Shown here: piece after piece, positions 1 through 64,000 of the stretch
Position numbering within the stretch: the first letter of the stretch is position 1
Layout of the letters: every line of letters starts with the position of its first letter
Assembly: GCF_000003815.2 (NCBI RefSeq)
Contig: NC_049980.1
Location: 32,150,767 to 32,214,766, forward strand
DNA length: 64,000 nucleotides
Source: Branchiostoma floridae
Taxonomy: Eukaryota > Chordata > Leptocardii > Amphioxiformes > Branchiostomatidae
Direction: 5' to 3'
Notes under the pieces: generated by a model
The model's input: the letters and a program-made list of their open reading frames with translations, nothing else
Told to the model about the DNA's origin: nothing
Databases searched by the model: none
Translations under genes and position numbers: made by a program

Positions 1-91
1 GCCTGGGATGACGTCACACCTTACGAATGCGAGCTCCACGGGTGCTGCTGGGATCCGTACCCCGGGTATCCGGCTTGTTTCCGTAAAACAG
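1..91 (+). CDS. Copy A exon: trefoil (P-type) domain, 3' part
   Basis: Frame 1 reads through positions 1-90 with no stop and contains ECELHGCCWDP followed by PGYPACF. This is the C-terminal half of a P-type trefoil domain (paired Cys, Trp-Asp, then a final Cys-Phe). A GTCAGC donor follows at 92. The exon ends in phase 1, and the next exon at 2533 enters with two bases, joining as K-T-G-C-P in frame. Trefoil domains are small disulfide modules of secreted and mucosal proteins. The exon is cut by the window edge, so the first half is not seen. It could belong to a different upstream gene, but the phase match supports copy A. Confidence 0.68.
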
Positions 92-3000
92 GTCAGCAGA
101 TTCTGTCTTTCTTTAAAGCTTGAAAGACTAGTGCAAATATGAAGTTTTGAATTCTGGTATAACTTTACCCTCTCATGCCAGGCAGGTCTTTTGTGTAATA
201 TCCAAGACATATTGGGGGCAAAAGCAGTATCCGAAGTCTAAACAGTGCCTAAACTAAGTCCCGGTGGGCAGTTGGGCACTGTGATTAAAATCATATAAGA
301 TCACTTTAGGTGGGTTCACAGTTGTGTATATATTTGTGTCTGTAAGAGATCCCTATAGAACTCTTAGTTTCTACCAGTCGCTGTAAAAAATAAGTAGAAA
401 TTGGACAAATATAGATAGAAACATGCCAAACGAGTTAACTGGCCGAGGAGTATGATTTATTTCAAACAACAGAAGAGACTTACGGCTGTCCAACTTCTTA
501 AGTCCGTACGAGGTCCGTATTATTATCGAAGTGTGCACAGGTCACAAGAAAAATAATAAATATTGGACACATACCACGCCAGAGGAAATAGCTATCCGAG
601 GATTATGCTAACTCCTCTGGCATGTTCTCTGGCTATATTTCTTCTTCTATTTTGCCAGCAACCTGTGGAGCCTGGTAGAGGCTAAGCATCCCATACGGAC
701 CTCGTACGGACTAGAATATATACGCACGTGTGAACCAGGCCTAATGTCAGCCAGAAGAATGCACCTCAGGTTGGTACGCCAGGGCCGTTACTTCAGATTA
801 ACGAGTGGCGTAACTGGTAGAGCGTTCAACTCGGAATCTAGAGGTCCTGAGTTCGATACCCGCCGTGCCCCCGACGTTGTGCCCTTGGGAAAGGCACTTT
901 ACACGACCTTCCTCACTTCACCCAGGTGTAAAAATGGGTACCTGACTTTGGTCGGGGAGGTAAAAGAAAATACTACCTTTACCTTCTGTCTGCACTGTGA
1001 ATGTGGCACTGTTATAAGTTACTAATTTGAGTGCAGTGCCACATTGTCCTCGTCTGTCCAAAAGCAAATAGAAGAAAAGAGCGACCCTAGCATGGCGCCG
1101 ATAAGAGGATGGTATATTTTCTCACAGACTACCCTTGCAGTTACAGTTCTTTTTTTGTTCCGACTCAGCTGGAACAAACATCGCACTCGGGAAGAGGACA
1201 CATCAGTCGACAACACTAGACGCGAACAGTCACTCCTGGCACGGCAACGACGGCGTGAGAACAACGGAGGGTTGCAACGATGGCAGCGGCACTTGCGTCA
1301 GAACAGGTAACAAATTTCAACAAAACCAAACTCTCTTCCAACACAAAAGTATACACGGATCAAATTTTCAACGACCGCTGTCGCCGTCTTCAGAATCAAT
1401 ACTATACTGACGACCAATCATTTCAGAACGTAAACTCGAGAGAGTTACAGACACGTGATGTTATCAAAACGTACGTAATCTTGCGATTAAGTGACGTCAA
1501 CAATTGGTCAAACGTGCCAGGTTGGTACTTTTGTCGCGCGCCTCTTTGCCTGGACCAATCACATGGTATAACTGGTCTCCTGAAGACCACAGTCATATCG
1601 TAAAACTTTGGCTATGTTGTCTTCTTCAATCGAAGTGGAAAGTGGCCCAAGAGAGGAAGGTGTTGGTCAAACAAGGACAGTGGCTTTGTTATTTTATTGA
1701 TTTCAAGTTATTAGAAAATGAAGTCCATTCTATATTAGAGTGTTCTTTATACAATGGTATACGCAACTCTTCTACCAGTGCTCTCAAAGTAGATACACGA
1801 TGTAACTAACGACAACCTGTTTGTACGTATAATGTCAAACACAGACAACATTGTATAACAAAAACTCTGTGATTTTGTATACACATATTTTAAGAAAAGG
1901 GTAGAGGCATGTTAACGTTAGATATACAGATAGCATAGCTCCAGATGTATTGTTTTCAATTCTAATACTACATGAAATAGTCTTTTTAAAGTATCAAAAT
2001 ATCCCATCATGGGATTTACTGCATTTAGCCCATCGGGGCAGGAAAATTCAAATAAAGATCATTCAATTTAGACACTTACACTTAGTATGGCATCATTTTC
2101 GTGTCAAAATTTTGTATTGAAAAAGGTACCTTAAAGAAGCGAAAACAGACGTAAGTACGTCTACGCTGCTTTGAACAAAACGTCGCTTTGGTAGGCCTGA
2201 AGGGGCCTTTTGAACGATGCCCATACGTCCCCTTTACACAGATTTACAATTTCCGTGTCAAAATAACGTTTTGGAAATGGGTACCTTAAACAAGCGAAAA
2301 TACGTGTACGATGTTGCAACAGGGACGTTACGATATCGTAACGATAGCATGTACGATTTCCTGCAATATCGCATATAATATGCATAACAACATTGAACCA
2401 AATTTGTGTGTGCTGTAACGTTACACGCTGTGTGTCTTACGGTACGTACACCCTTTCAAATGAGTCATCTATATGTGGTTGATGATGATGATGATATGTA
2501 GGTACACATTCATTAAATTTATTTGTCAACAGGTTGTCCAATATCAGACTACGTTCCTTTTAACGGAGCTTGCTACAAGAGCTTTGTGGAGCAAAAGACG
2601 CGTGACGAGGCTAAACTGACGTGTGCGTTAGACGGGGGGATGTTAGCCATGCCGAAGGACAGTGCCACCAATACTTTTCTCGTTAATCTAGCAGAAGTAG
2701 TATGGGGTCGCTGGTTAGGGCTGGCTGACACAAACGGCGGTGGACAGTGGGCATTTGAGGACGGCCAACCCCTGACGTCATCTGGCTTCTCCAACTGGCT
2801 CCCCGGTGAACCGTCACCAGATAGCGGTCAGGGCGGCTGCGTCGGATTTTGGGAGGGTGGATCCTCATGGGATGAGAAAGACTGCAGCTTTCCCAGGGGA
2901 TTCATATGTCAGATAAATGAAAGTATGTGTCTAGACAATTCTTTCTAAGATCCATACTGATGATCTACGATATACGTATTTCCGGTTAAAACGATATCGT

Positions 3001-6000
3001 ATTACGTTTACGATATTGCAATTCAGACGATGAATTTTCATACGGTATCGTTCTGGCATGTACATTATATTCTTTTTCTTTTGTATATTTTATCACGAAA
3101 CAAGGGTAATGACGTCTGCATGTACATGCCAGAACGATACCGTATAAAAAATCGTCATTATTTCCATATCGTATACCTACATGCAATTACGATAATTTCA
3201 GGTACGTCTTCTAACAATATCTTAGCGAAGTGAATTTGCTGCGTACAATGGAGCATAGCGAGACGATGTCGTATACGTACAGCGATATCTTTTTAAGCGG
3301 AAAAGACGTACATCGTAGACCTATTTTCGCTATTTTAAGGTACGTTTTTAGATACGATATTTTGACACGGAAATGATGCCATACACTTAGGGACAGAGAA
3401 TGATGTCAGGACGCGCGAATGATGCATGTATTAGTGTCATGTCATATATTTGTAGATAATCACATAAACCGCCGAATGGTATATGAAGACGTCACGTACT
3501 TCATGTCACGTCAAACACGGACTTATACCGATGTATGACGTATGTTACAACTGTTAAAATACGTCACAGGTACATAGTGTCACATTTTGACACAGATATA
3601 GCGCTGTAATTTTCCGTCTCAAAAACTGTCGAAGCATTTTCGGACGGTCGTCGTCTTTCGCAGACTGCTTAATACCATATCCGAGCGTTTCGTAACTTTT
3701 GGAAAGCTGACAAGAAGCAAAAACGTATATAATACAACATTTCAATAAGAAAATATTGAATAATATAGTGTTAGAAATGAAGAATAAAGTGTTAGAGGTC
3801 ACATTTAGATCGGTTAAACAATTTGCTCAAGTTGCAACGCTGGCTTTTAAATGACTGGATACGTTAATCAATAGTTTTTTTTTAAATTTATTTGTTTGTT
3901 TATTTGTTTGTTAAACCTTTCAATCACTGGGTTAGAATGGATCACAAAAGAAGCCACAGTATTAGTTTGCACTAATCTATTCCCACACGTTTCCCCACAG
4001 GAGACCAATGGTGGTATGTGGACTTAGACCGGCAGTGGGCCATCGACCGGGTGACTGTTGTCAAACCCGTCTCCGCCAACCTCAACCCCTTCTTCATTCA
4101 CATCGGAGACAATGGGCAGAACGTTTCAGCCAACCCCCAGTGCGGGCAGAACCACAGCATCGCCGCCAACCAGTCGGAGGTGACCATTCCGTGCGGAGGC
4201 ATGCGGGGTCGGTATGTGGGCATCCGTCTGACCCAGCTGGGAGAGCCGCGGCAGCTGGAGTTCAGCGAACTCGAGGTTTATCCCGTCTCAGACGAAGGTG
4301 AAAAGCCCGTTCACACTTCCGAGTACGCATGTGCAGCGACATGTATTGTGGGTAATATGTCAAAGGTGAACGCCCCTGAACTGTTCTCGTTTTGCATTGC
4401 ATAACAATGTCCAGAGCTGTTTTGTTTATGTCTCAGGGGCTTTAAACTTTGACATATTACCCACAATTCCTGTCGCCAGGCATGCGTGCTCGATAGTTTG
4501 AATGGGCTTATGCTTGTAAACAGTATTACAAGCAAATAACAATGTATGATGATAGGATCATGAAATGAAAATGAAATATGATTGAAGATCTCCCCCTCCA
4601 AATTGCATATACTGTGAGGACGTTCTATTCTTTGTCATCATTTCCTCATTAAATAAAAATGAAATCTACATTTACAACATATACCTATTTTTTCAGTAAC
4701 ATATATTGAATTTGAAGTATGAACCTCCCCTCATTTACCATTTAAGAATTATAGCATTTTCCCATGTATGATGCAAATCAGCCTCTTGCTATCTACTAGA
4801 CAAATATAAGTATCCTTCTAGCTTTACATCACATGTGCTACTTTGTTATGATTGTAAAATTTCCCTTTCCGTTATGCAAATTATTTTCTAATTAACGCGA
4901 TTTGGTCGAAGTCTGGTAGAAACTGGGTAGCTTAGCAAACACCAGATTATTATTTCGTTGTAAAAGTACTATATTAGTTAGACCAGAGTCTCCAAATTAC
5001 CTACCATAATATATTTTTTTACAGCCAATATTGGCGGAATAAACGTTGCAGCCCTGTCCAGTGGTGGCAAGTGTGTGGGCGCGTCACAAAACGGCGCTAC
5101 TTGTAGCGGCATCATCGACGGTCAGCTGACGCCGAGACCAGGGCAGCTCGGCTGGCTGAGTTCTCAGGGCGTTGGCTCGTGGGTCCAGCTGAAGTTTGAT
5201 GGGTACTACTTCATCAACCGGGCTAAGATCGCACAGTCTACATGGGTCACAGGTCAGATAAGGACAATCAGGCTGACGTTTGATGACGGGTCCTATGAAG
5301 ATGTGAGTGCCTTACCTTACCTTGAAACATAGACTAGTCTCTCCCTTGCATACTATCGTGACACGCCAAACCGCCCTTATGGCATGGTGCTCGTCTCCGT
5401 CCCCAGTAGTAACACCTTCCCCATTGGCTATACGTTCGTATTTGAATGCCAGTCTCAGACCATTTTTCTTTCAGCTCCTCAGGCGGACAGACTTGATTCA
5501 CTGCTCTTGTGTGCTTTAACACTGGTATTCGCTGGACTATTTCTTCAGGTGTTAGGTCGCTGGCCCTTTGCCCAACTTCACTCCTTCTTTGGCACGATGT
5601 TGTCCATGATTCGAGAGGATTGCCAGTTTTTCAGGCTCTCCCTAACTAAAACTGATGATGAATGTTGCATGCTAGTTTTGTATCTTATGTGTGAGAGGAA
5701 TTTGATGATCATATGACATTGACAAAGTAGTTGGTAGTTGAAATAATGTCCTGTGTCACTGACACCCTCTGTGTGGATGGACAAACCACAGGTTGAACTC
5801 AGTCAGCGTGAAGGAAGCGACCAGTACGACGTGACCCAAGTTTACTACGACAACTTCATCTTCAACACGATCAAAACAGACTCTGTGAAGATGTCTGTCC
5901 TCACCACGTATACAGCCTCCACTAGCGGCTTCATTGAGGCTCAGTTCATTACAGCTTATCCTGAAGGTTAGGGCTTTTTTTAGAAACAATAACTTGGACA

Positions 6001-9000
6001 AGAGATTGAACATGTCTCATTAGTATTTGTTTACATTTTACAGCCTTGGTACCCTCTTAAGCACTGTGCTTTTAAACGTAGTTTTTAATGTCGTGGCCCT
6101 TTTTCGCTTCTAGTTCACAGAGATTCTCATTGCCTTGAGGCTGTTCATCATCCATACATGACAGATATAGTAATTTAGTAAACCAGTTTATTTGACTCTT
6201 CGCCGGTAAGTTCTTCATTTAAGACGCGGTCGTGTCACGATGTACTTAGAATTGTTCAATGGTATCTACGGTGGAAAAAGTCAATTGGTTGTTTACTCAC
6301 TGTTAGTGTAGATACAGAAATAAGAGCATGATAAGAGAGAACAGTTTCTGGAATGTAAAAAAATATCCTCTGTACTTACACACATTTACGTTTCAGACTT
6401 TGATTTGATACCGGCACTCGCCAGATTCCGGCAAAACTTCGACAGGAGGTCAAGAATGCCGGTACTTGCCGTAGCGTCTAACTTGTCTCTTGCCGACTGC
6501 GCCATCAGGTGTTTGGAAGAACCCGAATTTTTCTGCCAGTCGTTTCAGTATGAGGCTGGTATAAGGCACTGCGAGATGTTTGGATGGGCGCCTCCTAAGG
6601 ATGGACTGGAAAGACTAGTGATGGATTCAAGTGTGTCGTATTTTGAGAGGAATTTCGAAAGTTAGTATTTGTGGAATTGTCATATTTATCATCGCATTTG
6701 ATATTTTCATTTCAAATTGTTCTTATCGAAACAATTCTCTATACCCTGTCTTGCTAAGCACAGGGAATTCTCGTCATTCATAACTTCTTTTTCAGTTCTA
6801 GAAAGGATTCCATTGATATTGTGCATTCTTCCCATTGTAAATCTATTTTCTTTTTTTAAGCTTATTTCCTGTTCGAATGGACTCCAACCCCGCGCATGAC
6901 CTGCTCGTGTATGTATGCGAACAGCGCCACACGTGTACCACAGATAGGCCCATGTTTAGCGCAGAATCCTCGAAATCACTGGCTACACACTGCAGAGGGA
7001 ACTCTTCGAAACGGAGAAACTTCGCAGTGTCTTGAGCTTCTTGCCGACAACGACGTTATCGCGACAGCCTGCTCACCGATCAGAGAATCTATATTGTTTG
7101 AAGTCATTGATGACGCCCTTAGCTGGAGGGTGTTGGGGAGAGAGGTTTGCTTTGATAACAGCGATGGTGGAATAGAACTGGTGAACTGTTCCGATGTTCA
7201 GAATGTTTTGAGGAAACTAACGTTGCACGAGGTAACTGAGTTGGTGACGATGTCTACACCATGTGACGCCAGAGAAGGTAAATCCATGTGGCAGTTTCTG
7301 TACCATTCCTGCATCCACTTTTGCATGGCTATTTGTGAGGATTTGGAAGTAATTTGGCTAAGATTAAGTGCCTAGTGGTTGGGTGAATCGTCTTTGCTTA
7401 GACATTTAAGTAAAACATTACGTAGTTCAAAATAAACCAAGCTGGAGGAATCTTCTTTCAGGCACTTTCAGTGACTGACGAAAGATAGTCTGAAACGTCT
7501 GAGCCTTCCACAATCTACCATGTTGCTTGACCTGTTCTGTATTATGTGATGATACATTGTTAAACTTTTGATCGGTGATCTGGTTGATTGATTGATTGAT
7601 TCTTTCGATTATTTGTTGACTTATTGATTAATTGGTCGATGAGTCGATTGGAAAATTATTTGCTTATGAAGTCATAGTGATACATTGCTTTCTTGGTCGA
7701 TGATTTAATTGACTGAACATCATTTGAACATTTTCAGACCCAACAACAAATGTAACGAGGATTTTGATAGAAGAAGTTGGACCAGGCGCAGTGTCGGCAC
7801 ATTGGAACGTATCAGAAATGCCGGAGTATGCCTGTGAATCAAGGTACGTCCACACCACGCGTCATGCTTTGTAGACCTCACAAGCATTGCCGTTCCAAAA
7901 ACACCAGAATTTGTCAGGTTTGTGACAGGGTGGTGACAGCAAAATCTTAGGATCATGTGATACCCTCGATCAATGACAATGGGAGTCGTAGCCGCCATAC
8001 TGACATGTGACGTCATGGGTCGGCCTTCTTGAAGCCTACCAGTTGATCCATCTAGACCAATCATAGAACCTCAGTAACACTGTCTCAGAACAACAGGTAT
8101 GTTCATGTTGTGCTCAAAACGAATGAGATAAAGGGACGTTTTAACAAGCAAATATCAATTGGTAACTGTCTGACGTGTTTTCTGCAGTACTGTGCTAGTT
8201 GCTCAGACAAACCTTAGGACCAGTTTGACGACGAGCTGGAATGTTTCTTGGGACACGGATTTTTTCAACTTCACCAATCTTGAGCTCGAAGTCTCGTACC
8301 TGTTGGAGGTATACATCATGACACCAAGAAGCCACATCTACCTGTCTTACTCAAGAACAATAATGCTACGAGGTAGGACCTTGTCAGCGCGACCATCTAC
8401 CACTTTTGATTAGTTAATGTTAGTTATATCGTATTAACAGCAATATGTTTGTTTTTTGTTTTTTTTAGACACAAAGATGACGTTTCACTTTATTAAGCTT
8501 TCAAACTTTGCCGACGCCATTGTGTTCTCGTTCATTCATGTTCTTATAAACAAGTTGCTTTAAAGTCGGTAATCTAAGACAATGTCGACTCATGATTGTG
8601 ACCTTGCCGTGTACTCCATTTATATGGTATTTGAAAATTTCATACAAATTTTCGTTTAATATGATGACAATATCTAATTACAATAATTGACAAAAAAATT
8701 ACATTTGTAAAAATCAATGCATTATTTTTTGCGTGCCTGTCTGTGTTTCCGAATATTTTTTACTCTGAATGGATTCTTATGATATGTGAACCTTCTAGGA
8801 AACGACGTGCAGATTCACAACCTGACGGTATCCCTGGTGACAGATGACGGTTTTTACGTCACCTGGAACGTCACTTCTTCTCTAGTCATCGGGTATCAGG
8901 TTACATATCATCTGATGGGCAACGAGAAAGTTGATCAGCTGTACGTGCATTATCCGGAAGTGCATTTGAGGGGGCTGCTGCCAGGAGTTGAATACAACGT

Positions 9001-12000
9001 GTCTGTAAGATCCATTACCACAGCATTTGCGGGTAGCGCCAGCAGTCTCCAACAATACACTGGTAGGTAAACAAAACGTCTTTCGAGTTAGATAACACTA
9101 GCCTCCAAAGCAGGCTCTCTGGAGCCGTTTTCCGTCTTTCTTTGGCTCATAATACACTTTTGCTATTCATTTCTTTTTGTACTGGGTCGCTTGACCATTG
9201 GCCCCGTACAAAAAGAAATGGCCAGCAAAAGGGTATTATGAGCCCCCCCCCCCGAAAAAAATGACAGAAAAAAGGCCCCAGAGAGCCCGCTATGGAGGCT
9301 AAGACGACACAGTATATGTACCCTCTTTATACCTCGTCTTGTGCTCATATCTTGTTCTCCCATCGTTTCGATGGATGAGCGTCTCTTCTGCCTCGCAACC
9401 TGAAACGTGTATGAATGCGATCACGAACCATAAAATTATACTCTCTCAGAATCTTTAAATTACGTTGTTTTCATCCTTGTCACAGTTGTTGACTCCCCAC
9501 GTGATTTCCGTGCCGTCACCGTGACGGACCATTCCGCTACTCTGGTATGGGCGGCGCCTGATGGCGAGGTTGTGACGTACCTGCTGGAGCTCATACCGGT
9601 CCTTGCTCCATCAGAGGCAGCAAACATTTCCCTGAGCAACAGCCTAACAACAGCGGATCTAACCGGGCTAGCCCCGCTTCAGCCTTACGTCGCCAGGCTC
9701 TACGCCGTCGGTCACGCGGGCGTCAGCGGTGGTGTGTCCGTTCCGTGGATAACAGGTTAGAAAGATGATAAAAATAAACTGTTCTCCATCCCCAGGTCAG
9801 TACCGCCCCGTATCGATACAGAGGCTGTGTGTGGTACTGACTTCCGACGAACTTTGACCCTGTGCTGACGTCACACGTTCTAAAAAAAATCAAGTGTCTG
9901 CAGCACTCGGGTCAGATAACTGAAAATGACCGAGAGATTCTATCGAAAATCCACTGAGAACAGTCCTGGAACGGTTAATTTTTTCCCATTATACAATTTA
10001 CCAACTCAAGATGGCATTTCATGCTAGTAGCCTAAGGCTACAACCATACCCCAAGAAGCTTGATGACCAACACCTTTGAGTCATGGAGCATAGTAATTGG
10101 CAGCTTTTTAATTCTGTTGATGGCGAGACATTCTATAACATAGGCCAGATAGAACCTGGAACATTGCCTATTGATATCCAGTTCACATGCTATTCATGAG
10201 CCACTGTGAGACATAATCACCATCACCATTTTAGAACAAACCTTTGGCTGCTAACATCGCCAAACACAAGATTTGCTCACATTGTTTCAAAAAATAGTAA
10301 ATAATCTACCAGCCAGGAACGTGCAAGAAAAGTTTAACGTTAGTTAAACAATTCAGACAATTCCATAATAGCTTCCTCAACAGAAGGGCAAATGTATAGT
10401 AAGACAACATATTTTTTTTATCCGACCCAGAATTAGAAACAGCTACTGAGCAGCAACCATCAATGTCTATGGACGTTTCATCTACAGAATCTACTAGTAA
10501 GTGTGTCCAATGGTTTATCTCCTGCATTCTTACTGCAGTCATGACAATTTCAAAAGGCTGCTTTACAGCCAATTTTTGTATTAGTTGTCGTTTAGGTTGA
10601 CAATGATTTTGGCATGTAGTTTCATAAGGTGAAATGTTACCAACTAGAGTTCCACAACCTCATACCTTTGTCAACAATTCATCATTTTTTCAATAACTAC
10701 GGAAAAAATTCCCTAATTTGCACAATTATGTCTTATGAAGTTAAGTTTGCTACAGTTAATGCAATGAAAGATATAATGTGAGATCCCTGCGTCAATGGGA
10801 TCACTCACTCACTCACTCACTCACTCACTCACTCACTCACTCACTCACTCACTCACTCACTCACTCATTCACTAGCTCATTCACTCACTCACTCACTCAC
10901 TCACTCACTCACTCAATCAATCATCCACCCACTCAATCACTCAATCACTCACTCACTCAATCAATCAATCAATCAATCAATCAACCAATCATTCAATCAA
11001 TCAATCAATCAATCATTCACTAGCTCATTCACTCACTCAATCAATCATCCACTCACTCAGTCGATCAATCAATCATCCACTCACTCACTCACTCACTCAC
11101 TCTTCCTCTAGAGATAACTAACAGATTGACAAATATTTTTCTAGTCACCACGAAATTAACCACACAAGCACGATCTACGACAGAGAACTTCGTGCCGGAT
11201 ACAACGGATGACATTTCCGAAGGTAAGATCGAGTCTCCCTATCAACCTTTATCTTTATTTAGCCTTGATTACAATCCCTTCTGCCTATGCTGCTTTCGGA
11301 GGGTACACGTATGTCGTCACATGTCTTTAAAGATACTACTGAGTTTGCCTCACTTAATAAGTTTGGTCCTAAACTGTTCCATTGCACCTGAGTAGAAAAT
11401 ACTACCCTCCGGACCAGCAGTGGTGCATACAATAAGTTAGACTCGCTTAATTTGTCCTATTTCATATGATCTATTAATACATTCATTCCTTGCCTAACCG
11501 TTACTACCCAGGCCAAGGAGTAATTCAAGTAAGTGATCTCGATAGCGAGGTGCAAAGCGACGACGGGTTTGGAGGTTTGGGACCACCATCGAGTGATGAA
11601 TCGTGGGAATCAGAAAATCCCAACCAGGACTCTGAAGTCAGGAGCAGTTCGGGTGATGAGGCTGACGGTTAGTTTCATGTTGATTGAATACTAGTATATA
11701 TAGTATATATATATGTATATACTAGTATATATATATATATCTGTTAGCAAGGCTAGCCTTTTATACTAGCCACAGGCCAGTTGGGCAGCCCTGACTGTGC
11801 GCGCTGGCTGAACAGCCAAACCAAAAATTAAGACAGATATAAGATCGGCATGCCATAGATAATATAATATAATGGCGTATATCTAAACGAATCTGTTTCA
11901 GAACAAGATCATCAAGACCAGAGTCCTTCCGACGCACTTGATGACGTGGACGCTAGTCAGGTAATCTGGTCAACATGCTCAAAACTTGGAAATGAACTAG

Positions 12001-15000
12001 ATCTTGGAAATGAACTAGATGGTCGGAGTCAACTTTGATGATTCCTCTGCCAAAGTACAAATGTTCCCGAGTTAAAGTGTCACCAAGCTAAACTTCTAGA
12101 ATTGACACGACCTACGATCAAACGAATCGCATTACATTTTCCGGTTGCTGCTGTCACATGTTGTTATCCAAACGTTAGCATCACAGAGTTGACGTCCAGA
12201 CTGTGGCGATGGATAAAGAACAGGATATCATCCTACAAATAGTTTCCAATAAAGTTTTCAATAAAAAATATACATTTGCGTTTCTACCATAATATGTGAG
12301 GTTATACAATACTGTGAATTTATGTAATAATATTGAATGAGCTTTTCTGTTCCAGACGTTCCCACCGTCGATGGTCGAAGGTCTCGCCATCCCCGCCATT
12401 GATATCGTGGATGTCAATAACATCGCGACAGTGGGTCCAGCGGTACTTGTACAAGCACTAGCCGGAGAAACGCAGCCGGTAAGCATCAAAATTGCCACAA
12501 GTGGCTGTACCATTATTGTTGAATATCAATTGTAACCAAAACAAGATTATTCACCAAAATGTCTGTATTATACTCAAAACTAGTTCTATGGCACTTACCA
12601 TGTTAATCCATGAGTAATATGTACGTTTGCCACCACAGGATTTGGATGACGATTCTGTCATTGTTGAGAGTGATGAGAAAATGTTAAGCGATAAGGTGAG
12701 TGAATATCGTTTTATGATCTGTTTTGCTTTTGGTGATATTCTGGTGACATTGATTTTGTCGAGTTTGAGTAGCCTGCACAATTACGTCAAAGCGTAGAAT
12801 ACTTTACAACTGCCTTGCTAGCAGGTTAATTCTATGATTTTGACTTATTTCTTTATGATCTGTAGATCATGTTTAGTTTTGTCTGTTTCAGTTTTTTTAG
12901 TTAGATCATTTGCTGCGTCATGATGATCACTGGGTTTCACTTGATTTATTATGGTTTGATGTATGGTCTTCATATTCATTTAATAGCATTATGATTTGTA
13001 AATTTTGAAGGGGGTAGAGGTTGTATAAGCCACACAAGTGCAAAATAAAATCAATCAATCAATCCAAAGCAGGATTGTTCATGTCCTTTGTTTATTCACA
13101 CATCTCATAAATGTATTGCGCATACTTATTTTCACACTTCATGAATATGATTATTATTAGGCCTGCAAACAAGCCATGGAAACACTGCAAATTGCATCAG
13201 AGCGTTTGGGGACCACAACTGCTGCCGGCGTCCTTGCCCAGTTATATGAAGCTGTCATCAACGCGTGTAAAGACAAGTCACTGGAAGTTAAGGTTCGTTT
13301 TTGTCTGTCAATGAGTAGCTAGAATCCTACAAGTGTTAAGCGTTAGCTTTTACGTTCCTCCCTTAACGCTAATTCTCAATATTCAAGAAACATTTCAATA
13401 AATTCGGAAAATGTATACACCGAGGCGGATTATTCGTCGGCTGTTATGTATGAATATACATTTTTCTTTAGACTTCGAGTTAGATTTAGATTTATTGGAA
13501 CTGTAGACAATGCAATACTTGAAAACTCAGGCAGCTTAACCACTGATCTTTAACCCTGCTGTTTGCATCTGTAGCTTTCCGACATCGCTGTTTTGGACAA
13601 CCTGAACGATGACCTTGCGAGAAAAGTAGTGACGACAGACGAAGTTACACGCATCAGTACAGGTAAGATGATATCGAGGTCCAAGATGCACTTTTTGCAG
13701 AATTTGATCACAGTTTTCAGTCCTGTATTAGTAAGAGGATGTATGTTTTGATTGTTTTGATGATAGAGATCTGGCAAGTCAAAAGAAAAACCTAAGGCCC
13801 GTGAGCATCCACTGTCGCCACTCTTGTATACAGCCTTATGCCCATGTGCCCTAACCTGATTTGGTTGTGATTCAGACATGCTACGCGCCGTTGGACACAT
13901 CTTTGACGAAGCACTTGGTCAGGACGATTCTATGACAGATGATTACTTTTTGTCACCTGAGGAGAGAGAAGATGTGAGGCGGCGAGAGGAAGAAGACCGT
14001 GACCAAATGGTATAATCGATTTCCTATTTGTATGCCGTAATATTGCATCTTCCATCAAGGGAGTACTGTAAATGTATGTACGTTCGCGGGGATTAAATTT
14101 CGCGGTAGCGGGAAAAATGAATTTTCGCGGTGGTTTTAAGTTCGCGGTAGCACCATGCACTGTAGTCTCTTACTTCCACGGAAAAATGTTCACGGTGGTT
14201 TTAAGTTTGCGGTGAAGCGGCCACCGCGAAAACCGCGAACATTAAACCGCCGCCAAAGTTTCTGCATTTACAGTATGCCGTTTTCTATTGCACTGGATTC
14301 CTTTTTTATGTATTTTGTAAAATATTTCAAATTGGAAGATGAACTGCCGTGATGGAAATGGCTATTCATGGTGATCTAAATCATCTGTGTCTGATGTGAT
14401 CGGTAGAAACGAGCCGTAGTTGCACGCGGAAGGAGAATACTAAACGATATGGCGGACCGTCTGAGAAGAGAGCTGACCCCAGGTGGCCCAGCAATAGGCA
14501 TCGACACCGAAACCCTCAGCCTACAAGTACAGAGAATCCATGGAAAGGATCTGGCAGATTATCGGCTGAACGGCACAGGCGTGAAGACGGTCTTTCCCTC
14601 TACTGAAAAACTGTTTAAAGGCTTTGTGCCCAGGTATATTGACGCCAAGGTACGTGGCACCTTCATTGAACACTGACGTCTTGTTACAGCACTGAGCACA
14701 TTCCATACTTGTCGATTGCCGTGTGTATCTGGACAATTTTCTGCAATATGATAGGTAACAGATAGTATTATCATGTGTTTCTAAATGCTTATATTCGTTT
14801 GAAAACCCCCACCCATGGGAAAGCCACGACGTATACTGATGTTCAGAAGAGAAAAGTACGAAGACAATGAAGAGACATTTGGTAGAAATTGATGGAAGGC
14901 TTACAGTTTATATATTTCCCTCGTATTTGATGAGATGTTGATAGCTCTTGCCATCCTCTGCTGTACTTTTAGTAAACGATTTCATTATATGTTTATATTG

Positions 15001-18000
15001 AGCACATCTTGCTTTGTCTCCAGGTCATCAGTTTCCATGACAACCCTTTCACGTGGGGAAACAACTCAAACATCATCAACTCTGGTGTCCACGACATCTC
15101 TCTGATACCATCGACCATGTCCCCCGGGGAAATAAGAGACACAGAAGAGGATATCCTGATCACCATTGCCGCCAATGGAGCGGAATCTTCCAGCGGACTG
15201 GTTCATGAAGTAGATTCCACCGGCAATGGGAGCGTGGTGCACCATGTATTCAACATCTCAGACGTAGATGATGCTTTCGTCGTCCAAGTCACTGCATTGA
15301 ACAGGAGTTCCAGAATATCCGTGTTCGGGAGAGGAGGAGGCTTGGCCCATAGTAAAAACTGTGAAGTATGTTTGACCTGGCAGGACTGGAAACCGACTGC
15401 CTCCCATCATGGCGCTCCTGAGTCTGTCATGTTTTTCGTGTCGGGAAAGAATCATACCGGAAAATATTCTGTCGGAGTACAGGTTGCTGGTAAGAATAAC
15501 CCATATTTTGTACAACGTAATTCAGAATCAGCTAGGATGGTTGATAGTTAAGATCAGCTAAAATTTAAAACGATTAGGAATAGGTTAGAGTAGAACGCTC
15601 AGTAACGAGTGAGAATGGTGGCAGTTACATAATAGATATTCAAAACTACGGGTCTGACTGAATATGTACATATTTTTATGACATTCAAATTCCAACGTCT
15701 ATCTAGATCTAGGTGTGGACGATGTTTACCAAGATGCAGTCGATGACGGCGTACTTCTTGTGGACCCAGCTGATCAGTCCGGCCTGAATGGGACCCAATT
15801 CTACAGCCTGGAGGTGCTGCGTCTGAGCTGTCGTTATTGGGCGGAGGACACAGAGAGTTGGTTACCAAACGGATGCAGAGTAAGTGTCTATTGGCCATGG
15901 TTATTTGTATCAGTTTGGTCGCTACTCCGACCTAATCACACCATGTGTCCGAAGGCTTTTTCTAATCTAGTAGCCAAATGTGAAGACGTTTGTGAGTTTT
16001 GCCGCACTTACCTATACTTTGTAACAGCTGCTGGGTAACTAGACACCCCGTACTTAAAGTCCGTAGCAGTCAAGTCATGCCTGAAAGGGTGATCTGGTAT
16101 GAAGAAACGCAGGACACAAGTTCTTGTAGGTCAGCAGTAAGACGTTTTATGTCCTTACACGACTTCTGGGCATTCGGGAACTTTGTAAGCATGGCATGAA
16201 GAGTTCGTTAGAACGGGTTTAAAATTCTCAACTTTTCCATAACATCTATATCGTCTCCACAGGTACACCCGACCTCCACAGTCACCGAGACTGTCTGCGC
16301 CTGTAATCACATGACAGCATTTGGGGCTGGCTTTGTCACCGCGCCAAACACGATTGACCTGACCACCGTGTTTGACAAGTTCGCGGACATAGGGAACAAC
16401 GCAGGGGTTCTCGCCACCGTGCTGACGACATTAGCTCTGTACTTTGTCGGGGTCATTTTTCTAAGGAGAGTGGACAAAACCGGGATGAAAAAGGTATATG
16501 ATGATATGAGATTATTTTCTCCTCTGAATGAGAAACAAATGAGATACTATCCTTCAGATTTCATCCAAGAGATCTGAACTTTCGTAGCCACCTGAGACGA
16601 AAGGAAACAAATGTATGACACGAATGGAAATATTAGTGAATCACCAAAGTAAAGTGATCCGCTCATACACGTCCAATGTTGATGATGTTATTTTATCACA
16701 ATGAGAGACGTGGGTTAAGCTGGGATTCGATCCTGCTAAATCGTTTTTTTTTCTTTTTCAGTTAATTGTCCATAGCCTACCAGACAACCGCTCCACGGAC
16801 ACATATTATTACAAGATGACAGTATACACCAGTCATGGCAGAGGGTCTGGAACCAAGTCTAACGTGGCGTTCTCATTGTTTGGAGACAAAGGGAGTACTT
16901 GTGTTAGGGTGTTCAAGCAAGGCCCGGAGGTAAGGGTTGAACATACCATCTACAAGTTTTATATTGTATGAATGTAACTATACGTTTTTGCTGTGACTTA
17001 TTTTCTGATTGACACATGACGCATGAAACGACAGTTTTTTCTTGTTATTGACCACGCAACGAATGAGATACTGAAGTAACAATATCTCACTCTGACACAG
17101 ACATATGAGGAAGGATCAATTAGAAATGACGATATCTCGACATAGATAATTTAGATCTGCATGCACCCTGGTATTCTGTGTGTCATTCGATAGTTAAGCA
17201 ATGAACTTTTCAGATCAAACACTGTAAGCTTCGCCTCCTGTTCTACTTCCAACGCCTACAGTGGGTTCTATTTGTTCGTTATAGTGTTCTACGGTCCATT
17301 TGAAGATGTCCTTGACTTACATTGTAGTATTCAAGGCTACCAGGCCATTTCCTATGGTCCACAAGCTTGTTTGAAATCAAGTTTTTAACATTACACCCTT
17401 GTCATTATCCATCTTAGACCTTCCAGGCCGGTGGCGTGGATATCTTCTTGATGGCTGTAGAAGAAAGTCTGGGTGATCTTCATCGACTTCAGATCTGGCA
17501 CGACAACCAGGGCGGCGACGACAGGGCCTGGAAGCTAGATAAAGTCATTGTGCGGGATCTGCAGTCAGGAGACACGTGAGTACAATTAAGATATGATTTA
17601 TGAGTGCAGTTTTTAATAACGTTTACGGAATGCATTATTTGCATGTACAAATTAGAAATAATGAAAATAGCACGTTTACCTGTTAAGTCCATGTAAAGTT
17701 CAAGTACAGGTCAAACCTGTACAAGTGATCAGCTCAACACTCAATGTAATCATGTTTGGTCGTCCCTTAGTTAATATTTCACAAGCATTATTAAGAATCC
17801 CACCCTAGGTGATCACCTGTCCGTATGGACCAGATTTTGTCGGTCCCTGCGTGGTCGTTTACAACAGCCTTGACGTACATTGAATTCAAAGCTTTTTGTT
17901 TTTAATATACAGAAACAGCTTTCTCTGTAACCATTGGCTGTCACTGGACCGCGGGGACGGTAGAATCAACCGGATTCTTCCTGCTTCAACAGAGCACGAT

Positions 18001-21000
18001 CTGTCGTCCTTCCACCTTTTCACTACAAAGGCAGCCCGCGATTTTAGAAATGAGCACATCTGGCTCTCCACCTTATTCTGCCCCAGTGGAAGCCATTTCA
18101 GTAAGGTCCAACGTCTCTCATGTGGACTATGTATCATTTACACCACCATGATTGCCAACGCCATGTGGTACAAAACGGAAGACAATGTGGATCAGACGAC
18201 AGTGGTGAATCTTGGGATAGTTTCCTTCACCCTTCACGAGTTGTACGTCAGCACGATGACGTCACTGTGTGTCCTCCCCGTAAACGTGCTCCTCATCCAG
18301 CTCTTCAAGCGGTGCAAAGAAAAACCACAACCGGCCAAGAATTCAGTGCATGCTGCAAAGAAAGAAAACGTCAGATCTTTGCTGTTGAAAACACGGTCAT
18401 CTTCTCAATTTCTACCCCACGGGTTTGTGTACGTGGCCTGGTCAGTCCTGATCCTCGTCTGCTGCGTATCGGCGTTCTTCACCATTCTCTACAGCCTGGA
18501 GTGGGGACCTGAGAAGGCAAACGCGTGGCTGAAGACATTGTTGATGTCCTTCGTACAAGATGTGTTTGTAGTTGAGCCAGTCAAGGTAAGAGCAGTCTTT
18601 TTATGAAAAGCTTAATGTTATGGTGTGAGTGTGTGAGTGTATGGTGCATATAATGCCATGCAACCAGAGGAAAACTTTTGAGAAATATTAAGGTACCCTA
18701 CAACTACACGAAGCATTTTTCTGTCCAACGGTCAAAACATTTTACCTCGCAAGCTTTCTTCTGTTGTCAGTAGATTATGTTAATGGCAGACTTCTCTTGA
18801 CATTTACGCCACTGTCGTTTCTGCTGCCCTCACAGATACTGGCTGTCTCTGCCCTGGTGTCGTTTATCTGTAAGAAAGCCGCGGTGGTATCGACGCAAGA
18901 GGACAACGTCAGACAAAACATTGACGTGGAGGATTCCAGTCCGTCAGAAGGCGGCCTGTTTGCCTGGATATCTCACCGTGCGACCATAAGAGGTTTGCAG
19001 CACTTTGTGGTATTGTAATACGTGGGTGCCAAATCCTGGCAGTAATAATAGGATATCGATAGTCGCTGAAGATCATTATGTTCATAGGAGAGTTTAGTAG
19101 AAAACACGTGTTTGCTCTTACTTACTCATGGTCTTACCTGTTTGGCGAGATTTTGGTGGACTAAAATGTGATTACAGTGGTACACGTCATTATGTTAACG
19201 GTATGAAATCAAGTGTACGTAATCACCACAAATGAAGCCATTTCTAATACATTTTATTTTTATTTTTTTTTAATGTCAAGTGATTGCGTTTTGAAGTGAG
19301 TTTAGGAATTGATAGCTGTGGCTTACATCCGGGTACATTTTTCTTATCATCAGTGGCTAAACAGCAATTGCAGAACGTTCTCTGGAAGCACCGCCAAACG
19401 AATAAATCACAGAAAGAGCAGAAGAAAATGGAAGAGACAAGAAAGAGTACAGACAATGTGATACAAGAGGTTGTCAGTTTCTTCGTGTTCGTGGTGATTC
19501 TGCTATTTGTAGCTAATGGCGGCACGAACATCTACTCTCATCACGCGTACAACACACTAGGAGACATCTTTCAAGCGGACTTTGATCAGGTCAGATTTTT
19601 TACGTGATTCCCTTAGTACATGTAGGGACAGACATAAGTTTAAGACAAGTATCAACAACCACTTCAGCGATCCACGTCAGCGCCCTTAAGGACAGCTGCT
19701 AATGCTGAAGATCGGAAAATGACTACATGGATAAAAAAAAACAAAAAAAACTTAAAACTAAATTTAGAGTTACACACAGACGTACACACGCACACACATA
19801 CACACACAGAACACACAACACAAACACACATACATACTGTTTGTGTATGTTGATACTCTCAAGGTAGTAAAACATTCAATTTGGCTCTTTGTTCACAGAT
19901 CCAAACGGCGGATGACTATTGGTCGTGGGCGCGCGATGTCCTTGTTCCGGGTCTATTCCAGGAACAACATTACAACGGTGATAAACTCGGGTGGAGACGG
20001 AAGCGTTTCATCAGTGACGCCGTTTCTTACAGGATCGGCGCTGCACGCTTCAAGCAGATACGAGTCAAATCCAGTAAGTATTCGTCTTTAGTAGAACATG
20101 ATCAAACTATGGTGGATGCAAGTCAAGTTAAGTCAACTTTATTGCACAACGATTGCATCAGGTACAATTTATGCCAAATAACATGTATTACGACAAACTA
20201 TCTACATCAGTATACTAATCTGACATTATAGAAAATATAGCGGCATAGTGTATTTCACATTGTCATGCATTAGTGTTCCATTCTTTCGGTGTAAAAGTAC
20301 ATTCATCAGGTCAGCGTGGGCTGATGACTGCTCTGTAAAGTGATATTTCAGAAACCAAAGTTAGATAAAATGATTAGATAAACGATTACGCTAAATAGGT
20401 ACAAAGCCCTTTTATCTTTTTTTAATTTTTTTTTTTTTTCAAGCCATATATTTTTGCATAGAACGTATATGAATACCTCAGTGCAAAACTTACTATCTTC
20501 TTCCGCACACTTCAAGGATCCTGTGGCTTTCACCAGCGCTACACCAGCCTGTTCTTGAACCAGGAATGCAACAGCGGGAACTCCTTCTCAGACGGGGAAA
20601 CGCGAGACTTTTTACCCGGATGGAGACTCCTCTCATCCTCCAATTCGTCCGAAGATTTCCCCGAGCAATCCCCCTGGACCTACCAGATCCCCGACTCTGG
20701 TGGCGAGCTGCCTGTGATAGCAGACATTGCCACATACGGCTCGGGAGGTTATGTGGCCGGAGTAGGCAGGAACAAAGATGCCGCCCTCGCTGTCATCGCT
20801 GACCTGAAGGAGGCAGACTGGATTGACCGTTATACACGCGCTGTCGTCGTGGAGTTCACGGTTTATAACGCCAACATCAACTTCTTCAGCACGATGTCGT
20901 ACACGGTGGAGTTCCTCAACATGGGAGGGGCGGTGTCGTCACGCTCTATCCGGACCTACCGCTTACATCGGTTCGTGGGCCCAGCTGGGTATATAATCCT

Positions 21001-23139
21001 GGCTCTGCACATCTTTTACGTGGCGTGTTTTCTGTACACGCTGTACAGGGAAGCAAAACTGATGAAGGAACAAGGGAAAAGGTACTGCCGACAACCGTGG
21101 AACCTTCTCGAGATTGTCAACATCCTGGTTTCTTTCATCGCCTTTACCGTGTTCGCCGTAGACTACATTACATCGAGGAATACCCTGGACAAGCTACTTC
21201 ATCATCATGATAATAACCTCAGTTTGTATGATTGATTTACTTTAGAGATGCATAATGTGGCATTACACATCCAGGTATATGCCGTGAGACAGCTTTTAGA
21301 AACCCCCGTCAATAGTTCATCTGGTTGGCAACGTAATTGAACATGGTCTTCATCAGTAAACAATTCATATTCTGCAGATGTTTCAATAACCTGTCTGTCA
21401 TGACAAGTTTACTTGCAGCAATAAAAACTAATAATAAGTAATCGGCAAAATAATTTAACATAGTCTTCTTCTGCACATAACACTCTTGTAGTCTCCTGCA
21501 GGTGTTTTAACATCTGTCATGACAAGTTCACTTACTGACTTAGCACCAGTAGAATGAGTTCATTATTCACTGATGAAGACAACCAATTCGTTAAAACGTC
21601 TGCTGATGAATACAATAGAGTTGTGTAAAATATTGTACATTTCATGATGCAATTTTTATCTTTTCTTACTCCCTTTCTTATAGAGTCGTCGAAGTACATC
21701 AGCTTCGATCTTGCTTTCTTCTGGAACCAGGTGTTTGTTTGGACAGTGGCCACCGTCGCCTTCATCAACATCTTAAAGTTTCTTCGCCTCCTTCGCTTCA
21801 ATCCGCTCATGTCCGTCTTGATGACGTCATTACGTCGTATGTTACCAGAGGTCGCGGGCTTTGCCGTCTACTTCACCTTCCTGTTTCTGTCATTCGTGCA
21901 GCTGGGCCACTTGGTGTTCGGGCTGAAAATACAGGTATGGGCGGTGAATTGTTTACTTTTTTTTTTAAAGAGTATTTTGCTATCATCAATAATACTGGGC
22001 ACTCTTCATCCCTTGCCAATCTATAAAATGCTCTATAGATCTAACTTTATTACCAGTATTAGGGAAGGTGCCTGGTAACGTAAGTTCACATTTACTTTGA
22101 AGATAATGCAATTTGAAACCACTGCCCTTCGAGGAATGGATATGAAAGCGTAATAATGTCATTAGCATTTAAAGTAGGACCAACTTTGCTTTGATTAATG
22201 GAGGACAGTCGCAAGACGCTTGATGTGTGAAATGCGTTTTACAGGAATACTCAACAATTGCCGCATCAGGAAAGAGTCTCTTCCTCTGTGCATTGGGGAG
22301 TTTCAATTTTGATGAAATTCTAAGCACCAGTAGAATCATCGGGCCCATGTTCCTGTACGCCTATCTGTGCATCGTCTTCATCATCATCATCAACATCCTG
22401 GTGGCCATCATCAATGACGCACTTGTGGTCATGAGAGGGTTCACGCCGCCTCAGGAACATAGGGAGATTCTGGACGAGTTGTGGAGGAGGCTTGCCAACT
22501 TCCTTGGCCTGACAAACTCTGCAAGTCGGGGTAAGATGACTTATTTATAGCTTTTGGCTCATTTCAGATGGCTGCAAATTTTATCCTTTATATTATAGAA
22601 AAAAGTAAAGAAATCCACTTCCCTTGCAACATCATAGAACACACACTTAACAGAAAAAGGGAGCCATTTCAGCCGTTTCAAAACAAGTCATTCACAGCAA
22701 GATAAATTCTTAAGTCAGCATTATGACTGGTTTAGTCAAATGTTACATTGTTGTTCATTGTCCGTTCGTCTTTTTACTGTTACTAGCAAGCAGCCCTCGG
22801 CAAGAATTTGAAATAAACCATGATAACCTAGTACAACCCCAAGGTGGTGAAGACGCTTATCCTAGTGTTTCCATATCATGAAATACACATTTGTACGTAA
22901 TGAAGACGTCGGTATCACTACATATAATCCCTACTTGTGATGTAACTGTGAAGTTGTGTACTTGTCTCCCCCTGACCCGATGACGATGTTTTACAGAGAG
23001 TGACATGCTGGCATCGGAAAGACTGAATGATCGTTTGACTCAACTGGACCTTCTAACATGGGCTATGAAGGAGAGACAGGTCTCAGAGAATGTGATACGG
23101 AGCTACTATCGGACTTTCAGATTACCTCTAAAAGTTTGA
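1..23139 (+). CDS. Polycystin-1-like receptor-channel, copy A (5' partial, 34 exons)
   Basis: Large membrane protein of the polycystin-1 (PKD1-like) family. The known family role is a lectin-bearing, GPS-containing receptor joined to a TRPP-type channel; the ligand here is unknown. Exons: 1-91, 2533-2922, 4001-4297, 5025-5302, 5792-5966, 6397-6660, 6861-7277, 7738-7843, 8188-8372, 8799-9062, 9486-9755, 10431-10496, 11145-11222, 11512-11667, 11902-11960, 12356-12478, 12639-12695, 13161-13292, 13575-13662, 13876-14009, 14407-14649, 15024-15489, 15713-15879, 16263-16493, 16762-16929, 17418-17575, 17913-18585, 18836-18992, 19354-19589, 19899-20073, 20517-21209, 21684-21934, 22245-22530, 22997-23139. 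All junctions keep phase, giving 7677 nt (2558 residues plus stop). Signal peptide and start lie upstream of the window. The C-type lectin recalls PKD1L2/PKD1L3, but orthology is not settled. One donor, after 21209, is non-canonical. The paralogue is the minus-strand gene at 36410-64000. Confidence 0.9.
92..795. other. Intron sequence, no gene seen
   Basis: AT-rich intron after the trefoil exon. A short inverted pair, gtccgtacgaggtccgtat near 500 and its complement near 693-712, brackets about 200 bp and may be a degenerate foldback element. No coding exon was recognised. Confidence 0.4.
796..985 (+). mobile_element. tRNA-derived SINE copy
   Basis: The head carries RNA polymerase III-like boxes: tggcgtaactggtagagcg (A box, about 806-824) and gagttcgatacccg (B box, about 849-862). 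It is followed by a body with ttgggaaaggcactttacac and an aligned tail. A related body recurs at about 48100-48230. Family name not assigned; end positions approximate. Confidence 0.6.
1713..2070 (+). mobile_element. 3' end of a non-LTR retrotransposon (5' truncated)
   Basis: This stretch aligns base by base, with scattered differences, to the end of the LINE copy at 28257-28615. It shares the last codons ([14 protein letters not shown]), the 3' UTR, cccatcatgggattt and the terminal aataaagatcattca. Coding potential is broken; only about 360 bp remain. It lies in copy A's first visible intron. Confidence 0.75.
2081..2152 (+). repeat. Inverted repeat arm, left of the C-type lectin exon
   Basis: The run from ttagtatggcatcatttt to agcgaaaacag pairs, inverted and about 80% matched by eye, with 3319-3390 on the other side of the C-type lectin exon. 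A further direct copy of the inner part lies at 2251-2312 (ttccgtgtcaaaat, gtaccttaaacaagcgaaaa). Confidence 0.6.
2533..2922 (+). CDS. Copy A exon: C-type lectin domain
   Basis: A complete C-type lectin-like domain of about 125 residues in one phase 1-1 exon. It opens with GCP and FNGACYKSF, holds the WLGLADTNGGGQW segment, an EPS tripeptide in place of the Ca-binding EPN, the WDEKDC segment in place of WND, and closes with GFICQ. Cysteine spacing fits the two conserved disulfides. Weakened EPN and WND motifs make Ca-dependent sugar binding uncertain. The acceptor is tcaacag and the donor A|GTATGT. The exon joins in frame to the FTP exon at 4001. No equivalent is visible in copy B, whose 5' end lies outside the window. 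Confidence 0.92.
3000..3200. repeat. Foldback (palindromic) element in intron
   Basis: An imperfect inverted repeat. Bases near 3043-3062 (acggtatcgttctggcatgt) are the reverse complement of bases near 3122-3144 (tgtacatgccagaacgatac). It lies just downstream of the C-type lectin exon and inside the larger inverted pair 2081/3390. Confidence 0.6.
3319..3390 (-). repeat. Inverted repeat arm, right of the C-type lectin exon
   Basis: The reverse complement (ctaagtgtatggcatcattt through gtaccttaaaatagcgaaaa) matches 2081-2152. The pair brackets about 1.2 kb that contains the whole C-type lectin exon. Confidence 0.6.
4001..4297 (+). CDS. Copy A exon: FTP (fucolectin-type) domain, C-terminal half
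   Basis: Encodes WWYVDLDRQWAIDRVTVV, NPFFIHIGDNGQNVSANPQC, VTIPCGGMRGRYVGIRL and a final LEVYPV. This is the second half of the F5/8-type FTP fold (fucolectin, tachylectin-4, pentraxin-1). The usual first half (NVAxGKP through AVDGN) is absent here and in copy B's equivalent exon. The previous exon splices directly to it in frame. Phase 1-1, 297 nt, same length as in copy B. Confidence 0.88.
4327..4490. mobile_element. Foldback MITE
   Basis: Near-perfect terminal inverted repeats: ttgtgggtaatatgtcaaag at the left and ctttgacatattacccacaa at the right, with cgcccctga/tcaggggc further in. It has no coding content. Absent from the matching intron of copy B, so it inserted after the duplication or was lost there. 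Confidence 0.7.
4491..5024. other. Intron, nothing recognised
   Basis: AT-rich intron sequence with no recognised element, ending in the polypyrimidine tract and acag acceptor of the next exon. Confidence 0.5.
5025..5966 (+). CDS. Copy A exons 5025-5302 and 5792-5966: galactose-binding-like (discoidin-related) module
   Basis: Two exons spliced in phase 0 encode about 150 residues: NIGGINVAALSSGGKC, a GIIDGQLTPRPG segment, WVQLKFDGYYFINRAKIAQS, then VTQVYYDN and FITAYPEG. The pattern (NVA start, DG loop, W-V-Q-L-F with inducible rearrangement of strands) looks like a divergent F5/8 type C jelly roll. This assignment is by pattern only. The intervening intron, 5303-5791, holds nothing recognisable. 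Copy B has both exons, the second interrupted by a sequencing gap. Confidence 0.75.
5967..6396. other. Intron, nothing recognised
   Basis: No element or exon recognised. Confidence 0.5.
6397..6660 (+). CDS. Copy A exon: PAN/apple domain
   Basis: One phase 1-1 exon. Its core LADCAIRCLEEPEFFCQSF followed by YEAGIRHCEMF has the cysteine pattern of PAN/apple domains (C..C...C..F.Y...C). This is an extracellular adhesion module. It is strongly conserved in copy B at 57915-58178. Confidence 0.85.
6861..7277 (+). CDS. Copy A exon: Cys-rich beta-trefoil (ricin-type lectin-like) module
   Basis: Encodes about 138 residues starting YFLFEWTPTPRMTCSCMY. The segment SQCLELLADNDVIATACS, then LSWRVLGREVCFDN and LVNCS, has the spaced C-L, V and C-S signature of a QxW-type beta-trefoil, though the QxW itself is not clear. 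The fold is therefore tentative. The acceptor is tttttttaag, and the donor follows GCCAGAGAAG. Copy B's exon has the same length (417 nt). Confidence 0.65.
7278..7737. repeat. Intron with a MITE fragment and TTGA-rich simple repeat
   Basis: About 7463-7560 (cagtgactgacgaaagatag, ctgaaacgtctga) resembles the right arm of the foldback element at 43079-43477. About 7570-7700 is degenerate ttga/attg simple sequence, with matching simple sequence in copy B's equivalent intron (about 56710-56780). Confidence 0.55.
7738..8372 (+). CDS. Copy A exons 7738-7843 and 8188-8372: fibronectin III-like module 1
   Basis: Spliced in phase 2, these give about 97 residues: VTRILIEEVGPGAVSAHW (strands A-B with the FN3 tryptophan), LTTSWNVSWDTDFF and SYLLEVYIMTPRSHIYLSYS. 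Copy B lacks the three codons Met-Pro-Glu before YACESR. Domain assignment rests on the W, Y-L-L-E-V and Y spacing. The intron 7844-8187 shows nothing else. Confidence 0.7.
8799..9062 (+). CDS. Copy A exon: fibronectin III domain 2
   Basis: IHNLTVSLVTDDGFYVTWNV, GYQVTYHLMG, LRGLLPGVEYNVSVRSI: a clear FN3 strand pattern (V-T-W, Y-x-V-x-Y, L-P-G-V-E-Y-x-V-x-V). One phase 1-1 exon. Several N-x-S/T sites suggest glycosylation. Confidence 0.88.
9099..9301. mobile_element. Foldback MITE
   Basis: Terminal inverted repeats tagcctccaaagcaggctct and, at the right, agagcccgctatggaggcta. There is an inner arm pair around ttctttttgtac/gtacaaaaagaaatgg. Not found in copy B's matching intron. Confidence 0.7.
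9486..9755 (+). CDS. Copy A exon: fibronectin III domain 3
   Basis: SPRDFRAVTVTDHSATLVW, then VTYLLELIPV, TADLTGLAPLQPYVARLYAV and VPWITG. Typical FN3 landmarks (W, Y-x-L-x-L, L-x-P-x-x-x-Y). Phase 1-1, 270 nt, same length as in copy B. Confidence 0.9.
9756..10430. other. Intron, partly conserved with copy B
   Basis: A short palindrome around cagtaccgcccc (about 9800) and the start of the intron are also present in copy B near 53055-53100. No other element was recognised. Confidence 0.5.
10431..11960 (+). CDS. Copy A exons 10431-10496, 11145-11222, 11512-11667, 11902-11960: Ser/Thr-rich and acidic linker
   Basis: Four small exons encode low-complexity sequence. A Ser/Thr segment (MSMDVSSTEST; then ARSTTENFVPDTTDDISE) is followed by an acidic segment (DSEVQSDDGFGGLGPP, SSGDEADG, DALDDVDASQ). 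It is probably an extended, possibly O-glycosylated spacer between the lectin/FN3 head and the GAIN-like stalk. The first three exons are phase 1-1; the fourth switches to phase 0. It diverges more from copy B than the folded domains do. Confidence 0.78.
10799..11105. repeat. Tetranucleotide microsatellite (TCAC)n/(TCAA)n
   Basis: About 300 bp of ctca/caat repeats in the intron between 10496 and 11145. The open frame through it (LTHSLTHS repeated) is a repeat artefact. Confidence 0.95.
11690..11745. repeat. (TA)n low-complexity tract
   Basis: Alternating tatata runs with palindromic actagtatat blocks, inside an intron. Confidence 0.8.
12356..14649 (+). CDS. Copy A exons 12356-12478, 12639-12695, 13161-13292, 13575-13662, 13876-14009, 14407-14649: GAIN-like stalk, helical part
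   Basis: Six exons encode a mostly helical region: ACKQAMETLQIASERLGTTT, LSDIAVLDNLNDDLARKV, DMLRAVGHIFDEALG, then a charged EEREDVRRREEEDRDQM and RRILNDMADRLRRELTPGG. Position and composition fit the helical A part of a GAIN/REJ-type region before a GPS. Exon 12639-12695 encodes 19 residues, against 26 in copy B. Introns are AT-rich; 14065-14275 is a MITE. Confidence 0.75.
14065..14275. mobile_element. MITE with tactgtaaatg termini
   Basis: Starts tactgtaaatgtatgtacgt and ends with the inverse, gcatttacagta. The interior is a series of cgcggt/accgcg palindromes. No coding content. Absent from the copy B counterpart intron. Confidence 0.75.
15024..15879 (+). CDS. Copy A exons 15024-15489 and 15713-15879: GAIN-like beta part
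   Basis: Encodes VISFHDNPFTWGNNSNIINS, VHHVFNISDVDDAFVVQVTA, WQDWKPTASHHGAPE, VMFFVSGKNHTGKYSVGVQ and SLEVLRLSCRYWAEDTESWL, ending at NGCR. The final C-R-Y-W and N-G-C lead into the GPS cysteines of the next exon, as in PKD1-family GAIN domains. Copy B has two extra codons in each exon. The first exon's acceptor is gtctccag. Confidence 0.85.
16263..16493 (+). CDS. Copy A exon: GPS motif and first transmembrane helix
   Basis: VCACNHMTAFGAGFV is a GPS autoproteolysis motif (C-x-C-N-H-x-T-x-F-G). The predicted cleavage would be between Met and Thr, where most family members have Leu. About 35 residues later comes VLATVLTTLALYFVGVIFL, the first membrane helix, followed by RRVDKTGMKK on the cytoplasmic side. 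Identical motif in copy B. Confidence 0.93.
16762..18100 (+). CDS. Copy A exons 16762-16929, 17418-17575 and start of 17913-18585: PLAT domain
   Basis: YYYKMTVYTSHGRGSGTKSN, VAFSLFGDKGSTCVRVF, VDIFLMAVEESLGDLHRLQI, WHDNQGGDDRAWKLDKVIV, then CNHWLSLDRGDGRINRILPA form a complete PLAT (lipoxygenase homology) domain. It lies in the first cytoplasmic loop, as in all PKD1-family proteins. Known PLAT domains bind lipid or protein partners. The two internal junctions are phase 0 and phase 2. Confidence 0.93.
16930..17417. other. Intron, nothing recognised
   Basis: No repeat family or exon recognised. Confidence 0.5.
17690..17850. repeat. Intron repeat shared with copy B
   Basis: aggtcaaacctgtacaagtg, gatcagctcaacactcaatg and ccctaggtgatcacctgtcc recur in inverse orientation at 41276-41410 in copy B's matching intron. 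Fragments of the same dispersed repeat (acctgtacaa) occur at 32140-32230 and 43815-43930. The insertion predates the A/B duplication. Confidence 0.65.
17913..19589 (+). CDS. Copy A exons 17913-18585, 18836-18992, 19354-19589: membrane helices 2 to 6
   Basis: After the PLAT end these exons encode hydrophobic segments around CIIYTTMIANAMWY, LYVSTMTSLCVLPVNVLLI, FVYVAWSVLILVCCVSAFF, ILAVSALVSFIC and VVSFFVFVVILLFVANG. This fits the PKD1-specific helices plus the first helix of the polycystin channel. Loops are basic (RCKEKPQPAKN; KSQKEQKKMEE). The exon 18836-18992 donor is AGAG|GTTTGC, a weak site conserved in B. Copy B has one extra codon in the third exon. Confidence 0.9.
19725..19845. repeat. 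(CA)n microsatellite, shared with copy B
   Basis: A-rich and cacaca runs. Copy B has the complementary gtgtgt tract at 39340-39400 in the matching intron, so the tract predates the duplication. Confidence 0.8.
19899..21209 (+). CDS. Copy A exons 19899-20073 and 20517-21209: polycystin extracellular (TOP) domain and next two helices
   Basis: DDYWSWARDVLVPGLFQEQH, IRVKSRSCGFHQRYTSLFLN, TYGSGGYVAG, DWIDRYTRAVVVEFTVYNAN and FFSTMSYTVEFLNMGG are hallmarks of the polycystin domain between S1 and S2. Helices follow around YIILALHIFYVACFLYTLYR and LEIVNILVSFIAFTVFAVDY. In copy B the exon ends CATCATG|GTAATA; here the same place reads CATCATG then AT, so the canonical donor is missing (see findings). 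An in-phase GTTTGT lies 12 nt downstream, after 21221. Confidence 0.92.
20110..20235 (-). mobile_element. Possible retrotransposon 3' tail fragment
   Basis: On the minus strand the segment ends with a gcaataaagttgac-type tail, as non-LTR elements often do. Too short to classify. Confidence 0.3.
21222..21683. repeat. Intron with two related direct blocks
   Basis: ctgtctgtcatgacaagttt near 21393 and aacatctgtcatgacaagtt near 21510 each follow a ctgca-agatgttt/ctgcaggtgttt block. This suggests a short internal duplication. No coding exon. Confidence 0.45.
21684..22530 (+). CDS. Copy A exons 21684-21934 and 22245-22530: channel core S4-S6 and pore
   Basis: VFVWTVATVAFINILKFLRL with following LRFNPLMSVLMTSLRRM is S4 and the S4-S5 linker with basic residues. 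FAVYFTFLFLSFVQLGHLVF is S5. The pore helix region is FLCALGSFNFDEIL, and S6 is LCIVFIIIINILVAIINDAL. The filter position that is Asp in PKD2-type channels (L-G-D) is Ser here (L-G-S), and Ile in copy B. Basis: alignment by eye to the polycystin family. Confidence 0.93.
22531..22996. other. Intron, nothing recognised
   Basis: No element recognised. Near the end, cccaaggtggtgaagacgct also has a match in copy B's intron near 36700. Confidence 0.5.
22997..23139 (+). CDS. Copy A last exon: short cytoplasmic tail and stop
   Basis: Encodes ESDMLASERLNDRLTQLDLL through RSYYRTFRLPLKV, then TGA at 23137-23139. The first stretch has a heptad-like leucine pattern and may be a short coiled coil. No EF hand of the PKD2 type. 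Copy B's tail ends differently (FELPRK). Confidence 0.92.
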
Positions 23140-23503
23140 ATTTCGAAATTATGAGGTATCCAACAAAGCTGTGACTAGGCTATGGTTATAGTTATCAGCC
23201 ATGTGCTAACCTTAGTTTTTTTTAGCGATAAATGTTGAGCTTTTTCGTTCTGACGTAAGAAGCTTTCTCAAGCGTTAAGCCGACCTATGCTTGTAACGGA
23301 TGTGACTCCATCGACATTTAGGTTTCATCTGCTAGACTATATTAAGAAATAAGTTATCTACATGTATTTTATGTACTGGTAGCGAGATTGTAAATCTCAA
23401 AAGCTACTTTGAGAGACTCGAATTGAAAGTTATATATCTAGTCTCGGTTGTTAGTTGAAGATCTACTGTACAGATTTGTATATAACGACGTTTATTCTGC
23501 ATG

Positions 23504-23509
23504 AATAAA
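23504..23509 (+). terminator. Candidate polyadenylation signal for copy A
   Basis: AATAAA about 365 nt after the stop codon. A second AATAAA lies at 23858-23863. Which one is used cannot be told from sequence. Confidence 0.4.
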
Positions 23510-24138
23510 TTTTGTAACAAGAGTTTAGGAATAATAAATCCCCCAAGTGACTGAACACGGCTTTGTCGTACATCGTTACATAATTTATCCGTTTCATCAC
23601 AACCTTTCCAGCGATAAAACACGACAATGTTTGTGTTGGAAAACAGTTTAACTAGTTCAATAATGACTTCTACCAACACAGATGAACTTTCAAATTATGA
23701 TAAAAATATTGTAATGTTGTAAATATATATTGTGTCACGTGAGGTGTATATTTAAAGTGCGTGCGTATTAATATTGGCTTCTACATATGTTTGGAAGACA
23801 GTATAGACTTTGGAACAGTGAAGTCTGGTAACCGGAATGCGTTAACGACCACAGGAAAATAAAGAAGAGGACTGACTAAGTTGCAGAAAAAAAATGATAT
23901 CAAAGAAGTGGAAATTTATGGAAGTTTACGTAATTTCGTTTACCTTGCTTGTTTCTTAGTGTAAGAATATCAACACAATTTATAATAACATAAAGTGCAG
24001 TTTTAATTTTAGATGTTATCATGCAATGACCTTCCAAAGTCTCCATCATATCATTCCACTTTACTTCATCTCAGTACCTGTGAAATGGAACTGCTTCGAT
24101 TAAGGCCTGAAAATCACCACGTTCCCATAGATACGCAT

Positions 24139-24144
24139 TTTATT
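24139..24144 (-). terminator. Candidate polyadenylation signal for the sulfatase gene
   Basis: TTTATT on the plus strand (AATAAA on the minus strand), about 550 nt past the stop codon at 24697. Confidence 0.4.
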
Positions 24145-24601
24145 GTAGGCGTACAATTTCCGCATCCTATTGTCAGTGGGTCAGGTGAAAAAAAACATCG
24201 TATGAATCATTTCTCATTAACACTGTCTATTACCTTACCTTAAGAGCTTTCATTGCACTTCAATGTCATTAGGACGGTATTCGCAACTTTTCGATGTGTG
24301 TAAAAAACAATCAAAATGTATAAAAACAACCAATTTTCCTCGAATTTTGTGTGGCGGTAGGGACTTTGTCCCAACTTACAAACATGGCAGAGGTTTATGT
24401 CTGTAGCCGCCGGTTGCCATGGCAACAAGCATTTTTCAAAATGGCGGATTTTTACCATGTGAAGGCCTTAGTCTCCTCCAATATAGACCATGTTTGGACT
24501 CATGTAACCCTTACAAATTAACACATATTTGATTGATTCTAACATATGTTATAACCCATGTACTAACAATTCGTACACTTTCAGAAAACTAGACAGGTGG
24601 T

Positions 24602-24728
24602 TTGCTAGCCGGGTGACCACGCCCCCCGTTGCCTAACACCAGCCAGGTGACCACGCCTTGTTGCCTAGCACCACCTGGGTGACCACGCCCCGTTGCCTAG
24701 CACCAGCCGGGTGACCACGCCCCTCCCC
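24602..24728 (-). repeat. 32-bp minisatellite spanning the sulfatase stop codon
   Basis: On the minus strand three full units and one partial unit of the form ggcgtggtcacccggctggt plus gctaggcaac. The first unit encodes the protein end (AWSPGWC) and the TAG stop; the rest lie in the 3' UTR. Confidence 0.85.
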
Positions 24729-24869
24729 AGTTCTTGGGGAAGGATTTAGGGTCCGGCGGTGGGTTGATGGCCGGCACCAGGGACTTCCTGTACTCCGCCA
24801 GCTTCGCCTGCATCTCCTTCAGCTTGTCCGGCATGGAGTCCGCCAGATTGTGGTGTTCTGTTGGGTCAT
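24697..24869 (-). CDS. ARSB: Sulfatase exon 14 (C-terminus)
   Basis: The acceptor ttttccag is followed by [20 protein letters not shown], then EYRKSLVP and [20 protein letters not shown] and Cys-TAG. D-P-x-E-x-x-(N/D)-L is a conserved late-sulfatase motif. The first part of this exon was amplified eight-fold in the upstream intron. Confidence 0.92.
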
Positions 24870-27800
24870 CTGGAAAAACACGAAATTAGGTTACCCCTCG
24901 GATAAAGGTGAACTGACTTTATGTGCAGCTTGTCCGGCATGGAGTCCGCCAGGTTGTGGTGTTCTGTGGGGTCATCTGGAGAAACACGAAAATAGGTTAC
25001 CCCGCAAATAAAGGTGAACTGACGTTAGGTGCAGCTTGTCCGGCATGGAGTCCGCCAGGTTGCGGTGTTCTGTTGGGTCATCTGGGGAAAACATGGATAT
25101 GGGTTACCCGGCAGATAAAGATGGACTAACGTTAGGCACAGTTTGTCCGGCATCTAGTCCGCTAGCTTGTGGTTCTCTGTGGGGTCGTCTGGAAAAACAC
25201 GAAAATAGGTTACCCCATGGATAAAGGTGAAGTGACGTCAGGTGGAGCTTGTCCGGCATGGAGTCCGCCAGGATGTGGTGATCTGTGGGGTCATTTGGAG
25301 ATAAAGTTAATAATAACAGATAAATAACGTTGGGCGCGGGTTGTCCGGCATGGAGTCCGCCAGGTTTTGGTGTTCTGTGGGATCGTCCAGAAAAAAATAC
25401 GGACATAGGTTACCCCGCGGATAAAGGTGAACTGACGTTAGGTGCAGCTTGTCTGAGATGGAGTCCGCCAGGTTGTAGTGCTCGGTGGGGTCGTCTGGTA
25501 AAAATACTGACAACGGATATAGGTTACCCCACGGATAAATGTGACGTTAGGTGCAGCTCGTCTGGCATGAAGTACGCCGGGTTGTGGTGCTCCGTGGTGA
25601 GTGAGTGAGTGAGTGAGTGAGTGAGTGAGTGAGTGAGTGAGTGAGTGAGTGAGTGAGTGAGTGAGTGAGTGAGTGAGTAAATCTCACCCTTCAGGTTGAA
25701 GAGCCATGTGCCGCTGGTGGGGTCCCCGCTGTCCAGCTGACTGTCCGTCAGGTTGTCGGGGTGGATCCATCCGTCAGGCTTCCCGGCAACGCCCTCGATC
25801 AGCTTGTAATCCCCAACCCTAAGACACAGGGTACATATTATTCTTTCCGGACCCAATGTCAATCTATTCATTCTACATGCTAAGCATCCTCCTACGCCCG
25901 GTCCCCAACGGCTAGCTAACTCAGCCTATTGGGGACCACAAGGAGTTTCGAGTGTCATGTCAAGATAACACCCATTCTTTGGCGTAATCGGGATACTATT
26001 TAAACTGCTAAATCATGGGGGCGTTGCTTACTGCTTGTACAGACTTTCATTCCAGAACACTTATTTCACTTTTAGTGCCACCATTTTAGTTGGATGTAAT
26101 GTGGTGAAATAAACTTGTTATTGTTTTATCATGTAGGAGGTAGCCTTGTTTGAATCATCCACAGTCACTTTGCTGAATAAAAACCGTTAAGAAACCAAGT
26201 ACAAAGCGCACATCCTAAGTTAATCATTATGTACAATCGCTTACAATAGAATGAGACCAAGAATACTAATATTTGAATTGAGAAAACAATTCATTCAATG
26301 TTAAAAAGTTTACTCGACTTTGCTGGATGACTCCCTGTAAAGTAGGGAACACTTCGTCAATGTTGTAGACAAACTTTGTATGCGGGATGGTTAGGGTAGC
26401 TATCATGAGTGCTAGGGGTTAGAGGTTAGAGTTCGTGGTTACTGAGCTCGTAGGTGTTAAGGATTATGGTTAGAAAACAAAAGATTTACCGGATGGCACC
26501 CTGTTTAGTAGGGAAGACGTCGTCAATGTTGTAGACAAACTCAGTGCGTGGAGAGGGCTGTCCAGACATGATTGTGTCCAACTGGCTCACTCCGTCCATA
26601 GCGTCATCTGCCAATCAGACACAGGCTTAGAAAACTGGAGTATTTCTAACATATAATCATTCATTCTTTTACCACGTAACATGTTACATGAACAATAAGT
26701 AACTTTAATAAGCTGGGGGAGGATTTATAATATATTTAAGGGGTCACCTTTAGTGCGAGGTGATCATTAGGGATTTCAACAAAGAGCATTGAATTTCAGA
26801 CTCTTCTTTATGTAGGCCAAATTACACTCCCTGCATTGCTTTATTTGTATCTAACCATCTGTTATACGCACCGGCCAGTTGGGCAGCGCTGACAGCATAT
26901 CTTTCATTTACGATTAATTAGCAGGGAAATGACATTCGAAGGGTGAAATGATGAGTACGTGGTAAAGGAAGATTGATTTTCTTTATTCTCTTGAAGAAGA
27001 CTGCATTTCTTTATTCTCTTGAAGAAGACTGCATTTCTTTATTCTCTTGAATTCGAAGAAGACTGATTTTCTTTATTCTCTTGAAGAAGACTGATTTTCT
27101 TTATTCTCTTGAAGAAGGCTGATTTTCTTTATTCTCGTAAGTGTATGCAGTTGGCCTGAGGTTGCACTTTCCCACGTACTCCACTGATAAAATGGAATGT
27201 TATGCACAAACCACCAGCCAGTCTATAGCTAAAATCCTACCTGCAGTACCTCCTGCAGCCGCCAGGATTGTTGGGAACCAGTCCACAGCATGAATCATCC
27301 TAAACAAGAGTTTAACAAAAAATCGTTGAGAAGCGTATACATGTAGCTTGATATTCCATTGCTCCCTCCCCTAGCCTGGGTACCATCCGGAAAGTAGTTC
27401 GCTACGGCGTTCATTATATTATAGAGAGACATATATCCTCGTACTGTTATTTAGGCGTAGTATTTACAGCGGGGTGTAAATTCAACACAGCCATGAAAAC
27501 CCTCCAAAAGAAGGCACTAAGGGCGCTATTTAGTATAAGAACAACTCTCGGAGGCAACAATGCTTCAGTACCACTGCAATGTAAATTATTTGACGCTTGT
27601 ATTGTGCCAATATTATTGTATGGTTCAGAAGTGTGGAGCAATGCTGGTTTAAACGACAATTCCCCACTAGAGCAAGCGCATTTGAAGTTTTGTAAAGTTA
27701 TCCTAGGTGTAAAAAGAAATGCCAGTAACCTCGCTACTAGAGCGGAGCTAGGAAGATTCCCTTTGTGGATCGAGGCTTTCAGCAGACTATTTTCTTATTA

Positions 27801-30800
27801 CCGTAGATTAACTAGAGAAGTACCGACAAATAGCCTACAATATGAAGCATTTCTTGTACAACAAAATCTACACGGACACAATGTACCATGTTGGCTGTCT
27901 AATGTAAGTAAGATTTTGGAGGAGTCAGGTTATGTATACCTATTGCTAAACCATGGTCGTAATGTATCCTTAATTCAGTCCGAAGTGAAGCAAAGACTGA
28001 AGGACATTTTCCTTCAAACCTTTTACTCAGGACTGAACTCCACTGGTAGAACGGAAAACCAAGGAAACAAACTAAGAACATATAGAAAAATCAAACATAC
28101 CTACGAAAGAGAACAGTACCTTAATATTCAGAATTTCAACCATCGCCGAGCCATGGCTAGATTAAGAATCAGTGATCATCCCCTACAAATTGAAGTGGGA
28201 AGATACAACCAGACTCCTCCGAATAATAGACTCTGTACACTTCGTAACTCCAACCGTATAGAAAATGAAGTCCATTTTATATTAGAGTGTTCTTTATACA
28301 ATGATGTACGCCACTCTTTTACCAATGCTCTCAATGTTGATACACAATGTAAAGAGTTACCAACGACAATCTGTTTGTACATATAATGACAACCACAGAC
28401 AACTTTGTACAACACAAACTCTGTGAGTTCGTATACACATGTTTTACGAAAAGGGAAGAGGCATATAAACGTTAGATATAGTGATAGCATTGCTTCAGAT
28501 GTATTGTTTACTCACTTGTAATACTACATGTAATAGTACTTAGTCTTTAGTATCCCATCATGGGATTTGCTGCATTTAGCCCACATGGGCAGGAATATGC
28601 AAATAAAGATCATTCATTATATACTATATACAGTCGCTTCTAGCTCTGACATTCATTATACACTATATACAGTCGCTTCTCTGTGTTTCCGTCTGGGAAC
28701 CCTGACCATCTTAACCTCTGGAATCGTCCAAATTTTGGACGCAGGCGCTGATTGGTCCCAACGTATGAGCGAATTGTGGAATGGATTCAAGCGCTCATTC
28801 GAAGAGGCCTTCAAAAACCGGACAGGCCCTCCGTCTGCTCGTGGGAGGCCTGTTGTCATCGAACAAGCGCTCTAGAACCCATTCCTACATTCGCTCATGG
28901 CGTTACCACCAAACGGTTTGAATGCGTAAGTCTCCAGACGGATAGCAGAAGCGAACATAGGAGCAAACTACTATCCGGATGGTACCCAGGCTATCCCTCC
29001 CCTTCACAACTATGAAAACATCAAGTTTGTCTGTCATCAAGAATTACAAAAAAAAAAAAAACATTTTTTTTTCATTTGCAGTGATATCTTACTACGTATA
29101 TGTCTTATACACTATAATGTTAAGTTCGACCACAAAATTAAACATATTTCACAGTAGAATGTCCTCTCCTTGTAACATATATTCAGACTTACTCGTTGTT
29201 GGTGTAGCCAGTTTTCTGCAGCATCTTGCCGTGCACGAAGGCCACGCCCCTGGTGCCCCCCTCCCACAGGGTCACCTTCCCGCCGCGCAGGGGGTAGTTG
29301 TTGCCACTGGCAATGATCCAACCGCCATTCTGGGGAATGATTCATATATACACTTTCAAATGTCCTACATCGATAAGCTGTAGGGCTGGCATCAATTAGG
29401 ATTTTACCGCTGGCAATGATCCAACCGCCGTTCTGGGGGAATAATTCATACTTTTTGAAATGTCCTAATTCTGTCAGCTGTTGGGCTGACATCAATTAGG
29501 ATTCTAACATGGTCAATATTGACCGAAGGGGGCCATATAGCTAGTTCATGATCTTTAGAAAATAAGACTATAGTATCTGTAGATGTATATACTGACAGGT
29601 TACGTGTTAAATTTACTCTTCTGCGTAAAAAAATCAAAATCCAATCGGAAACAAGATGACGTCGACACAACATTAAAATCAAACATGGCAGCCCCCATGG
29701 ACGTCAACGAAAACAGTATAGGTTTTGCAGACCCAAATCTGAAAAGAGCATATAGCTTACAGTGTCAATACTTTACAGGCAACTGGGTAGCATTTATAAA
29801 AAAAGACTGTTACGTCAGTGGTGAAGATCACGAGAGTGTTGTCCCATAATCCCGCGTTCTTCATCGCCATTGTAACGTTACCGACAGCCTCGTCCAACGC
29901 GCTCACCATTCCTGCAATCATTCATAGGAAGTCAATGAAGGTTTGAGATCCAGGTAATAAGACACACGATATAAAATTTACTCAAGCAACTCTCTTATAA
30001 ACTATTAGAAGTTTTAGATTAAAACCTAAACATGATATACACAACTGTATATTTTGTATCAGAGTACTAGTAATGCATTACTTACCGAGAAGTTTTCTCC
30101 TGTTTTCATTTTGTACGTTCATGTAGATGTTTTCGAACCGTTCGGGAACCTGCGAATGATCGGGAATCTCACATTCATTCAGTTCAAGGCATATTTTTTG
30201 GTCCCATTTTGGCACTAGGGACTAGGTGAGGTGAGGTGAGACACATTTCTCAAAACACATATGCGTAGTAGCTACAGAACTGGATTTCGAAAAAGCAGTT
30301 ACAACAGTAGTTAAATGTTTAAGTCCTTCCGCACCAGATGATGCATCGGGCGGCGCCTATCTTCGTTTTCATAGTCCCTAGGCCGCACAACTATATGTAC
30401 AATCACTGAAGCAGAGGGCTAGCGCATGTTTCCTCAAATGCGAATGCCAAGCAGCCGACTCGACTCGGGATTGAACTCACGACCTACCGAATGCAAGGCG
30501 AACAGTCTACACACTTGGCCACTGTACCTGTTACAGTAATATGATATGATTATATTTCAGTCCTGACCTCTAAAGGCTCATGCACGTTCTGGAAGGGCAG
30601 GTACAGGAACAGCGGTGTGTCCGCGGGGTGCTTCTCAATAATGTCCACCATCCGGTCAGTGAAGAAGTACTGCGGGGAAGAGCAATGGTTTTAGAGACCT
30701 GTTCTCTTATACATAACTGTACTGAACAAATTAAGGAGACTCTTTTTACACAACCATTGCTTTATTCTCACCAACATTTCGGTGACCGTCTGTCACCTTC

Positions 30801-33800
30801 TTCAGGGCAATTCTGACTGGTTCACATTGTACTACAGGACAGGTGTCGCTACTTCTTGTGTAAAAGGTGTCTCTTTATTCAGTGACGTACCAACCTGATG
30901 ATTAACCTATTCACGGGTGCATGGCTGTGCTGTCATCGATAATATTTTGTTGTTCTGTATGTAGCCTCGTAGTGCTATTTTCTATATTTAGTAGTTATTA
31001 CTGGTTGCCATGCATTGTATCTTGTGCGACTGTTGAGCAATTAAGTTCATTCATTCATATTATGCTTGTCTTGCTGATCATAGGTCACCAAAAACAAGAC
31101 TCAAAAGCAGCTTGAAGGTATGGCGCGTAAATACAGTTCCTGATTTCATTTAACTATTCAATAAACACCTGACTTTTGTACAGGTGTTGAAAGTTATAAA
31201 GAATTTTATTATCATAAGCACATTAATGGAGTTTCACTCACAGTGCCGTACTGGCCATTCTTTGTGTTCACGACTTCTTTGTCGTCTCGCAGGTCCAGTC
31301 CACCAGCTAAACAATGGAAATGAAATACGTTACAGACGGTCAAAGGATGTCATGATTATATTTGAACCACTCCAATAGGTAGTTCATCTAAGAGGCCAAC
31401 AAGGCGTTAATTTGAATTTGGCGACACAGAAATGGAATAGCATTTTGGCAAAGGGTTTTGTGGCGATATATCAGAAAAGTTTTAACTTTTTAACTTTATA
31501 AAGCGCAATTTCACCCGTACAGCAATGTTCCTACTTGAAAGCTTGTACTTGACGGTCACATATACGTCTTAGGTCGTCGTACAATTTTGATGTCGTAGGA
31601 TTTTCATAAGTTCTGTGACAAGAATCAAAGACAGCCTTTTAGGTAACAATACAGCTTACATTTTCACGACACGGGCACGACTATTGCGATTGTACGGCAA
31701 TCGCAGGCTGTTTCTGACCGCGCCCTACGGTATAGCACTTCTGGTTGCTTGCGTATGTTGAATCAAGGAACTCATTTCATTGTTTAAATGTATGTATTCC
31801 TGATCGGCTGAAGACGAGTAAATGAATGATTGTGTAATTGTATAGTAACGTTAGTTGTAAGATCTTTACCGACAACGTGAGTGTAGTAGTCCTCATCTGC
31901 ATTGTAGTAGCCGTAGAAGGAATCGAACCCGCGGTAGGTCGGCGTGTACTTCCAGTTGCAGAAGCCAAGATGCCACCTGGAACAGAGAGGAAGTATTTGT
32001 ATGAAAATATTTGAAACATATAACATGCACTAATCGCCATGTGCCTATGATGCTGGTGTATTGTGACCAGAGGCAGATTTGTCTGTAGCCTGAATGCCAG
32101 TCTGTTTCCAGGACCTACGCCAGTACGAAAATTCCCACAAAGGCACAGTCAAACCTGTACAACTGACCACAAACACCTCTGAGATTCTAAAGGGTCTCAC
32201 TCATGTGAGCTGTGGTAACATTTGATTTGGGTACGTTGACAATAAAGTAGAGGAGGTAGCTGGCTTTTGTAGGCCCTGCAGTTAGAAACAACCTTGCATC
32301 AAGCCTGTTTGTGGATTAGAAAGCTACAGATATAGAAACCTCACAACAACAGACTTACTTGCCAACCATGTGAGTGGCGTACCCCAAGTCCTTCAGCTTC
32401 TCGGGCAGGAAGGTAAAGTTGTACGGGATGCCCTGGGCCTGCTGGGGCAAGAACACCAGGTGCTGCAAAACAAAAGAAACAAAACGAAGTTCAAAGATCT
32501 CAGTGAAAAATTAAAAACTCGTATGTCTTGCTAACTGTCATTCATTAGTTATGCAAAATTGTTTTAATCATCATATAATTAAGGGTTAATGACCCTCCCC
32601 GACCCGAGGTGGATATGGTGTCATAACGCCTGGTCATTTGTTATAACCTCCGAATAAAACCACCGAGTGAGCGAGGCGGGTCATTAACGTTATTATCATA
32701 TAGCCTACCCAAACTTGCAAACTCCTGTATGACGCATAGATCCCTTGGTCACCTCTGACCTCTACTTCCTGTCACTTAGCGTTGGCAACCCTGACCTTAA
32801 CATGGTGTCGCTCTACGGTTACCGCTAGTAGCCTATGAAAATACTTCATGGAAAAAACGCAAACAGACATAAAACACATTTAACACAAAACGCTTCATAA
32901 TTTGGATATAAAATTCCCAACCTGAGACCCCGCATGGTACGGATAATACCCGGTCATGAAGGCAGTTCTGGACCTGCGGATGACAAGTAGAGAACATCAA
33001 TGTAGGGTCAATTTGTTGGTGGGCTTACTTAGAGACCGAAAGATCAACGATTTTAACCCTGACTACTGTCTCGCAGGCGACTTGCTCCTCACTAGTTAGA
33101 GACTTAGTAAGAGACATGAAAAGTTCAGTCTTCAACTAAAAATGATATTATACTTGCCCAGTGTAGAAAATATCTTTTTATATAACTATCAGCAGGTCAT
33201 TCGTCGTAGGTAGCCGTATGGGATTTGTCAACCGGTCGATGAATTGGCTGATTGATTAATTGGTTGATTCTGGTGGCGTAGCTCACGTGAGATTGATTGG
33301 TGATTGGTTGGTTGGTTGGCTGACTAACTGAACGATTGGTTGATGCCTACGGCGTACAGACGTAGTTAAAGTAAGAATGATTGATTGATTGAATGATTGA
33401 TATTGACGCCGTGCGGACGTGGTTGACGTAAGAATGATTTCTTTATCGAATTATTGATTTTTTGATTGACTTATTGATCGATTGATCGATTTATTGAAAC
33501 TGACGGGGTGCAGACGTAGTTGATTCAAGATTGATACCAACGGCGTTCTGACGTGGTTGACGTGAGAATGATTTATTTATTGAATTATTGATTCATTGAT
33601 TGATTTATACATCGATTGATCGATTTATTGAGTTATTGAAACTGACGGCGTGCAGACGTAGTTGATTTCAGATTGATTGATTGGTTTATACTAACGGTGT
33701 TCTGACGTGAGAATGATTTATTTATCGAATTATTGATTTATTGATTGATTCATTGATATATCGATCGATTGATCTATCTATTGATTGACTGATACTGACG

Positions 33801-35118
33801 GCGTGCAGACGTAGTTGACGTAAGACTGGTTGAGGATGACGCCTTCGTGAGCCAGCTTGTCCAGAACAGGTGTTTTGACGTCAGGATTGTGCCAGCCTAC
33901 GTCATTCCAGCCTGGACGCACAGGAGAGACAGGTGAGTCGTTTTGCAGGTAAGGAAGTACACGCGACAGAAACGGCTCTAGTTATGCTTAACAGCTCGTT
34001 ATCGGCAATATCAAATAATAAATATGTTACATAATGCTTGTAAGTAGCAAAAGTCCAAGAGAACACCTCGCCGAGCACATGAATACATGGCAAATAGACA
34101 GAAGACTAGAAAGCTTAGGGAACATAGAGCATGCTTGCTATTATATGCCTACCTAGCTTCTCCTTGAACCAGGATTACTTCCCAGGACAACATGAATAAA
34201 AATGCACTTTCTCGCCGGCTCCAGAGAATGTTTGAAGTAAATTCTAGTCGAAACCTCGTAAATGTTCTCCTACTTTCTACCGGTACATCACGAATGAGGT
34301 ACATCGGTGTATCATTACCCGTGAAGCTCACTGGGACCTTTGAAAGTACATAAGTGTGTGAAAGATTACAATGTTTGTTTAGCTCAGTCCTCAGCGGTAC
34401 AGGGATTCTGTATTTGTACAAGACCAAAGTCCGAAACATTTTGTAACAATGTAGCAAAAGCTCACATCTCCCCCTTAGACACACAAGCACACACAGACAC
34501 ACACACACACAGCGTACATTCCAATATCATAGATTTTTCTGATATTATGATCAAATTAGACTAATTTTGAACAGGTTTGCTGTACAAAACGGAAGTATAT
34601 CTGACCTGTTGAGAAGGGTGACCACGCCCCTTTTACGTGACCCCTACATTACTAAAAATTCCAGCAAGCATAAATGGAGTAAGGAATTTCCCAAGCAGCC
34701 TTCGGTACCCCTGCTTCTCATATTGAGTCAATCAGTCGAGCTTGATGCTCTGGCTTAGGGAGAAGAGTTGCTGCTACAGTGAGAGTTAGCCCATAACTGC
34801 TTCGTGGGGGCTTGCATTAAGCAAGCTCTATACAAAATAACTTATCATATTGATATTCTTGGTGTATCAAGATATTCTACAACAATTTTCATTTTAAACG
34901 GTAACATCTGTGACGGATTCCCATACCTACGTACGACTCCTTACTTTCTGGCAGACCAATGCATCAGGCTGCCAAGTACGGTCCTTACCTAGATCGTCGG
35001 CAACGATGAAGAGTATGTGTGGCTTGGTGGCGTTCTGACTTCCGTCTTGTGCGGACACCAGGCCCACCAGGGCCCCGGTAAGGAGCAGCAGTGGAACACG
35101 CAGCATCATGGTGCTCAT
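24697..35118 (-). CDS. ARSB: Arylsulfatase B-like sulfatase (complete, 14 exons)
   Basis: Lysosomal or secreted sulfatase of the ARSB/ARSI/ARSJ group; ARSB removes 4-sulfate from N-acetylgalactosamine in dermatan and chondroitin sulfate. Exons, minus strand in transcript order: 35118-34989, 33911-33800, 32973-32922, 32462-32359, 31976-31870, 31306-31242, 30669-30568, 30149-30086, 29911-29814, 29329-29193, 27299-27241, 26607-26490, 25818-25688, 24869-24697. The sum is 1452 nt (483 residues plus stop), a little shorter than vertebrate ARSB (about 530). Motifs: signal peptide [31 protein letters not shown] (metal-binding Asp pair); CTPSR, whose Cys becomes formylglycine; [28 protein letters not shown]. 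It lies between two inverted polycystin genes and shares the strand of copy B. ARSI/ARSJ cannot be excluded. Confidence 0.93.
24870..25600 (-). repeat. Tandem array of exon-14-derived units (about 106 bp each)
   Basis: Seven intronic copies plus the true exon. The shared gagtcc core sits at 24836 (true exon), 24942, 25048, 25155, 25261, 25353, 25461 and 25570 (last two cores partly changed at 25155 and 25570). Each unit holds the first about 50 nt of exon 14, a novel tail and intron with the acceptor. Copies at 25414-25494, 25001-25081 and 24895-24975 keep the acceptor AG, a stop-free 81-nt frame and a GTAACC donor. The 25155 copy has an in-frame TAG. The 25261 and 25353 copies have lost the acceptor AG. 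Confidence 0.9.
25596..25678. repeat. (GTGA)n microsatellite
   Basis: About 20 perfect gtga units between the exon-14 array and exon 13. It appears to have replaced the acceptor of the outermost array copy. Confidence 0.95.
25688..26607 (-). CDS. ARSB: Sulfatase exons 12 (26490-26607) and 13 (25688-25818)
   Basis: Exon 12: [20 protein letters not shown], then [20 protein letters not shown]. Exon 13: [20 protein letters not shown], then TWLFNLKG. G-x-A-I-R-x-G-D-Y-K-L-I is the conserved late core of ARSB-type sulfatases and includes the lysine that lies near the substrate in the family. Confidence 0.92.
25819..26489. other. Sulfatase intron 12 with a decayed exon copy
   Basis: Besides the exon 12 relic at 26325-26386, nothing is recognised except a small inverted pair (ggtccccaa, about 25897; ttggggacc, about 25929). 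Confidence 0.5.
26325..26386 (-). pseudogene. Decayed partial copy of sulfatase exon 12
   Basis: The minus strand reads [17 protein letters not shown], matching the end of exon 12 ([17 protein letters not shown]) about 166 bp away. The donor position reads CAGCAAAG instead of GTAAAT, and no acceptor in the right phase is seen, so it looks dead. Confidence 0.75.
26965..27137. repeat. Tandem repeat, about 29 bp unit
   Basis: Five to six copies of ttctttattctcttgaagaa followed by gactg. Intronic. Confidence 0.9.
27241..27299 (-). CDS. ARSB: Sulfatase exon 11
   Basis: Encodes [22 protein letters not shown]-x-x-D-W-x-P-T-I is the conserved sulfatase segment after the active-site lobe. The phase 2 entry completes the Glu codon from exon 10. 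Confidence 0.92.
27410..28620 (+). mobile_element. Non-LTR retrotransposon, 5'-truncated 3' part
   Basis: Inserted in sulfatase intron 10, antisense to the gene. The open frame, from about 27450 to the stop at 28386, encodes the C-terminal end of an ORF2: [16 protein letters not shown], then [35 protein letters not shown] and a terminal [15 protein letters not shown], typical of reverse-transcriptase-bearing LINEs. The catalytic RT part is missing. The 3' UTR ends aataaagatcattca, followed by a short duplicated cactatatacagtcgcttct. Confidence 0.85.
28621..29192. other. Sulfatase intron 10, remaining sequence
   Basis: Direct repeat of ctatatacagtcgcttct at 28624 and 28668, then unclassified sequence with A- and T-runs near 29050. 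A possible inverted pair of gcgctcattcgaa-type words lies near 28790. No exon recognised. Confidence 0.45.
29193..29329 (-). CDS. ARSB: Sulfatase exon 10
   Basis: Encodes [20 protein letters not shown], then [23 protein letters not shown] completes the metal-binding D-N pair begun in exon 9, and P-L-R-G-x-K carries the conserved basic residues. Confidence 0.93.
29330..29500 (-). repeat. Tandem duplication of the exon 10 5' edge
   Basis: 29400-29439 repeats the acceptor and first codons of exon 10 (minus strand reads NGGWIIASG), 103 bp from the true exon. The flanking blocks ggctggcatcaattaggatt and ggctgacatcaattaggatt mark the unit ends. Confidence 0.8.
29814..30669 (-). CDS. ARSB: Sulfatase exons 7 (30568-30669), 8 (30086-30149) and 9 (29814-29911)
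   Basis: Exon 7: [20 protein letters not shown] and [14 protein letters not shown], with the conserved Val-His-Glu-Pro. Exon 8: [20 protein letters not shown]. Exon 9: [20 protein letters not shown] and [12 protein letters not shown], ending at the metal-binding Asp. Confidence 0.93.
30240..30535 (-). mobile_element. tRNA-derived SINE copy (minus strand)
   Basis: The minus strand reads gtggccaagtgtgtagactg (A-box-like, 30511-30530) and ggtcgtgagttcaatcccga (B box, about 30464-30483). A non-tRNA body follows toward 30240. It lies in sulfatase intron 7. Confidence 0.6.
30920..31115. mobile_element. Possible retrotransposon 3' tail fragment
   Basis: ttgccatgcattgtatcttg through gagcaattaagttcattcat resembles 47175-47225 (ttgccatacattgtactatg). 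Shared tails suggest a dispersed element; class uncertain. Confidence 0.35.
31242..31976 (-). CDS. ARSB: Sulfatase exons 5 (31870-31976) and 6 (31242-31306)
   Basis: Exon 5: [20 protein letters not shown], then [16 protein letters not shown]. Lys and His of K-W-H are active-site residues in the family. Exon 6: [20 protein letters not shown]. The phase 2 and phase 1 junctions both restore frame. The intron between them, 31307-31869, shows no recognised element. Confidence 0.93.
32359..32973 (-). CDS. ARSB: Sulfatase exons 3 (32922-32973) and 4 (32359-32462)
   Basis: Exon 3 starts inside the active-site motif (S-R of CTPSR) and gives [16 protein letters not shown]. Exon 4: [20 protein letters not shown] and [16 protein letters not shown]-x-x-x-M-T-G and L-x-x-x-G-Y-x-T-x-x-x-G-K are conserved sulfatase features. 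Confidence 0.93.
33265..33800 (-). repeat. Tandem array of exon-2-edge copies mixed with (ATTG)n
   Basis: The 3' edge of sulfatase exon 2 (minus strand tacgtcaactacgtctgcac) recurs about every 35-110 bp through the first part of intron 2, at about 33646, 33540, 33505, 33408, 33350 and weaker places (33270, 33695), separated by attgattg simple sequence. The copies near 33646 and 33505 still read N-Y-V-C-T-P or similar, followed by GTCAGT. Confidence 0.8.
33800..33911 (-). CDS. ARSB: Sulfatase exon 2 (active-site exon)
   Basis: Encodes [20 protein letters not shown], then [15 protein letters not shown]. The cysteine is the one converted to formylglycine. The CTPSR motif is split by the intron: CC at the exon end joins G-TCC-AGA of exon 3. 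The donor is GTCAGT. Confidence 0.93.
33912..34988. other. Sulfatase intron 1
   Basis: Holds an (AC)n run at 34484-34512 and a short gggtgaccacgcccctt at about 34616 that resembles the 3' UTR minisatellite. No exon recognised. Confidence 0.5.
34989..35118 (-). CDS. ARSB: Sulfatase exon 1 (signal peptide, first metal ligands)
   Basis: Starts [19 protein letters not shown]; a second and third in-frame Met follow within five codons, so the exact start is open. After the likely signal peptide comes [13 protein letters not shown], the N-terminal sulfatase motif with the two Asp ligands. A good acceptor, ccgtttcag, lies upstream at 35141, consistent with a spliced 5' UTR. Confidence 0.93.
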
Positions 35119-35386
35119 GTCAGGCTAGTCAACGTAAGTCTGAAACGGATACCAGCCCTAACATTTACAGACTGAAAACAAACTGCACAGGTACCAGTCA
35201 CCAGACCGATATGATTGTCACGTGAATTAGGGAACTACACGTTTTGAGGTGGATGTTCTCTCGGTTGTTGACCTGTAGTGGTCGTTACCCTATCAACCCA
35301 TATTACAGCCCAGCGCGAGTAAGGGAAAAGTTTAATCATTTTAACCTCCAAATGTATACTCATTTTAACCTCCATTTTAACTAACC

Positions 35387-35454
<68 letters not shown>

Positions 35455-35475
35455 TGTGTGTGTATGTGTGTGTGC
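35387..35475. repeat. (GT)n microsatellite
   Basis: Nearly pure gtgtgt tract, followed by ttgattga repeats at 35526-35548. Confidence 0.95.
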
Positions 35476-35618
35476 GTGTCCGTGTGGGTGTCTATGTGGG
35501 TCTGCCTGTCTACGAACGGCTGGATGGATTGATTGATTGATTGATTTCATACTTGGTGTGTTGGTGGGGTGTGACGAACCTTGGACATTAGTAGATTTCG
35601 GGCCCCCAATCGGCTTAC

Positions 35619-35760
35619 CTTGGTATTGCAGCGGAACTTCCGTTTTTTCTATCTCGTGTACTGAACAATTTATGGACAAGCCAAGGGCCCGGCCGCACCC
35701 CAAAATAGCCCGGTAGCTGTAGGGTGCGCAGGGGTCACGCACGGAAGTGCAGAAAAACAG
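35619..35760 (-). promoter_or_regulatory. Candidate promoter and 5' UTR exon of the sulfatase gene
   Basis: On the minus strand an ideal donor, ccaag|gtaagc, sits at 35619, and an acceptor sits at 35141 just before the start codon. The flanking block is GC-rich, unlike its surroundings, and has ETS-type cores CGGAAGT at 35742-35748 (plus strand) and 35636-35642 (minus strand). No TATA box seen. Inference only. Confidence 0.35.
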
Positions 35761-36409
35761 TCAACTACCCGAAGGATTTTCCAAATGGGATAATAAATTG
35801 ACACATTGATGATAAAAAGCTGTCATGTTTTATCTCTGATTAAAATTTGTGATGAAACGGATATGTAACAATGTACGACAAAGTCGGGTTCCATTACTTT
35901 TTTGTGAGATGAGCCTTAAACGCTTGTTACTTTGACTTAGACGCTTGTTACAAAATCCACTCATACAGTCTAAACGTCTAGGTATAGCGTTACAAGATCT
36001 TGTACATATTATTCCACTATTATAAGAAACCTTTACAGTCAATACGCAACTGAAGGCCGAGAGTAAATTTACAAATTTCAAGCAGCGTCTCTCTTAATAG
36101 CTTTCATCTTTGAAAGAAATATTTTACTTGCTACAATATATACACGTAGATATTACTCTCATTAGTTGACATTGTATAGTCTCATCATGCCAGACAACAC
36201 CTGCAGTATTGTTAACGTCAGATCTGCCACAAGCAAAGGTCGGCATTACGCGTGCGAAAGCTTGCTACGTCATAACAACGCGCAATCTCTATCTCTACCA
36301 GACTTTATATTTTTAAAAATGGTTGATAGAATGATCTCAGCCTATGACATTATTCTTGAAGATCGCATCATTTCTAAAATCACATGGCATCATTTGACCA
36401 ATGACTACG
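35761..36409. other. Intergenic between copy B's stop and the sulfatase promoter
   Basis: Should hold copy B's 3' UTR. No clear AATAAA was found on the minus strand. No ORF or repeat recognised. Confidence 0.45.
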
Positions 36410-36549
36410 TCATTTTCTAGGTAATTCAAAAGCCTGATAGTAGCTTCGCATCACATTCTCTGCGACTTTTCTCTCCTTCATGGCCCGTGTAAGAAGGTCC
36501 AGTCGAGTCAAACGATCATCCAGTCTTTCCGATGCCAGCATGTCATCCT
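36410..36549 (-). CDS. Copy B last exon: cytoplasmic tail
   Basis: DDMLASERLDDRLTRLDLL, then VMRSYYQAFELPRK and TGA (36412-36410). Same leucine-spaced start as copy A; the terminal six residues differ. Confidence 0.92.
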
Positions 36550-39500
36550 CTGTAAAACATCGTCATCGCGTCAGAATGAGACGAATAAACACCTACGCAG
36601 TTACACCACAAGTAGGAATTATGCATGGTGATGCCGACTTTATCTGCATTTAAATATGCATTTTATGACTTAATATGGACACACTAGGATGGGTGTCTTA
36701 ACCACCTTGGTGTTGTATTAGGATATCAAAGTTTATTGCAAATTCCTGCCCTAAGGTTGATCGCAAGTAGCAATAAAAAGCCAAACAAAAAATGAACAAT
36801 GATATAACATTTCAATACCCTAGTGTAAATGTTGACTCCGGGTATTACTTCTTCTAAGTGGAGGCTTGACTTACCCCGACTTGCAGAGTTTGCCAGACCA
36901 AGGAAGTTAGAAAGCCTCCTCCACAAATCTCCAAGAATCTCCCTATGTTCCGGAGGCGGCGTGAAGCCTCTCATGACCAGAAGTGCGTCATTAATGATGG
37001 CCACCAGGATGTTGATAATGATGATGAAGACGATGCACAGATAAGTGTACAGGAACAAGGGCCCGATGATTCTACTGGTGCTTAGAATTTCATCAAAATC
37101 GAAAATTCCCAGTGAACAGAGGAAGAGACTCTTCCCTGAGGCGGCAATCGAGGAGTATTCCTGTAAAAGGCATATCACTCATCAATATATACTCATCAAG
37201 GCATATCACTTATCAGTCAAGGAGACGCAAACGCAAAGAGAAACCGCAACAGGGGAACCCCTCTGCCTTCATATGTCCAAACTGTGTCCGCGACTGCCAT
37301 GCCAGGATCGGCCTACAGAGCCACAGTAGACGCTGTCAACCACCGTGACCTGATACAGAGCGCTACCATCATCTGCAAAGATGGAAGGATGCCTACTCAT
37401 CAAGAGTCTTGCGACTGTTCTTCCTTATGGTTGACTTACTTTGTGTCTTTTGACATCGACACTCTTTTATCTTTGTGCTTTATGCACTATCTTATTTATT
37501 TGCGTTGTCTGCTTAATAAATGCAATACAGGGGAAATGATGTATGTTAGTAAGTTACCGGGCACCCTGTACTGTCCTAAGTTTGGTCCTAACGTTAGAGC
37601 AGTAAAGGATGTAGACATATGCCAAGTGTCAGTGATGATAGAAATACCGTTCCCAAGAAAACGGGAACAATAAACGGAAATAACCTGTCCACACCTGTAT
37701 TTTCAGCCCGAATACCAAGTGTCCCAGCTGCACGAATGACAGAAACAGGAAGGTGAAGTAGACGGCAAAGCCCGTGACCTCTGGTAGCATCCGCCGTAAT
37801 GACGTCATCAAGACAGACATGAGCGGGTTGAAGCGAAGGAGGCGAAGAAACTTTGAGATGTTGATGAAGGCGACGGTGGCCACTGTCCAAACAAACGCCT
37901 GGTTCCAGAAGGAAGCAAGATCGAAGCTGATGAACTTCGACGACTCTAAATAAAAGAAGTAAGAAAAAGAGTTGTATCGTGAATGTACACTACTCAATAC
38001 ACGTTTCAAAAAAGCTATCTAACGTCATAGATTTCAATGTAGAATGTCATGATCATCATATCAAGCATCTCTAAAGCAAATAAATCATACCATACAAACA
38101 GAAGTTATTACCATGATGACGAAGTAACTTGTCCATGGTATTCCTCGATGTAATGTAGTCTACGGCGAACACGGCAAATGCGCTGAAAGAAACCAGGATG
38201 TTGACAATCTCGAGAAAGTTCCACGGTTGTTGGCAGTATCTTTTTCCTTGTTCCTTCATCAGTTTTACTTCCCTGTACAGCGTGTACAGGAAACACGCCA
38301 CGTAAAGGATGTGCAGAGCCAGGATTATATACCCAGCTGGGCCCACGAACCGATGTAAGCGATAGGTCCGGATAGAACGGGACGACACCGCCCCTCCCAT
38401 GTTGAGGAACTCCACCGTGTACGACATCGTGCTGAAGAAGTTGATGTTGGCGTTATAAACCGTGAACTCTACAACGACAGCGCGTGTATAGCGATCAATC
38501 CAGTCGGCTTCCTTCAGGTCAGCGATGACAGCGAGGGCGGTATCTATGTTTCTGCCTACTCTGGCAACATAACCTCCCGATCCGTACGTGGCAATGTCTG
38601 CCATCACGGGGAGCTCGCCTCCAGAGTCGGGGATCTGGTAGGTCCAGGGGGATTGCTCATGGAAATCTTCGGACGAATTGGAGGCGGAGAGGAGTCTCCA
38701 TCCGGGCAAAAAGTCTCGCGTTTCCCCATCTGAGAAGGAGTTCCCGCTGTTGCATTCCTGGTTCAAGAACAGGCTGGTGTAGCGCTGGTGAAAGCCACAG
38801 GATCCTTGAAGTGTGCGGAAGAAGATATCAAGTTTTACATTTATGTATTAATATACGTTCTATGCAAAAAATATGGTTTGATAAAAAAATCACTGAAAAA
38901 AGGGCTTTGTACATATTCAGCGTAATCATTTCTTTTTCAATATTTAACTTTTTCTGAAATATCACTTTACAGTCAGGGCTGTCATCAGCCAACGCTGACG
39001 TGATGAATGTACCTTTAGACCGACAGAATGGACCACTAATGCATCCAGCATACTGCAATTAATTTAATCACATTCTACTAAAGAAGAATGCTTACTGGAT
39101 TTAACTCGTATCTGCTTGAAGCGTGCAGCTCCGATCCTGTAAGAAACGGCGTCACTGATGAAACGCTTCCGTCTCCAACCGAGTTTATCACCGTTGTAAT
39201 GTTGGTCCTGGAACAGACCCGGAACAAGGACATCGCGTGCCCACGACCAATAGTCATCCGCCGTTTGGATCTGTGAACAAATAGCTATTGTAAGAGTTTT
39301 ATCTTGGAAAAAGTATCCACGCAGACACATAGTAGAATTATGTGTGTGTGCATGTGTGTGTGTGTGTGTGTGTCTCTGTGTGTGTGTGTGTGCGTGTGTG
39401 GGGGACTTATGCAGGCTTAAGTGCGTATTACATATATATATGTGCCTTGTGTAGAAATAAGGGAATCACAGAATCTGACCTGATCAAAGTCCGTTTGGAA

Positions 39501-42500
39501 GATGCCACCTAAAGTGTTGTACGCGTGGTGAGAGTAGACGTTTGTACCGCCATTAGCCACCACGAGCAGAATCATCACGATCACGAAGAAGCCGACAACC
39601 TCTTGTATCACATTGGCAGAATGTTTTCTTGTCTCTTCCTTCTTCTTTCGCTCTTTCTGTGATTCTGCATCCGACTTGTGATGCTTCGAGAGAGCCATAT
39701 GTAGCTGCTGTTTAGCCACTAGTAAAAATGATAGATGTACACAGATTTTAGCCAAAGGAATCCCCAAATTCACTTCAGTGTTGATATTGAATAACACAGA
39801 TATGAACAAACCAAAATTGCAAGTAGTTCTGATGCCATGCTTTCAGCATCTATCTCATTGCTAGATTAAAAAAAATGCCAGAACACAAATCGATGATGGC
39901 CGAAGTACTTTTTAAGTGCACATACTTCCATGCCGTTTACACAACGTTGACAGGTCTACAAGTACATTGACGGACTAATCGGGTAAAATCATGAGTCTAA
40001 TAGAGTAAAAAGTGATTCTACTAGATTCTGTTTTGAACATAATGATATTCAACGTCAATTAACAGCCTCTCAGCTGGCAGGACTTGGCACCCACGGATTC
40101 TGATACTAGTATCATACTACAAAGTGTTACAAACCTCTCATGGTCGCACGGTGAGATATCCAGGCAAACAGGCCGTCTTCTGACGGACTGGAATCATCCA
40201 CGTCAATGTTTTGTCTGACGTGGTCATCCTGCGTCGATGCCACCGCGGCTTTCTTACAGATAAAGGACACCAGGGCAGAGACAGCCAGTATCTGCGGGAG
40301 GAGCAAAGACAATGGTGGCGTAAATGTGGTGAAGCCTGCCGTGAACACAATTCACTGACTAAATAGTAACAAATGAAGTCTGTGGTGCCAAAAGAAGGTT
40401 CTAGACAGTTTGACAGATAAAAATGCATGACTTCCTCCTCTTAGTTTCGTTTCTTTGAGATCCCCTTCAAAATCCAATTACAAAGGTTCCTCTAGGGCAC
40501 CACAAGAACGATGACACATGAACAGGCAGCTCTTACCTTGACTGGCTCAATTACAAAGACATCTTGCACGAAGGACATCAAGAATGTCTTCAGCCACGCG
40601 TTTGCCTTCTCAGGTCCCCACTCCAGGCTGTAGAGAATGGTGAGGAACGCCGATACGCAGCAGACAAGGACCAGGACTGACCAGGCCAGGTACACAAACC
40701 CGTGGGGAAGAAATTGGGAAGATGACCGTGTTTTCGAAAGCAAAGATTTTGCGTCTTCTTTCTCTGCAACATATACTGAATTCTTGCCTGTTTGCTTCTT
40801 TTCTTTGCACCGGTTGAAGAGCTGGATGAGGAGCACGTTTACTGGGAGGACACACAGGGACGTCATTGTGCTGACGTATAACTCATGAAGGGTAAAGGAA
40901 ACTATCCCAAGATTCACCACTGTCGTCTGATCCACATTGTCTTCCGTTTTGTACCACATGGCGTTGGCAATCATGGTGGTGTAGATGATACACAGTCCAC
41001 ATGAGAGACGTTGGACCTTACTGAAATGGCTTCCGCTGGAGCAGAATAAGGTGGAGAGCCAGATGTGCTCATTTCTAAAATCGCGGGCTGCCTTTGTAGT
41101 GAAAAGATGTAGGGACGACAGATCTTGCTCTGTTGAAGCAGGAAGAATCCGGTTGATTCTACCGTCCCCGCGGTCCAGTGACAGCCAATCGTTACAGAGA
41201 AAGCTGTTTCTGTATATTAAAAACAAAAAGCTTTGAGTTCAATGTACGTTAAGGCTGTAGTAAACGACCAATCTGGTCCATACGGACAGGTGATCACCTA
41301 GGGTGGGATTCTTGATAATGCTTGTGTCAATGGGAAATATTAACTAAGGGACCACCGAACATGATCACATTGAGTGTTGAGCTGATCACTTGTACAGGTT
41401 TGACCTGTACTTGAACTTAACATGGACTGAACAGGTAAAAATGTTATTTTCATTATTTCCAATTTGTACGTGCAAATAATGCATTCCGTAAACGTTATTG
41501 CGCTCGAAAACATAAATCATATCTCAATTGTACTCACGTGTCTCCTGACTGCAGATCCCGCACGATAACTTTATCTAGCTTCCAGGCCCTGTCATCGCCG
41601 CCCTGGTTGTCGTGCCAGATCTGAAGTCGATGAAGATCACCCAGACTTTCTTCTACAGCCATCAAGAAGATATCCACGCCACCAGCCTGGAAGGTCTAAG
41701 GTAGATAATGGTAAACGCTTAAGGGTGTAAATGGTTGATTTCAAACAACTTTGTGGAAAACGCCTGATGGCCTTGAATTTACTGTAATATAATTAAGGGC
41801 CAGCTTAAATATGCTCTACTATCGAATGACACACAGAATGTCAGGGTACACACAAAGCTTAGAGATGTTGTCACTACTGTGTAATTCTTCCACATATGTC
41901 TTTGTCATCTTGAGATATTGTGACCTTATAACCTCGTTCGCTGCGTGGTCAATAACAAGGAAAAAAACTGACAAAAAAGACCGTTCATGTTAATTAGGAA
42001 AAAGTCTTAGCAACTATATACGTCTAGCAAACAATATAATCATACAACAAACAACATAGCAATGTACAGCGTTATGTTGAATCCTTACCTCCGGGCCTTG
42101 CTTGAACACCCTAACTCCAGTACTCCCTTTGTCTCCAAACAATGAGAATGCCACGTTGGACTTGGTTCCAGACCCTCTGCCGTAACTGGTGTAAACCGTT
42201 ATCTTGTAATAGTATCTGTCCGTGGAGCGGTTGTCTGGTAGGCTATGGACAATCAACTGCCAAAGAAAAGACAACTATTTAGTAGGATTTTATCCCAAGT
42301 TAACCTACGTCTCTCATTGCGATAAATAACGCCAGTGGGTACATTAACATCGGGCTTGGAGGATCAGATCACGACACTTTCGATGGTTGACTAATGCACA
42401 TGTATTTGTTTTTGTGTATTACATGCTATATCATTGTGTCACGAAATTGTATATCAGTTGGATGAAATTGGAATATCTCATTATGTTCTCAGTCAAAGGA

Positions 42501-45500
42501 TGTTTTTCTTTATAATCTTACCTTCTTCATCCCGGATTTGTCCACTCTCCTTAGAAAGATGACCCCGACAAAGTACAGAGCTAATGTCGTCAGCACGGTG
42601 GCGAGGACCCCTGCGTTGTTCCCTATGTCCGCGAACTTGTCAAACACGGTGGTCAGGTCAATCGTGTTCGGCGCGGTGACAAAGCCAGCCCCAAATGCTG
42701 TCATGTGATTGCAGGCGCAGACAGTCTCGGTTATTGTGGAGGAAGGATGTACCTGGTGAGACGACATAGATGTTAATGAAAAGTTTGACTTCTTGACTCG
42801 AATTTTTGACCGGTTCTCTGGTTCTCCTCGGGTCCTGATGACTGAGGACCCCATTGCTCAGAAAACGTCACATTCGTATGAAATAAAACGCTTTCTTTCT
42901 GATACGAGTGCCTGCGTCCCGATCTTTCTCACCATTTCTGTTACGAATTAATGGTTATAGGCTATAAATGCGGAAGACCAGTTGCCCAGAAGCTGTAACA
43001 AAGTATAGGTTAGCGCGGCAATGATCAGAAACGTATTCCTTCATACGCCGATGAAGGTTAGACATCCTGGTAAAAAGATACCCCAAAGAGCAATTACTCA
43101 AGCAGCTGGATATGATTTTGGAAGCAGTCGGACATTTATATAGTTTCCACTATATTTCGTCAGTGACACTGAAAAGATCTGGTAGAAACAGGTTTTATAC
43201 CTTGCTATGAATTGATATGCAAATGAGCTTAAGACAGTTTTTTTGGTTGAGCGCTAAATCACAAGTACCAGAGAGTTCAATGCGTATGCCCCGTTTCCCG
43301 ATGAGGATGGGATTGTACATTCTATCATATATATATTAGTTAGCTACCTATAGGGTATAAAGCCTGTTTCTACAAAATCTCTTCAGTGTCACTGACGAAA
43401 GATAGTGGATGTTATCTGAAACGTCTGACCGTTTCCAAAACCATATCCGGTTGCTTGAGTAATTGCCTTTTGGTGCGCTTTCTTTCACATTTGGCTACTA
43501 GGTTGCGAAAGCATCGGAACCGATGAATGTGTGAGTAACGACAACATTGACACAAATGACCATGGCCAAAAGATCTTACTCTACATCAAATCTTACCGTG
43601 CATCCGTTGGGAAGCCAGTTCTCTGTGTCCTCCGCCCAATAACGACAGCTCAGACGCAGCACCTTCAGGCTGTAGAACTGGGTCCCATTCAGGCTTAAAC
43701 CGGACTGATCAGCGGGGTCCACAAGAAGTACACCGTCATCGACTGCATCTTGGTAGACATCGTCCATACCTAGATAGAAGTTGAAATGTGAATGCCATAA
43801 AACATGATCATACATACAGTGAAACCTGTACAAGTACCTCTACATAAGGACCGCCTGGCCAATGTAACCACTGTTTTCTTTGGCATAAGCATAAAGAATC
43901 CTGTCAAAGTAACCAATTGTCCACATAGACCAGGTTGTTTCAGTCCTCTGGGTGTTCGTCGTGGGCACTCTTTACATGCTGAAGTATCCTCTTCCTATTG
44001 TTACTCTGCATACAATAGTACAATACCAATGCTACGATACACAGGTCATGTAACTGCCATCGTTCCCACTTTTTATAGATGAATGTGTTTCACCCGCCGA
44101 CCTATTCCTACTAGCTCTGCCACCCTATTGATCACTCCGATTTTTTCAGTTGATCTTACTACAACAGCCGATCTACCCGCTCAGCTTATTTTGATGAACG
44201 TTGTACAAAATAGGGGTTATTCTTACCAGCAACCTCGACTCCGACAGAATACTTTCCGGTATGATTCTTTCCCGACACGAAAAACATGACAGACCGAGAC
44301 TCAGGAGCGCCATGATGGGAGGCAGTCGGTTTCCAGTCCTGCCAGGTCAAACATACTTCACAGTTTTTACTATGGGCCAAGCCTTCCCCTCTCCCGAACA
44401 CGGATATTCTGGAACTCCTGTTCAGGGCAGTGACTTGGACGACGAAAGCATCGTCTACGTCTGAGATGTTGAACGCATGGTGCACCACGCTCCCATTGCC
44501 GGTGGAATCTACTTCATGAACCAGTCCACTGAAAGAGTAGTCTCCATTGGTGGCGATAGAGATCAGGATATCCTCTTCTGTGTCTGTTATTTCCTCAGTG
44601 GACACGGTCGATGGTATCACAGAGATGTCGTAGACACCAGAGTTGATGATGTTTGAGTTGTTTCCCCACGTGAAAGGGTTGTCATGGTAACAGATGAGCT
44701 GAGGAAAAAGCAAGAGATGTTCGATGTGAACATATAAGGAAACCGTTTACATAATGTAAACGATGTAAATTAAATAACAGCAATTTTGATTGAATGATTC
44801 TTGACAAACATTATACTATGTATACATTACCTGTCGTATTCTCTATTTGCACTATTCGACAAGCGAGGAATGTGCTCAGTGTCAGGGAATTGAAATTCAT
44901 ATTGATATAAATATTTTAAAACACAAACTGATAATACATGTATTTGTTACCTAATACATTGCACTAAATTGTCCACACGACAGTCGTCAAGCGTGGAATA
45001 TACAGAGTGTTGTAAGGGGGTCCAAGGAGAAGGTGCCACATACCTTGGCATCAATATACCTGGGCTGAAACCCTTTAAACAGTTTGTCAGCGGAGGGAAA
45101 GGCAATGTTCACGCCTGTGTCGTTTAATCGATCATCTGCCAGATCCTTTCCATGGATTCTCTGTACTTGCAAACAGAGGCCTTCGGTGTCGATGCGTATT
45201 GCTGGACCACCTGGCGTCAGCTCTCTTCTCAGACGGTCCGCCATAACGTTCAGCGTCCTTCTTCCGCGTGCGACAACGGCTCGTTTCTGCAAATTGGCAT
45301 AGAGAAGCATAATGTAGATCATCATGAAGAGCTTCACAATTTTTAAATGCATAAAGAGGAAATCCACTTGATGGAAGGTACAACGCCACAGCAAACAAAT
45401 AGGAAATTGATTTTACCATTTGGTCACGTTCTGACTTCATTTGTCTCTCCCGATCTTCTCTCTCTTCAGGTGACAAAACGTCATCATTGGTGATCGAGTC

Positions 45501-48500
45501 GTCCTCTGTCTGACTTCCTCTGCTCTGTGCTTCATAGAAGAGGTGCCCAGCCGAGCGTACCATGTCTGAATCACAACCGAACATTGTTAGGGTCGTGGGT
45601 ACAAAACCGGGCACAGGGGTGGCGAAAGTGGAAAGAGTGGATTACTGTAAAATGGACTGGCCATATCTCTGCCACTGAAACACTGAGTCGCATATGCCAC
45701 ACTACAGGACCGGGTAATCGTATAGATAACGTTGTAATTTAGTCAGCTAAAATCTTAGAATCTGAATCTACGGAAAGAAAGTCCAGACACTTCAGCTTTC
45801 AGTCCTTTACAAAATACATCCATTCTTTTCTTTCAAGATGCAGAATTTCAAACTTCTACAAGGAGGGGGAATCAGAGGAACGTGGATGTTCCCATCTTGG
45901 ATGATTTTTGTTTCAATATTTCACATGTCATTTATGTTTCAAGTTATGCTTTGTGTTGACACATTTGTTACTATCAGCAGTTATTGTTATAAATTCCTTT
46001 CCATTCGTTTTCATTGAAATTTTGATGTTGGGTTTGTTCAGAATAAAAACAAAAAACTGTAACGAATCTTGTGGCTAATCAATCCTATATCTTGGACCAG
46101 GATATCATCTTACCTGTACTGATGCGCGTCACGTCTTTCGTCGTCACTGCTTTTCTCGCAAGGTCATAGTTCAGGTTGTCCAGAACAGTGATGTAGGAAA
46201 GCTACAGATGCAAACAACAGCATTGAGGAAAACAATATTCATGTGTATATAACGACCGAAATAGAATTTGCTGTGCCTTACATATACATCAGCTAGACAT
46301 ACTACTAGTATCTACGCCAAGTGCAGAACAACGTGGCGAGAACTGTCTGAACTGTCTGTAGCCGCCACGCATGATGCAAGCGAACGATTGATTGATTGAG
46401 ACATACATTTCCACATGCCACTTCCTATCGTCGCCTATAGCTCAATGTGGCGAACTTAAAAGCCAACGCTAAGGACTTGAAAGATTTTAGAGCTTAATAA
46501 GGTCAATATGAAAGTTTTTGATTGAACGACAAAACGGACCTGTTCTTCCAATGTCTTGTAGCTACACGCTTTCATCACAGCATCACATAACTGGGCAAGG
46601 ACGCCGGTAGCATTTGTGGTCCCCAATCGCTCTGATGCAGATTTCAGTGTTTCCAGAGCTTGTTTGCAGGCCTGATTTCATAGTCATGAAGGGTATAAAG
46701 CAATAAGCATTTAATTAAATGGATATGTGAATAAACAAAGAGCATTATTGTTTAAAGGCAAACTACAAACCTTCAGTGACTAGATCAGACAACAACGTTA
46801 ACCTGGCTATTTACTCACGTTGTCGGTCAGCGTTCTCGCGTTATTGGCCAATGTCCTGTCAGCACTCCCAGGAATAACAGGGCGGTCATCCAAGTCCTAT
46901 TGCGGCAAACGTACATATTACAGGTTTAAAATATGAAACTCGATGCTACAAACAGATTTGTATATACATGTATCTCTAGATGTCGCAACTCTCATAATGC
47001 AAAGATAGGCAAATATATCAAATACTGTTTCGTTTTTAGAAAGAATACCGAAACTCATGATTTGCCCAACTCGATTGTAGCACTATATCAAAGACTTGTA
47101 TTAGCCCTTATTGTTATGTTAATTTGGATGTTAAGTTTTATTCCATACATCTATTTTGTATTTTTTTGTAGTTGTTGCCATACATTGTACTATGTACAAT
47201 TGTCGTGCAATTACGTTCTTCACAAGTGGATTAACATGATTTGTGTCACGGTTGCTTTATTTAGTATTAAAGGATTATTAGATATGAGTGTTAAAAGTGG
47301 TGGAAATGTTCTGGATAAGGCAATCTGTAAAATATTGACATTAGCACATTTATATCATCATTTTATACTTTGAGCCATTGAAAACGGCAAACAAGATGCT
47401 CGAGGATTCCTGATGAAAGATTGACTTTGTAGATTCCAATCTTAATGAGACTTTTTATTTTAAAGGAATCTTCCTGCGGCTTGTCTCTGCACCGTTTTTC
47501 TCCTCTCAGAGTATGAGATAATGACATAAATGTGTGGATACGGTGAGGTAGATTTCAATATAATACAGATTGCCTTCTCCAGAATATTTCCACATTTAAT
47601 GCCCTAATATTCCTTAGGTTACCTTTAAGGTAGACGTTTTTTTTAGTGAGGATACATTCTTCGCATTCACATAGTTACTATTGATATTCAACAATACTGA
47701 TACGATAATTCGTGGTGAACTTGACGCTTACCGGCTGCGTTTCTCCGGCTAGTGCTTCTACAAGTGCCGCTGGATCCGCTGCCGCGATGTTATTGACATC
47801 CACGTTATCAATGGCGGGGATGGCGAGACCTTCGACCATCGATGGTGGGAAAGTCTGAAAACCGCAGAACAGAAAAACGCATTCAACAACTGCAAGGTAT
47901 CTGGCTCATAACTAATCTCCAAGCAGATCTTACTGTGGCATAAGATAGTATCATAAGTTTGGGAAGAAGTGATCAATGAAACTCCTCTGCCGGCTAAACT
48001 TCTTCCCAAGCTTATGTCAAGTTATGATATTATCTTATGCCACAGCTAGATCTGCTTGGAGATTAGCTCATAGTGCAGAGGCCCTGGGTTGGCATCCTGT
48101 CATGCTACCAATTTTGTGCTGTTGGAAAGGGTACTTTACACGACTTTCTTCACTCCACCCAGGGGTAACAATGGGTACCTCGATTGTGGAGGCAAAAGGC
48201 GGTGGGAGGAGAGCTTTGCCTTTAAATACTATTGTCTAAGGTTGGGTTGGGGGATAGTAGTGGCCAGGATCTCTTACCGCTCCCTCCCCTAAGTGAACTA
48301 CTGCCCCGACCCAACCTCTGCTTGGAGAATTTGAATACCTTGCTCACTACCCTTTCAGCCCTTTCAATAAGGCTAAGGACTACCTTGACCTTATCAAGCT
48401 CGTTATTTGTATGTGTCACTATTATGTGCTGTGCCACATTGGTCTGTTCATAAGCAAACAAAAACAAAAACACGGGGTGTTAGTTCCTGCACTTATCCGT

Positions 48501-51500
48501 AGAGCTGGTAAGTACAGACATGCAAGTACTTTATAGATTATGGTACAAAAGTAATTGTTGATTTTTTGTTCACAATCCGGTTGGATATAGATACTGCATG
48601 ATAACGATAGAGCATTATAAGTCTTATAACAATATTACCTCACTCGTGTCTACGTCGTCGGCTACGGACGCGTCGGAGAGACTCTGGTCTGACTGACCTG
48701 AANNNNNNNNNNNNNNNNNNNNNNNNNNNNNNNNNNNNNNNNNNNNNNNNNNNNNNNNNNNNNNNNNNNNNNNNNNNNNNNNNNNNNNNNNNNNNNNNNN
48801 NNNNNNNNNNNNNNNNNNNNNNNNNNNNNNNNNNNNNNNNNNNNNNNNNNNNNNNNNNNNNNNNNNNNNNNNNNNNNNNNNNNNNNNNNNNNNNNNNNNN
48901 NNNNNNNNNNNNNNNNNNNNNNNNNNNNNNNNNNNNNNNNNNNNNNNNNNNNNNNNNNNNNNNNNNNNNNNNNNNNNNNNNNNNNNNNNNNNNNNNNNNN
49001 NNNNNNNNNNNNNNNNNNNNNNNNNNNNNNNNNNNNNNNNNNNNNNNNNNNNNNNNNNNNNNNNNNNNNNNNNNNNNNNNNNNNNNNNNNNNNNNNNNNN
49101 NNNNNNNNNNNNNNNNNNNNNNNNNNNNNNNNNNNNNNNNNNNNNNNNNNNNNNNNNNNNNNNNNNNNNNNNNNNNNNNNNNNNNNNNNNNNNNNNNNNN
49201 NNNNNNNNNNNNNNNNNNNNNNNNNNNNNNNNNNNNNNNNNNNNNNNNNNNNNNNNNNNNNNNNNNNNNNNNNNNNNNNNNNNNNNNNNNNNNNNNNNNN
49301 NNNNNNNNNNNNNNNNNNNNNNNNNNNNNNNNNNNNNNNNNNNNNNNNNNNNNNNNNNNNNNNNNNNNNNNNNNNNNNNNNNNNNNNNNNNNNNNNNNNN
49401 NNNNNNNNNNNNNNNNNNNNNNNNNNNNNNNNNNNNNNNNNNNNNNNNNNNNNNNNNNNNNNNNNNNNNNNNNNNNNNNNNNNNNNNNNNNNNNNNNNNN
49501 NNNNNNNNNNNNNNNNNNNNNNNNNNNNNNNNNNNNNNNNNNNNNNNNNNNNNNNNNNNNNNNNNNNNNNNNNNNNNNNNNNNNNNNNNNNNNNNNNNNN
49601 NNNNNNNNNNNNNNNNNNNNNNNNNNNNNNNNNNNNNNNNNNNNNNNNNNNNNNNNNNNNNNNNNNNNNNNNNNNNCTCATTTGGGTGTGCTAATGTTTC
49701 TTTGTACTTCCTTGTATTGAAAAGTGATGAATAGATATGATTTCCACTGGCGTTACAGTTTGCTCCGTGGCAGGCCGATCAGGCAAACAATAAATAAACT
49801 TGAAAGTTCATGAACAGAGACGGTGGGCGCCGTAGACTTCCTGCAACCTATGATGCATTGGGTCACGTGTTCTATCTGCATAACGTGACGTCACGACAGC
49901 AGTGGATTGTCCATTCCTTGACAAAGACTGGTGCTGTCCAGTCGAAAATTTGGGTGAGTCCAATTTTTGTGTTGGATTTTACAGTTTAACTACTTTATAA
50001 TCAATTATCAATCAACCTGTAAACCAACCTTCAGCTTCTTCACTCGAACTGCTAATGACTTCAGATTCTTGTTGGGGGTTTTCGGATTCCAACGATTCAT
50101 AACTCTCTAGTGGCCCAAAGCCTCCAAACCCATCGTCGCTTAGCACATCCGATTCGGTACTTTGTTGAATTGCCTCTTGGCCTGGGTAGGAATGAAAGTC
50201 AATGCATTCATTACTTTGGAGGTTAGTGAAACGTTGAGACGACTTTGCTGTCGTCAACCTTATATCATCTTGTATTGATATTGACTCAACTATGCCTTAT
50301 AAGGATTATAAAGTATATGTACCAAGAAAGTCGATCTTACCTTCCGTTGTATCTGGCACGAAGTTCTCTGTCGTAGATCGTGCTCGTGTGGATAACGGCG
50401 TAGTAGCTAGAAAAGCATTTTTCAAATTGTCAGTTTTCACATATTGACGCAGATGAACTCACGATTGCTAAATCTTACACTGCAAGAGCTGTAGAGTGTC
50501 ACTAATATGAGGGTTAACTCCATCACACATTTATAATGCAAGTTGGGGTATATTTGCCGTAGTTATTGTAAAAATCATGTTTGGCGAAGGTATGAGGCTG
50601 AGTACTGAGTTGGCGACATTTTGCTTTATAAAACAACATGCAAAATGACTGCCTATTAAAACGACGACTTTACAGAACAATTGCCTTCAAAGTGCCCTTT
50701 TGAAGTTGTCAAGATTGGTGTTAGAGGGCAGGAAGATAAACCATTGGACACACTTACTAGTAGATTCTGTAGATGAAACGTCCGTAGACATTGATGTTTG
50801 CTGCACGGTAGCCGTTTCTGGGGCGGATGAAAAATAGATTGTCTCGCTGTACATTGACATCTGTGTTGATGTCTCTTGAGCTATAATGTCATTGTTTGAG
50901 ATTATACAGTCGGACTTTACTTCAGAAACGGATGCACTGTTTGGTGAGTTACTAAACAATCCGATGCAGGAAGACTTATATCTACGCTATTCTATTAACT
51001 TCACAATTTTGTGGCACATAGAGTAGCGTGTCAGAGTTGCTGGTAGATTTTTCTATCACAAAACAATGTAAGCCGATCTTGAGTTTGGCGATGTTAGCGA
51101 CCAAAGATTTGTTTTAAAACGGCGATGGTCATTATAGTTCATGGTGGCGCGTGCATACTGGAAAATCATGAAGGAGGCAATTTTCTCAGGTTCTTCTTAA
51201 GTTATGCATCAAACACATTTCCAAACCGGGGCCCGGCCGGGCAGCTTTCGGGAACGAAAAGTACAAAAACATAGTCAAACTAGAGTTCGACAAACACATC
51301 TCTTCGCCAAATAATCATGCCTTTATTTAAGACTTTAAGTTTAAGGTCTTATTCATGTATTACTAAATAGTAGCATGAACTGTTATCCTCACAAAGCCAG
51401 AAATGCATGTTCCCCAAAACAAGTCTGTGATCACAGATGACCTGGTACCATGCCTGGTCAATCAGAATTTCATGCCTTCCAGAGGTTTTGTCCCCAGTGT

Positions 51501-54500
51501 AACAGCGTCCAGCTCACAAGCTCCTCCAGCAAAACATCTGTGTAACAGCTGTGTCTATAGATATAGGTCAAAATGATATATACTGTATATATAGAAAACA
51601 GTTTATTTCTGTTAATTGGCCACTAATTACAACTAAATGCATCTTTTCATGTAGATTATTATCTAAAGTACATTTCAGCCCAAAACAATGCAAACAAGTT
51701 TGAAAGTCCTATCATGGAATTCAGTGGATTTCTGTACTTCCCTCATTAATTATGCAAATTAGCTGTTGATTTGAATAATTAGCATTACATTATGTAAGTC
51801 GTCACTTAGGCTATCTACCACTCAAAAATCACGACCACGGCATGTTCAGAACACAAGATGTAAAAAATTGAAGTTTTGCTGCAGTACCTTAGAAAGCCAC
51901 TAGGGGGCCCACTATCATACTCGACCTTCGTTATTTTGACCCCTACCCACCTACCAAATATTATCAGGATCCTTTCAAGGCTTCTCGAGTTATGCATTAC
52001 ACAAACAAACGGACGCACACACTCGGCCCGCTACCGTCCTAACGGAAAATGATATGCCAACTATTTTCAAACACAACCTTCCTTTCTGCAAACGCTACTC
52101 AAATACCAAATATCATGAAAATCCATACACAGATTCTTGAGTTATATGCTGTTGGAATGGATTTATGAACGTTCCTCATTAATTATGCAAATTATCTGCT
52201 GATTTGCATAATAAGTATTTCATTGTGTAAGTCATCACTCATTCTATCTACATACCAAAAATCCCGATGATCCGTCAACACGTTCTTGAGTTATTCTCGT
52301 CCAATGTTTGAAAGGAATTCGAAATCGGTGCCTGCAGTTCCCAAAAAGCCGCTAGGGGGTCCAAACTCACAGCACTTACTCTCTGTCCCAAGGGCTATCA
52401 ACAACTCAAAAATCATGACCACAGCCTGTCCAGAACACGAAGTGTATAATTTAAAAGTTTTGCTGCAGTACCTTAGGCAGCCACTAGAGGACCCATTATC
52501 GAACTTGACCTTCGTTTTCATGACACCCACCCACCTACCAAATAAGGGTTCAAGGGTTCTCGAGTTATCTTGCATACAGACAAACGCACTTACATACAAA
52601 TCCCGCTACAGCACCGTAGGTAAGAGCTAAGTAAACCATTTTCGCACTTGACCTTCCTCTCCAAAACCGCTACACACCTACCAAGTATCGTGAAAATCGC
52701 CCAGCTGCATTTTGACTTGTGCTGCCCAAAACAAACCCCCAAAACATACCAAGCTTGCTGCAGTACCGTAGGAAAACGCCAGGTAAACCGTTTTCTAAGT
52801 TGGGATTTCTTTTGACAACCGCTACACACCTACCAAAAATCACAAAGTTCCATCCACAATTTCTGGAGTTATTTGCTGTTGACCTACATACAGACCCAAG
52901 TCAGCAATCTCATACTCTTCTTGGCGAAGAGAATTAGTCATGAGCATGATTTGCATGTTAGACACTCGTTTCCGCAAACATCCCGGCCGGGACCCGTCTC
53001 TCGCTGTCAGGGCCTCCTGTTCTGAAACTGTTCTCAAATTCAAGAGATGGTAAACCGGTACGGGGCGGTACTGACTTGGGGTTGGAGAACAGCTTATTCT
53101 TATCATTAGGGTTCTAACCTGTTATCCACGGAACAGACACACCACTGCTAACGCCCGCATGACCGACGGCTTTGAGCCTGGCGGCGTAAGGCTGGAGAGG
53201 GGCTAGCCCGGTTAGATCCGCTGTTGTTAGGCTGTTGCTCAAGGAAATGTTTGCTGCCTCTGATGGAGAAAGGACCGGGATGAGCTCCAGCAGGTACGCC
53301 ACAACCTCGCCATCAGGCGCCGCCCAAACCAGAGTAGCGGAACGGTCCGTCACGGTCACGGCACGGAAATCACGTGGGGAGTCCACGACTGTGATGAGAA
53401 TTTGAAATACTTGGAGATTACACAAAACGGTTCGAGATCGCATTATTCCTTTAAAAAAGCATTACGAAAACACGACTTAAGCATAGCGTTGATTCATTCG
53501 TTGAGTTGTGTCTGAGCCTGAAACGTCCTAGCAAACAAAGTCGCCCTTGAACGGTTTCTTCAACCTGTCATCCAGTTGGTAAGAAATCATATCACAATTA
53601 TGTTATGTCTTTACTACCACAGAGAACACCGCTCCACCTGGTTTGAGTAACAGTAATAAGTATATGGCAATTCCGTGCCCGAGGGCTAAATGAAAACAGC
53701 ACATTAAAATTGTATAAGGAGGGAGAAAAATGAGATTCATCAATAAGTCAACATAATAGAAACTAGAAAGGCCGACATTTGCTTGAGAGCAAATACAGCA
53801 TATTTCAGCCATCTCCCTCCCCATGCAACAATAGGCTATTTCAAAATCACCCATTTGAAAAATCACTTTTACTAATGACGGTTTAACCCAAAAATGAATC
53901 TTACAAAATTCCCCCGTTCAAGAATGGACTCCAGTGCACCCTATGTGAATTTTCACAATAGACCAGTCCAGAAATACTCCCACTGAAACCTTGGCCTTTT
54001 GAATAAGAAACCAAATCCAAAATTGAATTTAGCAAAAAAGGTCCCAGTGCATGAAAAGGTATAATAGACCAGTCTAAAAACACTTCCACTAAAAATTGAA
54101 TTTTGAATCATCACCCGTTCAAAACTGAATTTGAAAAAATCCCCCTTCCGTGTGCAAAAAATGGACTCTTCCATGTAAAGTAGAGCAGTCCAAAAATACA
54201 TCCGCTAAAATAGGACATAATCACTGAAGTCCAAAAAATGGATTTTTAAAAAAAGCCCCCTATATGCAAGAATGGACTCTTCCAGAACACCCATGTAAAA
54301 TTGCAAATTAGACCAGTCCAAAAATAACCCTACTGAAAGACTTTGACAAACTAGAAGTCACCAAAGTCCAAAATATGAATTTTGAAAAATCCCCCCTCCG
54401 TGCGAGAATAGAATCTTCCAGCACACATTCTGTAAAATTGCAAAATAGACCTGTCCAAAAATACATCCACTGAAAGACTTCACCAGTCCAATGATGAATT

Positions 54501-55354
54501 AAAAAAAATGAACCCCTCCGTGTAAGAATGGACTCTTCCAGATAACACCGGGCTCGCTGATTGGCTGCCAACCTCCCTATTTAGGATATAGATTCAGGCT
54601 AAGTGATTGGTTACCTATCTAATTAGATTAAATAGACATATATGCCAGTAGGTGCAATCTGCAGCTGGGGGTCAACGACCTTAAGGTCATTGACCCCTCT
54701 GGCTATTGGAAAATGACAAAACAATCCCCAAATATATCATTTTGACGTAGTCTATGACAAAAATTATACATGTGTCATTTGAATAAATATCTAGTGCACC
54801 CTTTTACCAAAATTTAGGTCATTTGGTTTTAAAACCAGAGCACAAGAGCCAAAAGTGTATTTTTTGGTCATAAAATGGCCAAATAATCGCAAAATTAAGC
54901 ATTTTGTTGTACTGTATACCTCAAGTGTTATTGAATCCATGTGCGCATATGTCTAGGGCACTCCTATACTAAATTTCAGGTCATCTGGTTCTAAAACCAA
55001 GGTACAGGAGCCAAAAGTGTCCTTTTTTGGTAAAAAAATGACCAAAAAATCGCAAAAATAAGCATTTCGTTATACTGTACACCAAAACTGATATTGAATC
55101 TATATGGGGGACTTATCAAGGCACATCTGTGCCAAATTTCAGCTAATTCGGTTATTATACCAGGGTACAGGGGGCCCAAATATACAGTTTTGGCCTTAAG
55201 ATGACCAAAAAACCTTAATAAAATCATTTAAGAGACAGATATGGAAAAAGTGAAAAAAACGTCCGAGGGTATTGGCCCACTCTACCCTTGTGCCAAATTT
55301 CAAGTCATTCGGTTGAGGAACAACGGAGATACCGTGTTCTGAAGATTTGACAGG

Positions 55355-55393
<39 letters not shown>

Positions 55394-58300
55394 AACATTA
55401 CGAATACAATATATTTCACCATACCTATGGTATGGCTGAAATATAAAAAAGTATTCAAAATGTTAGTCAGATGACAGTTACCCAAGCTCCTGGACAGATT
55501 TTGGAATCGGTCAGACGTTTCAGGAAGAATCCACTACCCACCGTCTATGAAATGTATCTTGCGTATCTTTTTACCTGGATTCTGATAACCTTCATCAACG
55601 TGTTCAAAACCTATTTCTACTATGTCTTCTAACGCGCTTGACATACGTTTTCTTTACTTACCAGTGTATTGTTTGAGACTGCTGACGCTACCCTGAAATA
55701 CTGTAGTGATGGCTCTTACGGACACGTTGTATTGAACTCCTGACAGAAGCCCTCTCAGATGCACTTTTTGATAATGCACGTACAGCTCGTCAATGTTCTC
55801 GCTGCCCATCAGATGATATGTAACCTGATACCCGATCACTACAGACGACGTGACGTTCCAGGTGACGTAAAAGCCTTCATCTGTCACCAGGGAGACCGTC
55901 AGATTGTGAATCTCGTAGTTTCCTGGAATGTTCAAATATCATTACCATTTAGAGCAAAAATATCCAGAAACAAAAACAGACAAACACACCGAGTATGATT
56001 ATACCTCCTTATTTGTAACTGTCCTTGTCTGTCAACCACAGCCTAGTTGGACAACCCTGGCTGTGCATGCTGAACAACCAGACCAGTAAATAAGTGAATA
56101 AATAACTGTTACATGATCGCGCTGGAAAATGGTCGTACCTCGCAGCATGATCCTTCTTGAGTAAGACAGGTAGATGTGGCTTCTTGGTGTCATGAGGTAT
56201 ACCTCCAACAGGTACGGAATTTCTAGCTCAAGATTGGTAAAGTTGAAAAAATCTGTGTCCCAAGAAACATTCCAGCTCGTCGTTAAACCGGTCCCAAGGT
56301 TTGTCTGAGCAACTAGCACAGTACTGCAGATAACACAGGAAAGAGTTACTAATTGATGTGTTTTGTCCAAAGCTCCTTCTAGTTCTGTCGTTTTGAGCAC
56401 ATTCACATGATTCGGACATGTTTTTGAGGTATTCTATAAGACTAGACGAGATGAGTCAAGTGGTAGGTTTGAAGGAGGTCGACCTACCGTAATGGGGATA
56501 CAATAATACGTAATATGGCGGCAGCGTCGCCCACAAATCGAGGGTAAACATACTTTGTTGGTAACATGGATGACTGCGACATCTATAAGACGTAGTTAGG
56601 TATGGAACATACCTTGATTCACAGGCGTACTCTGATACGTCCCAATGTGCCAACACTGTGCCAGGCCCAACTTCTTCTACCAAGATCCCTGTCACCTCTG
56701 TTGTCGGGTCTGTAAATGAATGAATCAATCAGTTATTCAGTCAATAAATCAATGAATCAATAAATAAATAATCGACCAAATACAAGATATCACTACGTAA
56801 TGAATAATAGATCAAGCAATTGTGGAATGACGTTGCAGACTATATTTCATCAGTTTCTGAATGTGCCTGAAAAGAAAATTCATCCAGTTTCTTGATTTAT
56901 TTTGAATCATGTGATGTTCTACCTTAATGTCTGACCAACAACAAATCTACCAATGACTGGACTAAGTCAGTCAGCCTAAACCACATAACTTCTAGCTGCT
57001 CACATGTACAGGTAGCCATACATGGATGCAGACTTGATTAAGTAAGGCTTAGGTTACATTTCCAAACCGGGGCCCGACCGGGATGTTTAAAGAAACGAAA
57101 ATTGACATGTATACCTAGAAATGTACACAAATTATGCCCATGAATCTTATGTTGACATTCTGTCTATCTTGATGTATTATATATCATTCTTTTTCCTCCC
57201 GAAAGCTGCCCGACCGGACCCCGGTTTGGAAATGTGACCTGAGCCTGAGGTACGCTACATACTGAAACTGCCTCATGGATTTATTTACCTTCCCTGGCGT
57301 CACATGGTGTAGACATCGTCACCAACTCAGTTGTCTCGTGTAACGGTAGTTTCCTCAAAACGTTTCGACCATCAGAACAGTTCACCAGCTCTACCACACC
57401 ATCTCTGTTATCGAAGCAAACCTCTCTCCCCAACACTCTCCAGCTCAGGGCGTCATCAATGACTTCAAACAACAAAGATTCTCTGATCGGTGAGCAGTCT
57501 GCTGTGACAACCGTGTTGTTGGAAAGAAGCTCGAGACACTGCGAAGTTTCTCCGTTTCGAAGAGTCCCCTCTGCAGTGTGGAGCCAGTGGTATCGAGGAT
57601 CCTGCGCTAAACATGGGCCTATCTGTGGTACACGTGTGGCGCTGTTCGCGTACATACACGAGCAGGTCATGTGTGGGGTTGGAGTCCATTCGAACAGGAA
57701 ATAACCTGAAAATAAGAAAACAGATTTACAATAAGAAGAATTGACATTTTAAAAGTTTTATTGTTTTGCATCCAGTACATTTCTACCTGAGCGGAAAGAG
57801 AATCTATGAAAAAAGGTAATTTCCTTCATTTAGTAAGAAGGAAGTGTGATGAATCATACGAGCGAGTTAAGAAAGAAATATTGTCAATGTGATGAGAAAG
57901 GTAACAATGCTAACCATCAAAATGCCTCTCAAAATACGAGACGATTGAATCCACCACCAGTCGTTCCGGTCCATCCTTAGGAGCCGCCCATCCAAACATC
58001 TCGCAGTGCCTTATACCAGCCTCGTACTGAAACGACTGGCAGAAAAACGTGGGTTCTTCCAAACACCTGATGGCGCAGTCAGCAAGAGACAAGTTAGACG
58101 CTTCTGTGAGTACCGGCATTGTTGAAATCCTGTCGATGTGTTGCCGGAATCTGGCGAGGGCTGGTATCAATTCAAAGTCTGGAACGTAAATATGTCATAA
58201 ATCAAGAACTAGTAAAGCGAAGAGTAAAAAAAAAACCACAAGTGGTAAGTAAACAAATACTTATAATAAAAGACCTAGTTTCAACCTAATGATTCCGAAT

Positions 58301-61300
58301 GACTTGCCCGAATCTATGTTTCAAGAAAAGCCCTCACCTTCAGGATAAGCTGTGATGAACTGAGCCCTCATGAAAGCGCTAGTGGAGGCTGTATACGTGG
58401 TGAGGACAGTCATCTTCNNNNNNNNNNNNNNNNNNNNNNNNNNNNNNNNNNNNNNNNNNNNNNNNNNNNNNNNNNNNNNNNNNNNNNNNNNNNNNNNNNN
58501 NNNNNNNNNNNNNNNNNGAAACTCGTCGTAGTAAACTTGGGTCATGTCGTACTGTTCGCTTCCTTCACGCTGCCCGAGTTCAATCTGTGGTTCGTACATT
58601 CACACAAATTTACAGTGTCAATAACGTGCGTATCAACCAATTTATCAATGACATATGATCACCGCATCCATCTTTAAGATACGGATACAAAACTAACACT
58701 GTGACAACCTCCCGAATCATTGACAACATCATGCCGAAAGAATATCATTATATGGGTGGATTGGGATTTAAAGGGCCAGTGCGATAACACCAACGAGAGC
58801 TGTTAATCAAGTTCCCCAGCCTTTGATCTCAATTGATATACATTTGGACCGAGACAGGCAATCAACTAAGAACGCACAAGCAATGGGGTTTCATAGTGGA
58901 GACACTCGTTGTGTCACGAAAAGAGGCAAAGGAGAAACTAACAAAAAAGGATACCTTCTGATGTCGAACCCCATGAACTAAGAATCTAGAGTTGTCCTTG
59001 AGACTGGAGTAGACACTTGCTTTTATGTTATTCTCTATCTGTTCGACCCCGTTATCTTGCATTTAGCCCTCCTGCAAGAATTTGCAATAAACTTCATTAT
59101 TTTAAGATTTAAGGTAGGGCACTCACGTCTTGATAGGATCCGTCATTAAACGTCAGCCTGATTGTCCTGATTTGACCTGTGACCCATGTAGACTGTGCGA
59201 TCTTAGCCCGGTTGATGAAGTAGTACCCATCAAACTTCAGCTGGACCCACGAGCCAACGCCCTGCAAACTCAGCCAGCCGAGCTGCCCTGGTCTCGGCGT
59301 CAGCTGACCGTCGATGATGCCGTCACAGGTAGCGACGCTTTCTGATGCGTCCACGCAATGGCCACCACTGGACAGGGCCGCAACGTTTATTCCTCCGATA
59401 TTTGCTATAGAAGGAAGGTTATTTGTAGGGTCAGGTCAAATTGACACAATACTTTTTCCAGCATTAAGATGTGTGCTAAGCTACCGATACTTTTTTCAGA
59501 CTGAACATATCTAAAAACAAATAGCGTAAATCGTGTGAACAGGCGTATGCTTATTACCTTCGTCTGAGACGGGATAAACCTCGAGTCCGCTGAACTCCAG
59601 ACGCCGCGGCTCTCCCAGCTGGGTCAGACGGATGCCCACATACCGACCCCGCATGCCTCCGCACGGAATGGTCACCTCCGACTGGTTGGCGGCGATGCCG
59701 TGGTTCTGCCCGCATTGGGGATTGGCTGACACGTTCTGCCCGTTATCGCCGATGTGAATGAAGAAGGGGTTGAGGTCGACGGAGACTGGTTTGACAACAG
59801 TCACCCTGTCGATGGCCCACTGTCGGTCTAAGTCCACATTCCACCAGTGATGCACTTTTGGAAAATGTGTGACATTAGATAATTGTGTATTAGATTAGCT
59901 GGTGTGTTACGCCGAATGGCGGTTATACCGACTATATAAATGTAGATACAGATACACAAACTAATAGAGGGCCCCAACTCTGGCCAATCAATTTTAGGTC
60001 GCATAGACAGCGCAGCGAGAGCGCCGTCCTTGCTCGGCGGTATAAGCATCGTTATCCAAGGTGATGCTACAACCTTACCTGTCTAGTCCGTCGAAATAAA
60101 TCCAAACCAATTGCCATATTTGCACTTAAATACCATGTTTAGAATTATGCATAAAACTTGGAAAGAGGGTATAAGCATTGTTATCAGTTCGTAATCCTTA
60201 TAGTAATACGTCCCACTTGAAGTCAAAGATCGTTACCCTTTCGCAAGTTCTTGAGTTATGCTAACTACAAAGATCCGGAAACATACACAGGCAGACACAC
60301 AGACACAGACACAGACAAATCCAAAATAATACTGATCTTTACTTTACCTGGTAACAGTCCGTACAGGTCCAGCTCTGTGAGCCATGGCTGCCAGCCTCCG
60401 TGGGTCCGAGTGATCACGAAAATCCAGTACCGCGCTGTTCCCTGGAACCCGCCGAACTCCTGGCGCCGGTTCGTCCCTGCCTGGACGTTACTAACGGACA
60501 CCACATACTCCCAGCTGTACGGACTCCCAACCTGCGACTTGTACAACGTGAAGGCTGCCGTATCGTGCCAGATGTCGCCGATGTTGCTGACTGCGACGCC
60601 GGTGAGGGTTTGGACCTGTGCGATGTCCAGCACGATGTACCAGTTGTTGTAGTGCTGGGGGGTTCCCATCGGGTTCCAGTTGGTTGCAGTGTCCCCATCC
60701 AAGGCTTTTGAGGCATCATGCGTCACTCCATTTCCGACCCACGGTGTGCCGGCGGAGCCCACAACCCATGAGGGATCCCGTGCCAGCCACACACCTGGAG
60801 AGGAGGGTGCAAAATCGTTACGCCATGGAAATCTACTGAAACAAGGAAGTCGAAAGCACATAAAACAAGATCGCAACAAGACTGTAGAATATAAAGATGC
60901 AAAACGACCACATCCCATCATAAAACTGACACGAAACATTCATCGTTGTCGCTGTCGCCCCCTTATTTCCGACAAAACATCAAAAGCACACATAAAATTC
61001 CGTCAAAATCAACACATCAAAATGGCGACACCCCTCCCCATGACTTTTCATAGGGACACAAAATGGCCGCGCCCGTGGACGGGAGCGAATCCAAGACAGG
61101 TTTTCTCATGGTACACTAAAGCCGGCTTTACAATTCATGGGAACGCCGGCCGAATTTGTAGATCGGTCGGAACTCGCCGGATCTGAACATCGCCCGAGTA
61201 TTTGGCTGTATTTTTCGATGAAAATCTGCCTCGGGCGACGTCTATCCATGCAACACTAATGATTATATATCCCCATGAGATGGTAGCATCTCTTGGGCAA

Positions 61301-64000
61301 GGAGGAAGTGAGAATCGACTAACCCGGAAAAAAGCTAATATTTGGATCAACTGTATCTTCTACGTTTTGGGAAATATGTTGCGGCATGAGTGGGGTGGAC
61401 GAATAATAATTTTAAGAGGAATTTTGTGACCGACTGATCCAAAATCTCATTAAAAGTTTTAAAAGCGCAGCTTCCAGGGACCCACGAACGTCGGCCGAGC
61501 AGCTAAAAATCGTCGGAAGCCCGCGCGTTCTTCGGCCGACAATGACGATTCATAGCTGGCTGGCACGTCGGCCGAGCTAAATTCTTGATTTTATGAATTG
61601 ATATGGAAGCTCTATATATGCCATAACCATGTAACACACTCGTTTTGGAGTTGAGACTGAGTCGACTCAGGACTGTGCAAGGAGAACTCTAGGCCGAAGA
61701 AGTAGCATTTTCTAGTAGGAATTCCACTTGAGTAGACCAAAGCCCCCAAGCACGTGTGTAAACCCAAGCTTAAATGTAGTAAAGATCTAACAGATGTATG
61801 GTGCAGGAGCACGGACACCCACAAAGCGTCCCCACATCCCCTGACAAGGGACGGACTATTTCATTGAGGTTGTATCATGCCATAACCACCATGGTAGTAA
61901 CCATAGTAGTAGTAGTACATACCAGCTGCAGGGAATACTTCGATTTCACATAGGCTCAGGATTCGGTTGGGCCCGAGAAGACGGACGCTCACATAGCGTC
62001 CCCGCATCCCCCCACACGGGACGGAAATGGTCGGCTGGCTCACGTCGATTTGATGGTCACCACCACACTGTGGGTTCGTGCTGACCTGGTCGGAATCCCC
62101 GATGTGGATGTTGAAGGGGTTGAGTCGTTCAGGGCAACAATCCTGGCGGTTGAAGATGACGACTCTGTAGATATCGGATACAGGGCAATGGCACTGGAGT
62201 TTTATACACATCATATGTTTGGATGAACGTTTCTACGAAACACCACATATTACTGACATTACTTGTAAACTTTGATAGATCCGCCGTCACTATCACAATA
62301 TCGGGACTTGCATCTTGAGCTTCTTCTTCGCCACGTATAGATTGACTTGAATTATCGATTCCTACACCATATCATTAGACTTTATAACATAACATTGACT
62401 GATTTACGTTCATGTGTCTTGTCTACTGCGTCTAGTTATTATGTAATGTGATTTTGCTCCATTCTGTAAAATCAACGGTATTCAGAAGTACTACTGCTCA
62501 GGGGTAACTCTGTAATGTTGATTTAATGAATAATATATATATATATATTCAATCTTTATTCATTAGGCCACAGCAAGTAAAGGCCCCCCACACACATAAT
62601 GGTACAGTCGGCCCCTCGTTCCCAGCCCCTCGTGCCCATATGGGCACGGTAGGCCTGGCTCCGGGAGCGCTCCTTACCCAGATGAAAAAAAGGCCACAAT
62701 GACCATGTGGCCCTTATACAGAGATAGTACAGAGGTGTGCGCGTTTGTGTGAGTGGCCTTAATTGTTTTGAATATTTACTGTAATTGCTCATATGATATA
62801 TATGAACATATATACGTACCTATCAACCTCATACGATTGACCGAGATCCACCGACCAGGTTGGATTAGCATCTCCAGACCTTGTTGCTGAACAGGAACCA
62901 GCGTAATGGTTGGTATTGGTGTTTCCGTCCACGGCAAGGCCGGGGGGCTGGGCGGTGCTTGTTTGGAACGCTGGCTTCCCCACGGCGACATTGACACCTA
63001 CCACAGGCGAGAGGACTGTTATCAACACTGTCACTTTAACTGACTCAAGTTGAAGAAGATTTTTTAAGTTCTAACAGAGCTACATGTATTTTAGCAGGAC
63101 GCCGAGTCACCTTATTGGCAGGCGTCGCTTACATTAGGGTTACCGTTGCTACGGTTCCACTTTCAGGTGGGACATAACCATGTTTGAATGAGGGAGGGAA
63201 GGCTGTCGAAAGGCGAAAGCTCAGCAAAGCTTTTGTAGCAAACACAAAAATGGACAGTGTCAGTACTCTTTTTAGCCACTTAGTTATAAGTTAGTTAGTC
63301 TGCGACGCAATTTTCCGTCTCGTATTAAAGTAAACGGTTGCCTTTTTGAACGGTCGTCACCTTTTTGAGCGGTCGTCGCCTTTTGAGCGGTCGTCACCTT
63401 TTTGAGCGGTCGTCGCTTTCTTTGAAAACTTGACGTGAGTTAAGCAACAACAACGTATTTTGCCTCCGTACTTTGTTTAAACATTTGACGTGAGTTAAGC
63501 AACAACAGTGTATTTTTCTTCTATACTTTTTTCAACATTTGACGTGAGTTAAGCATAAAGCGTATTTTGCCTCCGTACGTTTTTCAACATGATTTGACGT
63601 GAGTTAAGCAAGAACGCATCTTTTGCCTTCGTACTTTTGCAACATTTGACGTGAGTTAAGCAAAAAACTTATTTTGTCTCAGCACTCAAGATTTCGTATT
63701 GAAGTAGGTACCTATATACTTGCGAAGCTTAAATTATAGCATGTAAAGCGCCCTTTTTATACACGTCAAAGTAACGTATATATACACATAGCTCACAGAA
63801 GAAACCAGAGCAACCTGCTACATGTAGAGGGCATAAACATTACGCCATGAACATGTAAACTTAATGTAGTAAAAACCTACCAGCGACGGGAAATACTTGG
63901 ACTTCGCACAGGGTGAGTACTCGGTATCCGGGAGCACGGATGCCCACATAGCGTCCCCACATCCCCTGACAGGAGACGGAAATGGACGGCTGGTTCACGT
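36410..64000 (-). CDS. Polycystin-1-like receptor-channel, copy B (5' partial, 36 exons visible)
   Basis: Paralogue of the plus-strand gene at 1-23139. Exons in transcript order: 64000-63881, 62997-62820, 62164-61923, 60794-60348, 59854-59558, 59404-59127, 58584-58338 (with gap), 58178-57915, 57705-57289, 56709-56613, 56323-56139, 55922-55662, 53388-53119, 50817-50758, 50406-50341, 50181-50029, 48697-48639, 47854-47732, 46896-46819, 46671-46540, 46201-46114, 45565-45417, 45286-45044, 44698-44227, 43769-43597, 42752-42522, 42256-42089, 41695-41538, 41209-40537, 40291-40135, 39718-39480, 39270-39096, 38804-38112, 37945-37695, 37160-36875, 36549-36410. All junctions keep frame and all donors are GT. 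Domains: FTP lectins, discoidin, half FTP, galactose-binding-like, PAN, beta-trefoil-like, FN3 x3, linkers, GAIN-like, GPS, PLAT, polycystin channel. Confidence 0.9.
36875..37945 (-). CDS. Copy B exons 37695-37945 and 36875-37160: channel S4-S6 and pore
   Basis: INISKFLRLLRFNPLMSVLM (S4), FAVYFTFLFLSFVQLGHLVF (S5), pore FLCSLGIFDFDEIL, S6 LCIVFIIIINILVAIINDAL. The pore has Ile where copy A has Ser and PKD2 channels have Asp. The intron between (37161-37694) has no recognised element. Confidence 0.93.
38112..39270 (-). CDS. Copy B exons 39096-39270 and 38112-38804: polycystin extracellular domain
   Basis: Same lengths as copy A (175 and 693 nt): DDYWSWARDVLVPGLFQDQH, CGFHQRYTSLFLNQECNSG, YGSGGYVARVGRNIDTAL, VEFTVYNANINFFSTMSYTV. 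Here the second exon ends CATCATG|GTAATA, a normal donor, unlike copy A. The intron around 38860-38830 is alignable with copy A near 20460. Confidence 0.93.
39340..39400. repeat. (GT)n microsatellite, matching copy A's (CA)n
   Basis: gtgtgt run in the intron equivalent to copy A 19590-19898; orientation is as expected for the inverted duplicate. Confidence 0.85.
39480..41209 (-). CDS. Copy B exons 40537-41209, 40135-40291, 39480-39718: PLAT end and membrane helices 2 to 6
   Basis: CNDWLSLDRGDGRINRILPA, CIIYTTMIANAMWY, FVYLAWSVLVLVCCVSAFL, ILAVSALVSFICKKAAVAS, VVGFFVIVMILLVVANGG. The last exon has one extra codon in its basic loop (SDAESQKERKKKEE) relative to A. The exon 40135-40291 donor is GTTTGT. 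Confidence 0.92.
39841..40134. other. Intron, nothing recognised
   Basis: No element recognised. Confidence 0.45.
41276..41410. repeat. Intron repeat shared with copy A
   Basis: ggacaggtgatcacctaggg and cacttgtacaggtttgacct are the inverse of 17690-17850 in copy A's matching intron. Confidence 0.65.
41538..42256 (-). CDS. Copy B exons 42089-42256 and 41538-41695: PLAT domain
   Basis: YYYKITVYTSYGRGSGTKSN, VAFSLFGDKGSTGVRVF, then VDIFLMAVEESLGDLHRLQI. Same exon lengths as copy A (168 and 158 nt). The intron 41696-42088 is AT-rich with no recognised repeat. Confidence 0.92.
42522..42752 (-). CDS. Copy B exon: GPS and first transmembrane helix
   Basis: VCACNHMTAFGAGFVTAPN and VLATVLTTLALYFVGVIFL; the same Met-Thr cleavage pair as copy A. 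231 nt in both copies. Confidence 0.93.
43079..43477. mobile_element. Large foldback element (about 400 bp)
   Basis: Left arm caattactcaagcagctgga, then cagtgacactgaaaagatct and ggtagaaacaggttttatac. Right arm, inverse: gtataaagcctgtttctaca, cttcagtgtcactgac, ccggttgcttgagtaattg. Non-coding. Absent from copy A's matching intron (15880-16262); a fragment lies at 7463-7560. Confidence 0.75.
43597..44698 (-). CDS. Copy B exons 44227-44698 and 43597-43769: GAIN-like beta part
   Basis: CYHDNPFTWGNNSNIINSGV, VFGRGEGLAHSKNCEVCLTW, VLRLSCRYWAEDTENWLPN. Two codons longer than copy A in each exon (SR before SVMFF-type segment; SL before NGTQ). The intron 43770-44226 contains a dispersed cagtgaaacctgtacaagta repeat at about 43818-43930. 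Confidence 0.88.
45044..47854 (-). CDS. Copy B exons 47732-47854, 46819-46896, 46540-46671, 46114-46201, 45417-45565, 45044-45286: GAIN-like stalk, helical part
   Basis: TFPPSMVEGLAIPAIDNVDV, DLDDRPVIPGSADRTLANNA, ACKQALETLKSASERLGTTN, LSYITVLDNLNYDLARKAV, MVRSAGHLFYEAQSRGSQT, KRAVVARGRRTLNVMADRLR. Each exon pairs with one in copy A. The second is 26 codons, against 19 in copy A, and the fifth is five codons longer. Confidence 0.8.
45598..46113. other. Intron, nothing recognised
   Basis: AT-rich, with no identified element. Confidence 0.45.
46930..47380 (+). mobile_element. Possible degenerate retroelement fragment
   Basis: An open frame of 146 codons with no recognised domain. The segment ttgttgccatacattgtact resembles 31008-31030. 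Probably a decayed 3' end of a dispersed element; class uncertain. Confidence 0.3.
47913..48066. mobile_element. Foldback MITE
   Basis: Left arm ctaatctccaagcagatctt, right arm agatctgcttggagattag, with inner arms gtggcataagatagtatcat and gatattatcttatgccacag. Lies in copy B only. Confidence 0.8.
48070..48260 (+). mobile_element. SINE body fragment
   Basis: gggtactttacacgactttc and cacccaggggtaacaatggg align with the SINE at 796-985 (ggcactttacacgaccttcc; cacccaggtgtaaaaatggg). The tRNA-like head is eroded. Confidence 0.55.
48639..50817 (-). CDS. Copy B exons 50758-50817, 50341-50406, 50029-50181, 48639-48697: Ser/Thr-rich and acidic linker
   Basis: ETATVQQTSMSTDVSSTEST, TPLSTRARSTTENFVPDTTE, VLSDDGFGGFGPLESYESLE, SDQSLSDASVADDVDTSE. 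The first exon could start earlier at a second acceptor (see findings). The last exon's acceptor survives right at the assembly gap edge. Confidence 0.78.
48703..49676. other. Assembly gap (974 N)
   Basis: Unsequenced. It lies in the intron just upstream, in transcript sense, of exon 48639-48697, so no coding exon of the copy A set is missing here. Confidence 1.
50818..53118. repeat. Intron expanded by a repeated element
   Basis: 2.3 kb, against 0.7 kb in copy A. From about 51680 to 52900 related blocks recur: attaatgcaaatta-like, gctgcagtaccttaga (51878; 52461; 52755) and cctaccaaat-atc (51951; 52096; 52534; 52677). Also a gggcccggccgggcagcttt fragment at about 51227, akin to the MITE at 57045-57245. 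Confidence 0.65.
53119..53388 (-). CDS. Copy B exon: fibronectin III domain 3
   Basis: SPRDFRAVTVTDRSATLVWA, VVAYLLELIPVLSPSEAA, TADLTGLAPLQPYAARLKAV. Same 270-nt phase 1-1 exon as copy A and one of the best conserved. Confidence 0.92.
53890..54560. repeat. Minisatellite, unit about 105-136 bp
   Basis: About five diverged copies marked by tagaccagtccaaaaatac at 53959, 54065, 54182, 54309 and 54445, alternating with aaaatccccc and gaatggactcttcca blocks. Confidence 0.8.
54700..55325. repeat. Satellite-like tandem repeat, unit about 158-162 bp
   Basis: Four copies with the shared words ccaaaatttaggtcatttgg, ctaaatttcaggtcatctgg, ccaaatttcagctaattcgg and ccaaatttcaagtcattcgg. Followed by a (GAAA)n run at 55353-55395. 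Confidence 0.8.
55353..55395. repeat. (GAAA)n microsatellite
   Basis: About ten gaaa units. Confidence 0.95.
55662..55922 (-). CDS. Copy B exon: fibronectin III domain 2
   Basis: IHNLTVSLVTDEGFYVTWNV, VVIGYQVTYHLMGSENIDEL, LLSGVQYNVSVRAITTVF. One codon shorter than copy A. Confidence 0.9.
56139..56709 (-). CDS. Copy B exons 56613-56709 and 56139-56323: fibronectin III-like module 1
   Basis: VTGILVEEVGPGTVLAHWDV and LTTSWNVSWDTDFFNFTNLE, LEVYLMTPRSHIYLSYS. Three codons shorter than copy A at the end of the first exon; the phase 2 junction is kept. Confidence 0.75.
57045..57245. mobile_element. MITE with long GC-rich inverted ends
   Basis: Left catttccaaaccggggcccg, right ccccggtttggaaatgtgac, with a gaccggg/cccgaccgg interior. 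Inserted in copy B's intron 56710-57288 only. A one-sided relative is at 51220-51260. Confidence 0.8.
57289..57705 (-). CDS. Copy B exon: Cys-rich beta-trefoil (ricin-type lectin-like) module
   Basis: YFLFEWTPTPHMTCSCMYAN, SQCLELLSNNTVVTADCSPI, LSWRVLGREVCFDNRDGVVE. 417 nt, same as copy A. Cysteines are all conserved between the copies, which supports a disulfide-bonded extracellular fold. Confidence 0.68.
57915..58178 (-). CDS. Copy B exon: PAN/apple domain
   Basis: LADCAIRCLEEPTFFCQSFQ and YEAGIRHCEMFGWAAPKDGP. 264 nt phase 1-1, as in copy A. Confidence 0.87.
58338..59404 (-). CDS. Copy B exons 59127-59404 and 58338-58584: galactose-binding-like module, gapped
   Basis: NIGGINVAALSSGGHC, WVQLKFDGYYFINRAKIAQS, VTQVYYDEF, gap, then KMTVLTTYTASTSAFMRAQF. 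The 100-N gap stands for about 28 nt if the exon has copy A's length. The intron 58585-59126 shows no recognised element besides a gcaataaacttc tail near 59080. Confidence 0.75.
58418..58517. other. Assembly gap (100 N) inside a copy B exon
   Basis: Exactly 100 N, a conventional unknown-size gap. Copy A has 28 nt between the flanking matched bases, so the gap length is probably wrong. 100 and 28 leave the same remainder modulo 3, so the frame is preserved by chance. Confidence 0.95.
59558..59854 (-). CDS. Copy B exon: FTP domain, C-terminal half
   Basis: HHWWNVDLDRQWAIDRVTVV, NPFFIHIGDNGQNVSANPQC, IPCGGMRGRYVGIRL. 297 nt, same as copy A, and likewise lacking the N-terminal half of the FTP fold. 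It splices in frame from the discoidin exon (LPVHHWW). The intron 59855-60347 shows no further exon. Confidence 0.88.
60348..60794 (-). CDS. Copy B exon: F5/8 type C (discoidin) domain
   Basis: A complete domain in one 447-nt phase 1-1 exon: DASKALDGDTATNWNPMGTP, NNWYIVLDIAQVQTLTGVAV, WEYVVSVSNVQAGTNRRQ, ARYWIFVITRTHGGWQPWLT and a closing LDLYGL. A-L-D-G-x-x-x-T-x-W-x-P and W-x-x-L-D are classic discoidin features. Absent from copy A in this window. Confidence 0.92.
60795..61800. other. Intron with CpG-rich palindromic words
   Basis: cggccga/tcggccg words recur near 61147, 61490, 61535 and 61570 and may mark an unclassified element. No exon recognised. Confidence 0.4.
61801..61858 (-). pseudogene. 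Relic of an FTP-domain exon
   Basis: The minus strand reads CQGMWGRFVGVRAPAPY and then reaches a stop within four codons. It matches the FTP exon at 63881-64000 (CQGMWGRYVGIRAPGY) more closely than its neighbour at 61923 (CGGMRGRYVSVRL). No in-phase splice sites. Confidence 0.75.
61923..62997 (-). CDS. Copy B exons 62820-62997 and 61923-62164: complete FTP lectin domain
   Basis: First half: NVAVGKPAFQTSTAQPPGLA, VDGNTNTNHYAGSCSATRSG, PTWSVDLGQSYEVDR. Second half: VVIFNRQDCCPERLNPFNIH, NPQCGGDHQID, VPCGGMRGRYVSVRL, LCEIEVFPAA. N-V-A-x-G-K, A-V-D-G-N, D-C-C-x-E-R-L-N and C-G-G-x-x-G-R-Y are hallmarks of fucolectin/tachylectin-4 domains. The internal junction is phase 2; the outer ends are phase 1. 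The intron 62165-62819 has a (TA)n run at about 62530. Confidence 0.93.
63300..63430. repeat. Minisatellite, unit about 21 bp
   Basis: Four copies of gcctttttgagcggtcgtc-type units. A related single unit, ggacggtcgtcgtctttcgc, occurs at about 3641 in copy A. Confidence 0.8.
63420..63700. repeat. Tandem repeat, unit about 57-62 bp, five copies
   Basis: Each unit has acttgacgtgagttaagcaa (or catttgacgtgagttaagca), then a cgtattttgcctccgtac block. Contiguous, with no unique spacers. Confidence 0.88.
63881..64000 (-). CDS. Copy B exon: FTP domain C-terminal part (cut by window edge)
   Basis: VNQPSISVSCQGMWGRYVGI, then LTLCEVQVFPVA, ending G|GTAGGT. It joins in frame to the next FTP exon at 62997. 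The rest of the domain, and any trefoil, C-type lectin or signal peptide, lies beyond the window. Confidence 0.88.

What the first reader, a model, noticed from the sequence alone, without database searches (positions are those of the whole stretch)
24870..25600. Array of potential cassette exons copied from the last exon of a sulfatase gene
Seven intronic copies of the start of exon 14 follow one another at about 106 bp spacing. Three (25414-25494, 25001-25081, 24895-24975) each retain an AG acceptor, exactly 81 nt without stop, and a GTAACC donor. They enter in phase 1 and leave in phase 1, so each could be included without changing the frame, adding 27 residues that repeat DDPTEHxNLADS plus a new tail (HLTSVHLYP). 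Other copies have an in-frame stop or lost acceptor. This looks like new cassette exons arising by tandem duplication, caught with live and dead copies side by side. Splice use is inferred, not shown.
Basis: partly seen in the sequence, partly recalled or inferred. Interest (0 to 1): 0.78.

Follow-up and report, generated by a model that had tools for sequence, protein, structure and literature searches.

The report
Transposon-laced exon-edge repeats in amphioxus sulfatase
In this amphioxus sulfatase gene, the start of the last exon together with the tip of a small transposon has been copied in tandem inside the intron; this belongs to a known amphioxus oddity (exon-edge minisatellites called mirages) and is probably mostly silent rather than a set of new exons, but the transposon part is a new clue to how such repeats arise and where stray splice signals come from.

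Summary
Seven intronic copies of the start of exon 14 precede the true exon; three keep an AG, 81 open nt and GTAACC. The window is Branchiostoma floridae and the gene is a 14-exon arylsulfatase B-like gene. The public protein is exactly the direct exon 13-14 product. The array is best read as an amphioxus "mirage", a minisatellite spanning an exon-intron boundary.

New here: the non-exonic half of the unit, including the supposed peptide tail HLTSVHLYP and the GTAACC donor, is the terminal inverted repeat (TIR) of an abundant ~220-bp MITE (2,698 TIR matches in the genome). Candidate branch points of the true exon 14 also lie in it. A paralogue on another contig has an array with the same exon-TIR junction, so the array is old, or was exchanged between genes.

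Against new cassette exons: one "live" copy is 25 nt from exon 14, too short for an intron; survival of 3 of 7 copies needs no selection; the tail shows no third-position bias; frame is not kept in 3 of 6 paralogue units. For: the donors pair with U1 about as well as real ones, and the paralogue's public gene model splices once at a TIR donor. No RNA data could be examined.

The parts
25688..25818 (-). exon 13 of the arylsulfatase B-like gene, donor G|GTGAGA
   Evidence: 14-exon model gives 483 aa identical to the public protein
25597..25678 (-). (TCAC)20 tract just inside the exon 13 donor; borders the array and cuts its first copy
   Evidence: TRF, 100% matches; sequence
25495..25597 (-). 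copy c7: 5'-truncated exon head plus MITE TIR with a longer element remnant (..CCTATATCCGTTGT)
25414..25494 (-). copy c6: AG, 81 nt open, GTAACC; could be spliced to exon 14 (544-nt intron)
25295..25386 (-). copy c5: lost acceptor, decayed TIR, in-frame stop (dead)
25189..25294 (-). copy c4: open 81 nt and GTAACC but acceptor lost (AA)
25082..25188 (-). copy c3: AG and GT kept, in-frame TAG
25001..25081 (-). copy c2: AG, 81 nt open, GTAACC; 131-nt intron to exon 14 possible
24895..24975 (-). copy c1: AG, 81 nt open, GTAACC, but only 25 nt from the exon 14 acceptor
24881..24925 (-). MITE terminal inverted repeat segment of the unit next to exon 14 (the same segment recurs in c2, c3, c4, c6 and c7); supplies the GTAACC 'donor' and the -17 to -40 branch-point region of the true acceptor
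   Evidence: TIR scan of the array (L001), dispersed copies with inverted partner arms, 2698 genome matches to the TIR 32-mer, branch-point scan
24697..24869 (-). exon 14 (last coding exon, ends ..WSPGWC*)
26319..26375 (-). partial copy of the 3' end of exon 12 (donor-side duplication; GC where exon 12 has its donor GT)
   Evidence: 86% over 57 nt; similar duplications beside exon 12 in 3 of 4 close paralogues
29404..29517 (-). copy of the acceptor side of exon 10, about 100 bp upstream
   Evidence: 79% over 118 columns
33243..33833 (-). donor-side array of the end of exon 2, period about 142 bp
24607..24723 (-). 32-bp minisatellite spanning the stop codon of exon 14
   Evidence: sequence

Best explanation
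The array is an amphioxus 'mirage': a minisatellite whose unit straddles an intron-exon boundary. Shown: the unit is [first ~50 nt of exon 14] + [CACC + ~45 bp of the 5' terminal inverted repeat of a dispersed MITE] + [polypyrimidine-AG], decayed in some copies. Inferred: a MITE inserted in intron 13 just upstream of exon 14 in an ancestral sulfatase gene; most of it was lost; a tandem duplication ran from just outside the MITE end (CTG microhomology) to AAGCTG in exon 14; unequal exchange or slippage then added and homogenised units near exon 14 while distal units decayed. Transcripts most likely splice from exon 13 to the true exon 14, whose branch-point region is itself MITE TIR. The GTAACC 'donor' and in-frame cassettes are by-products of copying exon sequence beside a TIR, used at most as low-level cryptic sites.
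For: Genome: window = G000:C2:32150767-32214766, and the 483-aa product is identical to 'arylsulfatase B-like [Branchiostoma floridae]', whose title names no isoform. TIR: the array tail matches dispersed loci; of 21 TIR loci read, partly picked because both arms showed, 18 have an inverted partner arm 162-187 bp away; 17 of the 21 were aligned and show a ~220-bp element with matching ends; 1369 + 1329 matches to a TIR 32-mer with up to 2 mismatches, 0 for the reversed control. Age: paralogue C13:21.84M has units with the same AAGCTG|CACCTAACG junction; c1, c2, c4 and E14 group in a unit tree while c3, c5, c6 and c7 fall outside that group (weak support); this gene groups with B. lanceolatum P0002 apart from the paralogue (100/99). 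Array in 2 of 11 exon-14-like loci. Leftmost paralogue TIR is preceded by ..TCACTGCACC, giving the CTG microhomology. Identity to exon 14 is 94% in c1 and c2, 88% in c4, 78-83% in the other four. Head differences are third-position biased (17 of 28), tail ones not (4 of 16; Fisher p 0.03), as expected if heads record exon history. Mirages with normal splicing are described in PMC3087553 and PMC3902484 (passages read).
Against: No RNA evidence was available for this gene. The cassette donors are as strong as authentic ones; only 3.9% of 567 intronic GTs are as strong. The paralogue's public model uses a TIR donor. The head-tail contrast is one uncorrected test, and in synonymous share it is small (12 of 28 against 5 of 16). 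Ectopic gene conversion between the two genes could mimic shared ancestry. The unit tree has weak support at most nodes. The original insertion site and order of events are inferred from the paralogue's left edge only.
Confidence: 0.85

Rival explanations
1. Functional or nascent cassette exons: c2, c6 and perhaps c1 are included in mRNA and add 27 residues each.
For: AG, 81 nt open, phase 1-1 and GTAACC in 3 of 7 copies; U1 pairing -6.2 kcal/mol; public model of the paralogue P0012 splices unit b at GGG|GTTACC over a 154-nt intron and reads the neighbouring units as coding.
Against: 25-nt gap for c1 to exon 14 and c2 to c1; neutral retention probability is 0.45-0.81 for 4-15 substitutions (indels not modelled), so 3 of 7 is no excess; no third-position bias in the tail; paralogue exon-like lengths are 68, 80, 102, 102 (stop), 80, 102; among the 120 listed homologues only P0012 has more than one copy of the motif, and the 14 hits of a search with its repeat region are all among those 120 (database clustered at 90%, so near-identical isoforms could be hidden). 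P0012's model looks like avoidance of the stop in unit c.
Confidence: 0.1
2. Alternative acceptors, not cassettes: spliceosomes sometimes choose the acceptor of c1, c2, c3 or c6. For c1 and c2 the transcript reads through the TIR to a stop in the next unit, giving a sulfatase with an altered, shorter C-terminus; as it lies in the last exon, nonsense-mediated decay would not be expected (recalled rule).
For: c1 and c2 acceptors are nearly identical to the true one; the open frame from c1 ends ..RGNLISCFSR* at the TGA formed at exon 14's start, and that from c2 likewise at the start of c1.
Against: No transcript evidence; the published mirage genes favour the proper site; the C-terminus that would be lost is conserved among Branchiostoma homologues.
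Confidence: 0.2
3. The two arrays are alike because of gene conversion or ectopic exchange between the paralogues, not because the array is older than their split.
For: Same junction and similar tails in genes that are clearly diverged in protein; units within this gene show homogenisation.
Against: No long recent identical tract between the two introns: best stretches are 88% over 263 and 94% over 54 columns; the genes are on different contigs (C2, C13).
Confidence: 0.25
4. Assembly artefact.
For: Tandem arrays are error-prone; the 18.5-kb stretch read for the paralogue holds four runs of N, which may be gaps or withheld stretches.
Against: The seven copies differ from each other (64-92% identity), a separate locus has a related array, and 24301-26400 as printed has no N.
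Confidence: 0.02

Closest known systems
Amphioxus 'mirage' minisatellites (Adh3, globins BflGb6/BflGb9, PGBD5, TnC); passages of PMC3087553 and PMC3902484 read; the original Adh paper is not held
   Same: tandem repeats spanning exon-intron boundaries in Branchiostoma, on acceptor or donor side, many with AG/GT signals; recruitment as new exon/intron already proposed in the globin paper
   Different: here half of the unit is a MITE TIR, which brings the GT and the branch-point region, and the array is shared with a paralogue. The globin paper calls the mechanism unclear; it does not hold the term MITE, and its 3 uses of 'transpos' concern the beta-globin cluster
Tandem repeats and satellites seeded by transposon ends or MITEs (review PMC12628747, passages read)
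   Same: terminal inverted repeats or MITE parts become tandem repeat units
   Different: here the unit joins a MITE TIR to host coding sequence and a splice site
Tandem exon duplication / exonised transposons (general knowledge, recalled)
   Same: duplicated exon sequence with splice-like sites
   Different: only the first ~50 nt of the exon is copied; the rest is TIR; inclusion not shown

Membership tests
Amphioxus mirage minisatellite | tandem repeats whose unit spans an exon-intron boundary | tested here: met
   unit = polypyrimidine-AG + exon 14 head + intronic TIR, 7 copies
Amphioxus mirage minisatellite | occurs in a cephalochordate gene | tested here: met
   B. floridae arylsulfatase B-like, 100% identity
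Amphioxus mirage minisatellite | does not disturb regular splicing | tested here: inconclusive
   public protein P0001 is the direct junction and its title names no isoform; no reads examined; its cluster holds 2 sequences of which one was seen
Amphioxus mirage minisatellite | unit-number instability between haplotypes | not testable with these tools
   one assembly held
Cassette exon | usable acceptor and donor with flanking introns of workable length | tested here: inconclusive
   c2 to E14 131 nt and c6 to E14 544 nt possible; c1 to E14 25 nt not
Cassette exon | coding constraint on the inserted sequence | tested here: not met
   tail changes 7/5/4 at codon positions 1/2/3, 5 of 16 synonymous; few changes, so low power
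Cassette exon | inclusion in transcripts | not testable with these tools
   no RNA data; only annotation of a paralogue
MITE | short element, terminal inverted repeats, many dispersed copies | tested here: met
   ~220 bp, arms TAACGTTAGTTCACC.. / ..GGTGAACTAGCGTTA, 2698 TIR matches
MITE | target-site duplication | tested here: inconclusive
   ends TA..TA fit a TA duplication in the alignment; no empty sites compared

The most novel reading that the evidence does not exclude
A MITE whose terminal repeat carries a branch-point-like and donor-like GGGGTAACC acts as a portable splice kit: inserted next to an exon, it seeds tandem exon-head + TIR units (at least two unrelated loci: the sulfatase pair and C3:21.37M), supplies the branch point of the real exon, and in the C13 paralogue one TIR donor is already used, so that MITE-seeded mirages are a route from transposon to new coding exons in amphioxus.
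Probability: 0.15. Interest if true: 0.72.

Novelty: new variant of a known kind. Interest (0 to 1): 0.45.

Why it matters
The origin of mirages is called unclear in the globin paper (PMC3087553). Two separate arrays of one MITE family, in both of which the repeated unit contains the same TIR arm, give a testable seed and explain why such repeats carry ready-made splice-like signals. The sulfatase pair, with old, young, live and dead units in two paralogues, would let long-read RNA and multi-species DNA test the proposed step from mirage to exon. It also corrects the reading of this finding: most of the cassette-like features follow from copying, not selection.

Tried and rejected
Selection on the cassettes: a synonymous excess over the 81 nt of five copies (16 of 36 changes, expected 27%) was split into head and tail; the third-position bias is in the exon-derived head only, so it was not taken as proof of translation. 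Neutral retention simulation showed no excess of live copies. Enrichment of tandem repeats at exon edges: 4 of 10 local repeats in the window overlap a splice edge of this gene (P 0.019 by random placement window-wide), but inside the gene 4 of 5 is not unusual (P 0.22), so I do not claim that repeats seek exon edges. Exon 12 duplicate as a mutually exclusive exon: similar duplications are seen in this gene and in 3 of 4 close paralogues, but by eye none keeps acceptor, frame and donor together; rejected. Whether the exon 2 and exon 10 arrays also hold transposon pieces could not be asked: the genome search did not complete. Searches were seen as listings; of their papers I read passages only of PMC3087553, PMC3902484 and PMC12628747.

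Full report
1. What is there. The finding lies on the minus strand in intron 13 of a 14-exon gene (E1 35118-34989 to E14 24869-24697). Joining the exons gives 483 residues identical to the public protein 'arylsulfatase B-like [Branchiostoma floridae]' (P0001); its best solved relative is N-acetylgalactosamine-4-sulfatase 1fsu (E 3.7e-121) and Pfam gives Sulfatase. The genome search places the window at G000:C2:32150767-32214766 of a 513-Mb assembly; the contig length, 35,136,500, equals that listed for P0001.

2. What the unit is made of. The first ~50 nt are exon 14 (ATGACCC..GACAAGCTG). The rest was called a new tail. Searching the genome with the array gave 58 matches (40 of 874 candidates scored): beside this locus, the paralogue and a few exon hits, most are short hits confined to this tail, many in inverted pairs. 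I read 21 such loci, not a random sample, since many were picked because both arms showed; 18 have the second arm inverted 162-187 bp away, 3 (L005, L008, L024) do not. Aligning 17 of the 21 (L005, L008, L024 and L025 left out) shows a ~220-bp element with arms TAACGTTAGTTCACCTTTATCCGCGGGGTAACCTATATCCGTT / AACGGATAAAGG-TTACC..GGTGAACTAGCGTTA and unrelated flanks. A 32-mer of the 5' arm has 1369 + 1329 matches with up to two mismatches and none for the reversed control; some may be 3' arms, so this is not a count of elements. So the tail and its GTAACC are the terminal inverted repeat of an abundant MITE. The yUnAy/TRAY branch-point candidates found within 70 nt of the true exon 14 acceptor, at -17, -22, -34 and -40, lie in this TIR (branch-point use is inferred).

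3. How old. A paralogue on C13 (21.84 Mb) has five full units and one degraded unit, with the same AAGCTG|CACCTAACG junction, in long-head and short-head forms. Its leftmost TIR is preceded by ..ACATTCACTGCACC instead of exon sequence, which suggests the original flank and a CTG microhomology with AAGCTG. Among 11 exon-14-like loci, these two have the array; of the other nine, one (L036, C13:21.82M) has a TIR pair just downstream of its exon 14 but no exon-14 array. In a tree of 19 proteins (P0012 cut before its repeats) this gene groups with B. lanceolatum P0002 (100/99) apart from P0012, P0004 and P0010 (96/99). In a unit tree c1, c2, c4 and exon 14 cluster (0.92), whereas c3 falls with the degraded paralogue unit, c5 with another locus' exon 14, and c6 and c7 outside; other supports are mostly low. 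So the array is older than the species split, or was exchanged later.

4. Are the copies exons? For: cassette donors pair with U1 at -6.2 kcal/mol (13 authentic donors: -1.3 to -10.7, median -5.5; 3.9% of 567 intronic GTs are as strong), and c1/c2 acceptors are near copies of the true one. In the public paralogue protein P0012, residues 344-517 are reproduced exactly by units a + b up to GGG|GTTACC, a 154-nt intron over the stop-bearing unit c, then d + e + exon 14; whether RNA supports that model is unknown. Against: c1 to exon 14 and c2 to c1 leave 25 nt, while the smallest intron of the gene is 174 nt. With 4-15 substitutions (indels not modelled) a copy keeps AG, frame and GT with probability 0.81-0.45, so 3 of 7 is no excess. 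Differences among heads fall at third positions (17 of 28; all 4 shared variants are synonymous), those in tails do not (4 of 16; Fisher p 0.03; c5 left out of the tail because it is rearranged). The synonymous share differs less (12 of 28 against 5 of 16). That pattern fits heads being records of the selected exon and tails evolving freely, but the numbers are small. Exon-like lengths in the paralogue are 68, 80, 102, 102 with stop, 80 and 102. Of the 120 listed homologues, one, P0012, has more than one copy of the motif, 86 have one and 33 none by the pattern used. A second search with the repeat region of P0012 found 14 proteins, all among those 120; P0010 carries repeated exon 13 ends but one exon 14 motif. 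The database is clustered at 90% identity, so a near-identical isoform could be hidden; P0001's cluster has 2 members, and P0004 is titled 'isoform X2', whose X1 I did not see.

5. Known kind. [quoted passage not shown] The globin paper describes them in BflGb6 and BflGb9 and cites Adh3; it says RT-PCR suggests regular splicing, calls the mechanism unclear, and proposes that a unit may be recruited as an exon (PMC3087553, passages read). PGBD5 and TnC are further cases (PMC3902484, passage read). That transposon ends can become tandem repeats is known in general (PMC12628747, passages read). I found no paper linking mirages to MITEs in searches (listings), within a library that lacks most subscription papers.

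6. More of the same. In this gene, 4 of 26 splice edges carry duplications: exon 2 donor side, exon 10 acceptor side, exon 12 donor side, exon 14 acceptor side, and a 32-bp minisatellite spans the stop codon. Inside the gene that is not more than random placement gives. A second array with the same MITE, at C3:21.37M, has five units of the end of a reading frame with its stop codon plus the TIR, and a whole MITE at the downstream end. Among the roughly 100 exact TIR places listed (first part of the genome only), this is the one tight direct cluster I saw; a looser one (C3:3.37M, 1.2-2.8 kb apart) showed single TIRs. Two arrays are too few to prove that the MITE causes the duplication.

7. Verdict. 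Most likely mainly silent in splicing; the MITE component is the new and testable part.

Noticed in passing
L046 (G000:C3:21369500-21374500): Second, unrelated array with the same MITE TIR: five units of the end of a reading frame with stop codon (..ASQQVEEQSGSVRQSALEETQV*) plus TIR, period 118-135, with a complete MITE at the downstream end.
   Followed up: partly
26319-26375 and paralogues (C13:21.84M, L029, L030): The 3' end of exon 12 is duplicated just downstream in this gene and in 3 of 4 close paralogues (not in L028); by eye, the copies in L029 and L030 are most like their own exon 12, which suggests recurrent duplication or conversion.
   Followed up: partly
29404-29517: Acceptor-side copy of exon 10 with its own AG and a GT; no such repeat was seen in the C13 paralogue.
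   Followed up: partly
33243-33833: Donor-side array of the end of exon 2, unit about 142 bp with tetranucleotide-like filler.
   Followed up: partly
24607-24723: A 32-bp minisatellite starts in the coding end of exon 14 and runs through the stop codon into the 3' region.
   Followed up: no
L022, C13:21.84M, intron 13: The paralogue also has a donor-side array of exon 13 ends separated by CCCTAA-like repeats; parts of it appear in the public proteins P0010 and P0012.
   Followed up: partly
L036 (around G000:C13:21823239-21823421): A TIR pair of the same MITE (arm starts about 290 bp apart) lies just downstream of exon 14 of a more distant sulfatase paralogue, without an exon-14 array.
   Followed up: no
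27352-28386 (+), intron 10: A 344-aa stop-free frame on the opposite strand that resembles, to my eye, a non-LTR retrotransposon reading frame; no Pfam hit.
   Followed up: no
21600-23100 (+) and 36400-39700 (-): Polycystin-like channel genes flank the sulfatase on both sides and look by eye like paralogues; the polycystin domain was tested only for 38071-38847.
   Followed up: no
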